The notes under the pieces were generated by a model. That model saw only the letters and a program-made list of their open reading frames with translations. It was not told where the DNA came from and did no database searches. Of a stretch of DNA of 64,000 nt, positions 1 to 64,000 are shown in pieces; the stretch's first letter is position 1, and each line of letters opens with the position of its first letter. Made by a program: the position numbers and the translations under genes. The DNA is from Nocardia sp. NBC_00565. Lineage in GTDB: Bacteria; Actinomycetota; Actinomycetes; Mycobacteriales; Mycobacteriaceae. The stretch spans positions 9,362,001 to 9,426,000 of the forward strand of contig NZ_CP107785.1 of assembly GCF_036345915.1 (NCBI RefSeq), written 5' to 3'.

Positions 1-128
1 GGGGTGATGTCGTAGACGTAGCGGCGCATGAATCGTTCGCCGAGCTTCCTGCCGCCCTTGTCCAGTATGGGTTGCTCGATGGTGTCGGGGTCGATGTCGA
101 GAATCTTGGCTTCGTGCTCGATGGGCAC
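1..128 (-). CDS. CYTH-domain protein, N-terminal part (cut by window edge)
   Basis: Reading the minus strand from GTG at 128 gives about 42 residues beginning VPIEHEAKILDID and including GERFMRRYVYDI. This resembles the N-terminus of actinobacterial CYTH-domain proteins (class IV adenylate cyclase/thiamine triphosphatase fold), whose first strand carries an ExExK-type motif; here it is EHEAK. A strong AGGAGG lies 4 bases before the GTG. The rest of the gene is outside the window, so substrate and activity cannot be judged. It is divergent from the TPR remnant that follows. Confidence 0.6.
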   Translation of the reverse strand, partial: MPIEHEAKILDIDPDTIEQPILDKGGRKLGERFMRRYVYDIT

Positions 129-143
129 AGGGCCTCCTATGGG

Positions 144-866
144 TTGGTCTATGAGCTGACGTTATCCGGCGCGGCGGGTGGTGAGCCGGAGGAACATGGG
201 CTAGCCCAGCGATACCTGATCCAAGCGCTACGGCTGGCCCGCGCGGCCAGTGATCCCGGCCTGGGGGCGGAGATTCTCGCAGCGATGAGTCACCAGGCCA
301 CCTACGTCGGTCGGCCCGGCGATGCTGTTGATCTAGCGCGCGCAGCCCGGATATCTGCCCGTAGCGCCGGACTGGCGGCTCTGGAGGCGGAATGCCACAT
401 GGTGGAGGCGCACGGCCACGCCGCACGTCTGGACGACTCGATGTGCACCACGTCCATCACAGCGGCCGAACGCACGTTCTCCAAGGCTGAGTCGTCCGAT
501 CGGCCGGAATGGCTGACCTATTTCGACGGCGCGTACATGTCCGCCAAGGTCGCCCACTGCTTCCGGGCGTTGGGCGACGACGGACGCACCGCGCGGTTCG
601 CCGAGCAATCACTGAACATGTCCGACGGCTACCTCCGCGGACGCGCCTTCAACTTGTCGCTTCTGGCTTCCGCCCGCGCGAGTGAAGACCCGCGCGAGGC
701 TGTGCGCGTTGGACAGCAGGCGCTCGACATCGTGGCCTGCCTGTCATCGCGTCGCAGCTACGCCTACTTGCGTGACCTGCGCCAGCGATTGACCCCCTAC
801 GCTGCAATCCCAGATGTTGAGAATTTTCGGCAACAGGTACGCGAGCTGACTACACGTCGAGACTGA
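144..866 (+). pseudogene. Truncated TPR-type transcriptional regulator (C-terminal remnant)
   Basis: The frame encodes about 240 residues of helical TPR-like repeats (LIQALRLARAASDPGLGAEIL; GDAVDLARAARISARSAG; VGQQALDIV) ending in YAYLRDLRQRLTPY. That ending is typical of the C-terminus of actinobacterial XRE/TPR regulators that often sit beside Nudix hydrolases. The N-terminal helix-turn-helix is absent: upstream, the frame runs straight into the start region of the divergent CYTH gene, with no ribosome binding site for a full-length protein. The break appears to lie at about 130-145. It overlaps the convergent Nudix gene by 17 bases. A short TTG-started product is possible, but a decayed regulator is more likely. 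Confidence 0.6.
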
Positions 867-1386
867 CCGCGCGATAGATCGCGACCACCGTGGCCGCGCC
901 GACGATTTCACCACGGTCGATCATGGCCACCGCCTCTTCGAGCGGTATCCACCGAATATCTTCGGCCTCGTTGATATCGGGCACCGTGTCGGTGAGGTCG
1001 GCGCCGCGCGCCAGGTAGATCTCCTGGGGTTGGTCCAGACTGCCGATCGATGGCTGATAGGTGACCAGGTGCTCCATCGACCGTGGCCGCCAGCCGGTCT
1101 CCTCCTCCACCTCGCGCTCAGCGGCCGCAGCAATGTCTTCGGCGTGGTCGACATAGCCCCCGGGCAACTCCCACACCCACCTGTCGATGATGAACCGGTG
1201 CCGGAACATCAACAAGGCTTCGCGGTTCTCGTTGAGTACCAGCGTCATCGCGCAGCGCGGCATCCGTGCTACATACTGTGTGAACTTCACGCCGTCCGGC
1301 AGCTCGATATCGACAGTCGACAACCGGATGTGGCGGTTCTCGTCAACCAGCTTCTCGCCGTGAATCTTCCACTGGGTGCGCTTCAC
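850..1386 (-). CDS. Nudix hydrolase
   Basis: A 178-residue protein with an intact Nudix box at about residues 75-98: it starts GGYVDHAEDIAAAAE and continues REVEEETGW, matching Gx5Ex7REUxEExGU. These enzymes hydrolyse nucleoside diphosphates linked to another group, and the REUxEE glutamates bind Mg2+ or Mn2+. The N-terminal MKRTQWKIHGEKL and the R-HRFI-D-W-WELPGG pattern are typical of the ADP-ribose pyrophosphatase-like actinobacterial subgroup. The substrate is not determinable from sequence. It is convergent with the TPR-regulator remnant, a gene type commonly next to this subgroup, so the pair may once have been functionally linked. Confidence 0.85.
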   Translation of the reverse strand: MKRTQWKIHGEKLVDENRHIRLSTVDIELPDGVKFTQYVARMPRCAMTLVLNENREALLMFRHRFIIDRWVWELPGGYVDHAEDIAAAAEREVEEETGWRPRSMEHLVTYQPSIGSLDQPQEIYLARGADLTDTVPDINEAEDIRWIPLEEAVAMIDRGEIVGAATVVAIYRAVSLDV

Positions 1387-1739
1387 GGCTCGACCTTACG
1401 CCCGCCACTTCCGCCCAGCCCCAGGCCGCCAAGGTCTCCGAACAACATACGTTGCCGAGGCGTGCCGGTCTTCACCACCAGCGGTGGTGTCTGCTGGTAG
1501 TTGTAGGGCTGCACGAACGACTTGCTGTCGGACAGGATCAGGCGCGCGTATGGGCTGAGCGTGCCGGGATTGCGCCCGAGGTTATTCGGGCTGGCGGGAT
1601 TTATGGTTCAGGGCCTGCCGCCGCTGTCAGTCACGCCCACGGGACCGATCGTCGAGGAAGATACCACCCGGCGGGCGCGGGAGGCGGCCCGCGAACGAGA
1701 CTGCGCCGGCGAGCATGAACGTGGAAGAGGGCGAGGTGA
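1387..1739. other. Intergenic stretch without a recognisable gene
   Basis: No frame on either strand gives a credible protein. Positions 1473-1489 form a perfect 7-bp inverted repeat with a 3-base loop (CACCACC-AGC-GGTGGTG). It lacks a following T-run, so it is either a weak terminator or a dyad site. Short open frames here have arginine-rich, shadow-like composition. Confidence 0.4.
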
Positions 1740-4301
1740 CTAGCGCGGACGCAGCGTGACCGGCAGTGCCGAGGGGGACAGTACGAAATCTCGATTTGAT
1801 GCGCGCACAACGTATTTCGGGTCGGGGATCGGTCGCCAGCGGTTGAGGAACGCGGCCGAGGCCAGGGTGATCTCGAGGAGGGCGAAGTGATCGCCCAGGC
1901 AGCGGCGGCGGCCGACGCCGAAGGAGAGATTGGCCTTCTTGTCGATCTCGTCGGCGCGCTCGGGCGACCAGCGGTCGGGGTCGAAGGATTCCGGGTTGGC
2001 GAAATAGCGCTTGTCGTGCTGAACCATATAGGGGCTGAACATGATCGCGGTGCCGTCGGGAATGGTGAGCCCGCCGACGGTGACGTCGCCGTCCGCGGTG
2101 CCCGCGCTGATCCACGGCCCCCAGAAGCGCAGTGTTTCCGACACCACCTGTTTGAGGTAGGGGAGCGTGTTGATGTGTTCGGCGCGAACGGGTCCCGATC
2201 CGACGACGGTGTCGAGTTCCGCGTAAACCCGCTCGGCGATATGCGGGCGGCGCATGACCTCGTGCCACAGCCAGCCTGCCAGCGACGCCATGGATCCGAC
2301 TCCGCCCGCCAGCATCAGGATCGCCTCGTCGATGATGTGTTCGTTGGATAGCGTGGCACCGGTTTCGGGATCGGTGTGCCGGATGAGCGCGGACACCACA
2401 TCGTTGAAATCCTCGTCGCGGCGGCGGTATTCGGCTACCGCGGCACCGATGGCGCCGCGCAGCCGGCGCGCTTTCGTGCGCCATCGCCAGTTCGCGATGA
2501 GCCGCAGGCGGCGCACCTGCGGCGGTAGCGCGGTGCGCATGATGACCTGGCTGAGCAGCCAGGGCACATTGTCCCGGATCTCCCGTCGCACCGCAGCGCT
2601 GAACTCGGCCGTGAACAGTGTCGAGGTGACCGTATCGAGCACCAGACCGTGGGCCTCGTCCATCAGATTCACCCGACCGCCCGAAGGCAGTCCCGCCGAC
2701 CAGGTTTCGGCGATCTCGGCGGCCGCCTTCGTATATTCGGCGAGGCGGCTCTGTCGCAATGCGGGTGCGATCATCCGGCGCCGCAGCTTGTGTTCCTCGC
2801 CGCGCAGCACATTGACCGATCCGCCCGCGACATCTTCGATCGCCTCGCGCAGGTCGTCGCGGTTGAGTTCGGCATCGCCCAGTCCCACCTCGCGGACCAG
2901 ATCGGGCGTGGTGAGCAGGTAGCCGATCTTCTGGTCGAAGTGGATTCGCACGATCGGACCGAGTTCGGAAAGCGATGTAACGAAGCCGGGGGCATCACGC
3001 AGCGCCCGCAGGCTGTGTCCCAGCAGCGGTAGGTGTCCCGGCGCGGTGGGAACCTCGGAAAGGTCCTGTGGCATAACCAGTTCCGGACTCTGCGCGGATT
3101 GCTCGGCAGCCTGTCGGTAGATCTCCAAGACCGCCCCTGTCTGACGTGACTGCAGCACCGAGTCGCCGAACTTGTCGAGCACCGTACGCATTTCGGCGAG
3201 CGTAGCGCGATCGGCGGCGAGTTCGGTGATGGTTTCGGCAATCCCGGCCGCCGACGGATCTCCGGTGCGGATTCCGCCATCGGCGGGCACCGACTCATCG
3301 AGATCGGGATCGCAATAGATGATCGGCAGCCGCACCGCCACCGCCTCGAGCAGCACCATGCCCTGGGTGTCGAAACCGAGCGAAGGAAATAGCAGCGCAT
3401 CGGATTCGGCCATGGCGGCGATATTCTCGGCCTGAGTGACCCTGCCGTGCACGCGGATTCGATCCGCGAGCCGGTGTTCGGCGATCACGGCGGCGGCCGC
3501 GGCGCGCAGATCGCCCTCACCATAGATATCGAGCGTGCAGTTCTCGGCGCGTCGCACCGCCTCGATCGATTCCAGCAGGCGCTTCTCAGCGGAGAGTCGT
3601 CCGCTCCAGATCAGCCGGAGCGGTCCGTTCGCCGGATGTTCGGCAGTGCCGCGCCCGTCGAGCAGTTCGTCGTCGACGCCGTTGGATACGACCCGGATCG
3701 GTCGGGTCAGCCCGTGCGCGAGCAGTAGTTCGGCGAAATGGTGGGTCGGCGCGATCACCTGGTCGGCGGCCTGCGCCTGGCCGACAATCGTCCACCAGGC
3801 ATGGCGGGCCGCGCGGCTTTCGGGTCGGCGCGGCATATGCCGGCGGTGCGGCACGAACCGGCCGTGTAGCGCGCGCATGGCCAGCGCCGCCGGATACGGG
3901 GCCGGCGCGGTGTGCTCGATGAATGCGTCATCGCGGCTCTGCGCCGTGTGTACCAGCGGAAGCCGGTGTCGCCGTGCGGCTTTCATCCCGGCGATGGCGA
4001 CACCGTAGGTGGTGTGGGTATGCACCAGGTCGATCGGGCCGCGGGCGGCGAAGGCGGCGTCGATCAACCCGTCATTGCGCTTGCCGGGCAGTACGACCGG
4101 GAAACCGTTCACCGCGAGCGCGGCGGCGTGCAGTTCCACTACATCCGGGACGGCCGCGGCTCCTGGCTGTGGCGCGACGAACAGCGTGACGCGGTGGCCG
4201 GCGCGCTCGAGTCCACGACACAGCGCGCGGACCGCGGTCTGGACCCCACCGAGCGTGGTCGGGTGGTAATCCATGAACATCGCGATGTGCACCAATGGCA
4301 C
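1740..4301 (-). CDS. Glycosyltransferase family 4 - cytochrome P450 fusion protein
   Basis: One uninterrupted frame encodes two enzymes. From GTG 4301 (VPLVHIAMFMDYHP) about 400 residues form a GT4/GT-B glycosyltransferase: GGVQTAVRALCRGLERAGH, then LIWSGRLSAEKRLLE, DIYGEGDL and DTQGMVLLEAVAV in the donor half. From about residue 410 a full-length P450 follows: PTAPGHLPLLGHSL, ExxR as SETLRF, and heme loop FGVGRRRCLG. The oxygen-activating I-helix reads LAGGVGSMASLAGW instead of the usual AGx(D/E)TT, so the acid-alcohol pair is missing. ATG 3074 (MPQDLSEVPTAPG) could serve as an independent P450 start, but only a weak Shine-Dalgarno precedes it. The gene is divergent from a second glycosyltransferase. 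Likely role, inferred: oxidation and glycosylation of a lipophilic, perhaps terpenoid, product. Confidence 0.8.
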   Translation of the reverse strand: MPLVHIAMFMDYHPTTLGGVQTAVRALCRGLERAGHRVTLFVAPQPGAAAVPDVVELHAAALAVNGFPVVLPGKRNDGLIDAAFAARGPIDLVHTHTTYGVAIAGMKAARRHRLPLVHTAQSRDDAFIEHTAPAPYPAALAMRALHGRFVPHRRHMPRRPESRAARHAWWTIVGQAQAADQVIAPTHHFAELLLAHGLTRPIRVVSNGVDDELLDGRGTAEHPANGPLRLIWSGRLSAEKRLLESIEAVRRAENCTLDIYGEGDLRAAAAAVIAEHRLADRIRVHGRVTQAENIAAMAESDALLFPSLGFDTQGMVLLEAVAVRLPIIYCDPDLDESVPADGGIRTGDPSAAGIAETITELAADRATLAEMRTVLDKFGDSVLQSRQTGAVLEIYRQAAEQSAQSPELVMPQDLSEVPTAPGHLPLLGHSLRALRDAPGFVTSLSELGPIVRIHFDQKIGYLLTTPDLVREVGLGDAELNRDDLREAIEDVAGGSVNVLRGEEHKLRRRMIAPALRQSRLAEYTKAAAEIAETWSAGLPSGGRVNLMDEAHGLVLDTVTSTLFTAEFSAAVRREIRDNVPWLLSQVIMRTALPPQVRRLRLIANWRWRTKARRLRGAIGAAVAEYRRRDEDFNDVVSALIRHTDPETGATLSNEHIIDEAILMLAGGVGSMASLAGWLWHEVMRRPHIAERVYAELDTVVGSGPVRAEHINTLPYLKQVVSETLRFWGPWISAGTADGDVTVGGLTIPDGTAIMFSPYMVQHDKRYFANPESFDPDRWSPERADEIDKKANLSFGVGRRRCLGDHFALLEITLASAAFLNRWRPIPDPKYVVRASNRDFVLSPSALPVTLRPR

Positions 4302-4424
4302 TGTACCGCCGCACGGTGTTTGCGGTAGACCCGAAAATTGTGTGGACTCACCATTTTGGTCAGTGGCCCTAGATTGGTCACCGAGCACACCGCCCCGGAC
4401 GACGATTGCACCGAAAGAAGCGCC

Positions 4425-5702
4425 TTGAGAATTGCGATACCGCTGACCGGAACCCGTGGTGACGTACAGCCGGTAGTGGCACTGGGCCTCGAGCTGCGGC
4501 GGCGCGGTCACGACGTGCTGCTCGGCGCGCCGCCCAACCTGGTCGAGTTCGTCACCGCGACGGGACTACCGGCCCGTGCCTGCGGCCCGGACGTGCAGCA
4601 GCTCTACAGCTCGGAGGCCGGGCAGCGGGCGCTGGCGGCGGGCAGCACCTTCCGCCTGATGCAGCTCGTGGCCCGGCAGATGGCCGATTACGCGGACCAG
4701 ATGAACCGCGAGGTCATCGAGGTGTGCGCGGACGCCGATCTGATCGTGGCGAGCACTGTCACCGAGGACCGGGCCGCGTCTGTTGCCGAAGCCATGGGGG
4801 TTGGGCTGGTCAGCCTGCACTATTTCCCCTGCCGAACCAATAGCGCATATCCATTTCCAGGGGCGTTGCCGCCGCACTGGCATCCGCCCGCACTCGTCAA
4901 TCGCGCCACCTGGGCATTCGCCGAGAACCTGCGTCGCGTCGTCTTCATGCGCTACCTCAACGCCTTGCGAGCCGAACTGGGTCTGGCGAAGTCGCGGGCG
5001 AGTACAGCCGCGGTGCTGGCTCGCGCGAATGTTCCGGAAGTACAGATCTACGATCCGGCGCTGGTGCCGGGGCTGCCCGAGCAATGGGATGAGCGCCGGC
5101 CGTTCACCGGATTCCTGACCCTCGATCACGCCGCGCGCGACGCCGTCGGCGATCTCGCGGGCGATCATGCGGGCATCCTGTCCTGGATCGATGCGGGAGA
5201 GCCGCCGGTGTTCTTCGGATTCGGCAGCATGCCGATCCGGGACACCGCCGCGGTGCTCGCCATGGTCACCGAGGTATCCGCCCGGCTGGGCGTGCGCGCA
5301 CTCGTCAGCGCGGGCTGGAGCGATCTGGATATCGCGAACGCGGAGGTCGGCCGGCATGTCAAGGTCGTCGGCCCGTTCGCGCACGATCTGGTTTTCCCGC
5401 ACTGCGCCGCCGCGGTGCATCACGGCGGCATCGGGACGCTGTTCGAGAGCCTGCGCGCCGGACTGCCGACGCTGGTGTGCTCGGTATCGTTCGAGCAGCC
5501 CATGTGGGGCGGACAGGTCGAGCGGCTCGGCGTGGGCGCGCACCTGAAGTTCACCCAGCTCACCGCGGCCCGTCTCGAGCCCAAGGTGGCCGCGCTGCTC
5601 ACCCCGGAAATGCGTTTGCGCGCAGCGGAATTCGCGAAGACCCTCAGTGCCGAGGACGCCAGCGCCCGCACCGCGGACATCGTCGAGGCCGCTGCCCGGT
5701 GA
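4425..5702 (+). CDS. MGT-family glycosyltransferase (GT1, sterol/macrolide type)
   Basis: About 425 residues with the GT1 N-terminus RIAIPLTGTRGDVQPVVALG and LRRRGHDVLLGAP, the signature of sterol and antibiotic UDP-glycosyltransferases. The donor-binding half contains PPVFFGFGSMP and the nucleotide-sugar motif AAVHHGGIGTLFESLRAGLP. I chose TTG 4425 because AAGAAG lies just upstream and the conserved core starts two residues later; the open frame extends further upstream without a better site. Its stop overlaps the GTG of the permease gene (GTGA), so the two are translationally coupled. The gene diverges from the GT4-P450 fusion. The acceptor is unknown; context suggests a hydrophobic metabolite that is glycosylated and exported. 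Confidence 0.85.
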   Translation: MRIAIPLTGTRGDVQPVVALGLELRRRGHDVLLGAPPNLVEFVTATGLPARACGPDVQQLYSSEAGQRALAAGSTFRLMQLVARQMADYADQMNREVIEVCADADLIVASTVTEDRAASVAEAMGVGLVSLHYFPCRTNSAYPFPGALPPHWHPPALVNRATWAFAENLRRVVFMRYLNALRAELGLAKSRASTAAVLARANVPEVQIYDPALVPGLPEQWDERRPFTGFLTLDHAARDAVGDLAGDHAGILSWIDAGEPPVFFGFGSMPIRDTAAVLAMVTEVSARLGVRALVSAGWSDLDIANAEVGRHVKVVGPFAHDLVFPHCAAAVHHGGIGTLFESLRAGLPTLVCSVSFEQPMWGGQVERLGVGAHLKFTQLTAARLEPKVAALLTPEMRLRAAEFAKTLSAEDASARTADIVEAAAR

Positions 5703-6460
5703 CGGCCCATATTTTCGCGGATACGGCCGTCATGTTCCGGCGCTGCGCCCGGCACACCCTGCGCAGCCGGGACACGCTGATCATCTCGCTGTGCATGCCG
5801 ATCCTGGTCATGATGCTGTTCACCTACGTCTTCGGCGGTGCCATCAACGTCGGCGGGCCCTATCTGGACTACGTGGTGCCGGGAATCATGTTGCTGTGTA
5901 CCGGTTTCGGCTCCTCGATCACCGCTACCGCGGTCTCGACCGATATGACCAGGGGCAGTATCGACCGGTTCCGCACGCTGCCGATGTTCCGGCAGGCCGT
6001 GCTGGCCGGACACGTCGCCGAAAGTGTCGTCCGCAATCTGGCGGCCATCGCGATCGCGATCGGGGTGGCGCTGGTCCTCGGCTACCGACCGCAGGCCGGT
6101 CCGGTCGGCTGGCTCGCGGCGCTCGCGGTGATCGCCCTGTTCGTGCTGGCGATCTCCTGGATCGGCGTCGCGCTGGGGCTGGTCGCCAAGAATCCCGAGG
6201 CGGCGGGTGGACTCACCTACGCGATCATGTTCATCCCGTACATCAGCAGTGCCTTCGTGCAGACCGCCACCATGCCCGGTTGGCTGCGCGGTTTCGCCGA
6301 CTACCAACCGGCCACACCCGTCGTGGAAACCATTCGCGGACTGCTCAATTCGACCGGCACCGGTCATCATGCCGGTCCGGCCCTGCTCTGGTGCGCCGGG
6401 CTCGCTGTGGTCGGGTTCGCCGGTGCGAGTGTGGTATTCGGTCGACTGTCGCACCGATAG
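5699..6460 (+). CDS. ABC-2 type transporter permease (orphan, DrrB-like)
   Basis: GTG 5699 overlaps the stop of the glycosyltransferase by 4 bases. The product of about 253 residues has six probable membrane segments and the ABC-2/DrrB pattern: an N-terminal amphipathic stretch RHTLRSRDTLIISLCMP, a mid-protein STDMTRGSIDRFRTLPM, and a C-terminal MPGWLRGFADYQPATPVVE. Such permeases pair with a DrrA-like ATPase to export glycosylated drugs or lipids. No ATPase gene occurs nearby in this window, so the partner must be encoded elsewhere. Coupling to the glycosyltransferase suggests export of its product. Confidence 0.85.
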   Translation: MTAHIFADTAVMFRRCARHTLRSRDTLIISLCMPILVMMLFTYVFGGAINVGGPYLDYVVPGIMLLCTGFGSSITATAVSTDMTRGSIDRFRTLPMFRQAVLAGHVAESVVRNLAAIAIAIGVALVLGYRPQAGPVGWLAALAVIALFVLAISWIGVALGLVAKNPEAAGGLTYAIMFIPYISSAFVQTATMPGWLRGFADYQPATPVVETIRGLLNSTGTGHHAGPALLWCAGLAVVGFAGASVVFGRLSHR

Positions 6461-6477
6461 ACAGGTGGTTCCCGGTC

Positions 6478-7380
6478 TTACTGGGAGGTGGCGCGTGATT
6501 CGCGCAAGCGCGCGGCGTCCTGGCCCGGCGGTGCGCCGAAGAGGCGACGGTACTCGCGGCTGAACTGCGACGGGCTGTCGTAGCCGACCAGGTAGCCGGT
6601 GGTCGCTACGTCATGAGCCTCGCTGAGCAGTAGCTGACGGGCCTCGTGCAGGCGGATCTGCTTCTGGAACTGGACAGGTGTCATCGCGGTGACCGCGCGG
6701 AAGTGCCGGTGGAAGGAGGCAGTGCTCATCCCGGCAATTCGGGCCAGATCCTCGATATGCAGTGTTTCGGTGTGGTGCTCCCGTATCCACTGGATTGCCC
6801 GCCTGACGTGGGTCAATCTACTGTCGGCCAGCCCGAGTTGGCGGACCGTCGCGCCCTGTTCGCCGGTGATCAGCCGCCAAAGGATCTCCTTCTTGACGAT
6901 GGGTGCCAGGACCGGCAGATCGGTTCTGTGGTCGAGCAATCGCAACAACCGGACGGCGGAGTCGAGTAGTTCGCTGGAGACGTCACTTACCGCCAGCCCG
7001 GGCCGGGGCCCGGCCGCCAGGTCGCGGCGGTTCTGGGTGTCGGATCCGGCCTCCAGCAGCAGGGCGGCGATCTCCTCCGGCTCGAACGTCAGCCCGAAAC
7101 CTACGAAGGGTTCCGACAGACTTGCCTGCACGTAGTGACCGATGACCGGGAGATCGATCGAGGCAACCAGGTACTGACCGGCGCAGTATTCGTAAGTCCG
7201 ATCGCCGAACACCACGCGGATGACCCCCTCGGCGACGATCATCAGGACGGGTCCGGGGATCGGCGCTATCGGCTCGTCGCGCGATGACAAGAGCAAGCCA
7301 TCGATCGCGAGGTCGGCGCATCCCGCATGGGAAACGATCAACTTACGCAGTTCGTCGAGAGACACCATCCAGGAAATCAT
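6478..7380 (-). CDS. AraC-family transcriptional regulator
   Basis: About 300 residues: an N-terminal cupin-like effector domain (PVLMIVAEGVIRVVFGDR, residues ~30-150) and a C-terminal double helix-turn-helix (IEDLARIAGMSTASFHRHF and GYLVGYDSPSQFSREYRRLFG). I prefer ATG 7380, with a second ATG at 7368; upstream extension is not conserved-looking. It is transcribed divergently from the large catabolic operon beginning at 7522, so it most likely controls that operon, with the operon's substrate or a pathway intermediate as effector. That is inference from position. Confidence 0.88.
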   Translation of the reverse strand: MISWMVSLDELRKLIVSHAGCADLAIDGLLLSSRDEPIAPIPGPVLMIVAEGVIRVVFGDRTYEYCAGQYLVASIDLPVIGHYVQASLSEPFVGFGLTFEPEEIAALLLEAGSDTQNRRDLAAGPRPGLAVSDVSSELLDSAVRLLRLLDHRTDLPVLAPIVKKEILWRLITGEQGATVRQLGLADSRLTHVRRAIQWIREHHTETLHIEDLARIAGMSTASFHRHFRAVTAMTPVQFQKQIRLHEARQLLLSEAHDVATTGYLVGYDSPSQFSREYRRLFGAPPGQDAARLRESRATSQ

Positions 7381-7521
7381 CCCACTCTCGGCCGGTGTGC
7401 ACGATTCCGCTGAGATTGACAGGATCGTGCAGTCGGCTGGCGGTATTGTTCTAACGCCTGCGCACCCCACGGCGGTTCAATCGGAATGTCAACTTTCCGT
7501 GCAACGCCAGTGAGGGTGTAT
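7381..7521. promoter_or_regulatory. Divergent promoter region between AraC regulator and catabolic operon
   Basis: This 141-bp gap must hold both the regulator promoter and that of the operon. A TTGACA hexamer is visible at 7416-7421 on the plus strand with an AT-richer TATTGT at 7444-7449, but the 22-bp spacing is too long for a standard promoter, which would fit an activator-dependent start. GAGGGTG at 7512-7518 is the Shine-Dalgarno for the first gene. Confidence 0.35.
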
Positions 7522-8370
7522 ATGCCGCTCGATTCCTATGCCGGACCTCAATTGGCGGGAAAGATCGCCATTGTCACCGGCGGTGCGTCCGGAATCGGTC
7601 AAGCCATTGTCGAGAGGTTCGTCGCCGAGGGCGCCGTGGTCGCCATCGCCGACCGCGACAGTGACCGCGGCGAGGCGTTGGCCGCGAGCTGCGGCGCCGA
7701 CACCGTCTTCATGAAGACCGACGTCGCCGATCCCGAACAGGTCGGCCGGCTCGTCGTCACCACGCTGGAAACGTTCGGTGGCCTGGACATCATGGTCAAC
7801 AACGCCGGCATCTCCGGAACTATGCATGCCAGCTTCCTGGACGACGATTTGGGCGACTTCCACCGAGTGTTGTCAGTGAACCTACTGGGTGTCATGGCGG
7901 GTACGCGGGATGCGGCACGACACATGTCAACCAATGGCGGCGGTTCCATCATCAACCTGTCCTCGATCGGCGGAATCCAAGCCGGTGGTGGGGTGATGAC
8001 GTATCGGGGCTCGAAGGCGGCGGTCATCCATTTCACCAAGTCGGCCGCGGCTGATCTGGCGGCCTATGACATTCGGGTCAATTGCATCGCACCCGGCAAT
8101 ATCCCGACATCCTTGCTCACCTCGTCCACGGCGAATATGACCGCGGAAGATAGCGAACGTTTCGTCAATGCGGTGCGTGAGCATATGCGAAACAGTAAGC
8201 CGCTGAAACGCGACGGAACCCCCGAGGATGTCGCGGAGGCCGCGGTGTATTTCGGCTGCGATCGGTCCGCGTATGTGACGGGAACGATCTTGCCGATCGA
8301 CGGCGGAACCGTCGCGGGCATACCCACGAAACGCCCTGAGGTCACCGCGGGTGCCACGCCGAGCCCGTAA
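7522..8370 (+). CDS. SDR-family NAD(P)-dependent oxidoreductase
   Basis: A classical short-chain dehydrogenase of about 282 residues. It shows the cofactor motif TGGASGIG, NNAG, the catalytic Ser in INLSSIGG and YRGSK (YxxxK), and the C-terminal YVTGTILPIDGG. ADRDSD after the second strand points to NAD(H). ATG 7522 is preferred over the upstream in-frame ATG because GAGGGTG precedes it. It is first in an operon with ferredoxin, P450, amidohydrolase, M24 proteins, crotonase and CoA-transferase, so it probably oxidises the hydroxyl created by the P450 (inference). Confidence 0.88.
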   Translation: MPLDSYAGPQLAGKIAIVTGGASGIGQAIVERFVAEGAVVAIADRDSDRGEALAASCGADTVFMKTDVADPEQVGRLVVTTLETFGGLDIMVNNAGISGTMHASFLDDDLGDFHRVLSVNLLGVMAGTRDAARHMSTNGGGSIINLSSIGGIQAGGGVMTYRGSKAAVIHFTKSAAADLAAYDIRVNCIAPGNIPTSLLTSSTANMTAEDSERFVNAVREHMRNSKPLKRDGTPEDVAEAAVYFGCDRSAYVTGTILPIDGGTVAGIPTKRPEVTAGATPSP

Positions 8371-8429
8371 CGAAGCATCGCGGGCCGTTGGCTCGCACCC
8401 ATCACGTCGCGGTCGAGAAAGGAGCGTCG

Positions 8430-8624
8430 ATGAAAGTGACTGTCGAACAAGGTAAGTGCGTCGGCTCCGGTCAGTGTGTGCTGCATGCAGGCGACGTATT
8501 CGATCAACGCGACAACGACGGGGTTGTCGTATTACTCAACGAGAATCCGCCGGCCGAGCAGGCCGAGAGCGTTCGCGAGGCCGCTACCTTCTGCCCCGCG
8601 ATGGCGATCCAGATCGAGGAATGA
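8430..8624 (+). CDS. Ferredoxin, [3Fe-4S] type, P450 electron donor
   Basis: A 64-residue acidic ferredoxin starting MKVTVEQGKC. The cluster ligands are C10 and C16 in CVGSGQC and a distal Cys in FCPAMA. The middle cysteine of a [4Fe-4S] motif is absent, as in the [3Fe-4S] ferredoxins that reduce bacterial P450s. AGGAG stands seven bases before ATG 8430. It lies 9 bases upstream of the P450 gene and almost certainly donates electrons to it. No ferredoxin reductase gene is present in the operon. Confidence 0.9.
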   Translation: MKVTVEQGKCVGSGQCVLHAGDVFDQRDNDGVVVLLNENPPAEQAESVREAATFCPAMAIQIEE

Positions 8625-8633
8625 CGGAGACCA

Positions 8634-9878
8634 ATGTCTGAAACGCTGAGCGATACCGTTGCCGACACGGCTGCCGACGTACCCGAGTACCCGATGACCA
8701 GGTCGGCGAGCTGCCCGTTCGCGCCGCCGCCGCGCGTTCTCGACCTCGCCGCGGCGAAACCGCTTACCAGAGTGCGTATTTGGGATGGCAGTACACCGTG
8801 GTTGATCACCGGGTACGCCGCGGCGCGGGCACTTTTCTACGATTCCCGAGTCAGTGTCGATGACCGGCGCGACGGATTTCCGCACTGGAACGCCGGCATG
8901 AAGGCAATGGTGCACACGCGTCCACCGTCGGTCTTCACCAGGGATGCCGAGGAACACGCCCGATACCGGCGGATGTTGACCAAGCCGTTCACCTTCAAGC
9001 GGATGGAAGCGCTGCGGCCCGCGATTCAGCAGCTCACCGACGAGCATATCGACGCTATGCTCGCCGGACCCCAGCCTGCCGATATCGTCACGGCACTGGC
9101 GCTGCCCGTACCGTCGCTGGTCATCAGCGAGCTACTCGGCGTGCCCTATGACGATCACGAATTCTTTCAGCAGCAGACGACCATCGGACTCGCCAAGAAC
9201 GCGACCGCCGAGGAATCCGGAAAGGGCATCCTCAGCCTGCTGCAGTACTTGGGCGGGCTGGTCGACGCCAAAATCGAGTACCCCGCCGAGGACGCGGTGT
9301 CCGATCTGGCGGAACGGGTCAAGGCCGGGGAGCTTGATCGGGCCGAGGCCGCGATGATGGGTATCGGCCTCCTGTTCGCGGGACACGAGACCACCGCCAA
9401 CATGATCGGTCTCGGCACCCTCGTTCTTTTGGAGAACCCCGAACAGCTGGCGGTGATCCGTGACACCGAGGACCCGAAGGTCCTCGCCAACGCGATCGAG
9501 GAGTTGCTGAGGTACCTCAGCATCATCCAGAACGGACAGCGGCGCGTCGCCATCGAGGACATCGAGGTCGGTGACCAGGTGATCCGCGCAGGCGAGGGCA
9601 TCATCATCGATCTGGCCCCGGCGAACTGGGATCCGAACACCTTTCCGGAACCGGAGCGGCTCGACATCGACCGCGCGAATGCCAACCAGCACGTGGCATT
9701 CGGCTACGGCCGGCATCAATGCGTCGGCCAGCAACTCGGCCGCGCGGAACTGCAGATCGTCTTCCGCACGCTGTTCCGTCGCATCCCCACGCTGCGCCTG
9801 GCAACCCCGATCGATCAGATCGAATTCAAACATGACCGACTGGCCTATGGCGTCTATGCACTGCCGGTCGCATGGTGA
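8634..9878 (+). CDS. Cytochrome P450 (class I bacterial)
   Basis: A 414-residue soluble P450 with all core motifs: the I-helix oxygen-activation site LLFAGHETTANM, ExxR in EELLRYL, and heme loop FGYGRHQCVG followed by QQLGRAE. Overall pattern is closest to CYP105-like actinomycete monooxygenases. It is preceded by its likely ferredoxin and followed by hydrolytic and β-oxidation-type enzymes. Probable role: hydroxylation that starts breakdown of the operon's unknown substrate. Confidence 0.92.
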   Translation: MSETLSDTVADTAADVPEYPMTRSASCPFAPPPRVLDLAAAKPLTRVRIWDGSTPWLITGYAAARALFYDSRVSVDDRRDGFPHWNAGMKAMVHTRPPSVFTRDAEEHARYRRMLTKPFTFKRMEALRPAIQQLTDEHIDAMLAGPQPADIVTALALPVPSLVISELLGVPYDDHEFFQQQTTIGLAKNATAEESGKGILSLLQYLGGLVDAKIEYPAEDAVSDLAERVKAGELDRAEAAMMGIGLLFAGHETTANMIGLGTLVLLENPEQLAVIRDTEDPKVLANAIEELLRYLSIIQNGQRRVAIEDIEVGDQVIRAGEGIIIDLAPANWDPNTFPEPERLDIDRANANQHVAFGYGRHQCVGQQLGRAELQIVFRTLFRRIPTLRLATPIDQIEFKHDRLAYGVYALPVAW

Positions 9879-9914
9879 TCCATTCCGAGAAGATATAAGG
9901 AAGTAAAGAGGCCA

Positions 9915-11090
9915 ATGATGTCCAGCCCGATGAGCAGTATCTCGCTTTATCCGCCTGAGGGGTTCGGTGCGCCCAAAGACCGGCAGGGTCATGCCACAGA
10001 GGACGTCGGTCTTCCGCCGGGGACAGTGGTGTTCTCGGCCGACAATCACATCTCTCTCGCGGACGATATCTTTTATCAGCAGCTGCCCGATGATTTGAAG
10101 GAGCAGGCGCCGCGTATCTGGTACGAAGACGGCGCCTATCAAGTCGGGCACAGCGGACAGTCGTTCTTGCCCCCGGAGTTCAGTGCCGTATTGATGCAGT
10201 ACGACGACTTGGTCGGCGCGGGCAGCGGAAACCTCGAAGCCCGGATCGAAGAGTTGGCCGGCGACGGCGTCCGGCAGGAGCTGGCGTTCCCGAACGCCGT
10301 CCTGGCGCTGTTCCATCATCCCGACAAGGAGATGCGTGAGCGCTTGTTCCGGATCTACAACCAGTACATCGCGGGCTTGCAGGAGCGTTCCAAGGGACGC
10401 TTCTACGGTGTGGGCCTGATCAATTGGTGGGATCCGGCCGGTGCTCGGCGGACGTTGGCGGAGCTGAAGTCGCTGGGGCTCAAGACATTTCTGATGCCGC
10501 TGAACCCGGGCACGGATCTCGAGGGCCAGCCGATCGACTACGCGAGCAAGGCGATGGATCCGGTGTGGGACGAGATCGAGGCGGCGGGCGTGCCGCTGAC
10601 CCACCACATCGGGGAAACTCCGCTGAAGAGCCCGTGCGAATTCAACGGCATCGTGGTCGGCATGATGGTCAATGTCGACTCGTTCCGGGAAGTGTTCGGT
10701 AAGTACATCTTCGCCGGAATTCTCGACCGGCACCCGAAACTGCGTATCGGCTGGTTCGAGGGCGGGATTGCCTGGGTTCCGTCGGCACTGCAGGACGCCG
10801 AGCATCTGCACGCGTCGTATCGGCACATGTTCAATCACGAATTGCAGCATGACATTCGGTACTACTGGGACACCCACATGAGCGCGTCGTTCATGGTCGA
10901 TCCGCTCGGCTTGCGGCTGATCGATCAGATCGGTGTGGACAAGGTGATGTGGTCCTCGGACTACCCGCACAACGAAAGCACATTCGGCTATTCGGAGAAG
11001 TCACTGGCGGCGGTCGTCGACGCGGTGGGTCCGGAGGATGCAGTCAAGATCGTCAGCGGCAATATCAAGAAATTCCTGGGCATCGAATGA
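9915..11090 (+). CDS. Amidohydrolase-2 family metal-dependent hydrolase
   Basis: 391 residues of the amidohydrolase-2 (ACMSD/LigI-like) TIM-barrel superfamily. SADNHIS takes the place of the usual DxHxH metal site, THHIGETP supplies further histidines, WFEGGIAWV is typical of this subgroup, and WSSDYPHNES holds the terminal metal-binding Asp. The first metal site has only one histidine, as in many P450-operon paralogues of this family. Members catalyse hydrolysis or non-oxidative decarboxylation. The stop overlaps the next ATG by 4 bases (ATGA). Confidence 0.8.
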   Translation: MMSSPMSSISLYPPEGFGAPKDRQGHATEDVGLPPGTVVFSADNHISLADDIFYQQLPDDLKEQAPRIWYEDGAYQVGHSGQSFLPPEFSAVLMQYDDLVGAGSGNLEARIEELAGDGVRQELAFPNAVLALFHHPDKEMRERLFRIYNQYIAGLQERSKGRFYGVGLINWWDPAGARRTLAELKSLGLKTFLMPLNPGTDLEGQPIDYASKAMDPVWDEIEAAGVPLTHHIGETPLKSPCEFNGIVVGMMVNVDSFREVFGKYIFAGILDRHPKLRIGWFEGGIAWVPSALQDAEHLHASYRHMFNHELQHDIRYYWDTHMSASFMVDPLGLRLIDQIGVDKVMWSSDYPHNESTFGYSEKSLAAVVDAVGPEDAVKIVSGNIKKFLGIE

Positions 11091-12322
11091 CGAATTCTCT
11101 GACACCGGAAAAGACTTCGATCCACATTCCGGAGCGGCCGGACCGTGCCCGGATGCGGCGTGAAACCGGGGCACGGTTGCGGGCGGCGATGGCCGAACAA
11201 GGCGTCGGTGCGCTGGTGCTGCTCGAGGATCAGTCAGTGATGTATGCGACCGGGGCGAGCTGGCCGCTCCCCGACGCCGGTTTGACGCATGTGGAGTCTC
11301 CGGTCGCGGTCGTTGTGCCCGACGATGAATGGCCGCACCTGTTCCTGCCCTTCCGCGCGGGCGCGGCCACTGATTCCGAGCTGCCCGCCGACCATGTCCA
11401 TGGGCCGGTCTATCTCGAATTCGACGAGGGCGTCGAGATTTTCGCGAAAATCCTGGCCGATCTGATCCCCAGCGGCGCCACCGTGGCGGTCGACCAGCTG
11501 ACCGGAGCGATGCGCCGGGCGCACCCGAAGTTGTTCCCGTCCGGGCCACCCAGCGACGCCGCGTTGGTCCTGAGCGCGGCCAAGATCGTCAAGACACAGG
11601 ACGAGCTCGCGTGCATTCGCACGGCGGTCCGGATCACCGACACCGCGATGGTCGATGTCCAGGCGGCGCTGGCGCCCGGGATCCGCCAGATCGACCTGTC
11701 GGCGGCCTTTGTGCGCCGCGCGTTCGAGTTGGGCGCCACCGCCAATATCCTCGACCCGATCTGGCAGGTCATGCCGAACAGCAAAGCCGAGGGCGTCTGG
11801 ACTACGCACAATGATCTGGCGCTGCCGCTGTTGACGACCGAGCGCGAGCTGACGGCGGGTGACGTGCTGTGGACCGATGTCAGTATCACCTACGGCGGCT
11901 ACTGCTCCGATTTCGGCCGCACGTGGGTGGTGGGCCAGGACCCGTCCCCTCGACAGCAGGCGCAATTCGCCAAGTGGCGCGAGATCATGGACGCCGTTCT
12001 CGCGGTGACCCGCGCCGGCGCCACGGCGGCCGAGCTGGGCGCGGCGGCCACCGTCGCCAACGATGGCAAGAAGCCCTGGCTGCCCCACTTCTACCTGGGC
12101 CACGGCATCGGCGTGGGTCCCGCCGAGATGCCCATGATCGGCACCGACCTGGGGGAGGACTTCGACAAGAATCTCGTCCTCGCCCCCGGCACGGTGCTCG
12201 TACTGGAGCCGGTGGTGTGGGAAGACGGCACCGGCGGCTACCGGGCCGAAGAGATCATCGTGATCACCGAGGAAGGCTTCATTCCGTTGACCGACTACCC
12301 CTACGCTCCCTATGGCAACTGA
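11087..12322 (+). CDS. M24-family metallopeptidase / creatinase-like hydrolase
   Basis: About 411 residues: an N-terminal creatinase-type domain (~1-170) and a C-terminal pita-bread domain. All five expected metal ligands can be placed: the two Asp in WTDVSITYGGYCSDFGRT, His in GHGIGVG, Glu in VLEPVVWED and Glu in YRAEEI. It could cleave an X-Pro peptide or act like creatinase on a C-N bond; the latter suits a catabolic operon. It starts at ATG 11087 inside the end of the amidohydrolase gene and overlaps the next M24 gene by 11 bases. Confidence 0.85.
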   Translation: MTNSLTPEKTSIHIPERPDRARMRRETGARLRAAMAEQGVGALVLLEDQSVMYATGASWPLPDAGLTHVESPVAVVVPDDEWPHLFLPFRAGAATDSELPADHVHGPVYLEFDEGVEIFAKILADLIPSGATVAVDQLTGAMRRAHPKLFPSGPPSDAALVLSAAKIVKTQDELACIRTAVRITDTAMVDVQAALAPGIRQIDLSAAFVRRAFELGATANILDPIWQVMPNSKAEGVWTTHNDLALPLLTTERELTAGDVLWTDVSITYGGYCSDFGRTWVVGQDPSPRQQAQFAKWREIMDAVLAVTRAGATAAELGAAATVANDGKKPWLPHFYLGHGIGVGPAEMPMIGTDLGEDFDKNLVLAPGTVLVLEPVVWEDGTGGYRAEEIIVITEEGFIPLTDYPYAPYGN

Positions 12323-13484
12323 GATCCTGGCCGATGAACGCGCTCTCCGCTCAGGGCGGCGGGAGCGGGTGCTGGCCCAGATGCAAGCCCACGACCTCGA
12401 CATCCTCGTACTCGGACGACAGGCCAATATCCGCTATGTCAGCGGTGCGCCGCAACTGTGGACGGCGGGTACCAGGCCGTTCGGTCCGGGGTGCGTGGTG
12501 GTCCGCGAATCCGGTGACATCCACCTGCTGAGCGTTTGGGACGAAGGCGTCCCCGACGACATTCCGCACGATCACCTGTACGGCATCATGTGGAACCCGC
12601 TCAATATCATCGCGGTGCTGCAGAAGATCGACGGCGCGGCAACCGCCCGCAGGGTGGGCACCGACGCGCTGTCCCCGCTGTTCGGCCAATTCCTTCCGAT
12701 GGCGTTTCCCCAGGCGGAAGTGGTCGACGGGGAACCGGCCATACGCGCTGCCCGTCGTATCAAGACACCCGACGAGATCGTGGTGCTTCGGGATTCGATC
12801 CGCATCGCGGAGGCCGGCCTGGCGGCGGCCGTCGCCGAGTTGCGGCCCGGGATCTCGGAGAAGAACCTCACCGGAGTCATGTTGCAAGCCATGGCAGCCG
12901 GTGGTGTCAGCACACCAGCCACCCAGGATGCCGCGTGGGTGACCTCGCCTGAGCACCCGTGGCGGCGGGTGGGCGATGCGGGACGCGCACAGCCCGGTGA
13001 TCGGATACAGGCCGGTGATCTGGTGGCCTTCTCTTCAGGGGTCATCGCCAATGGCTATATCGCCGAGGTCGGCCGGACCTGGCCGGTCGGCGCGCCGAGT
13101 AACGGCACCGATGCCCTCTACCAGCGATGGGACCGGCTGTGGTCACACCTGCTGACCGCCTGTAGGCCCGGTCAATCCGCCGCTGGGTTCCTCACTGCCT
13201 ACGAGGACGCGGGCGAATCGCTGCCGCCGATGCCTGTGGTCCATGCGCTGGGTCTGGGGTTCGACGCGCCAGTGGTGTCGTCGCAGCTCCCCGCCACAGC
13301 CGCCGAGGAGCAACTGGAACCCGGGATGGTGCTCGCCGTCACCGGCTACGTCTGGGAGCAGGGCATCGGCGCCGTCTTCGGGCGAGAAATGGTGTTGATC
13401 ACCGCCGACGGACCCGAGGTGCTGACCTCCGCCCCGGCGTGGAGCAGCAACTCGGACACAGTGATCGGCGCATCGAATGGCTGA
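12312..13484 (+). CDS. Degenerate M24-like protein (probable non-catalytic paralogue)
   Basis: About 390 residues with the same two-domain creatinase architecture as the preceding protein, but the metal site is eroded. The region matching the first Asp reads LVAFSSG, the second Asp is Glu in YIAEVGRTW, the histidine remains in VHALGLG, the first Glu is Thr in MVLAVTGYVW, and the last Glu persists in FGREMVL. Loss of at least two ligands argues against a normal dinuclear centre. Overlapping genes suggest it is made together with the intact paralogue, perhaps as a heterodimer partner (inference). Confidence 0.8.
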   Translation: MATEILADERALRSGRRERVLAQMQAHDLDILVLGRQANIRYVSGAPQLWTAGTRPFGPGCVVVRESGDIHLLSVWDEGVPDDIPHDHLYGIMWNPLNIIAVLQKIDGAATARRVGTDALSPLFGQFLPMAFPQAEVVDGEPAIRAARRIKTPDEIVVLRDSIRIAEAGLAAAVAELRPGISEKNLTGVMLQAMAAGGVSTPATQDAAWVTSPEHPWRRVGDAGRAQPGDRIQAGDLVAFSSGVIANGYIAEVGRTWPVGAPSNGTDALYQRWDRLWSHLLTACRPGQSAAGFLTAYEDAGESLPPMPVVHALGLGFDAPVVSSQLPATAAEEQLEPGMVLAVTGYVWEQGIGAVFGREMVLITADGPEVLTSAPAWSSNSDTVIGASNG

Positions 13485-14433
13485 CTCTGTGCCCTCCGCA
13501 GAGGAGATCATCCTTTACGAGAAGGATCCCAAGACCAGGATCGCGACGATCACCCTCAACCGGCCCGACCACCTCAATGCGCCGACGATCGCGGCGCGGG
13601 TGCGCTACGCCGATCTGTTGCACCGCGCGAACGTCGACGACGAGGTCAAGGTGCTGGTGATTCGCGGCGTGGGCGACGATCTCGGCACCGGCGCCGACCT
13701 GCCGGAATTCATGGCAGCGCAGAATTCCGAGGATCCGGGGCCGCGGCTGGCGGAATACCGGATCGGTGCTGACGAAGTCACCTATCCCCCCGAAGGGTCG
13801 TTCCGGCACGGCGCGACGCTCGGCCAGTGGTATGCCGCCCCGCACTCCGGTATTCGTGGTCTGCAGGATTTCAAGAAGATCAGCATCCTCGAGGTGAAGG
13901 GCTACTGCTACGGCTGGCATTTCTACCAGGCGGCCGACGCCGACCTGGTGATCTCCTCCGATGACGCACTGTTCGGCCATCCGGCATTCCGCTACATCGG
14001 GTGGGCACCGCGCATGTGGTGGTGGGCCCAGACAATGGGAATTCGCAAATTCCAAGAGATGGTCTTCACCGGCAGGCCCTTCACTGCCGACGAAATGTAC
14101 GAGTGCAACTTCCTCAACAGCGTCGTCCCGAGGGGAGAACTCGAGGCGGAAGTCGACAAGTACGCACAGGCCTGCGCCCGCAACCGTCCGACGGATACCG
14201 TCTTCATGCAGAAGACCTTCTTCGAATTCATGAAGCAGTACCAGGGCGAGTACCTGGGCAGCATGATCAGCGGCCTTTTCGAGTCCATCGGCGGCACCGC
14301 CCGGCCCGATACCGATGACCTGATGTTCGACGAGGTCATGGGACGCGGTCTCAGCAATACGGTCAAGGACAACGACAGCAAATTCCCGCCGGAATGGCGC
14401 TTGAGCAAAAAAGCTCGAAATCGGAAGGACTAG
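13477..14433 (+). CDS. Enoyl-CoA hydratase/isomerase (crotonase) family protein
   Basis: 318 residues, longer than a standard 260-residue hydratase. The crotonase core is recognisable: ITLNRPDHLNAPT, DLGTGADLPEF for the first oxyanion-hole strand, ILEVKGYCYGWHFYQAADADLV for the second, and GHPAFRYIGWAP. A tryptophan-rich insertion (MWWWAQTMG) and the long aromatic C-terminus are shared with 'enoyl-CoA hydratase' paralogues of degradative clusters. The gene overlaps the previous one by 8 bases. Together with the CoA-transferase gene downstream it implies CoA-thioester chemistry such as ring opening or β-oxidation of an acid side chain. Confidence 0.82.
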   Translation: MADSVPSAEEIILYEKDPKTRIATITLNRPDHLNAPTIAARVRYADLLHRANVDDEVKVLVIRGVGDDLGTGADLPEFMAAQNSEDPGPRLAEYRIGADEVTYPPEGSFRHGATLGQWYAAPHSGIRGLQDFKKISILEVKGYCYGWHFYQAADADLVISSDDALFGHPAFRYIGWAPRMWWWAQTMGIRKFQEMVFTGRPFTADEMYECNFLNSVVPRGELEAEVDKYAQACARNRPTDTVFMQKTFFEFMKQYQGEYLGSMISGLFESIGGTARPDTDDLMFDEVMGRGLSNTVKDNDSKFPPEWRLSKKARNRKD

Positions 14434-14435
14434 CC

Positions 14436-16856
14436 GTGGAACCGCTCCATGATTACCTGGTGGTGGACCTGTCCACGGGCATCGCGGGTGCCTACTGCAC
14501 CAAACTGCTGGCCGACGCCGGTGCGGAAGTCGTCAAAGTCGAACCGCCCGAGGGGGATCGGCTGCGCGCGTGGTCTGCCTCGAACGCCGACATCCCCCCA
14601 GGCGCCGACGGTGCATTGTTCAGCTTCTTGTCGTGCTCCAAGCGCAGCGTCGTTACCGATCTCGACGATGCCAGTGAAATCGACTTCCTGAACGGCTTAT
14701 TGGCATCGGCGGACGCGGTGGTGTGGAGCCGTGGTTCGCGGGTCGCGGAGCATCCGTCCTTCACCCCGGAGGCCATCCATCGCTCCCATCCACACCTCAC
14801 CGTCACCTCGATCACGCCATTCGGTCTGGATGGGCCGTGGCGGGACTGTCCGGCGACCGAGTTCACCCTGCAGGCGTGGTCGGGCGGGGTAGTCGGGCTG
14901 GGGCGCGGCGCGCCGGATCGTGCGCCGGTCTTCGTCGGCGGGCAGGTCGGCGAATGGCTGGCCGGCGCCTACGCGGCTGCCGGGACCATGACCTCGCGGA
15001 TGCGGACCCTCGACACCGGGGTGGGCGAGTTGGTCGACCTTTCCATGCTCGAGACGCAAATCCTCTGTCTCACTTACTATTCGGTCACTTTCTTCGAGGC
15101 GCTCGGTCGACCGTTCCGGGCGGAACGTGCGCTGATGGTGCCCGGAGTGTCCGCCGCCAAGGATGGCTTGGTGGCTGTCGGGTGCGGCACCGCGCAGCAG
15201 TGGTTCGACCTGTGCGCGATGGTCGGCCACCCCGAGTGGATTGATGAGAGTGCGCCGTTTTCGATCACGGGGCGAGCCAATGACCTGGTGGGCGATATCC
15301 GCGCGTGGTTCAAGGAACGTACCGTCGATGAAATCCGGGAACTGGCGTCGGCATTCCGGATCCCCAACGCCCTGGTGGCCAACGGCGCGAACGCCGCCGC
15401 GATGGACCACTACGAGGCGCGCGAGTCATTCGTCGCAAACCCCCGTGACGGATACATCCAGCCCGGTCCGCCCTACCGCTTCGAGCCCGGGCTGCTTCGG
15501 GCCCCGCAGCCCGCACCGCGATTGGGTGAGCACGCGGACGAATATCGCACCGCACCCCCGGCCCCCAGCCGAGCGAGCACCGCCAACACTGCCGAGGCTC
15601 GGCTGCCTTTCAGCGGTCTTCGGGTGCTGGATATGACCAGCTACTGGGCCGGACCGTCCTGCACGCATTTCCTTGCCATGCTGGGTGCCGAAGTAATCCA
15701 CGTCGAATCCGCCTCCCGGCCGGATGGCACCCGACTGATCGCCGGTGTGCCGATGACCGAAGAACAGTGGTGGGAGAAGTCGCCGATTTTCTCGGGGCTC
15801 AATACCAATAAGAAGAGCGTGGCGCTGGACTTCCGCAGCGAGCGCGGACGCGATGTATTGCGCCGGCTGATCAAGACCTGCGATGTGGTCGTCGAGAACT
15901 ACACGCCGCGGGTGCTCGAACAGATCGGACTGGACTACGCGAATGTGCGGGCCCTGCGCCCCGACGTGATCATGGTCCGAATGCCGGGCTTCGGGCTCGA
16001 CGGTCCGTGGCGCGACAATCCTGCCTTCGCCTACATCATCGAGGATGCGTCCGGGCTCACCTGGTTGACCGGCCATCCCGACCAGAACCCGGTCGAGCCC
16101 TATTCGATCGGTGACCCCAATGCCGGCCTGCACGGCCTCAACGCATTGCTGTTGGCGCTGGAGAACCGGCGTCGCACCGGTGCGGGAACATTGGTCGAAG
16201 CCGCCATGGTGGATGCCGCGGTCAATATCGCCGCCGAGCAAGTGGTCGAGTATTCCGCATACGGGTCGCTCCTTATGCGCGATGGCAACCGGGGACCTGC
16301 CGCGGCTCCCCAGAACCTCTACCGGACCGCCGATATCGACGAGTTCGGCCGTAAGGACTGCTGGGTCGCGGTGGCCGTCGCCACCGATGCGCAATGGGTA
16401 GGACTGCGCGAAGCGATCGACCGGCCCGATTGGGCGATGGACCCGGAATTGTCCACCGCCGACGGACGTCGTCGACAGCACGACGTCGTCGACGAGCACC
16501 TCGCCGCGTGGTGTGCGCAGCGGGGTGGGGACGAGATCGTCCGACTCCTGTGGGACGCCGGAGTTCCGGTGGGCAAAGTGATGCAGCCCCATCGCGTCGC
16601 CGATCTGCCGCAGCTGGTAGCGCGCGGCTTCTACGAATACGTCGATCATCCGGTCAACCCGTCGGCCAGGCACAGCACCGTGCCATTCAAGCTTTCCCAC
16701 GGCCCCAACCAGTTCCACGTGCGCCACGCGCCCCTATTAGGTGAACACAATCATGAAGTGTTGGCACAGCTCGGGCTGACCGAGCCCGAAATCGCCGCCC
16801 TGGAAACCGATGGCATCATCGGCCGCGCGCCCGCTTTCGCGTCGAAGTCGGGATGA
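14436..16856 (+). CDS. Tandem-domain CaiB/BaiF (class III) CoA-transferase
   Basis: About 806 residues made of two complete CaiB-like halves in one chain. The first runs from LVVDLSTGIAGAYCTKLLADAGAEVVKVE to about residue 385, the second from VLDMTSYWAGPSCTHFLAMLGAEVIHVE (~410) to the end, with GFGLDGPWRDNPAF and EAAMVDAAVNI. Class III enzymes normally work as interlaced dimers, so the fusion gives a pseudo-dimer. The catalytic Asp position is uncertain in each half. GTG 14436 was chosen because GGAAGGA precedes it and the gene then follows the crotonase stop by 2 bases. Role: activating the pathway acid to its CoA ester. Confidence 0.88.
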   Translation: MEPLHDYLVVDLSTGIAGAYCTKLLADAGAEVVKVEPPEGDRLRAWSASNADIPPGADGALFSFLSCSKRSVVTDLDDASEIDFLNGLLASADAVVWSRGSRVAEHPSFTPEAIHRSHPHLTVTSITPFGLDGPWRDCPATEFTLQAWSGGVVGLGRGAPDRAPVFVGGQVGEWLAGAYAAAGTMTSRMRTLDTGVGELVDLSMLETQILCLTYYSVTFFEALGRPFRAERALMVPGVSAAKDGLVAVGCGTAQQWFDLCAMVGHPEWIDESAPFSITGRANDLVGDIRAWFKERTVDEIRELASAFRIPNALVANGANAAAMDHYEARESFVANPRDGYIQPGPPYRFEPGLLRAPQPAPRLGEHADEYRTAPPAPSRASTANTAEARLPFSGLRVLDMTSYWAGPSCTHFLAMLGAEVIHVESASRPDGTRLIAGVPMTEEQWWEKSPIFSGLNTNKKSVALDFRSERGRDVLRRLIKTCDVVVENYTPRVLEQIGLDYANVRALRPDVIMVRMPGFGLDGPWRDNPAFAYIIEDASGLTWLTGHPDQNPVEPYSIGDPNAGLHGLNALLLALENRRRTGAGTLVEAAMVDAAVNIAAEQVVEYSAYGSLLMRDGNRGPAAAPQNLYRTADIDEFGRKDCWVAVAVATDAQWVGLREAIDRPDWAMDPELSTADGRRRQHDVVDEHLAAWCAQRGGDEIVRLLWDAGVPVGKVMQPHRVADLPQLVARGFYEYVDHPVNPSARHSTVPFKLSHGPNQFHVRHAPLLGEHNHEVLAQLGLTEPEIAALETDGIIGRAPAFASKSG

Positions 16857-16999
16857 ATTCCATTCGGAATTTCGTAACCCCACTTCGTCATATGTTTTCA
16901 GTTTCATAGTGATTTTTCTCAGCTGCCTACCATTAGTTCTCCAGCGCGCTTTGTGTCATGGTGGATTTCGCGCAGCGTGAATAAAGGAGAAGTGCCCCC

Positions 17000-18649
17000 A
17001 TGACAACAACACCGGTCGGTGTCGAAGATCCCGGTGAAATCGATACAGGTCGCCTGGAAAACATCTCACGGCGGCGCGTCATCTGGATTGTCATCGCGAT
17101 TGTCGCGAGCACCGAGATCGTCCCATTCCATTTCGCGTTCATCGGATTGGCCGCCCGCCTTATCGGGGCTTCCTTTCCGGAGCAGACCGCGGGCGATCTG
17201 ACCTGGATGACCACGGTGTACGCGATCGTCGGAGGCGTGGCGATGCCGGTTCTCGGCAAGCTGTCCGACGTGATCGGCAAGAAGAAGGTGATCCTGGCGT
17301 GCCTCGTCACGTCCATGATCGGGTGCGTGATCTGCGCGGTCACGTCGTCTTGGCCGGTCATGCTCGTCGGCCGCGGACTCCAGGGGCTGGCCTTTCCGGC
17401 GCTCTTCGTCTCCTATGGTCTGATTCGCGACCTGATGCCGCGCCGTCATCTGAATATGGCCATCGCGCTTGCCGGTGGCGGCACCGGTATCGGCGCCGTG
17501 CTCGGCCCGCTGGCCGGCGGCTTCCTCACCGACCACTACAGCTGGCGATCGCTGTTCTGGTTCTGCGTGGTCTGGACCGCGGTCACCGTCGCGCCCCTGG
17601 TGTTCTTCGTGCCGGAGACGAAGCTGCGGGTGCAGGCCAAGATCGACCTGGTAGGCGCTGCTCTGCTGGGGGCAGGTATCGGCGGCGTGCTGATCTACCT
17701 CAGCGAAGGTGGCAACTGGGGCTGGGGTCGCACCACGACACTGCTGTGGCTGATCGGCGGCGTGGTGCTGCTCGTACTGTTCTATATCTGGGAGTCGTTC
17801 ATCCCTGAGCCGATCATGGACCCGAAGCTGCTGCGCGCCCCTCGCTTCCTCGGCATCCTGTCGGCGGCCTTCCTGTCCGTCGGCACCCTGCAAGGTCTGT
17901 CGTACGTGCTCGGCTACCTGTCCGAGAGCCCGGGCGGCGCCGCCGGCGACGCGATCAAACAGCAGGTCGTCGCAGGCGCCGCCACCCAGGCCGCCGCACA
18001 GGCGTCCGAGCAAATGCATATGCCGATCACTGCGCAGATGGTCACGCCGTACTTTTCGGTCAACGGCCACCTGCCGGGACTGAACCTGACGCTGCTGCAG
18101 TTCACCGTTCAGACGCTGCTGGCAATGTCGGTGGTGTACGTGGTCGTGGCACCGCTGTGCGGCTGGTTGTCCACCCGAATCGGGCTGCAGAAGCCGTATA
18201 TCGTCTCGACGATCGCCTTCATCGTGGCCGCTCTGCTCTACGCCAATTTCCATAACAGTGTGTGGCAGGTGGCTTTGATCATCTTGATAGTCGGCCTCGG
18301 CGCAGGCGCCTACCTCGGCACGCTGCCGAATATGGTGGTCGAAGCGGTGCCCGAGAAACAGCAAGGCATCAGCGCCGGCATGTTCGGGGCTTTCAACAGC
18401 TTCGGTACAGCTGCGGCGACCGCGGCCACCGGCGCCATCATGGCCGCGAATCCGCTGATCCTGCACATCAACGCACCCGGGCACATCGAGGACCGGCCGC
18501 TCAATGTCGGGCCGATGGCGCAGTTGCCGGACGAGGCCGCGTATACGAACTCGTTCTACATGTTCGCGGGCACCTCGGTCGTCGCGTTCATCGTGGCGCT
18601 GTGCCTGCGGCACTTCAATCGGCCGTCCACCGGCGGCACGGCATTCTGA
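17000..18649 (+). CDS. MFS transporter, 14-TMS DHA2 family
   Basis: 549 residues, long for MFS, with 14 probable membrane helices. Family features include the motif-A loop GKLSDVIGKKKV after TM2 and motif C-like GGGTGIGAVLGPLAGG in TM5. An extracytoplasmic loop at about residues 300-355 is rich in Ala/Gln. AAAGGAGAAG lies just upstream of ATG 17000. A 143-bp gap separates it from the CoA-transferase gene, so it may have its own promoter, while being read in the same direction as the catabolic operon. DHA2 members usually export drugs, but here uptake or efflux of the operon's substrate are both possible. Confidence 0.88.
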   Translation: MTTTPVGVEDPGEIDTGRLENISRRRVIWIVIAIVASTEIVPFHFAFIGLAARLIGASFPEQTAGDLTWMTTVYAIVGGVAMPVLGKLSDVIGKKKVILACLVTSMIGCVICAVTSSWPVMLVGRGLQGLAFPALFVSYGLIRDLMPRRHLNMAIALAGGGTGIGAVLGPLAGGFLTDHYSWRSLFWFCVVWTAVTVAPLVFFVPETKLRVQAKIDLVGAALLGAGIGGVLIYLSEGGNWGWGRTTTLLWLIGGVVLLVLFYIWESFIPEPIMDPKLLRAPRFLGILSAAFLSVGTLQGLSYVLGYLSESPGGAAGDAIKQQVVAGAATQAAAQASEQMHMPITAQMVTPYFSVNGHLPGLNLTLLQFTVQTLLAMSVVYVVVAPLCGWLSTRIGLQKPYIVSTIAFIVAALLYANFHNSVWQVALIILIVGLGAGAYLGTLPNMVVEAVPEKQQGISAGMFGAFNSFGTAAATAATGAIMAANPLILHINAPGHIEDRPLNVGPMAQLPDEAAYTNSFYMFAGTSVVAFIVALCLRHFNRPSTGGTAF

Positions 18650-18675
18650 GCCGGGCGAGGGATAGGTGTAGGTAG

Positions 18676-20349
18676 ATGACCGATTGGGACTACACGACTG
18701 ATTTCTTGGTCGTCGGGAGTGGCGCCGGTGTGGTCGGGGCGTTACGTGCGCGCGCATTGGGCCGAGAGGTTCTCGTCGTCGAGAAGACCGACCAAGTCGG
18801 CGGGTCGACCTGCATGTCGGGTGGCGTGATGTGGCTCCCCGACAACCCACTCATGCGGCGTGCCGGAATCTCCGACTCGATCGACGCCGCACTCAGGTAT
18901 TTCGACACCGTCGTCGGTGACGCGGGGCCGGCATCGTCGGATGCCCGCAGGCTGGCCTATATCGAAGCCGGTTCCGAGATGGTCGAATTCCTCGAATCCG
19001 AAGGTCTGCAATTCCAGCGTTGCGATGGCTACAGCGACTACTACTCCGGCGTGCGAGGCTGCGAAGGCGGATCGGCCCGGGGCAGATCGATCGAGCCGAA
19101 GGTTTTCGACAAGAGGAAACTCGGCACCTGGCGGGACAAGATCCGCCCCGGTTTCGCGGTCGACATGGTTGTCTACACCGCCGAGGCGGCACCGATGTCG
19201 CTCATGCGGACGCGAATCGGACTGGCCGTGCTCACCAGGGTCGGGTGGCGCACGGTGCTCGGGCGCATCCGACGGCAACAGTTGGTGGCCAATGGTGCGG
19301 CACTGATCGCTCGGCTGCTCGACGCGCTGCTGCGGCGACAGGTCCCGGTCTGGCGTGAGTCCGCGCTCGCGGATCTGGTCGTCGAGGGCGACCGGGTCGT
19401 CGGTGCCGTCATCCACCGGGATGGTGTGGCTGTGCGCGTGCGTGCGCGTGCGGGCATCCTGCTCGCCGCGGGTGGCTTCGCCCGCAACGAGACGATGCGC
19501 AAGGAGTATTCGGGCGGGCGGCCCACCGGCACCGAATGGACCTCGGCCAACCCGGGGGACACTGGGGATGCCATACAGATCGCGATGGCGCTCGGCGCCG
19601 CGACCGACATGCTGGACGAAGCCTGGTGGATGCCCTCGTGGATCATGCCCGACGGAACCCCAGGAATGTGTCTTTCCGAGCGCTGCAAGCCGGGATCGCT
19701 CATCGTCGACGCACAGGGCCGACGGTATTTCAACGAGGCGTGTTCCTATCAGGAGGCCGGTCAGCAGATCTACGCCCGCCACCAGGAGTGCGGCGGTGCG
19801 ATCCCCTCATGGCTCATCATCGACGCCCGCCACCGCGGGCACTACCCGTTCGGGATGGCCCCCGCGGGCTGGACACCGAAGCAGATGATCACCAGCGGCG
19901 TACTGAAGCGCAGTGACACCCTGGAGGATCTCGCGCGTCAGTGCGGTATCGACGCGGACGGACTACTCGAGACGGTCGGTCGCTTCAACCGGTTCGCCGA
20001 GACGGGTGTCGATGAGGATTTCCATCGAGGCGAGGGGGACCACGAGAGGTTCTACGGCGACCGCACCCACCAACCGAACGCCTGCCTGGGGCCGATCTCG
20101 AAGGCGCCGTTCTACGCGATCGCCCTGTACCCCGGAGACATCGGTACGAGCGGAGGACTGCTCTGTGACGAGTTCGCACGGGTGCTGAACGCCGAAGGGC
20201 AGCCGATCGACGGCCTCTACGCCACCGGCAACTGCACCGCGTCGGTGATGGGCCGCAAGTACCTTGGTGCGGGCGCAAGTATCGCCGCCTCGGCCGTGTT
20301 CGGATTTGTGGCGGCGAATCACGCATCCCTGGGGCCCGGAGCACCCTAG
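18676..20349 (+). CDS. FAD-dependent dehydrogenase, 3-ketosteroid-Δ1-dehydrogenase/fumarate-reductase-like
   Basis: 557 residues. The N-terminal dinucleotide fold LVVGSGAGVVGALRARALG and VVEKTDQVGGSTCMSGG bind FAD. The central substrate domain carries DARHRGHYPFG, and the C-terminal part IGTSGGLLCDEFARVL with GLYATGNCTASVMGRKYLGAGAS matches the KstD/FAD-binding-2 group. These enzymes introduce C=C bonds next to a ketone in cyclic substrates. Together with the P450, SDR, crotonase and CaiB genes upstream, this points to breakdown of a polycyclic or alicyclic ketone, though no canonical steroid-ring genes are present. Actual substrate unknown. Confidence 0.85.
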   Translation: MTDWDYTTDFLVVGSGAGVVGALRARALGREVLVVEKTDQVGGSTCMSGGVMWLPDNPLMRRAGISDSIDAALRYFDTVVGDAGPASSDARRLAYIEAGSEMVEFLESEGLQFQRCDGYSDYYSGVRGCEGGSARGRSIEPKVFDKRKLGTWRDKIRPGFAVDMVVYTAEAAPMSLMRTRIGLAVLTRVGWRTVLGRIRRQQLVANGAALIARLLDALLRRQVPVWRESALADLVVEGDRVVGAVIHRDGVAVRVRARAGILLAAGGFARNETMRKEYSGGRPTGTEWTSANPGDTGDAIQIAMALGAATDMLDEAWWMPSWIMPDGTPGMCLSERCKPGSLIVDAQGRRYFNEACSYQEAGQQIYARHQECGGAIPSWLIIDARHRGHYPFGMAPAGWTPKQMITSGVLKRSDTLEDLARQCGIDADGLLETVGRFNRFAETGVDEDFHRGEGDHERFYGDRTHQPNACLGPISKAPFYAIALYPGDIGTSGGLLCDEFARVLNAEGQPIDGLYATGNCTASVMGRKYLGAGASIAASAVFGFVAANHASLGPGAP

Positions 20350-20391
20350 CCGGGATGGTCGCGGCGCAGCGGGGCCGGACGGGGCCCGCTG

Positions 20392-20473
20392 CGCCGCTGG
20401 CGGCTGCTGATCGTCGACGAGGTCGGCGACATTCCCTTCGAACAGGACTGTCGAACCTGTTCTACCGATCTAG
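20392..20473 (+). pseudogene. Scar of IS21-type istB helper ATPase gene
   Basis: The plus strand reads RLLIVDEVGDIPFEQD, the Walker-B region of IstB proteins (usually RLLIVDEVGYIPFEQDAANLFF). After the Asp the frame shifts, then NLFYRS resumes the family sequence. Nothing else of the insertion sequence remains. It lies between the KstD-like gene and the terpene cyclase, marking a former transposition event. Confidence 0.6.
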
Positions 20474-20585
20474 TGGCCGATCTGGCTTGTGGTCATTTAT
20501 CATTAAATGACCGAGTGACGGCCAGCGGCCCGAATCGGTCCGGCACGCTGTTGGTTCGGTGGAGCGTGTTGGGGGAGGGAGTGTT

Positions 20586-21692
20586 GTGGTTGGCGAGTAC
20601 ACGTCGGTGGTCGAGGCGAAGCTCGCCACGATGCGGGCGGAATATGAAGCGTTGGTCCGGGACGGGCGGGGGTGGTCGTTGCGGGCGCTGTTCAGTACCG
20701 ACGACTGCGACATCGTCGATTTCTGTACGGGTTTCGCGCCGAACAGGTTCGGGGCGCAGGCGTGTGCGGAGGTGGAGCAGTTCTGTCGCGGGTACGGGAT
20801 CTGGCTGGAGACCGGCGGCGCGCACTACAACAGCATGACTCCGTATCTGCATCCACACGCCGCCACCGCCGAGCGGATGACGATTATCGGGATCTACAAC
20901 GCAATCCTGTTCTGGCTCAACGATACTGTCGGTCGGGAGAAGTTCGCCCACTTGACCGATGCCGAACGGCGACAGGCCGGCGTGACGGTCGAAAGTCTCG
21001 CCACATTGCTCGAAACGCGGAGTGCCGTAACGGATCCGACCCCGGTCGAGGCCGCTACCGCCGATTTTCTGGAGCTCGTGGGTAGGCACGGGGACCCGGA
21101 ATGGCTGGCTCTGTTCCTGCATTCGACCATCGCGCATCTGATCCCGGCGATCCGGGATCAGAACGCACGGGCTCGCGGTGAACTGTTGACCGTCGCGGAG
21201 TACATAGACCTGCGGTCGCACGTTTCGGGGATGTACCCCGCGATCGCGTTGTGCGAGTTCGGCCGCGACGTGTACCTACCGTGGGAGCGGATTCGTGCCG
21301 CCGGACTCGATGTCGATCTGCTGGGTTTGCGGCGGTTGACGGTGGAAATCGGGGCGCTGATGAACGATGTGTTCTCCTTCGAGAAGGAATGGGTCCACGA
21401 CCGTGCCGATTTCAACTTGATCCCGGTCTGCTTGCTGAACACCCCTGGTGCCACCCTGTCCGACGCGGTGCGCGACGCCGCGCGGATCGTCCGCGACCGG
21501 CTGACCGAATTCCGCCGGGTCCGAGCCAGGATCGGCGGGATCTGCGGCGAGATCACCGATAGGTCTGTCGCTGAAGCGGTTTCGGACCATGTCGAGGATC
21601 TGCTCGCTTGCGTGCAAGCCACCTGGGTATGGCAGAACACGACCCTCAGATATAAAGGGACGTCGATCTTCGACGAAAACCGTCTCGCGTGA
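20586..21692 (+). CDS. Class I terpene cyclase with atypical first metal motif
   Basis: About 368 residues of the bacterial class I terpene synthase fold. The NSE/DTE metal motif is perfect: NDVFSFEKE (N-D-x-x-S-x-x-x-E). The diphosphate-sensing Arg-Tyr pair near the C-terminus is present in TTLRYKG. The first, aspartate-rich motif, normally DDxx(D/E), reads LFWLNDTVGRE, with Asn in the first position. GTG 20586 follows a strong GGGGGAGGGAG. Expected product: a sesqui- or diterpene from farnesyl or geranylgeranyl diphosphate. No prenyltransferase or P450 is adjacent; the nearest P450 genes are more than 10 kb away. The downstream gene is a PAS-GGDEF protein. Confidence 0.85.
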   Translation: MVGEYTSVVEAKLATMRAEYEALVRDGRGWSLRALFSTDDCDIVDFCTGFAPNRFGAQACAEVEQFCRGYGIWLETGGAHYNSMTPYLHPHAATAERMTIIGIYNAILFWLNDTVGREKFAHLTDAERRQAGVTVESLATLLETRSAVTDPTPVEAATADFLELVGRHGDPEWLALFLHSTIAHLIPAIRDQNARARGELLTVAEYIDLRSHVSGMYPAIALCEFGRDVYLPWERIRAAGLDVDLLGLRRLTVEIGALMNDVFSFEKEWVHDRADFNLIPVCLLNTPGATLSDAVRDAARIVRDRLTEFRRVRARIGGICGEITDRSVAEAVSDHVEDLLACVQATWVWQNTTLRYKGTSIFDENRLA

Positions 21693-21810
21693 TTGCACTT
21701 TTACTCGGAAACTTCCACACCATAGTTTGCTGAACGGTCTATCGTCGGATGAACACATCACCGTCCTCGGCATGGGGTTGTCGAGCGGCGCGAGGTATCG
21801 AAGGGTTGTG

Positions 21811-23091
21811 GTGGACGACACCCAGTATGCGGCACTGGCTCGAACTTGGTGGCACACGCTTGCCGCCACCGGCCACATGTCCCTACCCGATGAGCTAGGA
21901 CATCAACAGTTGGCCGGTCTGATCGCTGATCTCGCATCAGCCCTCGAGGCCGATCCCTTCGATGTCACCGTGGGAGGACGGGTCGGTGCGGTGCTGGCTG
22001 TGCACCTGGCCGATCCGCTGGTGCCGGTGGTATCGGCGCAGGTGTTGTACGGGTTGGTCGGTGACAATAGTCGACCAGACGCCGGACAGCGGCTCACCGG
22101 CCTGCTGACCGCCCTCGGACAAGGCCACCAGGAAGAGTTGGACCGGTCCCGCTATGCGCCGTACCGTCCAGGGGAGTTGCGAACCGAGCAGAGCGAACGG
22201 GATGCCAGGTTTCGGGTTCTGTTCGACAGTACGAACGTCGCGATCGCCATCGGCGACACCGACGGCATCTTACTGGAAGCGAATCGGGGTCTGGCCGACA
22301 TGATCGGCGTGCCTGTCGAGGCATTGCGTGGGATATCGGTCTACGACTTCGCCCATCCCGACGATCGAGAAGATATTCGAGCCCTGCTCTACGACAAACT
22401 GGTTCCGGCCGGGGAAGGAACGGTCACGCTCGATCGTCGACTGGTGCGTGCCGACGGCAGCGTGGGGTGGATGTCGTTCGCTATCTCTTTTGTCAAAGGA
22501 ATCGACGGACAACCGGATTACCTACTCGCCATCGGTGGCGATATGACCGAGCAACACCGGCTCCAGCAGGAACTTCGCCGCCAGGCCCGACACGATCCCC
22601 TCACCGGTCTCCCGAACCGGCGTTACCTGCTCGAGCGGATCGAAGAACTCATCGCGACCGCCGACGTAGGTGACCGAGCCGGATTGTGCTTCGCCGATGT
22701 CGACCACTTCAAACACATCAACGACCGCTTCGGTCACGGCACGGGTGACAAGGTCCTCTGCGCGATAGCGACCCGCCTGCAGGACAAACTGCAGGAGCAC
22801 AACTGCCTCATCTCCCGACTAGGTGGCGATGAGTTCGTCGTCCTGATCCCGCCACCGGCGACCGCTGAGCAGATAACACAGATCGCCGACCAACTACTAT
22901 CGGTGTTTCCCGAACCGATCAACATCGGCGGCCATCAGTTGCAAGTAGCGGTCAGCATCGGGGCGGTGGTCACACCGGTCGCCGGTGCCAATGCCGAAGC
23001 CCTCCTCGATGCCGCCGACGCCAGCCTGTACTACGCCAAAACCAACGGGAAAGGTCACTGGGTCCTGCACACCCTCCAGGCATTGACCTGA
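21811..23091 (+). CDS. PAS-GGDEF diguanylate cyclase
   Basis: About 426 residues. An N-terminal all-helical region (~1-125, unrecognised) is followed by a PAS domain (RFRVLFDSTNVAIAIGDTDG to LLAIGGDMTEQH) and a GGDEF domain with HDPLTGLPNRRYL, ADVDHFKHINDRFGH and an intact SRLGGDEFVVL active site. It should make cyclic di-GMP from two GTP. An RxxD inhibitory site is not evident upstream of GGDEF, so product feedback may be lacking. No transmembrane segment: a cytosolic sensor. GTG 21811 is preferred for the GAAGGG five bases upstream; ATG 21772 is the alternative. It sits 118 bp after the terpene cyclase gene in the same direction. Confidence 0.88.
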   Translation: MDDTQYAALARTWWHTLAATGHMSLPDELGHQQLAGLIADLASALEADPFDVTVGGRVGAVLAVHLADPLVPVVSAQVLYGLVGDNSRPDAGQRLTGLLTALGQGHQEELDRSRYAPYRPGELRTEQSERDARFRVLFDSTNVAIAIGDTDGILLEANRGLADMIGVPVEALRGISVYDFAHPDDREDIRALLYDKLVPAGEGTVTLDRRLVRADGSVGWMSFAISFVKGIDGQPDYLLAIGGDMTEQHRLQQELRRQARHDPLTGLPNRRYLLERIEELIATADVGDRAGLCFADVDHFKHINDRFGHGTGDKVLCAIATRLQDKLQEHNCLISRLGGDEFVVLIPPPATAEQITQIADQLLSVFPEPINIGGHQLQVAVSIGAVVTPVAGANAEALLDAADASLYYAKTNGKGHWVLHTLQALT

Positions 23092-23124
23092 GCTGATCGC
23101 ACGCGGCCGAATCCGACTGCGAGA

Positions 23125-23526
23125 TCAGAGGTTTCGCAGCGATTCCAGGGCCGCGTGCAACCTGACGGTGGCCTCCGCGGCAATGGGTTCGAGTGCCTGC
23201 TCGCCGGTGACCTGGACCATCAGTTCCGGGTTCATGGCTTCGACCATGATGGCGTCCTCGGCCGCGGTATCGCGGCGGACGATCACGTTGCAGGGCAACA
23301 ACAGTCCGATCTGGCGGTGCACATCGACGGCACGGTGGGCCAGTGCCGGATTGCAGGCGCCCAGAATTAAGTAGTCCTCCATGTCCACGCCGAGTTTCGC
23401 CCGCAGCGTCGATTGCATGTCGATTTCGGTGAGTATGCCGAATCCCTGTTCGGACAGGGCCTTTCGGGTCAGCTCGACGGCCTCGTCGAAGCTCGTGTGG
23501 AGTGTCGTGGATAGGGCAAGGTTCAT
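23125..23526 (-). CDS. DUF302-domain protein
   Basis: 133 residues, starting MNLALSTTLHTSFDEAVEL, with the DUF302 core (FGILTEIDMQSTLRAKLG, YLILGACNPALAHRAVD, LLLPCNVIVRRD). Such small cytosolic proteins are commonly next to CsoR-type repressors; their biochemical role is not settled. The conserved Cys in GACNP and LLPCNV could bind a metal or react with sulfur species. It is 14 bases downstream of the CsoR-family gene and almost certainly in its operon, under the operator at 23846-23861. Confidence 0.88.
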   Translation of the reverse strand: MNLALSTTLHTSFDEAVELTRKALSEQGFGILTEIDMQSTLRAKLGVDMEDYLILGACNPALAHRAVDVHRQIGLLLPCNVIVRRDTAAEDAIMVEAMNPELMVQVTGEQALEPIAAEATVRLHAALESLRNL

Positions 23527-23540
23527 AGCGTGGCCTGCTT

Positions 23541-23843
<303 letters not shown>

Positions 23844-23845
23844 TT

Positions 23846-23861
23846 ATACCCCTGGGGGTAT
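23846..23861. promoter_or_regulatory. CsoR/CstR-type operator
   Basis: Perfect inverted repeat ATACCCC-TG-GGGGTAT, 36 bp upstream of the repressor start. G-tract dyads of exactly this architecture are the known operators of CsoR-family proteins. It probably gives autoregulation of the repressor-DUF302 operon. Confidence 0.8.
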
Positions 23862-23976
23862 CTCTGGGACCGATTCCAGCCGGTCTCAGGGCAGTGTGGT
23901 GTCGTGAGCCGGGGATGGGTGAGCGCGCTGTGGTTGCCGGATGTCGAGGTCGATGCGGGCAGGCCGGCCGCGCAGA

Positions 23977-24005
23977 AATTGTTGCCAATAGTTTTGGCAT
24001 AATTG
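23977..24005. promoter_or_regulatory. Candidate GntR operator, site A (regulator promoter)
   Basis: AT-rich island carrying AATTGTTGCCAAT with an internal perfect dyad TGCCAA-TAGTT-TTGGCA (23983-23999), 43 bp before the GntR start. It shares the AATTGTT..CA core with the sites before galB (24758) and before the MFS gene (29211), which suggests autoregulation. Confidence 0.55.
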
Positions 24006-24047
24006 CGCATAATACGGTTGCCAAGTCTAACGCCAGGACGGTGGTCA

Positions 24048-24704
24048 GTGTCGGAGAATCAGGAGCTCGAACGCGGAACGCAGGGTAAAGCCGTTGCGGT
24101 GGAACAACTTCGCCGGGCGGTTCGGCAGGGTGATGTGGCGCCGGGGCAGCGGCTGGTCGAGTCGGAACTGGTCGAGCAGTTCGGGGTGACGCGCGGGAGC
24201 GTGCGGGCCGCGATCGATGAACTGGTCGCCGAGGGGCTGATCGAGCGGATCCACAATCGGGGCGCCCGGGTGCGGATGGTCTCGCGGCAGCAGGCGATCG
24301 AGATCCTGGAATGCCGCAAGGCGCTCGAGGGGCTGATCGCGGCCAAGGCGGCCGAGCGCGTGCAGCCGGCCGATATCGTGCGGCTGCGCGGCTATGCCGA
24401 CCAGCTCACGGCGGCCGTACGGGACGGTGAGCCGTTGAAGTACTCGAGCCTGAACCATGAGCTGCACGCGGCACTCGCCGATATCGCCGGACAGCTGACC
24501 GCGGCGGATCTGATCGGCAAGCTCAACGCCCAGATCGTGCGGCATCAGTTCCAGCTGTCGTTGCGGGCGGGCCGTCCGCAGGTCTCCCTCGGCGAACATC
24601 TCGCGGTGGCGGAGGCGGTGATCGCGGGTGATCCGGTCGAGGCCGAACGGGCCATGCGCGCGCACCTCGACAGTGTGATCGCTGCGCTGAGCGAATCCGA
24701 CTGA
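24048..24704 (+). CDS. GntR-family (FCD) transcriptional regulator of the aromatic cluster
   Basis: About 218 residues. The winged helix at residues ~15-80 includes VAVEQLRRAVRQGDVAPGQRL, LVEQFGVTRGSVRAAIDEL and GLIERIHNRGARV. The C-terminal FCD ligand domain contains LNHELHAALADIAG and HLAVAEAVIAGDPVEAERAMRAHL, with the metal/ligand-binding histidines expected of FCD proteins. GTG 24048 was chosen since the conserved part starts shortly after it. The gene precedes the galB-like operon in the same direction, and a shared motif lies in its own and two downstream promoters. It is probably a repressor relieved by a pathway acid. Confidence 0.88.
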   Translation: MSENQELERGTQGKAVAVEQLRRAVRQGDVAPGQRLVESELVEQFGVTRGSVRAAIDELVAEGLIERIHNRGARVRMVSRQQAIEILECRKALEGLIAAKAAERVQPADIVRLRGYADQLTAAVRDGEPLKYSSLNHELHAALADIAGQLTAADLIGKLNAQIVRHQFQLSLRAGRPQVSLGEHLAVAEAVIAGDPVEAERAMRAHLDSVIAALSESD

Positions 24705-24757
24705 GCGAATCCGACTGCGTGCGAACGCCGCCACCTGCACCGTCCATGTGTTGACGA

Positions 24758-24785
24758 AATTGTTGACATTTATGCCGACAACAAC
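24758..24785. promoter_or_regulatory. Candidate GntR operator, site B (galB operon promoter)
   Basis: Contains AATTGTTGACATT and a dyad TTGTTG (24760-24765) / CAACAA (24779-24784). TTGACA at 24763-24768 could be the -35 element, so a repressor bound here would block initiation. It is 80 bp before the first structural gene and shares its core with sites A and C. Confidence 0.6.
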
Positions 24786-24864
24786 TTACGGTCGATAACG
24801 GACGTGCGATACGTCCTCGAACCGCGACGACGCGCGGTCGACCGTGAGTAGGTGAGGTGAGGCG

Positions 24865-25602
24865 ATGCCTGAGTACACGTCCGAATCGCTATTGGTCGTG
24901 AGCGCCCATGCGGGTGACTTCGTCTGGCGTGCGGGTGGTGCCATCGCGCTGGCCACGGCACGGGGGGAGCGGGCCACGGTGGTGTGCGTGAGCTTCGGTG
25001 AGCGTGGTGAGTCGGCGAAGGCTTGGCGCGAGGGCAAGCGGCTCGACGAGATCAAGGCGTTGCGCCGGGACGAGGCCGAACAGGCCGCGACGGTGCTCGG
25101 CGCGCAGATCCGCTTCCTGGACGCCGGCGACTATCCACTGCTCGAATCGCCGGAACTGGTCGACCAATTGGTGCACGTCTACCGCGAGACCATGCCGACG
25201 GTGGTGCTCACCCACACCCTGGTCGATCCCTACAACGGCGACCATCCGGCCGCCGCCCGGATGGCGATACAGGCACGAATCCTCGCCCAGGCGGTCGGCT
25301 ACGACGCGCCGGGCGACCCGCTGGGCGCGCCGCCGGTCTTCAGCTTCGAACCGCATCAGTCGGAGATGTCGGAATTCCGCCCGGATGTGTTGCTGGACAT
25401 CACCGAAGTGTTCGAGTCCAAGCAAAAGGCAATGCGCTGCCTCGGTGCACAACCGCATATGTGGGCGTATTACGAGGACCTCGCCACGCGTCGCGGCGTG
25501 CAGTTGAAGCGCAACGCCGGGCCGAATCTCGGTGTGCAGCACGACACCAAGGCCGAGGCATTCGTGCGGCACTACCCGCACGTGACCGACCGGTTGTCGT
25601 GA
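24865..25602 (+). CDS. galB: GalB-like 4-oxalomesaconate hydratase (PIG-L family)
   Basis: 245 residues of the PIG-L/LmbE zinc-deacetylase fold. The metal site that normally reads AHPDD is VSAHAGDFVWRAGG, followed by NGDHPAA for the distal His. The variant AHAGD and overall length match GalB of Pseudomonas putida, the PIG-L-type 4-oxalomesaconate hydratase of gallate catabolism, rather than sugar deacetylases. It converts 4-oxalomesaconate to 4-carboxy-4-hydroxy-2-oxoadipate. Next-door RraA- and PrpF-family genes supply the following and preceding steps, which strongly supports this call. Its stop overlaps the next GTG (GTGA). Confidence 0.85.
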   Translation: MPEYTSESLLVVSAHAGDFVWRAGGAIALATARGERATVVCVSFGERGESAKAWREGKRLDEIKALRRDEAEQAATVLGAQIRFLDAGDYPLLESPELVDQLVHVYRETMPTVVLTHTLVDPYNGDHPAAARMAIQARILAQAVGYDAPGDPLGAPPVFSFEPHQSEMSEFRPDVLLDITEVFESKQKAMRCLGAQPHMWAYYEDLATRRGVQLKRNAGPNLGVQHDTKAEAFVRHYPHVTDRLS

Positions 25603-26387
25603 CCGCTACCCCGCTGCGGGTCGCAGTGCTCGGATTCGGCGAAGCCGGTGGCGCATTCGCCCGCGATCTCGTCGCGGCGGGTGCCGACGTGCGCGGTTTC
25701 GATCCGAAAGTCGCTGCCCCACCTGGTGTTCAGCAGCGCAACGGAGAGATCGACGCGGTCCGCGACGCCGAGTTGGTCTTCAGTCTCACCACCACCGCCG
25801 AGGCGGAAGCTGCGTTGCGCGCGAGTCTGCCCGGGTTGCGGCCCGCAGTGGTGTGGGCGGAGGCGAATACGGCCGCGCCCGCACTGAAGGTGCGACTGGC
25901 CGAACTGGCCGCGGAGGTGGGTGCGGATCTGGTCGACGTCGCGATCATGGCACCCGTGCCCGGCCTGGGTTTGCGCACGCCCATGTACGTATCCGGCTCG
26001 GCTGCACCGCATTTCGTCGAGTTGCTGGCCGAGATCGGTGTTTCGGTCGAGGAAGTGCCGGGTCCGGTCGGGGCGGCGAGTGCGCGCAAGCTGCTGCGCA
26101 GTGTGGTCTACAAAGGGTTGGCCGCGGCCGTGGTCGAGGCGCTGGCCGGTGCGGAGGCGGCTGGGTGTGCCGACTGGTTCCGCGAGCATATGACCACGGA
26201 ATTTCCGAATTTCGACGCGCACACGATGGAGCGGTTGATCACCGGCACGTATGCACACGCGGCGCGGCGCACCGAGGAGATGGAGGCCGCGGCACGGCAA
26301 CTGGCCGATCTCGGCGTCACCCCGCGGATCGCGGGCGCCACCCGGGATGCCCTGCGCGCCATCGCAGAATCAGGAGAAGGCAGATGA
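25599..26387 (+). CDS. NAD(P)-dependent dehydrogenase, 6-PGDH/DUF1932 type
   Basis: 262 residues. The N-terminal Rossmann segment VAVLGFGEAGGAFARDL and FDPK bind NAD(P). The C-terminal helical DUF1932 domain shows GAASARKLLRSVVYKGLAAAV with the catalytic Lys of the 3-hydroxyacid-dehydrogenase family. It is embedded between galB- and galC-type genes with overlapping start and stop codons. The classical 4,5-cleavage pathway needs a semialdehyde dehydrogenase (LigC) to make 2-pyrone-4,6-dicarboxylate. None is present, so this protein may fill that slot or reduce another intermediate (inference). Confidence 0.7.
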   Translation: MTATPLRVAVLGFGEAGGAFARDLVAAGADVRGFDPKVAAPPGVQQRNGEIDAVRDAELVFSLTTTAEAEAALRASLPGLRPAVVWAEANTAAPALKVRLAELAAEVGADLVDVAIMAPVPGLGLRTPMYVSGSAAPHFVELLAEIGVSVEEVPGPVGAASARKLLRSVVYKGLAAAVVEALAGAEAAGCADWFREHMTTEFPNFDAHTMERLITGTYAHAARRTEEMEAAARQLADLGVTPRIAGATRDALRAIAESGEGR

Positions 26388-27091
26388 AATCCGTTGTCGT
26401 AACCGATCCGCCGCGCGCCTCGATCGAGGATGCCGCGCGGCTCGGCGAATACGGTGTCGCCACGGTGCACGAGGCGGCCGGGCGGGTCGGATATCTCGGC
26501 CCGCGCCTGCGTCCGGCCTGGCCGGGCGCGCGCATCGGCGGCACCGCGGTCACCGCGCTGTGCTGGCCGGGTGACAACCTGATGATCCACGTCGCGGTCG
26601 AACAGTGCCGCCCCGGCGATGTGCTGGTGGTGGCGACGAATTCGCCGTCCACCGACGGGCTGTTCGGCGAGCTGTTCGCCACCGCATTGCACCGTCGCGG
26701 CGTGCGCGGCGTGGTGTTGGCGTGCGGGGTAAGGGATATCGCGGAACTGCGGGAGATGGGATTCCCCGCCTGGTCGACGGCAGTCAGTGCCCAGGGCTCG
26801 GTGAAGGCGACGGCCGGGGCGATCAACGTGCCGGTGGTGATCGAGGGCCAACTGATCCGGCCCGGGGATGTGATCGTCGCCGACGATGACGGTGTCGCCT
26901 GCGTACCGCGTGCGGATGTGCCTGCGGTGCTGGAACTTTCGGCGGCGCGCAGCGCCAAGGAAGAAGCGACCAGGCAGGCGTTCGGTGACGGCGAGCTGGG
27001 TCTGGACCGTTACGGACTGCGCGAGCGGCTCGATGAGTTCGGTATCGGCTACGTCTCCTACGAGGACTACGTCGAACAGGAGCAGCCGTGA
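26384..27091 (+). CDS. galC: 4-carboxy-4-hydroxy-2-oxoadipate aldolase/oxaloacetate decarboxylase (RraA family)
   Basis: About 235 residues of the RraA/class II pyruvate-aldolase fold: YGVATVHEAAGRVGYLGPRL, GDNLMIHVAVEQCRPGDVLVV and the catalytic segment ACGVRDIAELREMG, whose Arg-Asp pair binds pyruvate enolate and the metal. The protein is the LigK/GalC/HMG-aldolase type, cleaving 4-carboxy-4-hydroxy-2-oxoadipate into pyruvate and oxaloacetate. ATG 26384 overlaps the previous stop and its own stop overlaps the next GTG, so the galB-to-galD block is translationally coupled. Confidence 0.87.
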   Translation: MKSVVVTDPPRASIEDAARLGEYGVATVHEAAGRVGYLGPRLRPAWPGARIGGTAVTALCWPGDNLMIHVAVEQCRPGDVLVVATNSPSTDGLFGELFATALHRRGVRGVVLACGVRDIAELREMGFPAWSTAVSAQGSVKATAGAINVPVVIEGQLIRPGDVIVADDDGVACVPRADVPAVLELSAARSAKEEATRQAFGDGELGLDRYGLRERLDEFGIGYVSYEDYVEQEQP

Positions 27092-28179
27092 GCACGACCG
27101 AAGCGACTGCCGCGGCGGGCATTCCGTGTACGTGGATGCGGGGCGGAACATCCAAGGGCGCATTCTTTCTCGCCGACGATCTGCCCACCGACCCCGCGGC
27201 CCGCGACGATCTGCTGCTGCGGATCATGGGCACACCGGATCCGCGCCAGATCGATGGACTCGGCGGTGCCACCTCACTGACCAGCAAGGTGGCCGTGGTG
27301 TCGCCGTCGGACCGGCCCGGGATCGACGTCGACTACCTCTTCCTGCAGCTGGGTGTTGCCGAACCGACCGTGTCGGACAAGCAGAACTGCGGCAATATCC
27401 TTGCCGCAGTGGGACAGTTCGCGCTCGAGGCCGGACTGGTCGACGCCACCGGCGACAGCTGCCGAGTGCGCGTCCACCTGGTCAACTCCGGCAGTGTCGC
27501 CACCGCGACCTTCCCCGTCCGCCACGGTCGCCCGGTGTACGACGGTGACACTCGCATCGACGGCGTGCCCGGGACCGCCGCACCGGTGCTACTGGCCTTC
27601 AGGGACACCGCTGGATCGGCCACGTCCGGGCTGTTTCCGACCGGCGCGGTTTCCGACACCATCGACGGTGTCGAGGTCACTTGCGTGGACAACGGCATGC
27701 CGGTCGTGGTGGCCGAGGCGAGCGGCTTCGGGCTGACCGGCTATGAAACGCAGGCCGAGCTGGCCGCCGATGCCGCGCTGCTGGATCGTATCGATCAGCT
27801 GCGCCGCAAGGCGGGACGGCTGATGGGCATGGGTGAGGTATCGGAATCCTCGGTGCCGAAGACGGTGCTGGTCGCGCCCGGCCGCGACGGCGGCCAGGTC
27901 TGTACCCGCTCCTTCATTCCGATTCAGCCGCACACCTCGGTCGGCGTGTTCGGCGCGATCAGCGCGGTGACCGCCATCATGCGGCCGGGCGCGGTCGGTC
28001 ACTACCTCACCGCGGACTGGCCGACCGGCCTGTCCCGGGTGGATGTCGAGCATCCGTCCGGGCATCTGCTGGTCGACATAGCTATCGACGACACCGTCGT
28101 CCCGCCGCTGGTGCGGACCGCGGGTGTCGTGCGAACCGCTCGAAAACTATTCGCGGGCAAGGCTTTTCCCAAATTCTGA
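27088..28179 (+). CDS. galD: 4-oxalomesaconate tautomerase (PrpF/GalD family)
   Basis: 363 residues of the PrpF family (diaminopimelate-epimerase fold): IPCTWMRGGTSKGAFFLADDL at the N-terminus, KQNCGNILAAVGQFALEAGL in the middle and HPSGHLLVDI near the end. GalD of P. putida and LigU of Sphingobium are members that isomerise 4-oxalomesaconate keto/enol forms or its double bond. Position between an RraA aldolase and an extradiol dioxygenase in the same operon supports that role over 2-methylaconitate isomerisation, since no prp methylcitrate genes are near. Confidence 0.85.
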   Translation: MSTTEATAAAGIPCTWMRGGTSKGAFFLADDLPTDPAARDDLLLRIMGTPDPRQIDGLGGATSLTSKVAVVSPSDRPGIDVDYLFLQLGVAEPTVSDKQNCGNILAAVGQFALEAGLVDATGDSCRVRVHLVNSGSVATATFPVRHGRPVYDGDTRIDGVPGTAAPVLLAFRDTAGSATSGLFPTGAVSDTIDGVEVTCVDNGMPVVVAEASGFGLTGYETQAELAADAALLDRIDQLRRKAGRLMGMGEVSESSVPKTVLVAPGRDGGQVCTRSFIPIQPHTSVGVFGAISAVTAIMRPGAVGHYLTADWPTGLSRVDVEHPSGHLLVDIAIDDTVVPPLVRTAGVVRTARKLFAGKAFPKF

Positions 28180-28197
28180 TCCGACCGCTCTAGGAGG

Positions 28198-29169
28198 ATG
28201 TCCATGGCACCCGGTCACGAGATCGCGCATCTGGCGCATCTACAGCTGTTCACTCCGAAGCTCGACGAGAGCGTCGAGTTCTTCACCGATTTCCTCGGCC
28301 TGCGGGTCGTCGACTCCGACGGACCCGACGTATACCTGCGCACCTGGGACGACTATGAGCATCATACGATCACGCTCAGCGCACGCAAACGCGCCGGCAT
28401 CGGCCGCACCCACCTGCGGGCCGCGAGCCCGGAAGCGTTGCGGCGCAGGGTGGCGGCGCTGGAGGCAGCCGGGTGTGGTGTCGGCTGGGTCGACGGTGAA
28501 CCGGGATACGGGCCGACCTATGTGTGCACCGATCCGGACGGTCACGAGTTCGGCATCTACTACGAATCGGACTGGTTCACGGCCGGCGACGACACCCGTC
28601 CGGCGCTCAAGAACCAGGCCGAGGCCTACCCGGGCGTCGGGGTGGGGGTCCGGCGGCTGGATCACGTGAATTTCCTCGGGCGCTCGGTCGAGGAGAACCG
28701 CGACTTCCTCGTCGACATGCTCGGCGGGCAGGTGACCGAGCAGATCGTGCTCGACGATGGCACCGTCCCCGGCAGTTGGACCACCTTCACCAACAAGAGC
28801 TATGACGTCGTCTACACCCGCGACGCGCTGGGGCTGTCGGGTCGCCTGCACCACATCGCCTTCGCCACCGATACCCGCGCGGATATCCTGCGTGCCTGCG
28901 ATATCGCCCTCGAACAGGGGGTGTTCATCGAGACCGGCCCGCATAAGCACGCCATCCAGCAGACGTTCTTCCTCTATGTCTACGAACCTGGCGGCAATCG
29001 GATCGAGCTGTGCAACGCGGGTGCTCGGCTGATCCTTGCCCCTGATTGGCAGCGTGTCGACTGGACCGCCGCGGAGCGCGCGAAGGGCCAAGCCTGGGGC
29101 ATGAAAACTATCGAATCGTTCCACACCCACGGCACTCCCACCGTGGATGAACTGGCGCTCGAAGACTGA
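28198..29169 (+). CDS. Two-domain VOC extradiol ring-cleavage dioxygenase (type I)
   Basis: 323 residues with two vicinal-oxygen-chelate repeats (~5-130 and ~150-290). The C-terminal repeat holds the Fe(II) facial triad: His in RRLDHVNFL, His in LHHIAFAT and Glu in GNRIELCN; HKHAIQQTFFLYVYEPGG is the usual extradiol signature region. It belongs with catechol 2,3-dioxygenase-like enzymes. Canonical 4,5-cleavage of protocatechuate or gallate uses LigAB/GalA-type (type II) dioxygenases, none of which is in this window, so this enzyme may replace them. AGGAGG precedes the ATG. Last gene of the GntR-linked operon. Confidence 0.88.
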   Translation: MSMAPGHEIAHLAHLQLFTPKLDESVEFFTDFLGLRVVDSDGPDVYLRTWDDYEHHTITLSARKRAGIGRTHLRAASPEALRRRVAALEAAGCGVGWVDGEPGYGPTYVCTDPDGHEFGIYYESDWFTAGDDTRPALKNQAEAYPGVGVGVRRLDHVNFLGRSVEENRDFLVDMLGGQVTEQIVLDDGTVPGSWTTFTNKSYDVVYTRDALGLSGRLHHIAFATDTRADILRACDIALEQGVFIETGPHKHAIQQTFFLYVYEPGGNRIELCNAGARLILAPDWQRVDWTAAERAKGQAWGMKTIESFHTHGTPTVDELALED

Positions 29170-29210
29170 CAACGGGCGCTGTGCCGCCTCGTGGGCAGCA
29201 CGCCTTGCTA

Positions 29211-29224
29211 AATTGTTAACAATT
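29211..29224. promoter_or_regulatory. Candidate GntR operator, site C (perfect palindrome)
   Basis: AATTGTTAACAATT, a perfect 14-bp palindrome in an AT-rich island 85 bp before the MFS start at 29309. The same AATTGTT..CA core occurs at sites A and B. It suggests a second transcription unit (29309-32967) in the same regulon. Confidence 0.65.
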
Positions 29225-29308
29225 ATGCTGGAACTATTGTGGGCGATATCTCGGTCAATGTAGCGTCGTATCCACTGTGACGTACACCTCCGGACGAAAG
29301 GGACAAGG

Positions 29309-30643
29309 TTGTCCTCCCTTGACGTGAGCGGCGGCGCGACTGCCGCCGCCGGCCGACTGTCGATACGCGTAACCGCACTCTGCTGGTTCCTGGTCCTGCT
29401 CGACGGGTTGGACCTGTTCGTGTACGGCGCGAGCCTGCCCGGAGTACTGGCCGATAAGGGCTTCGGCCTGACCCCGGCTATCGCAGGCGATATCGGCAGC
29501 CTCAATACCTTCGGCATGCTGCTCGGCGCGCTGACCTCCGGCTTGATCACCGACCGTGTCGGCCGCCGCCGGATCATCATCACGAGCGTGCTGATTTTCA
29601 GTGCCGCCGCGGCCGTCTGCGGTATGGCACCCACGGTCGTCGTATTCGGCGCGGCCCGTTTCGTCGCCGGTGTCGGTCTCGGCGGACTGCTGCCCACCGC
29701 CATCTCGATGGTCATGGAATACGCGCCGGCACACCGGAAGAACCTCAGCGTGACCGTGCTGATGACGGCACATCAAGCCGGTGGAGCGCTCGCGGGCGCC
29801 CTCGCCATGTCCATCGTGGAGTCGCTCGGCTGGCGCGCGGTGTACTGGCTCGGCGCGCTGCCGGTCCTGGTGGCCCTGCCCGCCGCGTTCTTGCTACTGC
29901 CCGAATCGATTACCTATCTGCTGGGTGCGGGCCGCACCGACAAGGCCAAGGCGATCGCGGACAAGTTCGGCGTTCCGCTCGCGACGTTCGCGCCGGGGCC
30001 GGTGACCCGGCGGCGCTGGGGCAATGTCGCGGCCCTGTACACGCCATCGCTGTGGCGCACCACCCTGCTGTTCTGGATTGCCTCCTTCTTCGGCCTGCTG
30101 CTGGTGTACGGGGTGAACACCTGGCTGCCGACGATGATGCGCGGTCACGGCTACCACCTCGGCTCCGCCATCAGCTTCCTGCTGGTCATCAACCTCGGCG
30201 GCATCGTCGGGATGCTGGTCGCCGGACGCCTCGCCGACCGATTCGGTCCGCGGCCGGTCACGATCACGTGGTTCGCCATCACCACGGTGGGTATCGGCCT
30301 GCTCTCGATCCACATGCCGCTGGCGATCACCTATGTCGATGTCTTCCTCACCGGTGGCTTCCTGTTCAGTGCGCAGACGCTGATCTATGCCTCGGTCGGC
30401 ACCTACTACCCGATCGGCGACCGGGCCACCGCACTCGGCTGGGTCTCGGGCATGGGGCGCTTCGGCGCGGTCTTCGGGCCGTGGTTCGGCGGCGTGCTGG
30501 TAGCCCACCAATTGTCCACCTGGGGCTTTGCCGTCTTCGCCGTGGCGAGCGTCATCGCAGCCACGATGATCGGTTTCATCCCACGCCGACCGGTCGCCGC
30601 GGCACCGTCGCTCTCGCCGAGCGCGGAACCGCAGCTCTCTTGA
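29309..30643 (+). CDS. Aromatic acid:H+ symporter (MFS, AAHS/PcaK-like)
   Basis: 444 residues, 12 predicted helices. WFLVLLDGLDLFVYGASLPGVL in TM1 contains the D-x-x-x-D-G-type acidic pattern of aromatic acid carriers, and GLITDRVGRRR after TM2 is MFS motif A. TTG 29309 has AAAGGGACAAGG upstream. Sitting between ring-cleavage and LigI-type lactonase genes, it most likely imports a benzoate, hydroxybenzoate, protocatechuate or gallate into the cell. Confidence 0.87.
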   Translation: MSSLDVSGGATAAAGRLSIRVTALCWFLVLLDGLDLFVYGASLPGVLADKGFGLTPAIAGDIGSLNTFGMLLGALTSGLITDRVGRRRIIITSVLIFSAAAAVCGMAPTVVVFGAARFVAGVGLGGLLPTAISMVMEYAPAHRKNLSVTVLMTAHQAGGALAGALAMSIVESLGWRAVYWLGALPVLVALPAAFLLLPESITYLLGAGRTDKAKAIADKFGVPLATFAPGPVTRRRWGNVAALYTPSLWRTTLLFWIASFFGLLLVYGVNTWLPTMMRGHGYHLGSAISFLLVINLGGIVGMLVAGRLADRFGPRPVTITWFAITTVGIGLLSIHMPLAITYVDVFLTGGFLFSAQTLIYASVGTYYPIGDRATALGWVSGMGRFGAVFGPWFGGVLVAHQLSTWGFAVFAVASVIAATMIGFIPRRPVAAAPSLSPSAEPQLS

Positions 30644-30683
30644 ACCGCGGCGCTCTTGAATCGAAACTCCCACAGGAGGTTTC

Positions 30684-31601
30684 ATGAACGCACTCGCGTC
30701 CAAGACCCCCGGATGGTTGGACTGGTATCCGAACCCGTCCGTACCCGCCTTCGAATTACCGGCGAGGACCGTCGATACCCATTGCCACGTCTTCGGTCCC
30801 CAGGCTGAATTCCCCTTCGCCCCCGAACGGAAGTACACGCCATGTGACGCGAGCAAGGACCAGCTCTTCGCGCTGCACGACCACCTGGGGATCAGTCGCA
30901 GCGTGATCGTCCAGGCCACCTGCCACGGTGCGGACAACAGCGCGATGGTCGACGCCGTCGCATCGGCGGGCGGCCGGGCCCGGGGGATCGCCACGGTTCG
31001 TTCGGACATCAGCGACGCCGAATTGCGCAGGCTCGACGCGGCAGGTGTGCGCGGCGTGCGCTTCAACTTCCTCAAACGCCTGGTCGATACCTCGCCCGCG
31101 GATGAGTTGTCCGCCATCGCCGCGCGGATCGCGCCCATGGGCTGGCATATCGTCCTCTACTTCGAAAGTGCCGATCTGCCGGAGCTGGCCGACTTCTTCG
31201 GCGCCCTGCCCACCCCGCTGGTGGTGGACCACATGGGACGGCCGGACGTCACCGAACCGGTGGACGGCGCGCAGTTCGGCCGGTTCCTGCGATTCGTCGA
31301 ACACCACGACGTATGGGTGAAAGTAACCTGCCCCGAACGCATCAGCGTCACCGGGCCCGCCGCGCTGGACGGCGAACAACACGCCTATACCGATGTCGTG
31401 CCCTTTGCCCGCCGGGTCGTCGAAGAGTTCCCGGACCGGGTGCTGTGGGGCACCGACTGGCCCCACCCCAACCTCACCGACCACATGCCCGACGACGGGC
31501 TGCTGGTCGACTTTCTGCCACACCTGGCGCTCACCACCGAACAGCAGCACAAGCTGCTCGTCGACAACCCGATGCGGCTCTACTGGCCCGGCGAAGATTA
31601 G
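30684..31601 (+). CDS. ligI: 2-pyrone-4,6-dicarboxylate lactonase (LigI-like amidohydrolase)
   Basis: 305 residues of the amidohydrolase-2 superfamily: TVDTHCHVFGP for the HxH motif, FNFLKRLVD, VVDHMGRPD, and GTDWPHPN with the active-site Asp. The spacing and the residues after HCHVFGP match LigI of Sphingobium, a metal-independent family member that opens 2-pyrone-4,6-dicarboxylate to 4-oxalomesaconate. Product and context agree, since GalB, GalC and GalD homologues lie 3-6 kb upstream. ACAGGAGG precedes ATG 30684. Confidence 0.87.
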   Translation: MNALASKTPGWLDWYPNPSVPAFELPARTVDTHCHVFGPQAEFPFAPERKYTPCDASKDQLFALHDHLGISRSVIVQATCHGADNSAMVDAVASAGGRARGIATVRSDISDAELRRLDAAGVRGVRFNFLKRLVDTSPADELSAIAARIAPMGWHIVLYFESADLPELADFFGALPTPLVVDHMGRPDVTEPVDGAQFGRFLRFVEHHDVWVKVTCPERISVTGPAALDGEQHAYTDVVPFARRVVEEFPDRVLWGTDWPHPNLTDHMPDDGLLVDFLPHLALTTEQQHKLLVDNPMRLYWPGED

Positions 31602-31608
31602 GCGTTGC

Positions 31609-32967
31609 ATGCACCACCCCAATGCGGTGAACCGGCTGGACCGGCTGCCGATCTCGCGGTTCCACAAGCTCACCCTGCTGGCCGTTTCCTTCGCCTACTT
31701 CTTCGAGTTCGCCGATATCAACAGCTTCGCGACCACCGCGCCCAAGCTCATCCGCCTGTGGGACATCACGATCAACCAGGTCGCCTATGTCACGTCGCTG
31801 TCGTTCGTCGGCATGTTCTTCGGTTCGGTGATCGCCAGCGCCATCGCCGACCGGTGGGGACGTAAGCGGGCACTGACCTGGACCACGGCGTTCTTCGGAG
31901 TCTTCTCCTTCGCCGCGGTCTTCTCCTGGGATATCGTCTCGCTCGGCGTATTTCGGATTCTCACCTCGGCGGGACTGTCCGCGATGACCGTGGTGGCGGT
32001 CATCTACGTCAACGAGATGTATCCGGCCGCCGTGCGCGGCAAATATCAGGCCTACGCCATCGTCATCGGCATCTGCGGCACACCGGCCACCAATCTCATT
32101 GCCAGCGCGGTCGTTCCGCTCACCGACTGGTCGTGGCGGCTGGTCTTCCTCTGGGGTTCGCTCGGGATCGTCTTCATATTCTTCGCGCGCCACCTCGCCG
32201 AGTCGCCGCGCTGGTACGAAAGCCGAGGCGACTACCGCGCGGCGAATGCGGTGCTCGACGATATCGAAGCCCGGGTCAGCGCCGAGATGGGGCCGCTGCC
32301 CGAACCCGCGCCCGCCGTCGAAGCGGTCGAAACCACCAAAGCGCCACTGCGCCTGCTGCTTCAGAAGAAATACCTGCTGCCGACATTGCTACTCACGGTG
32401 CTGTGGGTGACGCAGACCATCGGCTTCTTCGGTTACTCGAGCTGGGCGCCCACCCTGCTGGCCAAGGAAGGTTTCAGCGTCGAGAAGTCGGTCTTCTACG
32501 TGGCCCTCACGACGGTCGGCGCACCGCTCGGCTCCTACCTGGCCTCCCTGGTCACCGACCGGTTCGAGCGCAAATGGTGCCTGGTTGCCTTCGGCTCGGT
32601 CATCGCGCTGTGTGGCCTGTTCTACGGACTCACCTTCAACCCGATCCTGATCGTCGTCTTCGGCTTCCTCGTCAACCTGTTCGAGCGCGGATACACGGCC
32701 CTGGGCTATGCCTACTCACCCGAACTATTCGACACCCGCAGCCGCTCCCTCGGCACCGGCATCTCCTACGGCCTCGGCCGACTGTCGAACGCCGCGGGCC
32801 CCCTGATCGTCGCGGCCTTGTACAACCACACCGGCTACCAGAGCGTCTTCTATTTCATCGCCGGCACTTGGCTATTGGGCGCCATCGTCCTGGCCGTCTT
32901 CGGCCCGAAAACCCGCCAGACCCGGCACGCCGGGCAAAAGATCGGGCAACCCGCGGCAGCGGTCTGA
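31609..32967 (+). CDS. MFS transporter, sugar/aromatic-acid porter type
   Basis: About 452 residues with 12 predicted helices. Motif A occurs as ASAIADRWGRKRA, ESPRWYESRGDYRAAN is the cytoplasmic loop typical of the sugar-porter and aromatic-acid subgroup, and a C-terminal polar tail is present. It starts 7 bp after the lactonase gene, so it is in the same transcript. Two carriers in one catabolic locus suggest either two substrates or one importer and one exporter of an intermediate. Confidence 0.85.
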   Translation: MHHPNAVNRLDRLPISRFHKLTLLAVSFAYFFEFADINSFATTAPKLIRLWDITINQVAYVTSLSFVGMFFGSVIASAIADRWGRKRALTWTTAFFGVFSFAAVFSWDIVSLGVFRILTSAGLSAMTVVAVIYVNEMYPAAVRGKYQAYAIVIGICGTPATNLIASAVVPLTDWSWRLVFLWGSLGIVFIFFARHLAESPRWYESRGDYRAANAVLDDIEARVSAEMGPLPEPAPAVEAVETTKAPLRLLLQKKYLLPTLLLTVLWVTQTIGFFGYSSWAPTLLAKEGFSVEKSVFYVALTTVGAPLGSYLASLVTDRFERKWCLVAFGSVIALCGLFYGLTFNPILIVVFGFLVNLFERGYTALGYAYSPELFDTRSRSLGTGISYGLGRLSNAAGPLIVAALYNHTGYQSVFYFIAGTWLLGAIVLAVFGPKTRQTRHAGQKIGQPAAAV

Positions 32968-32985
32968 ACGAAAGAAGATCACTGC

Positions 32986-33150
32986 TGCCTTCACATGAAG
33001 GACAGCCTCCTCGGGGGTCAGCTGCTTCTTCGGTCCACCAGACGCCCGCCGCCGTGGTGGCTGTGAGCACGGTCCGCTTTGGTCGAGCCGTTCACGCAGC
33101 TCGGAGAAGTCTTGGAGCAGATCGGTCCGGTTCGAGTAAGTTCCCGCCAT
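32986..33150 (-). pseudogene. N-terminal remnant of a small HTH (recombinase-like) protein
   Basis: From ATG 33150 the minus strand reads MAGTYSNRTDLLQDFSELRE, then GGPKKQLTPEEAVLHVKAA. It looks like the start of short actinobacterial proteins whose LTPEE segment leads into a Hin-type helix-turn-helix. The expected remainder of the HTH is missing: after about residue 55 the frame is unrelated. A truncated gene left from a mobile element is the likeliest reading; resemblance is from memory and moderate. Confidence 0.35.
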
Positions 33151-33163
33151 GTCCACTTCACGG

Positions 33164-33193
33164 AAACCCACAGGTCAACGACCTGCGGGTTTT
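33164..33193. terminator. Rho-independent terminator-like hairpin
   Basis: Stem AAACCCACAGGTC / GACCTGCGGGTTT with loop AAC, thirteen positions with a single A-C mismatch, ending in a T-run. Suitable to end the 29.3-33.0 kb catabolic transcript; the symmetric A/T flanks could let it work in both directions. Confidence 0.7.
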
Positions 33194-33320
33194 CTATTGC
33201 CGGTGACCGGATCGAGTCGCAGGGTGAATGGTGCTTGTACCTGCGGATTTGTAGACGGCGGTTCGATTCCCAGCATGTCCATGACGCTGCATCGAACCCC
33301 CGACCGGCATAAGGATTAGT

Positions 33321-33326
33321 TATAAT
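33321..33326 (+). promoter_or_regulatory. -10 element giving a possibly leaderless higB transcript
   Basis: A consensus TATAAT ends 6 bases before the toxin GTG at 33333, so transcription would begin at or next to the start codon. No Shine-Dalgarno fits. No clear -35 hexamer was seen. Confidence 0.5.
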
Positions 33327-33332
33327 CGTTCG

Positions 33333-33704
33333 GTGCGATGGAGCATCCTGCTGCTTGAGCCAGTCAACGACTGGTTCCTCGACCTGGTGAAGAACGAGCC
33401 GATGATCGCCGACAAGATTGAGGAGGCGCTGGACGAACTGGCCGAGCGTGGACCGGAGCTGGGAAGACCGTTGGTCGACCGGATCCAGTCCAGCAAGGCG
33501 ATGCACAACCTCAAAGAGCTTCGCCCTCGAACCCCGGCGGGTTCCGAGATCAGGATGCTGTTCGTCTTCGACCCAACGCGGGAGGCGATCGTCTTGGTCG
33601 CCGGGGACAAGTCCGGCCAGTGGAATCGTTGGTACCGAGATGCGATCCCCCTCGCCGAACAGCGCTATAAGGACTACCGAGCAACGAAGGAGGAGGAGTC
33701 ATGA
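33333..33704 (+). CDS. higB: HigB/RelE-superfamily toxin (Gp49-like, DUF891)
   Basis: 123 residues: VNDWFLDLVKNEPMIADKIEEALDEL, then LGRPLVDRIQSSKAMHNLKELRP, IRMLFVFDPTREAIVLVAGDKSGQW and YKDYRATKE. These match the Gp49/HigB branch of RelE-fold mRNA interferases, with basic residues for ribosome-dependent cleavage. The gene precedes its antitoxin and overlaps it by 4 bases, the toxin-first order typical of higBA. G+C and composition differ little from neighbours. Confidence 0.88.
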   Translation: MRWSILLLEPVNDWFLDLVKNEPMIADKIEEALDELAERGPELGRPLVDRIQSSKAMHNLKELRPRTPAGSEIRMLFVFDPTREAIVLVAGDKSGQWNRWYRDAIPLAEQRYKDYRATKEEES

Positions 33705-34030
33705 AGGGTGTGTCTTGGGAAGAGACCAAGCGTCGAGCTCGTGAAATCGACCCGACATGGGATTCCCCTGAGCGCGTCGCAGCGCGAGATGAGAGCCGTG
33801 AGCAGATGCGCGCGGAGCAGCGCGGGCACCAGCTCGCCGAACTGCGCAAGCAGTGCGGGGCGACGCAGGCCCAGGTCGCTGAGCTGATGGGGGTTTCTCA
33901 GGCCAGGGTGTCGCAGGTCGAACACGGCAAGATCACGTCCATGGATCTGGTTCGTGACTACATCGTCGCGCTCGGAGGAACCCTGGATGTTGTTGCTCAC
34001 GTTGGTGATTGGAGCGTCAAAGTCGCCTAG
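33701..34030 (+). CDS. higA: HigA-type XRE antitoxin
   Basis: 109 residues. The N-terminal half (WEETKRRAREIDPTWDSPERV) is charged and probably wraps the toxin. The C-terminal half is an XRE helix-turn-helix: LRKQCGATQAQVAELMGVSQ and RVSQVEHGKITSMDLVRDYI. It should neutralise HigB and repress the operon. Its TAG stop (34028-34030) is part of the CTAG target duplicated by the IS that begins at 34031, so the protein is not truncated by the insertion, but nothing downstream remains co-transcribed without reading through the IS. Confidence 0.88.
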   Translation: MKGVSWEETKRRAREIDPTWDSPERVAARDESREQMRAEQRGHQLAELRKQCGATQAQVAELMGVSQARVSQVEHGKITSMDLVRDYIVALGGTLDVVAHVGDWSVKVA

Positions 34031-34053
34031 CACGACAGTTGTATTTCGTTGTG
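34031..34053 (+). repeat. Left terminal inverted repeat of the IS701-type element
   Basis: Begins CACGACAGTTGTATTTCG; identical over 23 bases to the reverse complement of 35391-35413. It directly abuts the CTAG target site. Confidence 0.92.
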
Positions 34054-34089
34054 CTGCAAGCGAGTTGGTTCTGGGGTAGTTTGGCGCGG

Positions 34090-35283
34090 GTGCTGGATGA
34101 TGTTGTGGCCGAGGATGTTTCGGCTTGGCGAGTGGGTTTCGATGAGGTGTTCGCGCGGGTAGCGGGGGTGTTCTATCGGACTGAGCCGCGGCGGTGGGCG
34201 CGGGCGTATCTGACGGGGTTGTTGGCGCCGGTGGAGCGCAAGAACTCCTGGCAGTTGGCCGATGCCGCCGGCGTGGTGGAGCCGGACGGTTTGCAGCATT
34301 TCCTGAACAGGTCCAGGTGGAGTGCTGATGATCTGCGTGATCATGTGCGCTCGTATGTGGCCGAGTCATTGGCCTGCCCGGACGGTGTCCTGGTGCCGGA
34401 TGAGACCGGGTTCGTCAAGAAGGGCACGAAGTCGGCCGGGGTTCAACGCCAGTATTCCGGCACCGCGGGCAGGGTGGAGAACAGTCAGTTGGGGGTGTTT
34501 TTGGCCTACTCCGGCCGCGCTGGGCGTGCATTGATCGACCGGGAGCTGTATATACCCGAATCATGGATCAGCGACCGAGACCGCTGTAGCGAAGCGGGAA
34601 TACCCGAAAAGCGTTGCAGTGAAGGTGTTTTGACCAAGCCGCGACTGGCCGAGGCCATGATCGAGCGGACACTGAGGGCCGGGGTGGTCGCGGGGTGGGT
34701 GGCCGCTGACTCCGCCTACGGCCGTGACGGGAAGTTCCGGGCATTCCTGGAGGCTCGTCGGATGTCCTATGTCCTCGAGGTGCCGGTCAAACAGACCGTC
34801 ACCGATATCGACGGGCGTCGTCGGGTCGACACTCTCATCGGCCGTGCTCCCGCCGAGGCATGGCACCGGGTTTCGTGCGGACCTGGGGTTCGAGGCGAGC
34901 GCGTCTACGACTTCGCGTGGGCCACCCTGCCCGGCTTCGGTGACCTCCCGGCCGGGTTCGTGCGCACCCTACTCGCCCGCCGATCGGTCGAGGACCCCGC
35001 CGATATTGCCTACTACCTGTGCTTTCACCCCGACACCGTGACTCGTGAGCAGATCGTCGCCGTCGCTGGAGCCCGGTGGGCGATCGAGGAATGCTTCCAA
35101 GCCGCCAAAGACCAATGCGGCCTCGACCACTACCAGGTACGCCGATGGGACCCCTGGTACCGCCACATCACCCTGGCCATGCTCGCCCACGCCTTCCTCG
35201 CAGTCACCGCCGCCACCGACCCAAAAGCCCACGCGGGCTGGGCCCGATCACAGTCGCCGAAATCCGCCGTCTCCTGGCGATAG
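34090..35283 (+). CDS. IS701-family transposase (DDE)
   Basis: About 397 residues from GTG 34090; an earlier in-frame GTG at 34051 lies at the very end of the left repeat. Family features: AYLTGLLAPVERKNSWQLADAAG near the N-terminus, LVPDETGFVKKGTKSAGVQRQYSG with the first catalytic Asp, WVAADSAYGRDGKFRAFLE with the second, and ARWAIEECFQAAKDQCGLDHYQVRRWDPWYRH with the catalytic Glu. All three acidic residues are present, so activity is expected. Confidence 0.9.
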   Translation: MLDDVVAEDVSAWRVGFDEVFARVAGVFYRTEPRRWARAYLTGLLAPVERKNSWQLADAAGVVEPDGLQHFLNRSRWSADDLRDHVRSYVAESLACPDGVLVPDETGFVKKGTKSAGVQRQYSGTAGRVENSQLGVFLAYSGRAGRALIDRELYIPESWISDRDRCSEAGIPEKRCSEGVLTKPRLAEAMIERTLRAGVVAGWVAADSAYGRDGKFRAFLEARRMSYVLEVPVKQTVTDIDGRRRVDTLIGRAPAEAWHRVSCGPGVRGERVYDFAWATLPGFGDLPAGFVRTLLARRSVEDPADIAYYLCFHPDTVTREQIVAVAGARWAIEECFQAAKDQCGLDHYQVRRWDPWYRHITLAMLAHAFLAVTAATDPKAHAGWARSQSPKSAVSWR

Positions 35284-35390
35284 TGCTCCACCCAGCCCGC
35301 ACCCTCACCCACGCACTCGCCGCCTCCCGCTGGCGCCGACGCCACCAAACCCGCGTCCGACAAACCAGATACCATCGACAACGACTGTGA

Positions 35391-35413
35391 CACAACGAAA
35401 TACAACTGTCGTG
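35391..35413 (-). repeat. Right terminal inverted repeat of the IS701-type element
   Basis: Perfect inverted copy of 34031-34053, followed immediately by the duplicated CTAG at 35414-35417. Confidence 0.92.
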
Positions 35414-35721
35414 CTAGTACTCCAGCCGGACTTCAGCTCCGGGTGATTTGGGTTGATCGTCGCTGGTAGTGGCTGGTGCGGGCGCGGTGTTGATGTCGGC
35501 GACGCCAGGTCGACCATGCCGTCGCAGGAGAGACGCGCGAAATCTTGACCACCTACGTTCACACCAAGTAGCGAACTGTCGCCCATCGATAGCGGAGCTG
35601 GCGACGGTCGAGTGGTACGGCGGCCATATCCGGCTAGGCGGTGCTCGAACAGGCCGGAGCTGTCGAATTGTGTTTTCGGAGTGAGGATTTCATCGCACAG
35701 TTGACGGTGGGCTGACCTCGC
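35414..35721. other. Non-coding stretch right of the IS element
   Basis: The 308 bases between the IS and the hydrolase tail give no recognisable protein in any frame. The sequence looks like decayed coding DNA. Nothing further can be supported. Confidence 0.35.
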
Positions 35722-35829
35722 GGTTTCAACGTCGATGCCGCGATGTACTGGGATGCCGGTCACGGATCCAATGAGGATGCCTCGGACTTCATCACCTGGA
35801 TCGGCAAGGTGACCGGGTACGCCAAGTAG
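35722..35829 (+). pseudogene. C-terminal tail of an α/β-hydrolase-like protein
   Basis: Frame reads GFNVDAAMYWDAGHGSNEDA, then SDFITWIGKVTGY and a TAG stop. A YWDxGHGxNEDxxxFIxWI ending is what I associate with C-termini of large esterase/feruloyl-esterase-like α/β-hydrolases, the His being catalytic. Nothing of the upstream 400+ residues is present, so it is a remnant. The exact parent family is uncertain. Confidence 0.4.
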
Positions 35830-36349
35830 TGCGCACATGCCCTACCGGATGCATGAATCATGCCGTCCGGCAGGGCATTCCAGTGCAGGTCAGTGCTGCA
35901 CTGCGGATGCGCATGCGAGACGTTGCGCGCGGGCCTTCCCGGTCACCAGTCGTGCCGCGGCGGCCAAATGCTGGTCAGCAACGGCAGCCAGCTACCTGTT
36001 GGCGGCAGCCAGCTACCCGTTGGTGGCAGCAAGAAACCAAAAGACATCGGTGGAACCTCTCGATACTCGGCAATTCGCTCAACTGGGCGAAATGTCTGGG
36101 CGGGCATCGCCCAACCCGAAGGCCGGGACGCGGCGGCAGCGAAAATGCCCGACAACCGAGTCGAATTCCGAAGCAACGCAACGACACAACTCGGATCGGG
36201 CATTTCCACCAGCGCACACGCTAACCGCCTGCCCGGTGCGCGGCCAGATCCCGAGCGGAACTCATAAGTGATACATAGCTGGCTGCTAGGTTCCGCACAT
36301 CGAACAGCAACTGTGCGCTGCGGGCGCCGCCGTGCCTGTTCGGTTCGAT
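35830..36349. other. Intergenic region before the desaturase gene
   Basis: 520 bases without a credible gene; open frames here show shadow-like arginine/proline-rich composition. It contains one tandem duplication (see 35982-36023). It lies downstream of the convergent desaturase gene and may include its terminator, but no strong hairpin was seen. Confidence 0.4.
35982..36023 (+). repeat. Two tandem 21-bp copies
   Basis: The unit CGGCAGCCAGCTACCYGTTGG occurs twice in a row (35982-36002 and 36003-36023) with one mismatch, and a partial third copy follows. Probably a slippage duplication; no function is evident. Confidence 0.6.
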
Positions 36350-37318
36350 CTAGCAGACTGCTGTGGTGCCGGCTGTTTCGCGTCGCTTGGCTTCGCGGGC
36401 GAGCATGCGGTCGCGTTGTTCTTCGAATTTGAGTACGTCTTGGGCGAGTCTGTCGAGGAACAGGGCGAGTCGTTCGCGGACGGCTTCGCCGCGTGGGGTG
36501 AAGTCGGTGCGGTCGAAGATGTTCCATTTCTTGAGGACGGGTTGGATGACTTCTTCGAGGTGTTGGCGCAGGTCGTAGATGCCGTGTTTGGCCATGAGTA
36601 CGCCGTTGCGGCGGAAGTTGGGCATGCCGGCGCCGGGCATCTGGAAGTTTTCCAGGATGAGGGTGATGGCTTCGATGGCCTGGTCGGGGGACAGGTCCAG
36701 GGCGGCGCTGCACATGTTGCGGTAGAAGATCATGTGCAGGTTTTCATCGGCGGCGACGCGTTGGAGCATGCGGTCGGCGGTGGGGTCGTCGCAGACGCGG
36801 CCGGTGTTGCGGTGGCTGACGCGGGTGGCGAGTTCTTGGAAGGTGACGTAGGCGACCGAGTGCAGGAATCCGGCGTCGGCCTCGGTCGGGGAGGCGAAGC
36901 CGTTGGTCATGTGGATCATGCGTGCTTGTTCGAGGGCGACCGGGTCCACGCTGCGGGTGACTACGAGGTAGTCGCGCATGACGATGCCGTGGCGGTTTTC
37001 CTCGGCGGTCCAGCGGCCGACCCAGGTGCCCCAGGCGCCGTCCTGGGAGAAGTTTTCGGCGATCTCGCGGTGGTAGGAGGGCAGGTTGTCTTCGGTGAGC
37101 AGGTTGGTGATCATGGCCGCTTTGGCGACTTCGTTGAGTCGGGACTGCTGCGGGTCCCAGTCCACGCCGCCGAGCGCGGCGAAGTTGCGGCCTTGGTCCC
37201 ACGGGACGTAGTCGTGGGGATGCCATTCCTTTGCCAGGGAGAGGTGCCGGTTGACGTTTCCTTCGGCAACCGGCTCCAACTCCGTGAGCAGCTCGAGCTG
37301 AGTCAGATCCCTTGCCAT
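36350..37318 (-). CDS. Acyl-[acyl-carrier-protein] desaturase (DesA/FabF2-like, ferritin fold)
   Basis: 322 residues with the di-iron motifs of soluble acyl-ACP desaturases: TAEENRHGIVMRDYL (EExxH) and VAADENLHMIFYRNM (DExxH). The N-terminal QLELLTELEPVAEGNVNRHL and mid-protein YVPWDQGRNFAALGG match mycobacterial DesA1/DesA2 proteins, which introduce a double bond into ACP-bound fatty acids using ferredoxin electrons and O2. It is divergent from the radical SAM cluster, with 195 bp between the starts. Whether it contributes a lipid to that pathway is unknown. Confidence 0.9.
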   Translation of the reverse strand: MARDLTQLELLTELEPVAEGNVNRHLSLAKEWHPHDYVPWDQGRNFAALGGVDWDPQQSRLNEVAKAAMITNLLTEDNLPSYHREIAENFSQDGAWGTWVGRWTAEENRHGIVMRDYLVVTRSVDPVALEQARMIHMTNGFASPTEADAGFLHSVAYVTFQELATRVSHRNTGRVCDDPTADRMLQRVAADENLHMIFYRNMCSAALDLSPDQAIEAITLILENFQMPGAGMPNFRRNGVLMAKHGIYDLRQHLEEVIQPVLKKWNIFDRTDFTPRGEAVRERLALFLDRLAQDVLKFEEQRDRMLAREAKRRETAGTTAVC

Positions 37319-37513
37319 ACCTGTCCTTACGTCGTTTCGATCAATTCTGCCCGCAGAAGCCTAAGACCCCTTCCTATCCTGAACCTCTGCCGCAGCTGTG
37401 AATACGCTGTGCGCCGCCCTGTTCTCACCACCGGGAGCACGCGGCCGCGCTTGTACTGTGGCCCTTGCGGCGGCCTTGGAGCCGAAAGTCATTCCGGGAG
37501 AGGAGATGTCGTC

Positions 37514-38608
37514 ATGGCCGACGTTCAGGAGGCGGACCCGTACCGCAAATTCCGGGTCGAGAACTTCCCGCAGACCGACCTGGCCGGATACCTCCCCACC
37601 GACGGTGTCGAAGTGAAATTCCTCGACGGATGCAATCGGTCGTGCATCTTCTGTGTGAACGAAGACCATATCGGGAAACGGTTGAATCCGTTGGACACCG
37701 GCCGTTTCACACAATCGCTGTTCGACTGGATCGATTCCCCCACCGAGCCGGAGAAACCGGAGGTGGTCTACGGGACCGGCGGTGAGCCGCTCATGGCGCT
37801 CGACCTCGTCGAGGACGTCTTTCGCCCGCTGGGCGAACGCGGCTTGACCACCAGGCTGGTCACCAACGGCACCCTGCTGGACGAGAAGCGGATCGCCCGA
37901 CTGGTCGATATGAAACTGTCCGGGGTCAAGGTCACCTACAACACTGCCGACGCCGCACGGCTCGCCGCATTGATGAAGGGGTCGAAATCCGGTGACGCGG
38001 AACTGATCCTGCGCAACATCCGGCTGGCCAAGGCGGCCGGTCTGTGGGTCTTCGTGCGAATCGGATTGGGCAAGCACAACATCGACGAAGTGCCGACGAT
38101 CTATCGCATCATGCGCGAGATCGGCGTCGATGTCGTACAGATCAAGCCGTGGATCCCATCCGGGCTGGCGGCGGTCAACCAGACCGAGCTCAGCCTGCGC
38201 CCCGCCCCGCTGTTCGATCGATTCACCGCAATCATGGAAGAGCTGTACGACGAGATCACCCAGCCGGGCGGCCCCGAGGTCACCGTCTCCTGCTATCCAC
38301 CCGCCCGGAATCTGGGATTCACGGTCAAGGACTGCGCCAATATCGCCAAGATCTACTGTGAGCCGTGCGGCCACGCGCTGGTCTGCAATTTCTCGGACGA
38401 ATACCTCGGCAGCTGGTTCCCAGAGGATGGCGGTCTACTTGCCTGCGTCCAACGACGGCGGGAGCTGTATCCGGAGATCATGGACTCCCACGGGGTCGCG
38501 TCGTGCCCGGCCCGGCTGAACTGGTCGTCCCCGAGCCGGGTTATCAGCCCCGCGCCCGAGTGGAAACCGGCACGTCTACTGCCGCTCGATATCGTCGGCG
38601 TCGATTGA
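37514..38608 (+). CDS. Radical SAM enzyme with C-terminal cysteine cluster
   Basis: 364 residues. The canonical [4Fe-4S]-SAM motif CxxxCxxC is CNRSCIFC at about residues 39-46. GTGGEPLMALDLVE is the SAM-binding GGE segment. VTNGTLLDEKRIARLVDMK and VQIKPWIPSG follow the MoaA/SPASM-like barrel. The last third holds at least six cysteines (VSCYPP, KDCANIAKIYCEPCGHALVC, LLACVQ, ASCPARL), enough for one auxiliary Fe-S cluster. ATG 37514 has AGGAG upstream. First gene of a six-gene coupled cluster; its stop overlaps the TTG of the first ATP-grasp gene. Substrate unknown; no precursor peptide gene was found nearby. Confidence 0.88.
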   Translation: MADVQEADPYRKFRVENFPQTDLAGYLPTDGVEVKFLDGCNRSCIFCVNEDHIGKRLNPLDTGRFTQSLFDWIDSPTEPEKPEVVYGTGGEPLMALDLVEDVFRPLGERGLTTRLVTNGTLLDEKRIARLVDMKLSGVKVTYNTADAARLAALMKGSKSGDAELILRNIRLAKAAGLWVFVRIGLGKHNIDEVPTIYRIMREIGVDVVQIKPWIPSGLAAVNQTELSLRPAPLFDRFTAIMEELYDEITQPGGPEVTVSCYPPARNLGFTVKDCANIAKIYCEPCGHALVCNFSDEYLGSWFPEDGGLLACVQRRRELYPEIMDSHGVASCPARLNWSSPSRVISPAPEWKPARLLPLDIVGVD

Positions 38609-39867
38609 ACGCATTCGCCGAACCGGCTGTGCCGCACCGGTTTTTGCTGTTGTCGCGCAAGCCGCTCACCGAACGTCCGATACACGAGTGGCTCGCGGAG
38701 GTCGTGGCCAGCACGGTGCTGGTCACCACATCGGCGGCGGTGGCCGGCATCGGCGACGATATCCGAGACCGGTTCCTCGATTACCGGATCGTGCCGGACT
38801 ATCAGTCGTGGTCCACGGAGTGGACGGCCGAACGCGCGGCGCGTGCGCACCGCGTCGATCGCATTGTCAGTTCGAGTGAAGACGATGTGCTGCGCTGTGC
38901 CCGGCTGCGCGGTCGGCTCGGGCTGCCGGGGCAGACGGTGGAATCCGCGTGCGCCTATCGCGACAAGCTCGCGATGAAGCAGGCCGCGGCGCGCGCCGGC
39001 GTGAACGTGCCACGGCTGCGGGCGATCGACCGGCCCACCGACCTGATCGAGTTCGTTGCCGAGACGGGACTCCCGGCAGTCGTCAAGCCGCGGCGCGGTT
39101 CGGCATCCATCGGGGTGCGCCTGCTGCGCACCGAGGCAGCTGTCACGGCATATTTGGCGTCGGGCGAATTGCCTGCGGCGCCACAGCGTTCGGGTCGCTG
39201 GATCGCCGAGGAATACATCGACGGCCCGTTCTTCCACGTGGATGGGATCATGTCCGGCGCAAAGGTGTTGCATTGCTGGCCCAGCCAGTACAACAGCGGC
39301 AATGCCGAAGCGGCACAAGCGGAGTCGGAGCTGTCGAGCGTCCTGCTCGCCCCCGAGGACCCGCGAACGGAGGTGCTGCGGCGCTTCGCCGCCGATGTCG
39401 TGCAGGCGCTGCCCTCCCCGCCCTTCCCGACGAGCTTTCACCTGGAGGCGTGGCTACCCGAGCCCGATAGGGCGGTGCTGTGCGAAGTCGCCGCCAGGAC
39501 CGGCGGCGGCCCGATCGCCCGCACATATCAGGACGCGTTCGGTGTGCATCTGTCCCGCGAGAGCATGCGCGGCCAGTGCGGCCTCGACCTTGCCCTGACG
39601 CGACAACCAGCGGCACCGCGACGCGCCGGCGGCTGGATTCTCTTTCCACCCGGCCGGGGCCGATTCGCACCACCTTCCGGCCCGTGCCCGGTCTCCGGCA
39701 CGGAGCTGGAATTGCATATGGCCCCAGGCATTTTCGCCGATGGGCCCGAGTACGCCGCACACTCGGTGGCGGCGGTTACCATCCATGCGGATACCGCCGA
39801 GCAGGTACGGCAGCGTATCCGGGACGCGACCCTATGGTGGGCGCAGACGTGCCGGTGGCTGGCTTGA
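38605..39867 (+). CDS. ATP-grasp ligase 1 of the radical SAM cluster
   Basis: About 420 residues. N-terminal pre-ATP-grasp domain (RFLLLSRKPLTERPIHEWL; RIVSSSEDDVLRCARLRGRLGLPG), then the grasp fold: LPAVVKPRRGSASIGVRLL as the phosphate loop, RWIAEEYIDGPFFHVDGIM, and SFHLEAWLP..AVLCEVAARTGGGPI providing Mg-binding Glu residues. This pattern is that of carboxylate-amine ligases (PurK/L-amino-acid-ligase type) which join an acyl phosphate to an amine. TTG 38605 overlaps the previous stop as TTGA; GTG 38629 is an alternative. Paralogue of the next gene. Confidence 0.85.
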   Translation: MNAFAEPAVPHRFLLLSRKPLTERPIHEWLAEVVASTVLVTTSAAVAGIGDDIRDRFLDYRIVPDYQSWSTEWTAERAARAHRVDRIVSSSEDDVLRCARLRGRLGLPGQTVESACAYRDKLAMKQAAARAGVNVPRLRAIDRPTDLIEFVAETGLPAVVKPRRGSASIGVRLLRTEAAVTAYLASGELPAAPQRSGRWIAEEYIDGPFFHVDGIMSGAKVLHCWPSQYNSGNAEAAQAESELSSVLLAPEDPRTEVLRRFAADVVQALPSPPFPTSFHLEAWLPEPDRAVLCEVAARTGGGPIARTYQDAFGVHLSRESMRGQCGLDLALTRQPAAPRRAGGWILFPPGRGRFAPPSGPCPVSGTELELHMAPGIFADGPEYAAHSVAAVTIHADTAEQVRQRIRDATLWWAQTCRWLA

Positions 39868-41147
39868 GCGGGAACCGGCACGGTGGCAGCAGGGTGGCGG
39901 TGCTGTCGAAGAAGCCGCTGCGCACTCACCGCTATGACCGCTGGCTCTCCGAATTCGGTGCGGAGGCGGTGCTTTTCGCCGAAGATGCGCCCGAAAGCCG
40001 CGCCTTCGCCGGGACACACCACGGGTATCCCGATGCGCCCAGATTCTTTCCCGACTGGAAGCGAAACCGGGCCGTCGACGCCGCGGTGATCGCGGAGTAC
40101 GCCGTTCGCTCCTTCGACCGGATCGTGGCGCTGAGCGAATGCGATCTGGTTCGGGCCGCCGAGCTGCGTGAGCACTTGGGCCTTCCCGGTCAGAGCCTGG
40201 CTTCGGCGACCGCCTTCCGGAACAAGTTCATCATGAAATCGCTTGCGGCCCAGGCAGGTCTGCTAGTTCCGGAGCACCGGCTCGTCGAATCGATAGCCGA
40301 TCTGACGGATTTCGCCGACGCGCACCCCGGCGCGGTGGTGGTCAAGCCACTGGACGGGTCGGGCGCGGTGGACGTCACTGTGCTCGGCGACCGGGCCGCG
40401 ATCGAGTCCTGGGCACACGCCCGCGCGGTAACGGGCGACGATCCGGCCGACTATCTCGTCGAGGAATGGGTGCAGGCCCCCATGCTCTCACTGGACGGTT
40501 TGATGCGTGCCGGGCAAGTCCAGGCCGTGATGGTCGGCGCCTACACCCGAACCTGTCTGCGGTCACTGATCGACTTGCGCCCGCACGGCATCCTGTTGCT
40601 CGACCACGACGACCCGCGAGTGGCCTCGGCCCGCGCATACCTCGCCCGGTTGCTGCGTGCGCTGCCGACCGCCGAGGAGACGATGAGCTTCCACTGTGAA
40701 CTCTTCGATCACCCCGCGCACGGCCCGATGCTCTGCGAGATCGCCTGCCGCACCGGGGGCGGGAACCTGAACCCGATCGCCCGCGGCGCACTCGGCATCG
40801 ACTTGGAGCAGGCTGCCTGCCTCGGCCAAGCGGGCTTCCCCGTCCCGATCCCGCAGCCGGCGCCGGGCCGTTGCTACGGCGACATCGTGGTTCCTCGCTC
40901 GCCCCGGCGGCTCGCCCCCGGCCTGGTCTGCGATCTCCCCGGCGTACTGCATTTCGCGGCACACGACGACCAGACCGGCGACCGGCCACAGCGTGCCGCC
41001 AAGGTGTCAGACTATGTGGTCGACGCGCTGCTGGCGGGCGACGATCACGCCGGAGTGCGCCGCGTCTACGACTCCGTCGTCGCGTGGCTGGATCAGCACC
41101 TGCCACCCGAATCCCCGAAGGGAGGTGCCGACTCACGGTGGATCTAG
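39864..41147 (+). CDS. ATP-grasp ligase 2 of the radical SAM cluster
   Basis: About 427 residues, same architecture as ligase 1 but only distantly similar: VAVLSKKPLRTHRYDRWL, IVALSECDLVRAAELREHLGLPGQ, GAVVVKPLDGSGAVDVTVL as phosphate loop, YLVEEWVQAPMLSLDGLM, and FHCELFDHPAHGPMLCEIACRTGGGNLNP with the metal-binding acidic residues. A second TTGA start-stop overlap links it to ligase 1; GTG 39894 is an alternative start. Two different ligases imply two successive amide-type bond formations or two substrates (inference). Confidence 0.85.
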   Translation: MSGNRHGGSRVAVLSKKPLRTHRYDRWLSEFGAEAVLFAEDAPESRAFAGTHHGYPDAPRFFPDWKRNRAVDAAVIAEYAVRSFDRIVALSECDLVRAAELREHLGLPGQSLASATAFRNKFIMKSLAAQAGLLVPEHRLVESIADLTDFADAHPGAVVVKPLDGSGAVDVTVLGDRAAIESWAHARAVTGDDPADYLVEEWVQAPMLSLDGLMRAGQVQAVMVGAYTRTCLRSLIDLRPHGILLLDHDDPRVASARAYLARLLRALPTAEETMSFHCELFDHPAHGPMLCEIACRTGGGNLNPIARGALGIDLEQAACLGQAGFPVPIPQPAPGRCYGDIVVPRSPRRLAPGLVCDLPGVLHFAAHDDQTGDRPQRAAKVSDYVVDALLAGDDHAGVRRVYDSVVAWLDQHLPPESPKGGADSRWI

Positions 41148-41926
41148 GACTGGCTGGCCGCGCCTACTACGTGACCGGCGGTAGCCGCGGCATCGGACGA
41201 GCGATCGTCGCGCTGCTGCTCACCGAGGGCGCTTCGGTCGCCACCTGTGCTCGGCACGCCGCCGCATTGCGCGAGATGACCGCTACCGTGCCATCGGAGC
41301 ACGGCACCCGACTGCTGACCCACGTCGCCGACGTTCGGGATGCGGCGGCTCTCGACCGGGCCGTCGGCGCCGCGGCGGACCGGTTCGGACGACTCGACGG
41401 CGTAGTGGCCAATGCGGGCGCCGGTGTGTCCGGCGGCGTGCTGACCACGCCGGATCCGGAGTGGGACAACCAGTTTCGGGTGAAGGTGGGATCGGTACTG
41501 AACCTGGTCACGCCCGCACTCCCGGCGCTACGCCGCTCTGATGCCGGGCGGGTTGTGGTGGTCAACGGCGTCACCGCGCACCAGCCGGAGGCGAGTATGG
41601 CCGCCGTCAGCGCGGCGCGTGCGGCCGTCGCCAACCTGGCCCGGTCGCTCGCCGTCGAGCTGGCGCCGTCCGGCGTGCTCGTCAACACGATCAGCCTCGG
41701 TGCGATCGCGACCGAGCGCCAGCGTGCCCGATACGCCGCCGCCGATTCCGGCGAGTCCTTCGCCGACTGGTCCGCGGCCGAGGCGAACCGCCGCGGCGTG
41801 CTGCTGGGCCGTTTCGGATCACCACAGGAGGTGGCTCCCATTGCGGCGCTGTTGCTTTCGCCGCTGTGCTCCTACGTGACCGGCAGTTCCATCGACGTGT
41901 CCGGAGGTTCGGGTGGCCGCACCTGA
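41138..41926 (+). CDS. SDR-fold protein lacking the catalytic Tyr/Lys
   Basis: 262 residues with an intact cofactor site (YYVTGGSRGIGRAIV, VANAGAG) and a normal C-terminus (SPQEVAPIAALLLSPLCSYVTGSSIDVSGG). The catalytic segment, normally Ser..YxxxK, reads VVVNGVTAHQP and MAAVSAARAAVANL: Ser is Gly or shifted, Tyr is Val and Lys is Arg. It should bind NAD(P) but not act as a usual alcohol dehydrogenase; it may be a non-redox enzyme or a scaffold. GTG 41138 is the only suitable start. Coding overlaps both neighbours. Confidence 0.85.
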   Translation: MDLGLAGRAYYVTGGSRGIGRAIVALLLTEGASVATCARHAAALREMTATVPSEHGTRLLTHVADVRDAAALDRAVGAAADRFGRLDGVVANAGAGVSGGVLTTPDPEWDNQFRVKVGSVLNLVTPALPALRRSDAGRVVVVNGVTAHQPEASMAAVSAARAAVANLARSLAVELAPSGVLVNTISLGAIATERQRARYAAADSGESFADWSAAEANRRGVLLGRFGSPQEVAPIAALLLSPLCSYVTGSSIDVSGGSGGRT

Positions 41927-42491
41927 CTGGGAGATCGTCATCGTGCGCCACGGTGCCACCGAATGGTCACGCACGGCACGATTCACCGGTCACATCGATA
42001 TCCCGCTCTCGGCGCGCGGGCGTGGCCAGGCGACCGAACTCGGCCTGGCATTGCGGGTGCGACCGCCGGAGATCATCCTCAGCAGTGACCTGCGCCGGGC
42101 CCGGCAGACCGCCGAGACCATCGCCCGCGTCGTCGGGATCGACCCGAAGCAGGTGCGGATCAGCACTGGTCTGCGGGAGGAGTTCCTCGGCTGCTGGCAG
42201 GGACGCACCCGGGCCGAGGTCGCCCGCACCAGCCCGGACGGCTATGCCCGCTGGCGAACCGGCGATATCGGCGCGTTCGACGGGCGAGAAGGACTGATCG
42301 CGGTGGCGCGGCGGGCCGTTCCCGTATTGCTCGCCCACGTCGCGGAGCGGCCCAGGTCCACCGGTCGACTGGTGGTGGTCACCCACGCCAATACGGCACT
42401 GGCACTGGCGGGTTCGCTCACCGAGATACCGCCCGGACGGTGGACGAGCCTGCCGTGTCCGGCCCCGGCGCAGGCCATGGTGCTGTGCTGA
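41913..42491 (+). CDS. Histidine phosphatase (phosphoglycerate-mutase-like)
   Basis: 192 residues, the single-domain histidine phosphatase fold. The phospho-acceptor is in IVIVRHGATEW, with Arg and further pocket residues in SSDLRRARQTAETIA, the general-acid Glu in REEFLGCWQG, and the second His in VVVTHANTALALA. All catalytic residues are present. GGAGG sits six bases before GTG 41913. In a biosynthetic cluster such an enzyme commonly removes a phosphate from a late intermediate; here that is inference from context. Confidence 0.88.
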   Translation: MAAPDWEIVIVRHGATEWSRTARFTGHIDIPLSARGRGQATELGLALRVRPPEIILSSDLRRARQTAETIARVVGIDPKQVRISTGLREEFLGCWQGRTRAEVARTSPDGYARWRTGDIGAFDGREGLIAVARRAVPVLLAHVAERPRSTGRLVVVTHANTALALAGSLTEIPPGRWTSLPCPAPAQAMVLC

Positions 42492-43690
42492 ACAGTCCCG
42501 AAACCCGGTGGCTCGCGTGCGCGATCCTGATCACGGCGATGGGCAACGGGCTCTATCTCGCCGGAGCTGTCCTGTTCCTGACTCGTTCGGTCGGGTTGAC
42601 CGCGACGGAGGTGGGGGCCGGACTGACCATCGCGGGCCTGCTCGGGCTCGGCGCGGGGCCCGTAGCGGGACACCTCGCCGACCGTATCGGCGCGCGCGAG
42701 GTGTACCTGATCACGCTGACCGCCGAAGGTCTGGCCACCGGTGCTCTCGCCCTAGTCCACGGTTTCACCGCATTCGTCGTGATCGCGGTGGCGGTCGGGA
42801 TCGCCGAGCAGGGCAGCAGGGCCGCGCGCGGCGCGCTGATCGCCCGAGTCGGCGGTCGGCGCCGAGCTCATCTTCGCGGATACTTGCGGTCGGTGACCAA
42901 TATCGGGGTTGCGGTGGGCGTCGGCGGTGCGGGACTGGCCATCCTGCACGACACCCATGCGGCGTATCTGATCCTGATACTCGCCGATGCGGCCAGCTTC
43001 CTGCTCACCGCGCTGCTCATCGCGCGCATTCCCCGGCAGCCACCGCTCCCGAAACCCGCCGACGACAACGCCGGCCGGTTGGATCTGCCCTACCTCGGGG
43101 TTACCGCGGTGTACGGCGTGTTGTCGCTGCACTATGCGGTGCTCACCGTGGTTCTTCCACTCTGGATCGTTACGCACACCTCCGCGCCCGCCTGGCTGGT
43201 TTCGCCCCTATTGCTGACCAACACCCTGCTGGTCGTCTTTCTGCAGGTCCGCGCGGGCCGACGCGTCGACTCGATAGCCGACGGCGCCGCGATCACTCGC
43301 CGCGCCGCCATTCTGCTCGCGTCCGGCTGCCTGCTGTTCACCATGACCGCCGCAGCGCCACCACTGCTCGCCGGTCTGCTCCTGACACTTACCGTCGTCG
43401 TGTACACGATGGGCGAAATCGGCCAAGCCGCCGGTGAATTCGAGTTGAGCTTCGCGCTGGCGCCCGATCACGCGCAAGGTCGCTATCAGGGGATCTTCGG
43501 CATGGGCACCGGGATCTGCGTCGCCGCGGCACCGGCGCTACTCAGCCTGCTCTGCATCGACTGGGGCCGCGTCGGCTGGATCCTGTTCGGCGCGATCCTG
43601 CTGGCGGCAGGGCTTGCCGTCGAGCCGATGGCACGCTGGGCGCAGTCGCCCGCTCGATCACCGGCCCCACCCGGTCCGAATGTTCGGTAG
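42485..43690 (+). CDS. MFS transporter, probable exporter of the cluster product
   Basis: About 401 residues with 12 predicted helices: LITAMGNGLYLAGAVLFLTRSVGL in TM1, AGHLADRIGAREVYL as motif A, and VGIAEQGSRAARGALIARVGGRRR. It resembles drug-efflux MFS proteins of biosynthetic clusters more than nutrient importers. GTG 42485 overlaps the phosphatase stop; an earlier GTG at 42440 is possible. It ends the six-gene unit, since the next gene is 368 bp away. Confidence 0.85.
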   Translation: MLNSPETRWLACAILITAMGNGLYLAGAVLFLTRSVGLTATEVGAGLTIAGLLGLGAGPVAGHLADRIGAREVYLITLTAEGLATGALALVHGFTAFVVIAVAVGIAEQGSRAARGALIARVGGRRRAHLRGYLRSVTNIGVAVGVGGAGLAILHDTHAAYLILILADAASFLLTALLIARIPRQPPLPKPADDNAGRLDLPYLGVTAVYGVLSLHYAVLTVVLPLWIVTHTSAPAWLVSPLLLTNTLLVVFLQVRAGRRVDSIADGAAITRRAAILLASGCLLFTMTAAAPPLLAGLLLTLTVVVYTMGEIGQAAGEFELSFALAPDHAQGRYQGIFGMGTGICVAAAPALLSLLCIDWGRVGWILFGAILLAAGLAVEPMARWAQSPARSPAPPGPNVR

Positions 43691-44058
43691 TGCCGCGGTC
43701 GGCTCATCCGCGCCTGGTGACGATCGCTCCCGGGCTAGGTGAGCGCGGTGATCCGGAGACTGCTGGCCGAGCCGACGACGCTTTGGGCGACATCGCTATG
43801 TTCACCCCATCGGGCGGAGCAGGCTCAGCCTGACGGATGTGAGTGATTGGCTGCCCGGTGCGGTGGCTGTGCCAGATGCTCGGCCCGCGTCGAGAAACAC
43901 GTTGTCTTGCGATGTCAGTTGCCGTGAACTTGCCGGGGTCCACTGCTCGAAGAAGCCTGTGTGAACGGAGACGTCCGAATCTGCACCCCTATTGATCGTG
44001 CCAATATTCGACGGTACATTGATTGGCGATATATTCCCGTCACCGCAGGAGACCACCG
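43691..44058. other. Intergenic region with a promoter-like AT-rich end
   Basis: No convincing gene in 368 bases. Towards the right end the sequence becomes AT-rich (TGCCAATATTC at about 43998, then GATTGGCGATATATTCCC). The CCAAT..ATTGG pair forms a loose dyad that could be a regulator site for the permease operon. CAGGAGA at 44046-44052 is the permease Shine-Dalgarno. Confidence 0.35.
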
Positions 44059-45519
44059 ATGGCGACAGTTCGTCCCAATCCTGAGGTGTCGGCCCCCGCG
44101 GACGCGTTGCACGCCGAGGATGCGGGCTATCACAAGGCGTTGCGCCCGCGTCAGCTGCAGATGATCGCGATCGGCGGCGCGATCGGCACCGGCCTGTTCC
44201 TCGGCGCGGGTGGTCGGCTGGCCAGTGCCGGTCCGGGTCTGTTCCTGGTGTACGCCGTGTGTGGCATTTTCGTGTTCTTCATCCTGCGGGCGCTGGGCGA
44301 GCTGGTGTTGCATCGTCCGTCCTCCGGATCGTTCGTGTCCTATGCGCGTGAGTTCTATGGTGAGAAGCTGGCTTTCACGATCGGGTGGATGTACTTCTTC
44401 CACTGGTGCATGAGCGGGATCGTGGACATCACCGCCATCGCCACCTACGTCCACTACTGGGGAACATTTCACGTAGTTCCCCAGTGGTTCATCGCGCTCA
44501 TTGCCTTGGCGCTCGTTGTCTCGATCAACTTGGTGTCGGTGCGCTGGTTCGGTGAGCTCGAGTTCTGGGCGGCGTTGATCAAGGTCGTCGCGCTGGTCAC
44601 CTTCCTGATCATCGGAACCGTCTTCCTCACCGGCCGATTCACCCTCCAAGGTCAGTCCACTGGATTCAGCGTGCTCACCGACCACGGCGGGTTGTTCCCG
44701 ACCGGTTTGCTGCCGCTGGTCATCGTCACCACGGGCGTCGTATTCGCCTACTCCGGAGTGGAATTGGTCGGTACGGCGGCGGGCGAGGCGGAGAATCCGG
44801 AGAAGATCATGCCGCGGGCTATCAACTCGGTGATCGCTCGTATCGCCCTGTTCTACGTCGGCTCGCTGGTGCTGCTCGGACTGCTGCTGCCCTACACGGC
44901 CTTCAAATCCGGTGAGAGCCCTTTCGTCACCTTCTTCTCGAAACTCGGTGTGGGCGGCGCAGACTCGATCATGAACCTGGTTGTCATGACGGCGGCTTTC
45001 TCCAGTCTGAACGCGGGCCTGTACTCGACCGGCCGGATCCTGCGATCGATGTCGATGAACGGCAGCGCGCCCAAGGCGGCCGCGCGGATGTCGAGCGGCG
45101 GCGTGCCCTACGTCGGTATCCTCGCCACCGGTGCCATCGCGCTGAGCGGCGTCGGATTGAACGCCGTGGTACCCGAGCGTGCCTACGAGATCGTGCTCAA
45201 CATGTCCGCGCTGGGCACGATCACCTCCTGGACCGCGATCATCCTGTGCCAGCTGAAACTGTGGCATTGGTGGCGCAAGGGTTTGGCCGAGCGTCCGTCG
45301 TTCCGGTTGATCGGTGCGCCGTATACGAGTATCGCGACGCTGGTGTTCCTAGCCGGGGTGGTCACGTTGATGGCGTCCAGCGACGACAGCGTGCAGCGTG
45401 GCGCGGTGATCGCGGCGGGAGTGATCATGGTGCCGGCATTGGTCGGCGGATGGTTCCTGACCCGCAAACGAGTGTTCGCCATTGTGCGGGAACGCGAGGT
45501 CGGCCGCGATGCCCGATAG
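44059..45519 (+). CDS. Amino-acid permease, APC family (AnsP/GabP-like)
   Basis: 486 residues, 12 predicted helices. [29 protein letters not shown] is the TM1 signature of the amino acid transporter family of APC permeases. [27 protein letters not shown] and [21 protein letters not shown] are also diagnostic. Likely substrates are asparagine, GABA or other amino acids taken up with H+. Its stop overlaps the start of the flavoprotein gene by 11 bases, suggesting that the imported compound feeds that oxidase. Confidence 0.88.
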
Positions 45520-46918
45520 TACCGCGCACGTCGAAAGGATGCGTCCCGAGGCGACGGCACGTCTTGTCCGCGAGCTGTCCGATATTGTCGGAAAGGCGCA
45601 CGTCTTCACCGATCCCGAGATGACCGCTCGCTATGTCACCGACTGGACCGGTCGCTGGCACGGTGGCACCACCGCGGTGGTGCGTCCTGGTTGCACCGAC
45701 GAAGTAGCCCGGGTCATGCGACTGTGCCATGCGTCCCGGATCGGGGTCGTCACGCAAGGCGGCAATACCGGACTGGTCGGTGGTTCCATCCCGATGCACG
45801 GCGAGATCGTCTTGAGCTCGGAACGTCTCGACGCGATCGAGGCGGTCGATCCGATCGCCCGCACACTCGCGGCCGGGGCGGGCACCACCGTCGCCGCGGC
45901 GCATACGGCCGCACAACGGGCGGGCCTGACTTTCGGTATCGATCTCGCCTCCCGGGACTCGGCCACGCTGGGCGGAATCGTGGCAACGAATGCCGGCGGC
46001 GTTCGCGTGATCAAGTACGGCGACACCCGAGCCCAGTTGCTCGGCATCGAGGCCGTGCTGTCGGACGGCAGTGTGCTCACCCGGTGGAAGAACTTCACCA
46101 AAGACAATGTGGGCTACCACCTGCCGGGACTGCTCGCGGGATCGGAGGGCACGCTGGCGGTCGTCACCAGGGTCCTGATGAAGCTGCACGTACCGCCGAC
46201 GCACACCGAGGTGGTGCTGGCCGGGGTCGAAACCGTCGAATCGGCACTGGCATTGACGGATGCGTTCCGACGGGCCGGGCTCACCATCGAAGCCGCGGAG
46301 CTCATGACGGACGACGGGATGACGCTGGTCCTGCAGCACCGAAACCTCCGCCATCCCCTCGGTGAGAGCGCGCCGTACTATCTGCTCGTCGAGGCATCCG
46401 GATCGCCGGAGGTCGCCACGGTGCTGCTCGAAACACTCGAACAGGCAGGCGATCTCGTCGTCGACGCGACGCTCGGGCGCGGTCGGCGGCTCTGGGAGTT
46501 CCGGGAAAGCCACACCGAATCCGTCAACGCCGCCTCCGCGACCCCTCCGGTGAAACTGGATGTCACGACGCCGCTCGCGGAGTTGGAGTCCTTCATAGGT
46601 GTGCTCCGCCGTGAGATCGACTCGGTATTTCCGTCCGTCCGGCTGATCGTGTTCGGCCATATCGCCGACGGCAATGTCCATGTAAATCTGTTGGATGTGG
46701 CTCCCGAAGCCGCCCAGCGGATTACCGAGTTGGTATTCGAGTTGGTCGCGGCCCACGACGGAAGTATCAGCGCCGAGCACGGAGTCGGCCGTTCGAAAGC
46801 CCCATGGATCCATCTCGGCAGATCCTCGGTCGATATCGACCTGATGAAAGCGATTCGGCACGGCATGGACCCCGCGCTCATCCTCAACCCCCATATTCTG
46901 CCGGCGCAACACCGATAA
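45509..46918 (+). CDS. FAD-linked 2-hydroxyacid dehydrogenase (GlcD/D2HGDH-like)
   Basis: 469 residues of the vanillyl-alcohol-oxidase/GlcD group. The PP-loop for FAD is [16 protein letters not shown], with [20 protein letters not shown]. The C-terminal FAD-oxidase domain carries [14 protein letters not shown] and the family ending [14 protein letters not shown], whose histidines coordinate the metal and substrate carboxylate. It would oxidise D-lactate, D-2-hydroxyglutarate or a similar acid. Overlap with the permease gene indicates one operon; an amino-acid-derived hydroxy acid is a plausible substrate. Confidence 0.87.
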
Positions 46919-46952
46919 CCGTGGCGTTGGGGGATAAGCGAAAAGTGCCGTT

Positions 46953-47996
46953 TCAGAGGGTGCCTCGGCGCGCCGACTGCCACAGATCGACTGCGCCGTC
47001 GTTATCGAGGATGGTGTCGATATCGGCGAGTTCGTCGGCGTCGAAATCGAGCTTGTCCAGCGCCGCGACATTCTGATCGAGTTGGTCGGTGGTGGACGCG
47101 CCGATCACCAGCGAGGTCACGCGGTCGTCGCGCAGCGCCCAGGACAGGGCCAGTTGTGCCAGCGTTTGTCCGCGCTGATCCGCGATCGTGTTCAGCTTGC
47201 GTAACCGCTCGATCATATCGGGGGTGAGCAATTCGGTTTGGAACGACTTGCCTTGTGTGGCACGTGAATTCGCCGGAATGCCGTCGAGGTACTTCGAGGT
47301 GAGCAGGCCCTGTGCGAGCGCGGTGAACCCGATGACGCCGAACCCTGCTTCGGCGGCGGCGTCGAGCAGTCCTTCGGTCTCGATCCAGCGGTTGAGCATC
47401 GAGTAGGACGGCTGGTGGATGAGCAGCGGTGTGCCGAGCTCACGCAAGATCCTCGCCATCGCGACGGAATCCTGCGCGGTGTACGACGAAATCCCCACGT
47501 AGAGCGCTTTCCCTTGGCGGACAGCGGTATTCAGTGCCGCCGCGGTTTCCTCGAGCGGGGTCGTCGGGTCGAACCGGTGCGAATAGAAGATGTCGACGTA
47601 GTCGAGCCCGAGCCGGGTCAGCGACTGATCGAGGGAGGCGAGCAGGTATTTGCGCGACCCGCCGCCCTGCCCGTACGGCCCGGGCCACATATCCCATCCC
47701 GCTTTGGTGGAGATGACGAGTTCGTCGCGGTACGGCGCGAGATCCGCACTCAGGATTCGTCCGGCGGTGATCTCGGCCGATCCGTACGGCGGGCCGTAGT
47801 TGTTGGCCAGGTCGAAATGGGTGATGCCGAGGTCGAAGGCGCGCAGGGCGATCTCGCGCTGGACGAGGTAGGGACGATCGTCGCCGAAGTTGTGCCAGAA
47901 GCCGAGCGAGAGCAGCGGTAGATCCAGGCCGGACCGGCCCGAACGGCGATAGCGCATGGCGCTGTCGTACCTGGTGGGCTCGGGAACGTATGTCAT
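46953..47996 (-). CDS. Aldo-keto reductase (YghZ-like)
   Basis: 347 residues, TIM-barrel AKR. The catalytic tetrad can be placed: Asp and Tyr in FDLANNYGPPYG, Lys in LVISTKAGWD, His in YVDIFYSHRFDP. NAD(P) contacts appear in VIGASTTDQLDQNV. The MWPGPYGQGGGSRKYLLAS insertion is shared with E. coli YghZ-type L-glyceraldehyde-3-phosphate reductases. ATG 47996 has AGGAAGG upstream; the open frame continues further but without features. It is convergent with the flavoprotein gene and divergent from the DUF1330 gene. Confidence 0.88.
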   Translation of the reverse strand: MTYVPEPTRYDSAMRYRRSGRSGLDLPLLSLGFWHNFGDDRPYLVQREIALRAFDLGITHFDLANNYGPPYGSAEITAGRILSADLAPYRDELVISTKAGWDMWPGPYGQGGGSRKYLLASLDQSLTRLGLDYVDIFYSHRFDPTTPLEETAAALNTAVRQGKALYVGISSYTAQDSVAMARILRELGTPLLIHQPSYSMLNRWIETEGLLDAAAEAGFGVIGFTALAQGLLTSKYLDGIPANSRATQGKSFQTELLTPDMIERLRKLNTIADQRGQTLAQLALSWALRDDRVTSLVIGASTTDQLDQNVAALDKLDFDADELADIDTILDNDGAVDLWQSARRGTL

Positions 47997-48213
47997 TCGG
48001 ACCTTCCTCGTCACCTGTGCGGACAGTCCCATAGTGCCGCAACGATGATCGGCGTCGGTTGTGTGATCCGGGCATTCCTGTTGCTCTGGGTCGCATCCCG
48101 CTCTAGTCTCATATACCGACCGGTCGAAATATCTTTGAGCTATGCATCGAAGTGGAGCCCGGCGCACGCGACGGTGCTGCTGCCGTCCAGCTGGCCAGTT
48201 CAAAGGAGAACCC

Positions 48214-48516
48214 ATGTCCAAGGGATACGTCATCGTGACCGAATCCATCAATGACCCGGCCGGGCTGGAAGCCTATATGCGAGCGGCCGCACCATCGATG
48301 ATCGCCAGCGGCGCGAAGGTTCTGGTAGTGGACCCGAAACCTGCTGTGCTGGAAGGTGATTGGCACGGCGACCGAACAATTGTGCTGGAGTTCGAATCCG
48401 TCGAAGCGGCCCGCGCCTGGTATGACTCGGCCGAATATCAGCAGGTGATGCCGCTGCGGCACGCCGCGGCCGACGCCAATGTGGTGATCGTCGCCGGCTT
48501 CGAGATGCCGTCCTGA
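48214..48516 (+). CDS. DUF1330-domain protein
   Basis: 100 residues: MSKGYVIVTESINDPAGLEAYM, ...VLEGDWHGDRTIVLEFESVEAARAWYDSAEYQ. This is the DUF1330 family, a dimeric ferredoxin-like (ABM-type) fold found beside small-molecule oxidoreductases; function not established. AAAGGAG precedes the ATG. One base separates its stop from the LLM oxidoreductase gene, so they form an operon. Confidence 0.88.
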   Translation: MSKGYVIVTESINDPAGLEAYMRAAAPSMIASGAKVLVVDPKPAVLEGDWHGDRTIVLEFESVEAARAWYDSAEYQQVMPLRHAAADANVVIVAGFEMPS

Positions 48517-48517
48517 A

Positions 48518-49501
48518 ATGGCGGGCGATTTAACCGATCTCGAGCTGTCCTGCGGGCTCCCGCCGGGCCCGGACTTCGCCGACCTGGTCGTACTCGCCGA
48601 GGAACTCGGCTATTCCAGGGCCTGGATCTTCGACTCGGCGCCACTGTGGGAAGACCCCTTCGTTCATCTCGCCCTCGCCGCGGTACGGACGACTCGCATA
48701 GGTCTGGGCTCCGCGGTCTTCGTTCCCGACCAACGATCGCCGATGGCCATGGCGAGCGGGATCGCCACCATCGCCCGCATCTCCCGAGGGCGATTCCGGG
48801 CCTGCTTCGGCACCGGCTTCACTGCCCAGTTGGCGGTGGGGCAGCGTCCCATGACCTTGCGCGCACTCGGCGATTATGTTGCGGCCCTGCGGCTCCTACT
48901 GTCCGGCGAAACCGCGGTCGTCGACGGTGCGCCGACCCGAATGTTGCACGCGGACGGTTTGGCCGCGCCGCGGCCGATCGACGTGCCGCTGTGGCTCAGT
49001 GTCATGGGCCCCAAGGGAGCCGTGCTCGCCGCCGAAGTCGCCGACGGGATCATCGGACCTGTGCACCCAGAACTGCCGTCCGCGGAGCTGTTCTCCGGCA
49101 CCGTCCTCGACCCCGGCGAAGACTCCGGGTCGGACCGGGTTCGTGAGGCCATCGGACCGCGGCGGGTCACGGATTGGCACGCCACCTACGCCATGGGCGG
49201 TGCCGCTGCGGTCGATGCCATGCCCGGTGGCCGAGTCTGGCGCGAGGCCATCGAGGCGCTTGCCCCGGCCGGTGAACGCCACCTGTTGACCTTCGAAGGT
49301 CACTTCACCCATTTGACCGACCGTGATCGCCTGCTGCTCGACCATATGGATACCCACACCATGGTCGGTGACGAAAAGCGTATTGCCGCAGAACTCTCCC
49401 AGCTCGCTGAAATGGGCTTCCGTGAGGCGATCTACACCCCGACCGGCCCCGACATCGCTCGTGAGCTGCGTACTTTCCGGGCGGCGCATGAACGCCGTTG
49501 A
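48518..49501 (+). CDS. LLM-class flavin (probably F420)-dependent oxidoreductase
   Basis: 327 residues of the luciferase-like monooxygenase family: ADLVVLAEELGYSRAWIFDS, TTRIGLGSAVFVPDQRSPM, GRFRACFGTGFTAQLAVGQRPM and PLWLSVMGPKGAVLAAEVADGII. The pattern resembles F420-dependent actinobacterial members rather than FMN alkanal monooxygenases, though cofactor choice cannot be proven by eye. Partner gene is DUF1330. Substrate unknown. Confidence 0.85.
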   Translation: MAGDLTDLELSCGLPPGPDFADLVVLAEELGYSRAWIFDSAPLWEDPFVHLALAAVRTTRIGLGSAVFVPDQRSPMAMASGIATIARISRGRFRACFGTGFTAQLAVGQRPMTLRALGDYVAALRLLLSGETAVVDGAPTRMLHADGLAAPRPIDVPLWLSVMGPKGAVLAAEVADGIIGPVHPELPSAELFSGTVLDPGEDSGSDRVREAIGPRRVTDWHATYAMGGAAAVDAMPGGRVWREAIEALAPAGERHLLTFEGHFTHLTDRDRLLLDHMDTHTMVGDEKRIAAELSQLAEMGFREAIYTPTGPDIARELRTFRAAHERR

Positions 49502-49645
49502 AGTGGTGGATCTTCGCTGACTCTGGACAGATAGGCGGGGCGGGCATCGGTCGTCCTCCGGTTGACCGCATGCCAAGGGCGTGAAAATATCATTCTCGTA
49601 TACTGAGAGTCAAATTTTCAAGCGAGCCGCCGAAGGGGACCGCGC

Positions 49646-50941
49646 GTGGTGAACAACTTCCAGAACGTCGACTTTTTTCTGAGTGACGAGCTCGTCGTCG
49701 ATCCATACCCGTACTTCGACGCGTTGCGGGCGCAATGCCCGGTGTTGCGCGAGGAGCACCACGACGTCGTCATGGTGACCGGGTACGACGAGGCGCTCGA
49801 GGTGTACAACGACCCGGAGACATTTTCCTCGTGCCTCTCGGTCAGCGGTCCGTTCCCCGGGTTCCCGGTCCCGCTCGAGGGTGACGATGTCAGCGGGCTG
49901 ATCGAACAGCACCGCGACTCGCTGCCGCTGAGCGATCAACTGCCGACGCTCGACCCGCCGACGCACACCGATCACCGTGCGCTGCTGATGCGGTTGATCA
50001 CCCCGAAGCGCCTCAAGGAGAACGAGGACGCCATGTGGACGATCGCCGATCGGGTGCTGGACGGTTATCTCGCGTCCGGCGAGGGCGATGTGGTCGGCGA
50101 ATTCGCCGGGCCGTTCACCTTGTACGTCATCGCCGACCTGCTCGGGGTGCCAGCGGCCGACCAGGAGGAGTTCCTCGACGCACTCCAGCGCAACCCGCAT
50201 AGTGCGGGCGCTGGGGTCGGCAGCACCGAGGGGGAGGCCATCGCGCACAATCCGCTCGAATTCCTGTACGGGAAGTTCTCCACCTACATCGAGGACCGCC
50301 GCCGCGAACCGCGCGGTGATGTGCTCACCAGTATGGCCGCGGCCACCTTCCCCGATGGCTCGCAGCCCTCGGTTCTCGACGTCGTCCGGGTCGCGGCCAA
50401 TCTTTTCTCCGCAGGCCAGGAGACCACGGTCCGGCTCCTCGGCACCGCGCTCAAGATCATCGCCGAGCGCCCCGATATTCAGCAGTTGCTGCGCGCCGAA
50501 CCCAACCGTATCCCCAATTTCATCGAGGAGGTGCTGCGCACCGAAAGCCCGGTGAAGGGCGACTTCCGGCTCTCGCGGGTGCCGACCACCGTGGGCGAGG
50601 TCGACCTCCCGGCCGGTAGCACGGTCATGGTCGTCAATGGAGCGGCCAATCGGGATCCGCGCCGTTTCGAGGATCCGGCGACCTTCGATCCCGCGCGTTC
50701 GAACGCTCGCTCGCATATCGCCTTCGGCCGCGGCATCCACACCTGCCCCGGTGCACCGCTGGCGCGCGCCGAGGCGCGGGTCGCTATCGAGCGGTTGTTC
50801 GGCCGCACCACCGATATCCGGATCAGTGAGCGTGTGCACGGGCCGGCGGATGCCAGGAGTTACCAGTACATGCCGACCTTCATCCTGCGCGGGCTGATGG
50901 AGTTGCACCTGGAGTTCACCCTCGCGCCGAGCGAGGCATGA
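49646..50941 (+). CDS. Cytochrome P450
   Basis: About 431 residues with complete motifs: LFSAGQETTVRLLG in the I-helix, IEEVLRTESP for ExxR and FGRGIHTCPGAPLARAE for the heme loop. Similar to CYP groups used in steroid and terpenoid catabolism by actinobacteria. GAAGGGGA precedes the GTG. The 40 bases before it form an AT-rich segment with CATTCTCGTATACTGAGAG, a possible TetR-type dyad around GTATAC. The ferredoxin gene overlaps its 3' end, so the redox partner is co-produced. Confidence 0.92.
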   Translation: MVNNFQNVDFFLSDELVVDPYPYFDALRAQCPVLREEHHDVVMVTGYDEALEVYNDPETFSSCLSVSGPFPGFPVPLEGDDVSGLIEQHRDSLPLSDQLPTLDPPTHTDHRALLMRLITPKRLKENEDAMWTIADRVLDGYLASGEGDVVGEFAGPFTLYVIADLLGVPAADQEEFLDALQRNPHSAGAGVGSTEGEAIAHNPLEFLYGKFSTYIEDRRREPRGDVLTSMAAATFPDGSQPSVLDVVRVAANLFSAGQETTVRLLGTALKIIAERPDIQQLLRAEPNRIPNFIEEVLRTESPVKGDFRLSRVPTTVGEVDLPAGSTVMVVNGAANRDPRRFEDPATFDPARSNARSHIAFGRGIHTCPGAPLARAEARVAIERLFGRTTDIRISERVHGPADARSYQYMPTFILRGLMELHLEFTLAPSEA

Positions 50942-51132
50942 TGAAAGTTACGGTCGATTCGGATCGCTGCCGAGGCCACGGGATCTGTCTGACCCTCTGC
51001 TCCGAGGTGTTCGCGCTGACCGACGACGGCTACGCCGAGGTGCAGGTGCCGGAGGTGCTCGCGGAGTTCGAGGCGCCGGTGCGCGATGCTGCCGCTGCCT
51101 GCCCTGAACGTGCGATCGAAGTGACCGGCTGA
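50938..51132 (+). CDS. Ferredoxin for the adjacent P450
   Basis: 64 residues (MMKVTVDSDRCRGHGICLTLC). Ligands C11 and C17 in CRGHGIC and the distal Cys in ACPERAI indicate a [3Fe-4S] or, with the extra Cys in LTLC, possibly another cluster arrangement. ATGATGA couples it to the P450 stop; ATG 50941 is an alternative start. Same family as the ferredoxin at 8430, but with an extra cysteine. Confidence 0.88.
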   Translation: MMKVTVDSDRCRGHGICLTLCSEVFALTDDGYAEVQVPEVLAEFEAPVRDAAAACPERAIEVTG

Positions 51133-51189
51133 CCAAGCAGAGCGACGCCGGGAGCAGCGTTCCGCCGCTCCCGGCGCCGAAACGTCTTG

Positions 51190-51408
51190 TCAGCTGGTCA
51201 CATTGCTCCCGGATGCGGCGTCGATCACGACGTCGGCCATCCGGCCGTCGGTCAGGTCCCATACCCGCTCGATCGGGTCCTCGCTCTCGACCACGATGGC
51301 GTGGTCGGCGCCGACCCGTAATGCGCAATCCAGGCGGAACCGGTCCTTCGCGGTCCCGGTGACGACCAACGGGCCTTTCCGCTGCGATGCGGCGCCGTAC
51401 GTGTACAA
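51190..51408 (-). pseudogene. Internal fragment of a zinc-type alcohol dehydrogenase
   Basis: Minus-strand frame reads GPLVVTGTAKDRFRLDCALR, then VGADHAIVVESEDPIERVWD and RMADVVIDAASGS. This is the Rossmann part of a zinc-binding alcohol dehydrogenase. Neither the N-terminal catalytic domain nor the C-terminal part is present, and a stop follows immediately. Remnant of a once larger gene. Confidence 0.65.
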
Positions 51409-51470
51409 GTGCGATTACGGCAAGGCGCTGACCCTCGCCGACGTCGGCAAGAGCATGAGCGACGTCAAGT

Positions 51471-52013
51471 AATACCGTATGGCTTACTTGCGCATTCGAG
51501 CCCGAAGCGAATCTGCGGCAGAGTCCAGATTACATCGAAGATCTCCTTGGCGAGTTCTGCCGGATTGCTCGAGCCGCTCAGGTCGACGTGCTGCTCGAGT
51601 TCACACCGCTCTCGCATGTGCCATCCCTCGCGGCAGCGGTTGATCTGGTGAAACGGCTCGACCAACCAAACCTGAAGATCCTGCTGGATACGCTCCATCT
51701 CGCGCGAGCGGGGGAAGGGCCCGATGATATCCGGAAGATAGATCAGCAGCTCATTGGATATTGTCAGCTCAGCGACGGCCCACGTGAGTCCGACAGCCTT
51801 TCGGCCTATATGGATGAAGCAATGTATGAGCGAGCCATTCCCGGCCAGGGCGAGTTGCCACTGGAGGAAGTGCTGTCGCTGCTGTCCCGAGATGTGACTA
51901 TCAGCGCTGAAGTTCCGCTACGCAGTCTCGCGCAGGCCGGGATCGCTCCAGCAGAGCGCGCCCGGTGGATCCTCGACGGTAGTCGCCGCCTCTTGGCTCG
52001 CGCTTGGATGTGA
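51471..52013 (+). pseudogene. C-terminal half of a sugar phosphate isomerase/epimerase
   Basis: The plus frame is continuous from about 51471 (VWLTCAFEPEANLRQSPDYI) through LLEFTPLSHVPSLAAAVDLV, ILLDTLHLARAGEGPDDI and the ending RLLARAWM. This is the xylose-isomerase-like TIM barrel, with metal ligands in LLEFTP, LLDTLHLAR and ISAEVPLRS. About 110 N-terminal residues are missing and no start signal with Shine-Dalgarno is visible, so a broken gene is likelier than a short functional one; GTG 51588 could start only a smaller fragment. Confidence 0.65.
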
Positions 52014-52147
52014 GTGGCCCGATGGTGTAGCCCGCTACACCACGGATTGGGATGCTGCTCCCTGGTAGCGGCGCACCGACAGCGAGATGGTTGAGGGGAG
52101 AAGTTCGCCGTCGGAAACGGTCGAGGCCGTTGCGCTAGGAGGTAGCG

Positions 52148-52609
52148 ATGAAGGCAGTGGATCAGTTCCATATCGGTATCGTCGCCGCGGATTTCGACGC
52201 GACCGTCGCCACGCTTACGTCGGTGTTCGGATATGAGTGGGGCGCGGAAACCGGCGGACCGGTATCGGTGACGCTGCCGTCGGGGGACGCGGTGCTGGAC
52301 ATGCGGTGTGTGTTCTCGACGACGGTGCCGCGGCTGGAGATCGTCCGCAGTATTCCCGACACGCTGTGGGAGCCAGCGGCCGGCGTCGGTGTGCACCACC
52401 TCGGGTTTTGGTCGGATGATGTGGCCGCCGACACGGCCGAGTTGCAGCGGCACGGGTACACGATCGAGGCGACGCGCACGGTATCCGGTGCGCCATTCTT
52501 CGCATTCTTGACCGGTGCGACCGGCTTCCGAATCGAATTGGTGACCCGAGCCGCGCGGGAGGGCCTGCAGCGGTGCTGGGCTGAACCGGAAACCCTTGGC
52601 AGACAGTAG
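52148..52609 (+). CDS. VOC (glyoxalase-like) protein
   Basis: 153 residues with two βαβββ modules: FHIGIVAADFDATVATLTSVFGYEW and VHHLGFWSDDVAADTAELQRHG. Metal ligands typical of the fold are H8, His in VHHLGF and Glu in GFRIELVT. AGGAGG-like sequence precedes the ATG. It could be an epimerase, isomerase or dioxygenase; no specific function can be assigned. It is followed 33 bases later by an SDR gene in the same direction. Confidence 0.8.
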   Translation: MKAVDQFHIGIVAADFDATVATLTSVFGYEWGAETGGPVSVTLPSGDAVLDMRCVFSTTVPRLEIVRSIPDTLWEPAAGVGVHHLGFWSDDVAADTAELQRHGYTIEATRTVSGAPFFAFLTGATGFRIELVTRAAREGLQRCWAEPETLGRQ

Positions 52610-52642
52610 AGTTCCGAAGTTTTCGATAGAAGGAGGAATGTG

Positions 52643-53473
52643 GTGACGACGGTTGGTGTGGTGACCGGTGCTGGTCGTGGGATGGGTTTGGCGTGTGCGC
52701 GGGAGCTTGTCGGGCAAGTGGATACGGTGTTGATGGTCGATCGTGATCCGGAGACGGTGACTGCCGCGGCGGCGGAGTTGTCGGCGGGTGGTGGTGTGGT
52801 GGCCGAGCCGTTCGTGCTGGATGTCACCGATGACGACGGGCTGGCGCGGTTGGCGAAGCGGGTCGCTGAGCTGGGCACGTTGCGGTCGATAGCACATGCC
52901 GCGGGTGTTTCCCCGACAATGGCGGATTGGCGGCGGATCTTCACTGTCGATCTGGTGGCGACGGCACGGCTGGCGGAAACGTTGCGGCCGTTGGCGGTTG
53001 AGGGGACGGCGATGGTGGTGTTCGCGTCGATGTCGCCGATGGTGTATCCGAAGACGCCGGATGTGGCGGCGTTGGCGGTGCTGGATGATCCGTTGCACGA
53101 GGAGTTCCTCGACCATATCCGCGCTGCCGTCGGACCCGATATCGAGGACACCGGTATGGCGTACACGCTGGCGAAGCTCGGTGTGCATCGGTTCGTGTGG
53201 CAGGAGGCGGTGCGGCTCGGGCCTGCCGGGGCGCGCATCTGCTCGGTCTCGCCCGGTGTGATCGATACTCCGCAGGGGGAGCAGGAGGCCGAGGCGCATC
53301 CGATCATGGCTCGGTTGGTGGAGCAGACGCCGTTGCGGCGTAAGGGTCATGCCGAGGAGGTGGCTACCGTGGTCGCGTTCGCGTTGTCGGATCGAGCCGG
53401 CTTCCTCAACGGTATCGACCTGCTCGTCGATGGCGGATGCTATGCCGCCCTCCGCACACAAACCGGCCGATAG
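52643..53473 (+). CDS. SDR-family oxidoreductase
   Basis: 276 residues, starting VTTVGVVTGAGRGMGLACARE. Cofactor motif TGAGRGMG with VDRD after β2 favours NAD(H). HAAGVSP replaces NNAG, VVFASMSPMV gives the Ser and AYTLAKLG the catalytic Tyr/Lys. A long insertion (VYPKTPDVAALAVLDDPLHEEF) sits between Ser and Tyr, as in 3α-hydroxysteroid-dehydrogenase-like members. AGGAGG is six bases before GTG 52643. Likely works with the VOC protein. Confidence 0.85.
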   Translation: MTTVGVVTGAGRGMGLACARELVGQVDTVLMVDRDPETVTAAAAELSAGGGVVAEPFVLDVTDDDGLARLAKRVAELGTLRSIAHAAGVSPTMADWRRIFTVDLVATARLAETLRPLAVEGTAMVVFASMSPMVYPKTPDVAALAVLDDPLHEEFLDHIRAAVGPDIEDTGMAYTLAKLGVHRFVWQEAVRLGPAGARICSVSPGVIDTPQGEQEAEAHPIMARLVEQTPLRRKGHAEEVATVVAFALSDRAGFLNGIDLLVDGGCYAALRTQTGR

Positions 53474-53587
53474 CCAGGGCAAGGGTCGCGGATGATCCGG
53501 AGCAGGCAATCGCGACATCGGGAGATATCGGACTCCTCCGCAGAATCCGTGTGGACGAGAGTCGCGGACATCCCCGATGTGCGTGCA

Positions 53588-54355
53588 TCAACTGTCGGAC
53601 GTGACCACGGTGGCGGCTTCAGCGTCGTGCCCGGCGGTTCGGCGCCGCAGGGCACGGTGGGCGAGCGCATCGAGGATGCGTTGCCATGCCGGTGATGCCT
53701 CGGAGATCCGGGAAGAGACCAGCTTCAGATACCCCGGCTGGCCGTTGTCTCGTTCGTATTTGATCTCCCATGCGTCCAGGTCATCGATGAGCCGGTCCAG
53801 GCGTGGATCGTGCGGATCCCAGTCGACTGCTTGATCACAGGCGAGGTACAGGCGCGTCGTCTCGGGGTCGTCGAAGCCGGCGTTCTTGTCCCGTATCCGT
53901 TGCGGCATGGCGCGCGGATCGAGTGCCTGCATCAGAATCCACGAGTCGCGCTCGAGTCGCACCCGCAGTTCGCTGACTCCGAGACTGCGCATCCGGTTCA
54001 GGATGGCGACCACCTCCGGGGGCAGGACAAGCCTTTCGCCGCTGGCCAATTCAGCGATCCGGTGGCGGTATTCGGTGAGCTGGTCGATCTTGCGCTGCAA
54101 TTCGGCGTCGATGTCGGTGATGGCCGAGGCGAACTCGGTCGGCTGTGCATGCAGCAGCGCGTCGATACGGGCCAGCGGAACACCGGCATCGGCGAGGGTC
54201 CTGATCCGGATGAGATCCACCGCCGCTTGCGCGCTGTAGCGGCGGTAGCCGGAGGCATCGCGCTCGGGCTCGGGCAACAGGCCGACGTGGTGGTAATGGC
54301 GAATGGTGCGCACGGTCACGCCGGCGGTCGCCGCCAGTTGGCTGATCGTGAGCAC
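53588..54355 (-). CDS. MerR-family transcriptional regulator
   Basis: 255 residues. N-terminal MerR winged helix: MLTISQLAATAGVTVRTIRHYHHVGLLPEP, YRRYSAQAAVDLIRIRTLADAGVPL. A coiled-coil dimerisation helix (ITDIDAELQRKIDQLTEYRHRI) is followed by an unrecognised helical effector domain (~130-255), as in TipA-like or multidrug-sensing members. It lies downstream of the α/β-hydrolase gene on the same strand, and the hydrolase promoter carries a typical MerR dyad, so that gene is its probable target. Confidence 0.88.
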   Translation of the reverse strand: MLTISQLAATAGVTVRTIRHYHHVGLLPEPERDASGYRRYSAQAAVDLIRIRTLADAGVPLARIDALLHAQPTEFASAITDIDAELQRKIDQLTEYRHRIAELASGERLVLPPEVVAILNRMRSLGVSELRVRLERDSWILMQALDPRAMPQRIRDKNAGFDDPETTRLYLACDQAVDWDPHDPRLDRLIDDLDAWEIKYERDNGQPGYLKLVSSRISEASPAWQRILDALAHRALRRRTAGHDAEAATVVTSDS

Positions 54356-54445
54356 CGTCCTCCTCGTCTTTGTGAAACGTGATCGTGCCGAGTCTAGGGG
54401 GATGGCACGCCGGCGGAGCTTGCGTTGCCGGCGTGGTGGGTGAAC

Positions 54446-55348
54446 TCAGCGGCGAGCCGCCCGGTCGACAACGTCGCGGATCGCCTGGACCACGGCGTCC
54501 GGGCGATCGAAGCAGAGCCGGTGGTGGAGGGTGTCGGAGAGGATACGTTGCTCCCCGTGCGAGACCGCGCTCACCAGGGCCGCATCCATTCTCGTCTTGC
54601 CGTCGTGCATCTCTTGCAACGTCCGCGCCTGCTGCGCGGGGTCGATGCCCAACACGGTGAGAGCGACCACCGGGACGTCGGGAATGTTCGGCCCGGCCCG
54701 CAGTTCGGTGGCGAGTTCGACCAACGTGCTGCGCTCGGCGATGCCGACGTGCATCCATTCGTCACTCACCTTGGCATCGCTCAGCGGTTGCCGCATGTGC
54801 TCCGGGTAGTCCGCGAGCAACTCGGCGTGCATCTCACGCAGGGCCGGGCGCATCTGTTCGAGCTGCTCGAGATCAGGTGCCATCTGCTCGGCCGCGGCCA
54901 GCTGCATCGCGGGCGGCATGAAGTCGTCCCAGTCGCGGTGCAGGCCGTCCAACCAGACCAGTCCGGCCACGTCCTGCGGGTACAACTGCGCGAACCGATG
55001 CGCGTAGAAGCCGCCGAGCGAGTGTGGCGCGAGAACGTATGGGGCGGCGATGTTCTGGGCGCGCAGCAGCTCGTGCAGTTCCGTGGCGACCTCGGTGGCG
55101 GTGCGCGGCAGCGGGACGGGATCGCTGTAGCCCGTGCCGCCACGGTCATACACCACGGCGGTGGTGAACTGCGAAACCTCTTGCTGGACAACGAAATAGT
55201 CCAGGCCGACCGCGCTGGCGCCCGGCAGGAATACGACGGCTGGTCCGCCGCTGCCCGCCCGATGCACGAAAACACGGCGGCCGTCGATCTCCTGGAACCC
55301 TCCGATCGGCGGAGCGAGCCGAGCCGAGGAAGTGCTGTTATTCGTCAT
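54446..55348 (-). CDS. α/β-hydrolase
   Basis: 300 residues from ATG 55348. Features: GGPAVVFLPGASAVGLDYF (oxyanion region), VVYDRGGTGYSDP, nucleophile elbow LAPHSLGGFYAH (GxSxG as HSLGG), and a C-terminal His in VSHGEQRI. Resembles epoxide-hydrolase/haloperoxidase-type esterases. No signal peptide. Expression is probably controlled by the MerR regulator downstream through the dyad at 55363-55386. Confidence 0.85.
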   Translation of the reverse strand: MTNNSTSSARLAPPIGGFQEIDGRRVFVHRAGSGGPAVVFLPGASAVGLDYFVVQQEVSQFTTAVVYDRGGTGYSDPVPLPRTATEVATELHELLRAQNIAAPYVLAPHSLGGFYAHRFAQLYPQDVAGLVWLDGLHRDWDDFMPPAMQLAAAEQMAPDLEQLEQMRPALREMHAELLADYPEHMRQPLSDAKVSDEWMHVGIAERSTLVELATELRAGPNIPDVPVVALTVLGIDPAQQARTLQEMHDGKTRMDAALVSAVSHGEQRILSDTLHHRLCFDRPDAVVQAIRDVVDRAARR

Positions 55349-55362
55349 GTGACAAGGCTCCA

Positions 55363-55386
55363 ACCCTGACGCAGGGTCAGGGTCAA
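55363..55386 (-). promoter_or_regulatory. MerR-type promoter/operator for the α/β-hydrolase
   Basis: Perfect 8-bp inverted repeat ACCCTGAC-GCAGG-GTCAGGGT (55363-55383). On the minus strand TTGACC at 55386-55381 forms the -35 box overlapping the dyad, the arrangement by which MerR proteins remodel an over-long spacer. It ends 15 bases before the hydrolase ATG, so the mRNA leader is very short. Confidence 0.75.
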
Positions 55387-55607
55387 TCCCTTCCGCCGCA
55401 GTACCCGAAACGTGCGCAGCTGTTCGACGCGCTGCCGTCCGGCTGATCGGAAGTTCATCGCGACGCTCATGCCGCGTGGCGCGCGATGTGAGCCGGGTTC
55501 GTGGATATCGCGGCGCGGCCACGACGTGCCCGGGTCCATCTCCAGCACGTTGGCGTGCGCACCGGACGGCCCCTTCCACAATGGACGTAGCGGCTCTGAA
55601 GTCGAGC

Positions 55608-56867
55608 TCAGCCGATCGCGCCCGCACCACCTGTGAGATACACCGGGAGGTGTCGGTGTCCGTTGGAGATGAAACTCGCGACGGTACCCAAATCCTCCGT
55701 CGAATCGGCGGCCAGCCGCATATCCGGGAAGCGTTCGAAGATCGCGGGCAGCGCGACCATCGCTTCCAGCCGGGCCAGCGGTGCGCCCAGGCACAGGTGC
55801 ACGCCATAGCCGAAGGACAGATGCCTCTTGTCGGTTCGGGCTGTGTCGAATTGGTCGGCGGTGTCGCCGTGCCACCTCGGGTGACGGTTGGCCGCGGCGT
55901 AGGAGGCGAGGATGGCATCGCCCTTGCCGATCTGGACGCCGTCGATGTCGATATCGTCCACCGCGTAGCGCAGGGGCAGATGCGCGACCGGCGCCTCGAA
56001 CCGTAGTGTCTCCTCGACCACGTCAGCCCACGTCGCCCGCCCTTCGACCACGGCGGCCCGCTGCTCCGGGTGGGTCAGCAGCGCGTGGACAGCCTGATCG
56101 AGCAGGTTGACGGTGGTTTCGTGACCAGCGCTGATGACGAGCAGGAGGGTGCCGATGAGTTCGTTCTCGGAGAGCGCGGCTTTGTCACCCTCCTGCTCGT
56201 CATCTCGATGCGTAATCAGCACGCTGGTGATGTCATCGCCCGGTGTCGCGCGGCGGTACTCCACGAGTTCGCCGAGTATCCGGTACATCTCGAGATAGTT
56301 GGCTTGGGACGCCTCCGGGGTGAGCGAGGTGTCGAAGATTCCGTCGACGCACGTGCGCAGGCCGGGACCGAGGTGGTCGGGCACCCCCATCAGCTCGGAA
56401 ATCACCTGAATCGGCAGGGGATACGCGAAACCCTCACGCAGGTCGACCGATTCACCTGCCGGGGTCTTCTCGAGTCCGGTCAGCAGATCCGAGGTGATTC
56501 GCTCGATCTGTCCGCGCATCGCCTCGGTGCGGCGGTGCGTGAACGCGGGCTGGATCAGCTTGCGCAGGCGTTTGTGATTGTCGCCGTACGCGGTGAACAT
56601 ATTGTCGACCGCGACCCAGAGATACAGCGGCCAATTCTCCGGGATCTCCCCGTTCCTGAACTTGGGCCAGTGCGCGCGTGCATCCTTCGATACGCGCTTG
56701 TCGACGAGCAACTGCTCGAGCACCTCGGGATCGGTCACCGACCAGGCCCGCACACCACCCGGCAGCTCAACCGATGTCACCGGACCACGTTCCCGCAGGA
56801 GCTTCGACTGGCCTTGGATGTCATGCCCGGTGGGATCGAGGACCAGCGGGGCGGGAATTGTCTCCAT
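55608..56867 (-). CDS. Cytochrome P450, CYP107-like
   Basis: 419 residues with all motifs intact: [35 protein letters not shown] and [17 protein letters not shown]. The N-terminal [22 protein letters not shown] and [21 protein letters not shown] segments are typical of the CYP107/conservon-associated group in Streptomyces and Nocardia. It follows a CYP157-like gene by 23 bases on the same strand, so the two P450s are co-transcribed. No ferredoxin gene accompanies them. Confidence 0.9.
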
Positions 56868-56890
56868 CGGAATTCCTAACTCGACACTGA

Positions 56891-58156
56891 CTAACTGAAG
56901 TTGACACGAAGAGGAGGGGACGGTGGAAATGTGACCGGCAACTCGGCGAGTGCCCGGTGGAAGGGGCCCGGTCGCCAGGTCAAGTCACTGGGCGAACCGG
57001 CAAGGCGGATTTCAGGAAGACCGTCGAGTAGTTGATCGATGGCGTCCTGGGCGATCAGATAGGCAATCTGCTGTGCCGGGCAGGTGTGTGGCCCGGCACT
57101 GAAGGCCAGGTGCGAACGGTTGCCGGTGATGTTCATGGAACGGACACTCGGATCGGTGTTGCAGGCCGCCATGCTGATCAGCACCGGCTGGTCGGCAGGC
57201 AACCAGACGTGATCGATCAGAATCGGCTGACGCGGATATGTCACGCAATAGTTGGCCAGCGGCGGATCAGTGAACAGCACCTCGTCCAGAGCATCCCGTG
57301 TCGACAGGTTCCCGCCGAGCACGTCGCTGGCGAACCGGTCGTCGGTCAGCATGAGTCGCAGGGCATTCCCGATCAGGTGCACCTGGGGCTCGATTCCGGC
57401 CCCGTACAACGTCACCAGCTGATGGACCATCTCCGAGTCGGACAACACTTCAGGATGTGCGATCAGCCGGGAGGTGATGTCATCGCCGGGGATCGAACGC
57501 TTGCGGCCGGTGTGCTCCAACAACGCCGCGGCCAACATCGCGCCACCCTCTTGGGCGCTTTCGTTCGAGTCGAACATGGCGGCCATACCAGTCGCCACCT
57601 GCTCGCCGATGTCGGCCGAACACCCCAATATCGTATTCAGTGCCTGGAATACGAGCGGGAACGCATACTGACCGATCAGATCCGCCGAACCGGCTTGGCA
57701 GAAGGCGTTGATCAGCGGGATAGCGATCTCTTCGACCGCCGCGTGCATGGCGTTGAGATCCACACCGCCGATGGCCGCGCTATTGGCCGCGCGGTAACGC
57801 TCGTGTTCGGGCCCGTCGCTGCGCAGGGCGTTGGGCCGCCACTCCAACATCGGCAGTATCGGACATCCCGATGGCACCTTCTTCTGCCACGCCCGCGGAT
57901 CCGCGCGAAAATGGTCGGGATCGTTGAGGATTCGCAATGCGGTGCGATAGCTGACCACCAGCGTGGCTGGTATCCCCGGCGCGATCTCCACCGGGACCAT
58001 CGACCCCCACCTGGACCGCATCTCCCGGTACGCCTGGTGCGGATCGGTGGCGAAGTCCTCGGTATACATCGGATAGCGCGGCCCGGCGGTGTCGATCGGT
58101 GAGCCGTGCGCGACCGGGCTGGACGACCACGACGTCTCCGGCGGATGAGGTGTCAC
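56891..58156 (-). CDS. CYP157-like cytochrome P450 lacking the ExxR arginine
   Basis: About 421 residues from GTG 58156, with GGAG seven bases upstream. [24 protein letters not shown] replaces the AGxxT I-helix, and [20 protein letters not shown] replaces ExxR with E-V-L-F. The heme loop is [18 protein letters not shown], with the heme-ligating Cys but Ala after CP. Loss of ExxR is known in Streptomyces CYP157 proteins of 'conservon' operons, which this protein resembles throughout. Conservon kinase, roadblock, DUF742 and GTPase genes are absent here. Partner P450 lies immediately downstream. Confidence 0.85.
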
Positions 58157-58907
58157 AGATGAACTCCGAACAATCAACGATAAGCGACGACGAATGGCTA
58201 GACAGGAAACGGAACGTGAAGCCGCATCCCTGGTGAAACATCCTCCAGGAGTCGTGCATTCGCAAGTCAACGCCTACTGCGAGGGACCGCCACGGTCTGG
58301 TCTCTCGGTGGTCGCCGCACGTCGTCGGCACCGAGCTCGCCAGAGGGATCATCATGAACGCGAGTCGACCCCACCGGCTGAGGTCGAGACCGAATCGTTC
58401 AGGCGGTACGGTTTTGACATCTTCTGAACTCCCGTCGAGCACGCCGTGATGCGATCGTCGAACATCCTGCCGGAGCGCCCGCTATGCGCCAAATCTGTTG
58501 CCCCAGAGCAGCTTTTGAGTAACGCGTTGCATAGTACTCATCCGCGCATATCCGCGCAGCATAACGGGACTCGCTTGTGCGATGTTGCTCAGCGGGGCAA
58601 TGTGCAATGCCGGATGCCGGGCAGCCTCCCGTCGAACCGCCTGCAGTGAACTCGACCGAAGCAAGGGAGATCGCCCGAGGCAGCGCGACGGCATGGCGTA
58701 TTCGCAACCGTTTCGGCTTGGGCGAGCGCCAGCACGATCAAGAACAAGGGCAAGGACGCGATGGTCGAGATATCCCACGAACCATGTCATCCTTTCTCCT
58801 CGTCGATACCGTTCGTCGGCCGTACCAGGCGTCCGGCTCGGGCTCTATCCTCGGATGTCGAGTGCGTACCCGAGTGACGCGGAACCGGTTCGCCGATCCG
58901 GATCGAT
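58157..58907. other. Long gap without a supportable gene
   Basis: 751 bases between the CYP157-like and FGE genes. Several 60-100-codon open frames exist on both strands, but none has recognisable domains or a convincing composition. On the minus strand an AGGAGAAAGG lies just before an ATG at 58790; the frame encodes 102 residues without family likeness. The gap should contain the promoter of the P450 pair. Confidence 0.4.
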
Positions 58908-59924
58908 TCACCGTCGAACGATCAACCGGAATCCCAGGTGGGAGGTCGATGTGTCGACAGCCTGGGCCATTCGGGCGGCCGGCCGGTATCGCTGGCAGTA
59001 GTTCGGGGCACACAGATGCGAGCCACCCTTGATGACGCGGCGGCCGATGTGCGGCTGTGCACGGTCGCGGCTGTCTTCTTCCGGGCCGCCCCGCGGATCG
59101 ACGGCGACGCAGCAGCCATGCGCTTGGCCCTGGTGGGCGGTGTACCAGTCCTGGGTCCACTCCCACGCATTGCCGACCATATCCATCAGGCCGTATCCAT
59201 TCGCCGGGAAGGACCCCACCGGTGACGTTCCTTCGAATCGGTCCACCCGCGTGTTGTGGTGTGGGAATTCGCCATGCCAGGTATTGGCCATCACCGTGTT
59301 TCCCGGCTCGAATTCGTCGCCCCACGCGAACTCGGCGCGATCCAAACCCCCTCGGCAGGCGTACTCCCACTCGGCCTCCGTCGGCACGTCCTTACCCGCC
59401 CAGTCGGCGTATGCCGCGACGTCGTCCCAGGCGATGTGCACCACCGGGTGATCGGGTCGCTTCCGGATGGAGGTACCCGGGCCCTGTGGATGTCGCCAAT
59501 CCGCACCGGGAACCCAATGCCACCACTGATAGGGCCGGTCCAGGCGCACCGGACGATCCGGCTTGATGAACACCGATGACCCCGCGACCAGCCGGGTCGG
59601 ATCGGCGTCGGGATATTCGGCGGCAGTCGGTATGCGCTCGGCGGCAGTGACGTAGCGGGTGCGGGAGACGAACAGAGCGAATTCGGTATTCGTCACCGGA
59701 TGCGGGTCGATCCAGAATCCGGCGACCGACACCCGGTGGGTCGGTGCCTCCTCGGGGTAGTGGCTGTCCGAACCCATGGTGAACGTGCCGCCCTCGATCC
59801 ACACCATCTGCTCGTGTCCGCCTGGTGCTGATGGCTCGATCGGCGATTTGCTGGCACCGGGGTCGGATGTGCGGTTCGAATCCGGACCATGATCACTGTG
59901 TAGCTCGTTCGCCGCTCCGCTCAT
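58908..59924 (-). CDS. Formylglycine-generating enzyme (SUMF1/FGE family)
   Basis: 338 residues: MVWIEGGTFTMGSDSHYPEEAP, FWIDPHPVTNTEFALFV, HPVVHIAWDDVAAYADW, VPTEAEWEYACRGG, MVGNAWEWTQDWY. The active-site signature RRVIKGGSHLCAPNYCQRYRP keeps both copper-binding cysteines (LC....YC), so it should be a genuine aerobic FGE that oxidises the Cys of a CxPxR sulfatase motif to formylglycine, not a pseudo-FGE. No intact sulfatase gene is in the window, but a sulfatase scar lies just upstream at 60005-60211. Confidence 0.9.
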   Translation of the reverse strand: MSGAANELHSDHGPDSNRTSDPGASKSPIEPSAPGGHEQMVWIEGGTFTMGSDSHYPEEAPTHRVSVAGFWIDPHPVTNTEFALFVSRTRYVTAAERIPTAAEYPDADPTRLVAGSSVFIKPDRPVRLDRPYQWWHWVPGADWRHPQGPGTSIRKRPDHPVVHIAWDDVAAYADWAGKDVPTEAEWEYACRGGLDRAEFAWGDEFEPGNTVMANTWHGEFPHHNTRVDRFEGTSPVGSFPANGYGLMDMVGNAWEWTQDWYTAHQGQAHGCCVAVDPRGGPEEDSRDRAQPHIGRRVIKGGSHLCAPNYCQRYRPAARMAQAVDTSTSHLGFRLIVRR

Positions 59925-60004
59925 ACCGTCCCACTTTCCAGCGCTGACGAAGGTTCAGGTCTGCGATCCGAGTGTGACCCCCGCAACGCCGGAATTCCTC
60001 ATCC

Positions 60005-60211
60005 GGCGGGCGCTCCTGTCTGCTCACCGGCCGCAACCACACCACCAACGGCATGGCCTGCATCAGCGAGTGCGCGGTCGGATTCCCGGGAGCCAACGGC
60101 CACATCCCGCCGGAGTGCGCCACCCTCGCCGAGGTCTTGGTCGAGCAGGGCTTTAGCACGGCGCTTGGTCGCGACTGGTTCCTGGCGACTCTGGATGAAC
60201 TGGCACGCTGA
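60005..60211 (+). pseudogene. Arylsulfatase fragment
   Basis: Plus-strand frame: RSCLLTGRNHTTNGMACISE, then FPGANGHIPPECATLAEVL. This is the segment just after the CxPSR formylglycine signature in arylsulfatases (CSPSRxxLLTGRNHHTNGM). The nucleophilic Cys and residues before it are lost, and after about 45 residues the frame diverges and stops at 60211. Its place beside the FGE gene suggests a former FGE-sulfatase pair. Confidence 0.65.
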
Positions 60212-60248
60212 CGGAATGTGGTGCTGAATACCAGATCTGGGACGAACT

Positions 60249-60575
60249 TCAGAACAAGGGCGCCGTCGGAGCGGGACCTAGTTCGAGGTGCTCGCTGGTC
60301 GGATCGAGCTGGCACCGCAGCCGAATTCCGGTCCCGGCGGTGAGGTCGACACTGTACGAAGCCGACCCGCCGCGGCGCGACAACACCTCGACAGAGACAG
60401 GTCCGGTCTTTTCGACCGGCACGTCGACAACGTCGGCCAGACCGACCGAGTAGTTGGTCGTGAGGCCGGCTCCGTGCCAGACCTCACGACCGTCCACCAG
60501 AACCCGCAGGTTGTCGTCCTCGAATCCTTCGCCGATCTCGAGTTTCAGACCTTGATCGGATTCTTTGGGTTGCAC
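60249..60575 (-). CDS. Hypothetical protein of the metzincin locus
   Basis: 108 residues, starting VQPKESDQGLKLEIGEGFEDD, rich in β-strand-like segments (LRVLVDGREVWHGAGLTTN; VDVPVEKTGPVSVEVLSRR). It may be a single β-sandwich domain. GAGGTGAGGA precedes GTG 60575. The gene starts 17 bases after the 722-residue metzincin gene and should be co-transcribed with it. I do not recognise the family; no signal peptide, no metal motif. Confidence 0.7.
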   Translation of the reverse strand: MQPKESDQGLKLEIGEGFEDDNLRVLVDGREVWHGAGLTTNYSVGLADVVDVPVEKTGPVSVEVLSRRGGSASYSVDLTAGTGIRLRCQLDPTSEHLELGPAPTAPLF

Positions 60576-60592
60576 CGGATCCTCACCTCAAT

Positions 60593-62761
60593 TCACTTCT
60601 TCAGTCCGTCGGCGATGTGCGCGGGTAGATGCTTCGAGCGAGCGAGCTTGACCGCATCCTCGCTTGTCCGGTTTGCGGCAGCAGTATCGCCCTCGATGCG
60701 ATAGCTCGCGGCGAGCCGCGACATGACATCCAGGACCGTGAGGTCGTCGATGCCCTTGTCGCCCTTGGACGCGCTGATGACCGCCGACAGATGCTTCTCC
60801 GCGCGCTCCATGTCGCGGGGCCGCACATCGACGGTGCCGTCGGGTGCAACCCGTGTGAACTCCCGTGCCGCGTTGATGCCGAGCGCAAAGTCCGCGTAGA
60901 CGGCGTTGGGATTCTTGGGGTGTTTTTCGAGAACCGTTTCGAGGGCCGCCGTTCCGGCGGCGAGGTACTCGGAGTCGGTGCCCTTCAGGGTGAGCACCAT
61001 GCCCACATCGTTGGTGAGCAGGAGTTCGGCAACGTCGTCCTCCTCGCGAGTGCGGGGTGCACCGATCCGGATGGTCTGTCGCGGCGAGACCACCTCGTTG
61101 CCATCGGGCGTCGCGTATACCGCCTGCACGTGATACGTGCCCGGATCCTCGAATACCTGCCCGACCACGGCGTCATAGCCGACGTAGGCGCTCACCGCCA
61201 CGTTGTCACCAGCGTGCACGGGCACCAGTTCCGGCTCTGCGCACGCCGACACCGGTGGCCGGTGCACGAAGCGATCGCCGCGAGGACGGTCGATCAACAC
61301 TGTGACAACACCGAACTTGGGGTGCAGTTGTTCGGAGGTGTGGACGTACTGCTCGGACTGGGACGTGAGCCGGATCTCCAAGACCACGGGCGTCCCGAGC
61401 ATGGGATGGGCGGGCACTGCTGCGATGTCGAGCCGCAAACTCGTGGACGTGGGCTCGCCGATCGCCAAATTCTGGTTCTCCATGGCAGCGCCGGTGCCGA
61501 ACGGGTTGCCGCCCATGATGACTTCGTTTCGGAAGCCGTGCCGCAGATGCGCCAGTTCGAGCCTGTCGAACTGGAACGGGAAGGCGCCCCAGAATGCGGC
61601 TTCGCCTCCGGGGGCGGATCCTCCCGGCTGGTAATTGCCCGGGTAGTTCATCCAAGACAGAGCGCCCAGCCGCTTCGGGAGCGGGGGACTCATGCTGTCT
61701 TTGTGGAAGGAATGGAAAAGGTTGAAACAATGCCCGAGCTCATGGACGTTGACATAGAGCTGTTCGCGCAAATTCTGCGCGGTCGATGCCGAGATCGCCT
61801 GGTAGAAACTGGCACACCCTTGCCGTTGCGGGCCCTGCTGGTCGAACATGATTCCGCGAAGGCCGGTGCCGAATGAGTGCCTCATTGCGTGCAATAACCA
61901 CACCTTGAACTGGGGGACGTCACGGAACCGTGAAAAATGTGTCTCCATCGCGTGGTGCAGGCTTGCATTGTTCCAGACATGGTTCGCCGGTGTCGCGATG
62001 ATGTTGTCGCGGCCGGTCCCGAGGATTTGGATACCGGCCTCCAGGTAGGCGCCCGCGGTGGAGAGCGCCCGAGCCGGTCCACCGCTGGGCAGCGAACCGG
62101 TGTTGTAGCTGGTGAACGAAGGCACTCCGGACTCGATGTCCTGTTCCAGTGCCACCGTCCGGAACGCGGACGACTCGTGGCCGCAGACATATGTTGCTCC
62201 GATTGCCCCGCTGGGGGTGCTCCAGCGCAGGGTCGCTGGAGCCGGCGGCTGGAGGATCGTGGTTCGGGGAATGCTGACTGTGGCCACCGTGAACGTCGTG
62301 GACCAAGTCTGGCGAGCGGTGCCCCTGATGATGACCTGTGTTGGAGTGGCCGAAATGGTGGTGGCATCGACGGTCCATGAACCGAAGTACGAGGTCACGC
62401 CGCCGGAAATGGTGTAGTAGTCACCACTCAACTTGCCGAGCGGTGTGTTGCCGTCCACGTCGACTCGCAGTTCGAGCTGGAAACCTGTGATCGGCGAACG
62501 ATATCGACCGCTGACCTTTTGAACGAGAAGGCCGGCTCGTTGCTCTGTGCGCCTCGCAGCTTCGTCGCGCTCGAGTGTCGTAGGCGGCTCTTGCTCTGCC
62601 TCCGGTTCGAGGAGGGCGACCCCGGCGCCGGCCGGGTCGGTCGCAGACGACAGCCCTGCCTCGACAGCCCATTTCGACCGTGCGGCGTCGAGCTTCGCTG
62701 AATCGATGTCGACCGTATTCTCTTCTGCCGGCACTGCATTCGGATCGATCACAGAGGTCAT
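60593..62761 (-). CDS. Large metzincin-type metalloprotease with C-terminal TPR-like region
   Basis: 722 residues. Residues ~75-190 look like β-rich domains. The zinc motif HELGHCFNLFH (HExxHxxxxxH) at about 344-354 is followed by the Met-turn ALSWMNYPGNY, which together define metzincins. A β-sandwich (~450-570) and helical repeats (LAAGTAALETVLEKHPKNPNAVYADFAL; YRIEGDTAAANRTSEDAVKL) follow. AAGGAG stands seven bases before ATG 62761. There is no signal peptide or membrane anchor, unusual for a metzincin, so either it acts inside the cell or leaves by a non-classical route. Followed by a small hypothetical gene. Confidence 0.8.
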   Translation of the reverse strand: MTSVIDPNAVPAEENTVDIDSAKLDAARSKWAVEAGLSSATDPAGAGVALLEPEAEQEPPTTLERDEAARRTEQRAGLLVQKVSGRYRSPITGFQLELRVDVDGNTPLGKLSGDYYTISGGVTSYFGSWTVDATTISATPTQVIIRGTARQTWSTTFTVATVSIPRTTILQPPAPATLRWSTPSGAIGATYVCGHESSAFRTVALEQDIESGVPSFTSYNTGSLPSGGPARALSTAGAYLEAGIQILGTGRDNIIATPANHVWNNASLHHAMETHFSRFRDVPQFKVWLLHAMRHSFGTGLRGIMFDQQGPQRQGCASFYQAISASTAQNLREQLYVNVHELGHCFNLFHSFHKDSMSPPLPKRLGALSWMNYPGNYQPGGSAPGGEAAFWGAFPFQFDRLELAHLRHGFRNEVIMGGNPFGTGAAMENQNLAIGEPTSTSLRLDIAAVPAHPMLGTPVVLEIRLTSQSEQYVHTSEQLHPKFGVVTVLIDRPRGDRFVHRPPVSACAEPELVPVHAGDNVAVSAYVGYDAVVGQVFEDPGTYHVQAVYATPDGNEVVSPRQTIRIGAPRTREEDDVAELLLTNDVGMVLTLKGTDSEYLAAGTAALETVLEKHPKNPNAVYADFALGINAAREFTRVAPDGTVDVRPRDMERAEKHLSAVISASKGDKGIDDLTVLDVMSRLAASYRIEGDTAAANRTSEDAVKLARSKHLPAHIADGLKK

Positions 62762-63342
62762 ATCTGTCGCTCCTTGCGTGCTCAGAGGGTGAGTGATTGC
62801 TCGCTGGTTTCGTGAGCGCGTCGTCGCCCGCCGGTGGAAGTCCGGTGTGGGTAGCTATCAGGAGGACCGGCGATTCAACCGCTCGGGAACCGGCAGAGCC
62901 AAGGCCTACCGTTAGTGATCACGCTCCTCCAGTTCGCGACTCAACGCGGTGGGTGTGACGCGATGCGGAAAAAACGTTTCCGGGTGGCTCGGTTTTCACA
63001 TCCAGGTGGGGCTGGGCGCTCGTCACAGATCTGTCCGCAAATATCGGACAGGCAGGGAATGTGGCCACGTCATCATAGATATTGCAGCTCGAGCTAGCGG
63101 ATTGATGCTACCCAGCTATCGTCGCGGAGTCACCGTTTGTCGCTGAGATGGGATGAGCCGATCGCAGCGCAAGCTGTTTCGATGCTTAACGACCAGTGAC
63201 AACCGCGCATTCGTCAGAGCAGGATGAACAGACCGGTCTTTCGGGTTTGTCGCCAATAGATGGGGATCCAACAGTGGCGGCGGCAAGGATCCACAACCGT
63301 TCACACCACTCCACCGGAATCATCTGCGTACCAGGAGGTGCA
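62762..63342. other. Long intergenic region between divergent genes
   Basis: 581 bases with no credible gene; it must hold the promoters of the metzincin operon and the DUF2235 gene. AGGAGGTG at 63333-63340 is the Shine-Dalgarno of the latter. A dyad at 63031-63051 is listed separately. Confidence 0.45.
63031..63051. promoter_or_regulatory. Perfect 7-bp dyad, possible operator
   Basis: CTGTCCG-CAAATAT-CGGACAG, perfect arms around an AT-rich 7-base centre, isolated in a long gene-free region. Size and symmetry fit a TetR-like or similar repressor site; a hairpin role is less likely as no T-run follows. Confidence 0.4.
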
Positions 63343-64000
63343 ATGATGCGTCGGCTCGTCATGTGCTGCGATGGCACTTGGAACACGCTGGGCCAGTTGG
63401 CGGTGACGAATGTGCGCCGTTTCTACAACGCCCTCGCCGATACCACGAAGGACGGGGAGGAACAGCTGAGGCGGTACCGGCCCGGAGTCGGGACCGAGAG
63501 CGGTGGTCTGGCCGGCTGGCTGTTGGGAGGAGTCGCCGGGGTCGGGTTGTCGAGCAACGTGATGGACGCCTACCACTGGCTCACCACCACCTACCGGCCT
63601 GGGGACAGAATCGCGCTGTTCGGTTTCAGTCGCGGCGCCTACACCGCACGCAGCCTCGCCGGGCTGATCGCGGCGTGCGGGCTGATCGATACCACGTGCT
63701 CGGACGAAGACGAGGTCTGGCGTCAGATCCGGCATGTGTACCAGCGGCGTTACCGCCAGCGGCGGGACGCCGATCGAGGGTGGCGCGACACTCTCCGATT
63801 CACCTACGACCCGGAGCAGGCCGATGCGATTCCGGTGGACTTCATCGGAGTGTGGGACACCGTCGGAGCGCTGGGTATCCCGGACAACCTGGGCTGGCTC
63901 AACCTGTTGGACCCCGCCCGCCGGCATGCCTTCCACGATGTGCGGCTCAATCCGGCTGTGCGCCACGGTCGCCACGCGGTGGCGCTCGACGAGCAGCGGG
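63343..64000 (+). CDS. DUF2235 α/β-hydrolase-like protein (3' end outside window)
   Basis: At least 219 residues, open to the window edge. MMRRLVMCCDGTWNTLGQLAVT is the DUF2235 opening (CDGTWN with the conserved Asp). LFGFSRGAYTARSLAGLIAACGLI carries the GxSxG nucleophile, and DFIGVWDTVGALGIP the VWDTVGALG signature. Family members include Tle1-type phospholipase effectors and many uncharacterised cytosolic proteins; nothing here indicates secretion. ATG 63343 (or 63346) follows AGGAGGTG. Confidence 0.88.
   Translation, partial: MMRRLVMCCDGTWNTLGQLAVTNVRRFYNALADTTKDGEEQLRRYRPGVGTESGGLAGWLLGGVAGVGLSSNVMDAYHWLTTTYRPGDRIALFGFSRGAYTARSLAGLIAACGLIDTTCSDEDEVWRQIRHVYQRRYRQRRDADRGWRDTLRFTYDPEQADAIPVDFIGVWDTVGALGIPDNLGWLNLLDPARRHAFHDVRLNPAVRHGRHAVALDEQR

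Follow-up and report, generated by a model that had tools for sequence, protein, structure and literature searches.

Six overlapping genes in Nocardia

The window, a stretch of 64,000 nucleotides from the genome of Nocardia sp. NBC_00565 (NZ_CP107785.1, positions 9,362,001 to 9,426,000), carries on its forward strand a radical SAM enzyme gene (rSAM, 37514..38608, 364 aa, with the CxxxCxxC motif at C40, C44 and C47) followed by two ATP-grasp ligase genes with TTG starts, ATPg1 (38605..39867, about 420 aa) and ATPg2 (39864..41147, about 427 aa). Next come genes of an SDR-fold protein of the PRK07062-like type (41138..41926), a branch 1 histidine phosphatase (HisP, 41913..42491) and an MFS transporter, probably an exporter (42485..43690). 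Read on the DNA, the TTG at 38605 overlaps the rSAM stop (38606-38608) and the TTG at 39864 overlaps the ATPg1 stop (39865-39867). The remaining three genes begin with GTG codons inside their predecessors: at 41138 within ATPg2 (stop at 41147), at 41913 within the SDR gene (stop at 41926) and at 42485 within the HisP gene (stop at 42491).

The earlier note on this DNA had described six overlapping genes at 37514-43690, and all six open frames are indeed present there. Its title named five products, all of which stand, and passed over the SDR gene at 41138-41926. The compact unit that it had seen, with a radical SAM enzyme, two ATP-grasp proteins, a histidine phosphatase with intact motifs and an MFS protein, is borne out by Pfam, sequence, fold and motif comparisons, which assign both ATP-grasps to the L-amino-acid-ligase type. 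Overlap of the genes is not universal. Five other loci (L020, L021, L022, L006 and L007) have their closest SDR start 7 bases beyond the ATPg2 stop; L021 and also L005 have their closest MFS start 14 bases after the HisP stop.

Distribution and conservation of the operon

The rSAM gene was found in seven of 150 genomes of the genus Nocardia, the present genome counted. Six of these seven, again including the present one, have the full six-gene order; at the seventh locus the contig end falls inside ATPg1. Broader samples gave 2/397 genomes for the order, the present genome counted, and 1/394 for the class and 1/396 for the phylum, where the only positive is the present genome itself. Samples centred on other genomes contained rSAM in 0/250 (family of G015), 0/17 (G087) and 1/5 genomes (G012, the positive being the centre genome itself). 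Matches in viral contigs reached 26-27% at most, and there were none in plasmids. All these wider searches scored the best candidates per genome, which gives an empty outcome little weight. The rSAM proteins of Lysinibacillus, Streptomyces NPDC053048 and Lentzea were available as protein sequences only and contribute no neighbourhood to the counts.

All six genes also occur in Cryptosporangium (L019), together with an extra PhyH gene, and in locus L007, where the MFS gene is truncated by the contig end and matches weakly (34%). Identity of MFS orthologues is 72-75% in all five other complete Nocardia loci and 43% in Cryptosporangium. That the genes are kept together, as the earlier note implied, holds for most loci and fails in two. 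A metagenome-assembled genome of Aestuariivirgaceae (L008) has rSAM and one ligase only, and a 7-kb contig of Streptomyces natalensis has rSAM without any of the other five genes (a 56.8-kb contig also exists for this protein). As rSAM can thus stand with one ligase (L008) or with none close by (L009), the six-gene set is not obligatory. The gene upstream of rSAM in L008 looks CHAT-like by eye and has no match in Pfam, NCBIfam or PADLOC.

Across the four Nocardia pairs computed, the six genes show purifying selection with dN/dS of 0.05-0.37, and rSAM is strongly conserved (0.05-0.12). Since these values go together with a gene order that recurs in other genomes, the arrangement is not due to chance. 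The genes flanking the operon in the window are absent beside it at other loci; this lack of common flanks, combined with purifying selection, marks the six co-oriented, tightly packed genes as a real and rare operon, which selection holds together across scattered actinobacteria. A desaturase gene lies divergently next to the operon; the idea that it is a self-resistance copy of a target was dropped, as the gene has no counterpart at the seven other loci compared.

The radical SAM enzyme

Membership of rSAM in the radical SAM superfamily is clear from Pfam PF04055 (E 2.3e-19, 70.6 bits against a cut-off of 29.5). The cysteine alignment took 47 of 54 sequences, those of 330-430 aa, and C40, C44 and C47 are present in 47/47 of them. 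The same family alignment revealed four near-invariant C-terminal cysteines (C260, C274, C291 and C331); Pfam detects no SPASM domain in rSAM, and these residues would nonetheless be fit for an auxiliary cluster.

The family comprises about 50 proteins and reaches no listed NCBIfam cut-off. A protein search, covering relatives with short exact shared words, returned one tight group and then a gap down to about 30% identity. Searched with the single sequence, the closest solved relative is BlsE (E 1.2e-11; next protein 9.8e-5), whereas the family profile ranks MoaA above BlsE, and the NCBIfam BlsE model TIGR04466 gives 41.8 bits where the cut-off is 400, which places rSAM outside the BlsE family. 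In fold, rSAM comes closest to a group that includes BlsE, viperin, DesII and MoaA; SkfB, SuiB, the sactipeptide enzyme 5why and anSME are matched as well, and many radical SAM families are tied, so that no weight is put on absence from the fold list. This tie between nucleotide and sugar enzymes (BlsE, viperin, MoaA) and RiPP maturases (SkfB, SuiB) favours no one class of building block for rSAM. Viperin-type defence was rejected: there is a weak match to the viperin models of PADLOC (E 4.6e-10) and the fold is similar, but a context of ligases and a transporter does not fit.

The two ligases

Both ATP-grasp proteins fall under the Pfam gathering scores, and the LAL_C2 domain was matched in neither, the ATPg2 model being poor past residue 335. 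Both match L-amino acid ligases in sequence. ATPg1 recovers the L-amino acid ligase RizA (4wd3) with a phmmer E of 2.3e-17 and carries the motif LCEVAARTGGG; the motifs of both ligases are conserved, and ATPg2 resembles L-amino acid ligases also in predicted fold, where other ATP-grasp families score narrowly below them. By these likenesses the two proteins are of the L-amino-acid-ligase type, and amide formation is their predicted activity.

A ligase tree was built with 25 proteins picked by hand from lists of 100 and 40 rows and without L039, whose guessed frame held stops. The ATPg1 clade (16 rows, support 99/97) contains the ligase of L034 and ligases of Streptomyces records. The ATPg2 group (14 rows) has support of 93/84, which falls short of what the tree tool marks as firm. 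It holds the sole ligase adjoining rSAM in L008, as well as ligases on contigs equal in size to rSAM-bearing contigs; this size matching covered 33/56 rSAM rows and 35/40 ATPg2 rows (53 of 56 and 100 rows in an earlier comparison). In Lentzea tibetensis, ATPg1 and ATPg2 bear the neighbouring locus tags FKR81_28285 and FKR81_28280. These data suggest that ATPg2 travels with rSAM and that the two form a portable core. Close kin of ATPg1 occur also in an unrelated cluster of one Streptomyces-like genome, read at a single locus. As only 1/246 genomes of the genus of that genome (G559, taken to be Streptomyces) has an ATPg1 relative at E <= 1e-60, this other context amounts to one locus.

The SDR-fold protein, the phosphatase and the operon surroundings

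The SDR-fold protein matches PF13561 (E 9e-44) and has TGxxxGxG. The catalytic YxxxK is missing in all six aligned loci, V157-S-A-x-R161 standing in its place; it is therefore no classical SDR, and a simple redox reaction between alcohol and ketone should not be taken for granted. HisP belongs to branch 1 of the histidine phosphatases (PF00300, E 1.4e-41), and its motifs, RHG at 12 and TH-x-NT at 157, are intact in 6/6 loci. Its closest solved relative is glucosyl-3-phosphoglycerate phosphatase (4pz9, E 1.7e-22). The transporter matches PF07690 with an E of 2.2e-26.

The earlier note had found no RiPP precursor, and a comparison of eight loci agrees: among ORFs of 18-120 aa lying up to 1.5 kb from the operon (upstream side only for L007), none from the window matched the seven other loci. 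The sister loci L020 and L022 have many short ORFs in common because their flanks are alike, and the remaining cross-locus matches are scattered and weak.

A proposed pathway and its alternatives

We propose, at a probability of roughly 55%, that the operon is dedicated to biosynthesis and export of a small non-ribosomal peptide-like metabolite. In this pathway, rSAM would start from a small molecule of primary metabolism that probably bears a phosphate, and would make from it an unusual building block, either a carboxylate or an amino acid. ATPg2 would ligate this block, activating it or accepting it as an acyl phosphate, and ATPg1 would attach one of the common amino acids. For the SDR-fold protein, without the usual catalytic residues, a redox step of an atypical kind, an isomerisation or a scaffolding role may be envisaged, HisP may remove the phosphate late and so unmask the product, and the MFS protein would export it, plausibly as an antimetabolite or signal. 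We thus infer two ligations, a masking phosphate and, from a presumed substrate, a di- or tripeptide-like product. Neither a kinase nor an aminotransferase is encoded among the six genes, so that phosphorylated or aminated precursors must come from elsewhere.

Chief among the alternatives, if rather unlikely, is a peptidyl nucleoside or aminoacylated sugar acid as the product. Here rSAM would act on a nucleotide or sugar phosphate, HisP would remove the sugar phosphate and the ligases would add amino acids, following the logic of nikkomycin and polyoxin. BlsE as the nearest solved relative of rSAM by single-sequence search, the top fold matches to BlsE, viperin (which acts on CTP), DesII and MoaA, and the sugar-related phosphatase closest to HisP all speak for such a product; so do Streptomyces plasmid proteins annotated 'NikS protein', which match both ligases at 30-32% over 94-97%. 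However, the two 'NikS' loci that were read lie not in a nikkomycin cluster but in a different one, which contains cysteine-synthase genes and a gene for a tyrosine aminomutase. The rank of MoaA above BlsE by family profile and the fold tie with SkfB weaken the argument from rSAM, and glycosyl, enolpyruvyl and base-modifying domains are absent from the six proteins.

Cofactor synthesis, or repair or detoxification of a primary metabolite, in place of a specialised product would suit the strong conservation of rSAM, but it is improbable given the very patchy distribution (7/150 in the genus, 2/397 in the order and 1/394 in the class, the present genome counted) and an MFS transporter belonging to the set. 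Slightly less probable still is a RiPP-like cluster, in which rSAM would mature a peptide and the ATP-grasps would act as graspetide ligases or extend peptides. It could draw on the fold matches to SkfB, SuiB, 5why and anSME and on a stretch of 20-22 aa just downstream of the MFS gene common to L005 and L021, yet that stretch is shared on both strands, which points to conservation of DNA and not of protein. The operon leaves no intergenic room, rSAM lacks a SPASM match, the ligases match ligases of free amino acids, and none of the window's short ORFs up to 1.5 kb from the operon has a match at the other loci; we give this reading low weight.

The peptide-like metabolite that we favour permits a bolder, tentative idea, which we hold with well under even confidence. 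The radical SAM reaction would be new and would yield a building block so far not known from nature, and the operon would open a class of clusters where rSAM and its matched ATPg2 form a portable warhead module. To this module different genomes would join further ligases, a phosphatase, a dioxygenase or an SDR-fold protein, giving small antimetabolite peptides. Genome mining easily misses clusters that show no NRPS, PKS or RiPP signature. Here, an uncharacterised radical SAM family is paired with a specific ligase, and the operon could yield a small peptide and a radical reaction that are both new. With six genes only, the whole operon can be cloned and tested.

Comparison with known systems

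In nikkomycin and polyoxin biosynthesis, an ATP-grasp ligase, a radical SAM enzyme and a phosphatase meet in one pathway. Clusters of this kind are marked by an enolpyruvyl transferase and nucleoside tailoring genes; neither an enolpyruvyl transferase nor other nucleoside genes were found among the six proteins. No described pathway with the same gene set was recognised in a search of the open subset of PMC full texts.

Individual components have distant counterparts. The L-amino acid ligases RizA, BL00235 and BacD (4wd3, 3vot and 3vmm) show no more than 16-18% identity in structural alignments. BlsE, which excerpts of PMC3715490 present as a cytosylglucuronate decarboxylase acting on cytosylglucuronic acid (structure 7vob), is 19% identical to rSAM. 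In the Pbo cluster of Pseudomonas syringae pv. phaseolicola, as far as excerpts of PMC8473136 describe it, a radical SAM gene adjoins L-amino acid ligase-like, 2OG dioxygenase and MFS genes; it differs in that the radical SAM protein is modelled on lysine-2,3-aminomutase and that one ligase is accompanied by NRPS/PKS-type genes.

By analogy, the nearest worked-out logic would be that of the phosphonoalamides, taken without their phosphonate enzymes. According to the parts of PMC11867202 that deal with PnaA-D, a small cluster with two distinct ATP-grasp ligases builds tripeptides, one ligase making dipeptides and one joining a special amino acid, phosphonoalanine, which arises via PnaD and the aminotransferase PnaA. 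Against these excerpts, the six Nocardia proteins include no phosphonate-forming enzyme, no aminotransferase and nothing like PnaD or PnaA; the operon has instead a radical SAM enzyme, an SDR-fold protein and a phosphatase alongside its two ligases.

Conservation and distribution of the operon

The six forward genes at 37514-43690 of the window, which belongs to a genome of 9.71 Mb in a single contig, are joined by five overlapping junctions, a claim of the earlier note that is borne out on the DNA. Encoded in this order are a radical SAM protein, two ATP-grasp ligases (ATPg1 and ATPg2), an SDR-fold protein, a histidine phosphatase and an MFS protein; the earlier gene list holds for all of these except the SDR-fold protein, which its title had omitted. 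GC content amounts to 0.69-0.71 across 39000-43000, versus 0.61-0.67 in the flanking stretches. A search of the window's genome with the radical SAM protein gave one match at E <= 0.001.

Within Nocardia, the radical SAM gene was found in 7 of 150 genomes, that of the window included. Six of the seven (the window, L020, L021, L022, L005 and L006) carry the complete set in identical order, the other five being 71-90% identical to the window, and in the seventh, L023, the contig stops within ATPg1. Two further loci, L003 and L004, were left out to avoid double counting, as their genomes are already represented by L020 and L023. For the six genes, dN/dS ranges from 0.05 to 0.37 across four pairs of Nocardia loci.

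Flanking genes are partly common to L020, L022 and L023, and another partly common set is found in L005, L021 and L006. The window's immediate neighbour genes have no match at the compared Nocardia loci, the exception lying farther from the operon, where P450-like ORFs (function assigned by eye) are 29-52% identical to L006. Since the adjoining, divergent fatty acid desaturase gene (PF03405, 36350-37318) has no match at the seven other loci examined, the region around the operon is probably variable. A gene that by eye resembles an IS-type transposase lies upstream at 34009-35283.

Beyond Nocardia, all six genes are kept in Cryptosporangium (71, 44, 44, 59, 48 and 43% identity in gene order), with an extra PhyH-family gene between phosphatase and transporter. 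An actinobacterial MAG also has all six, its MFS gene being cut at the contig end and matching at 34%. With the window's genome counted once in each sample, the radical SAM gene occurs in 2 of 397 genomes of the order, 1 of 394 of the class and 1 of 396 of the phylum. The six-gene set is a conserved operon of patchy distribution.

Incomplete sets and ligase relationships

On the 16-kb contig of an Aestuariivirgaceae MAG (L008), the radical SAM gene (68% identity) is followed by one ligase gene, and SDR, phosphatase and MFS queries found no match there. A 7-kb Streptomyces natalensis contig bears a radical SAM gene (60% identity); the remaining five genes have no match there. Directly ahead of the L008 pair, at 4224-6560, is encoded a 778-aa protein which no Pfam, NCBIfam or PADLOC model matched and which by eye looks like a zinc-ribbon protease of the CHAT type.

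Relatives of ATPg1, about 50% identical, occur in many Streptomyces records among the matches listed in the protein search; at E <= 1e-60 they were found in 1 of 246 sampled genomes of a genus taken as Streptomyces. The cluster around that relative (locus L034/L037) contains, by Pfam, genes for a second ligase, a citrate synthase and luciferase-like proteins and, by eye, aconitase-like and 2-hydroxyacid dehydrogenase-like genes; the window's radical SAM protein has no match along the 20 kb of L034. A tree of 39 ligases places ATPg1 in one clade with the Streptomyces-type ligases (16 rows, support 99/97), while ATPg2, the lone L008 ligase and ligases from other radical SAM contigs group together less firmly (14 rows, 93/84). 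Judged from contigs being equally long, 9 of the 33 radical SAM proteins that were compared are on the same contig as one of 35 ATPg2 hits; for hits of the ATPg1 search, some of them ATPg2-type proteins, the figure is 17 of 53. We infer that the radical SAM protein and ATPg2 are the core and ATPg1 a shared accessory.

ATP-grasp genes were also seen in other clusters. An actinobacterial cluster (L038, 4162-11717) has three, besides a gene for a PLP enzyme resembling cystathionine beta-lyase and one that by eye is MFS-like; it also encodes a multi-cysteine protein, radical-SAM-like by eye, that no NCBIfam model matched. Priestia megaterium plasmid pBM700 (L044, 8778-16882) carries two tandem overlapping ones near aminotransferase, AAC(3) and additional 1-deoxyxylulose-5-phosphate reductoisomerase genes, the last of which may provide self-resistance to the product of a small-peptide pathway. 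Two Streptomyces plasmids (L041 and L042, about 7600-13240) bear a cluster in which two ATP-grasp genes accompany those for a 'NikS protein', a tyrosine 2,3-aminomutase, a cysteine synthase and a serine acetyltransferase.

Proposed pathway and comparison with known systems

Gene content, conservation and fold types were observed, whereas step order, substrates and product are inferred. Most likely, the radical SAM reaction would turn a primary metabolite into an unusual building block, which ATPg2 would join and to which ATPg1 would add a second residue; the phosphatase would then take off a phosphate and the MFS protein export the product. Its main rival, that the product is a peptidyl nucleoside or a sugar-acid conjugate, draws on the resemblance of the radical SAM protein to viperin and the cytosylglucuronate decarboxylase BlsE and on NikS-named ligases that match those of the operon. 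For the two ligations of the first scheme, phosphonoalamide biosynthesis offers a precedent, as two ATP-grasps suffice there for tripeptides around one special amino acid (PMC11867202).

Full-text searches of open papers for the gene set gave no description of it that was recognised. The operon's general kind is already partly precedented and is not counted as new, because the Pbo cluster of P. syringae (PMC8473136) likewise combines radical SAM protein, L-amino acid ligase and transporter.
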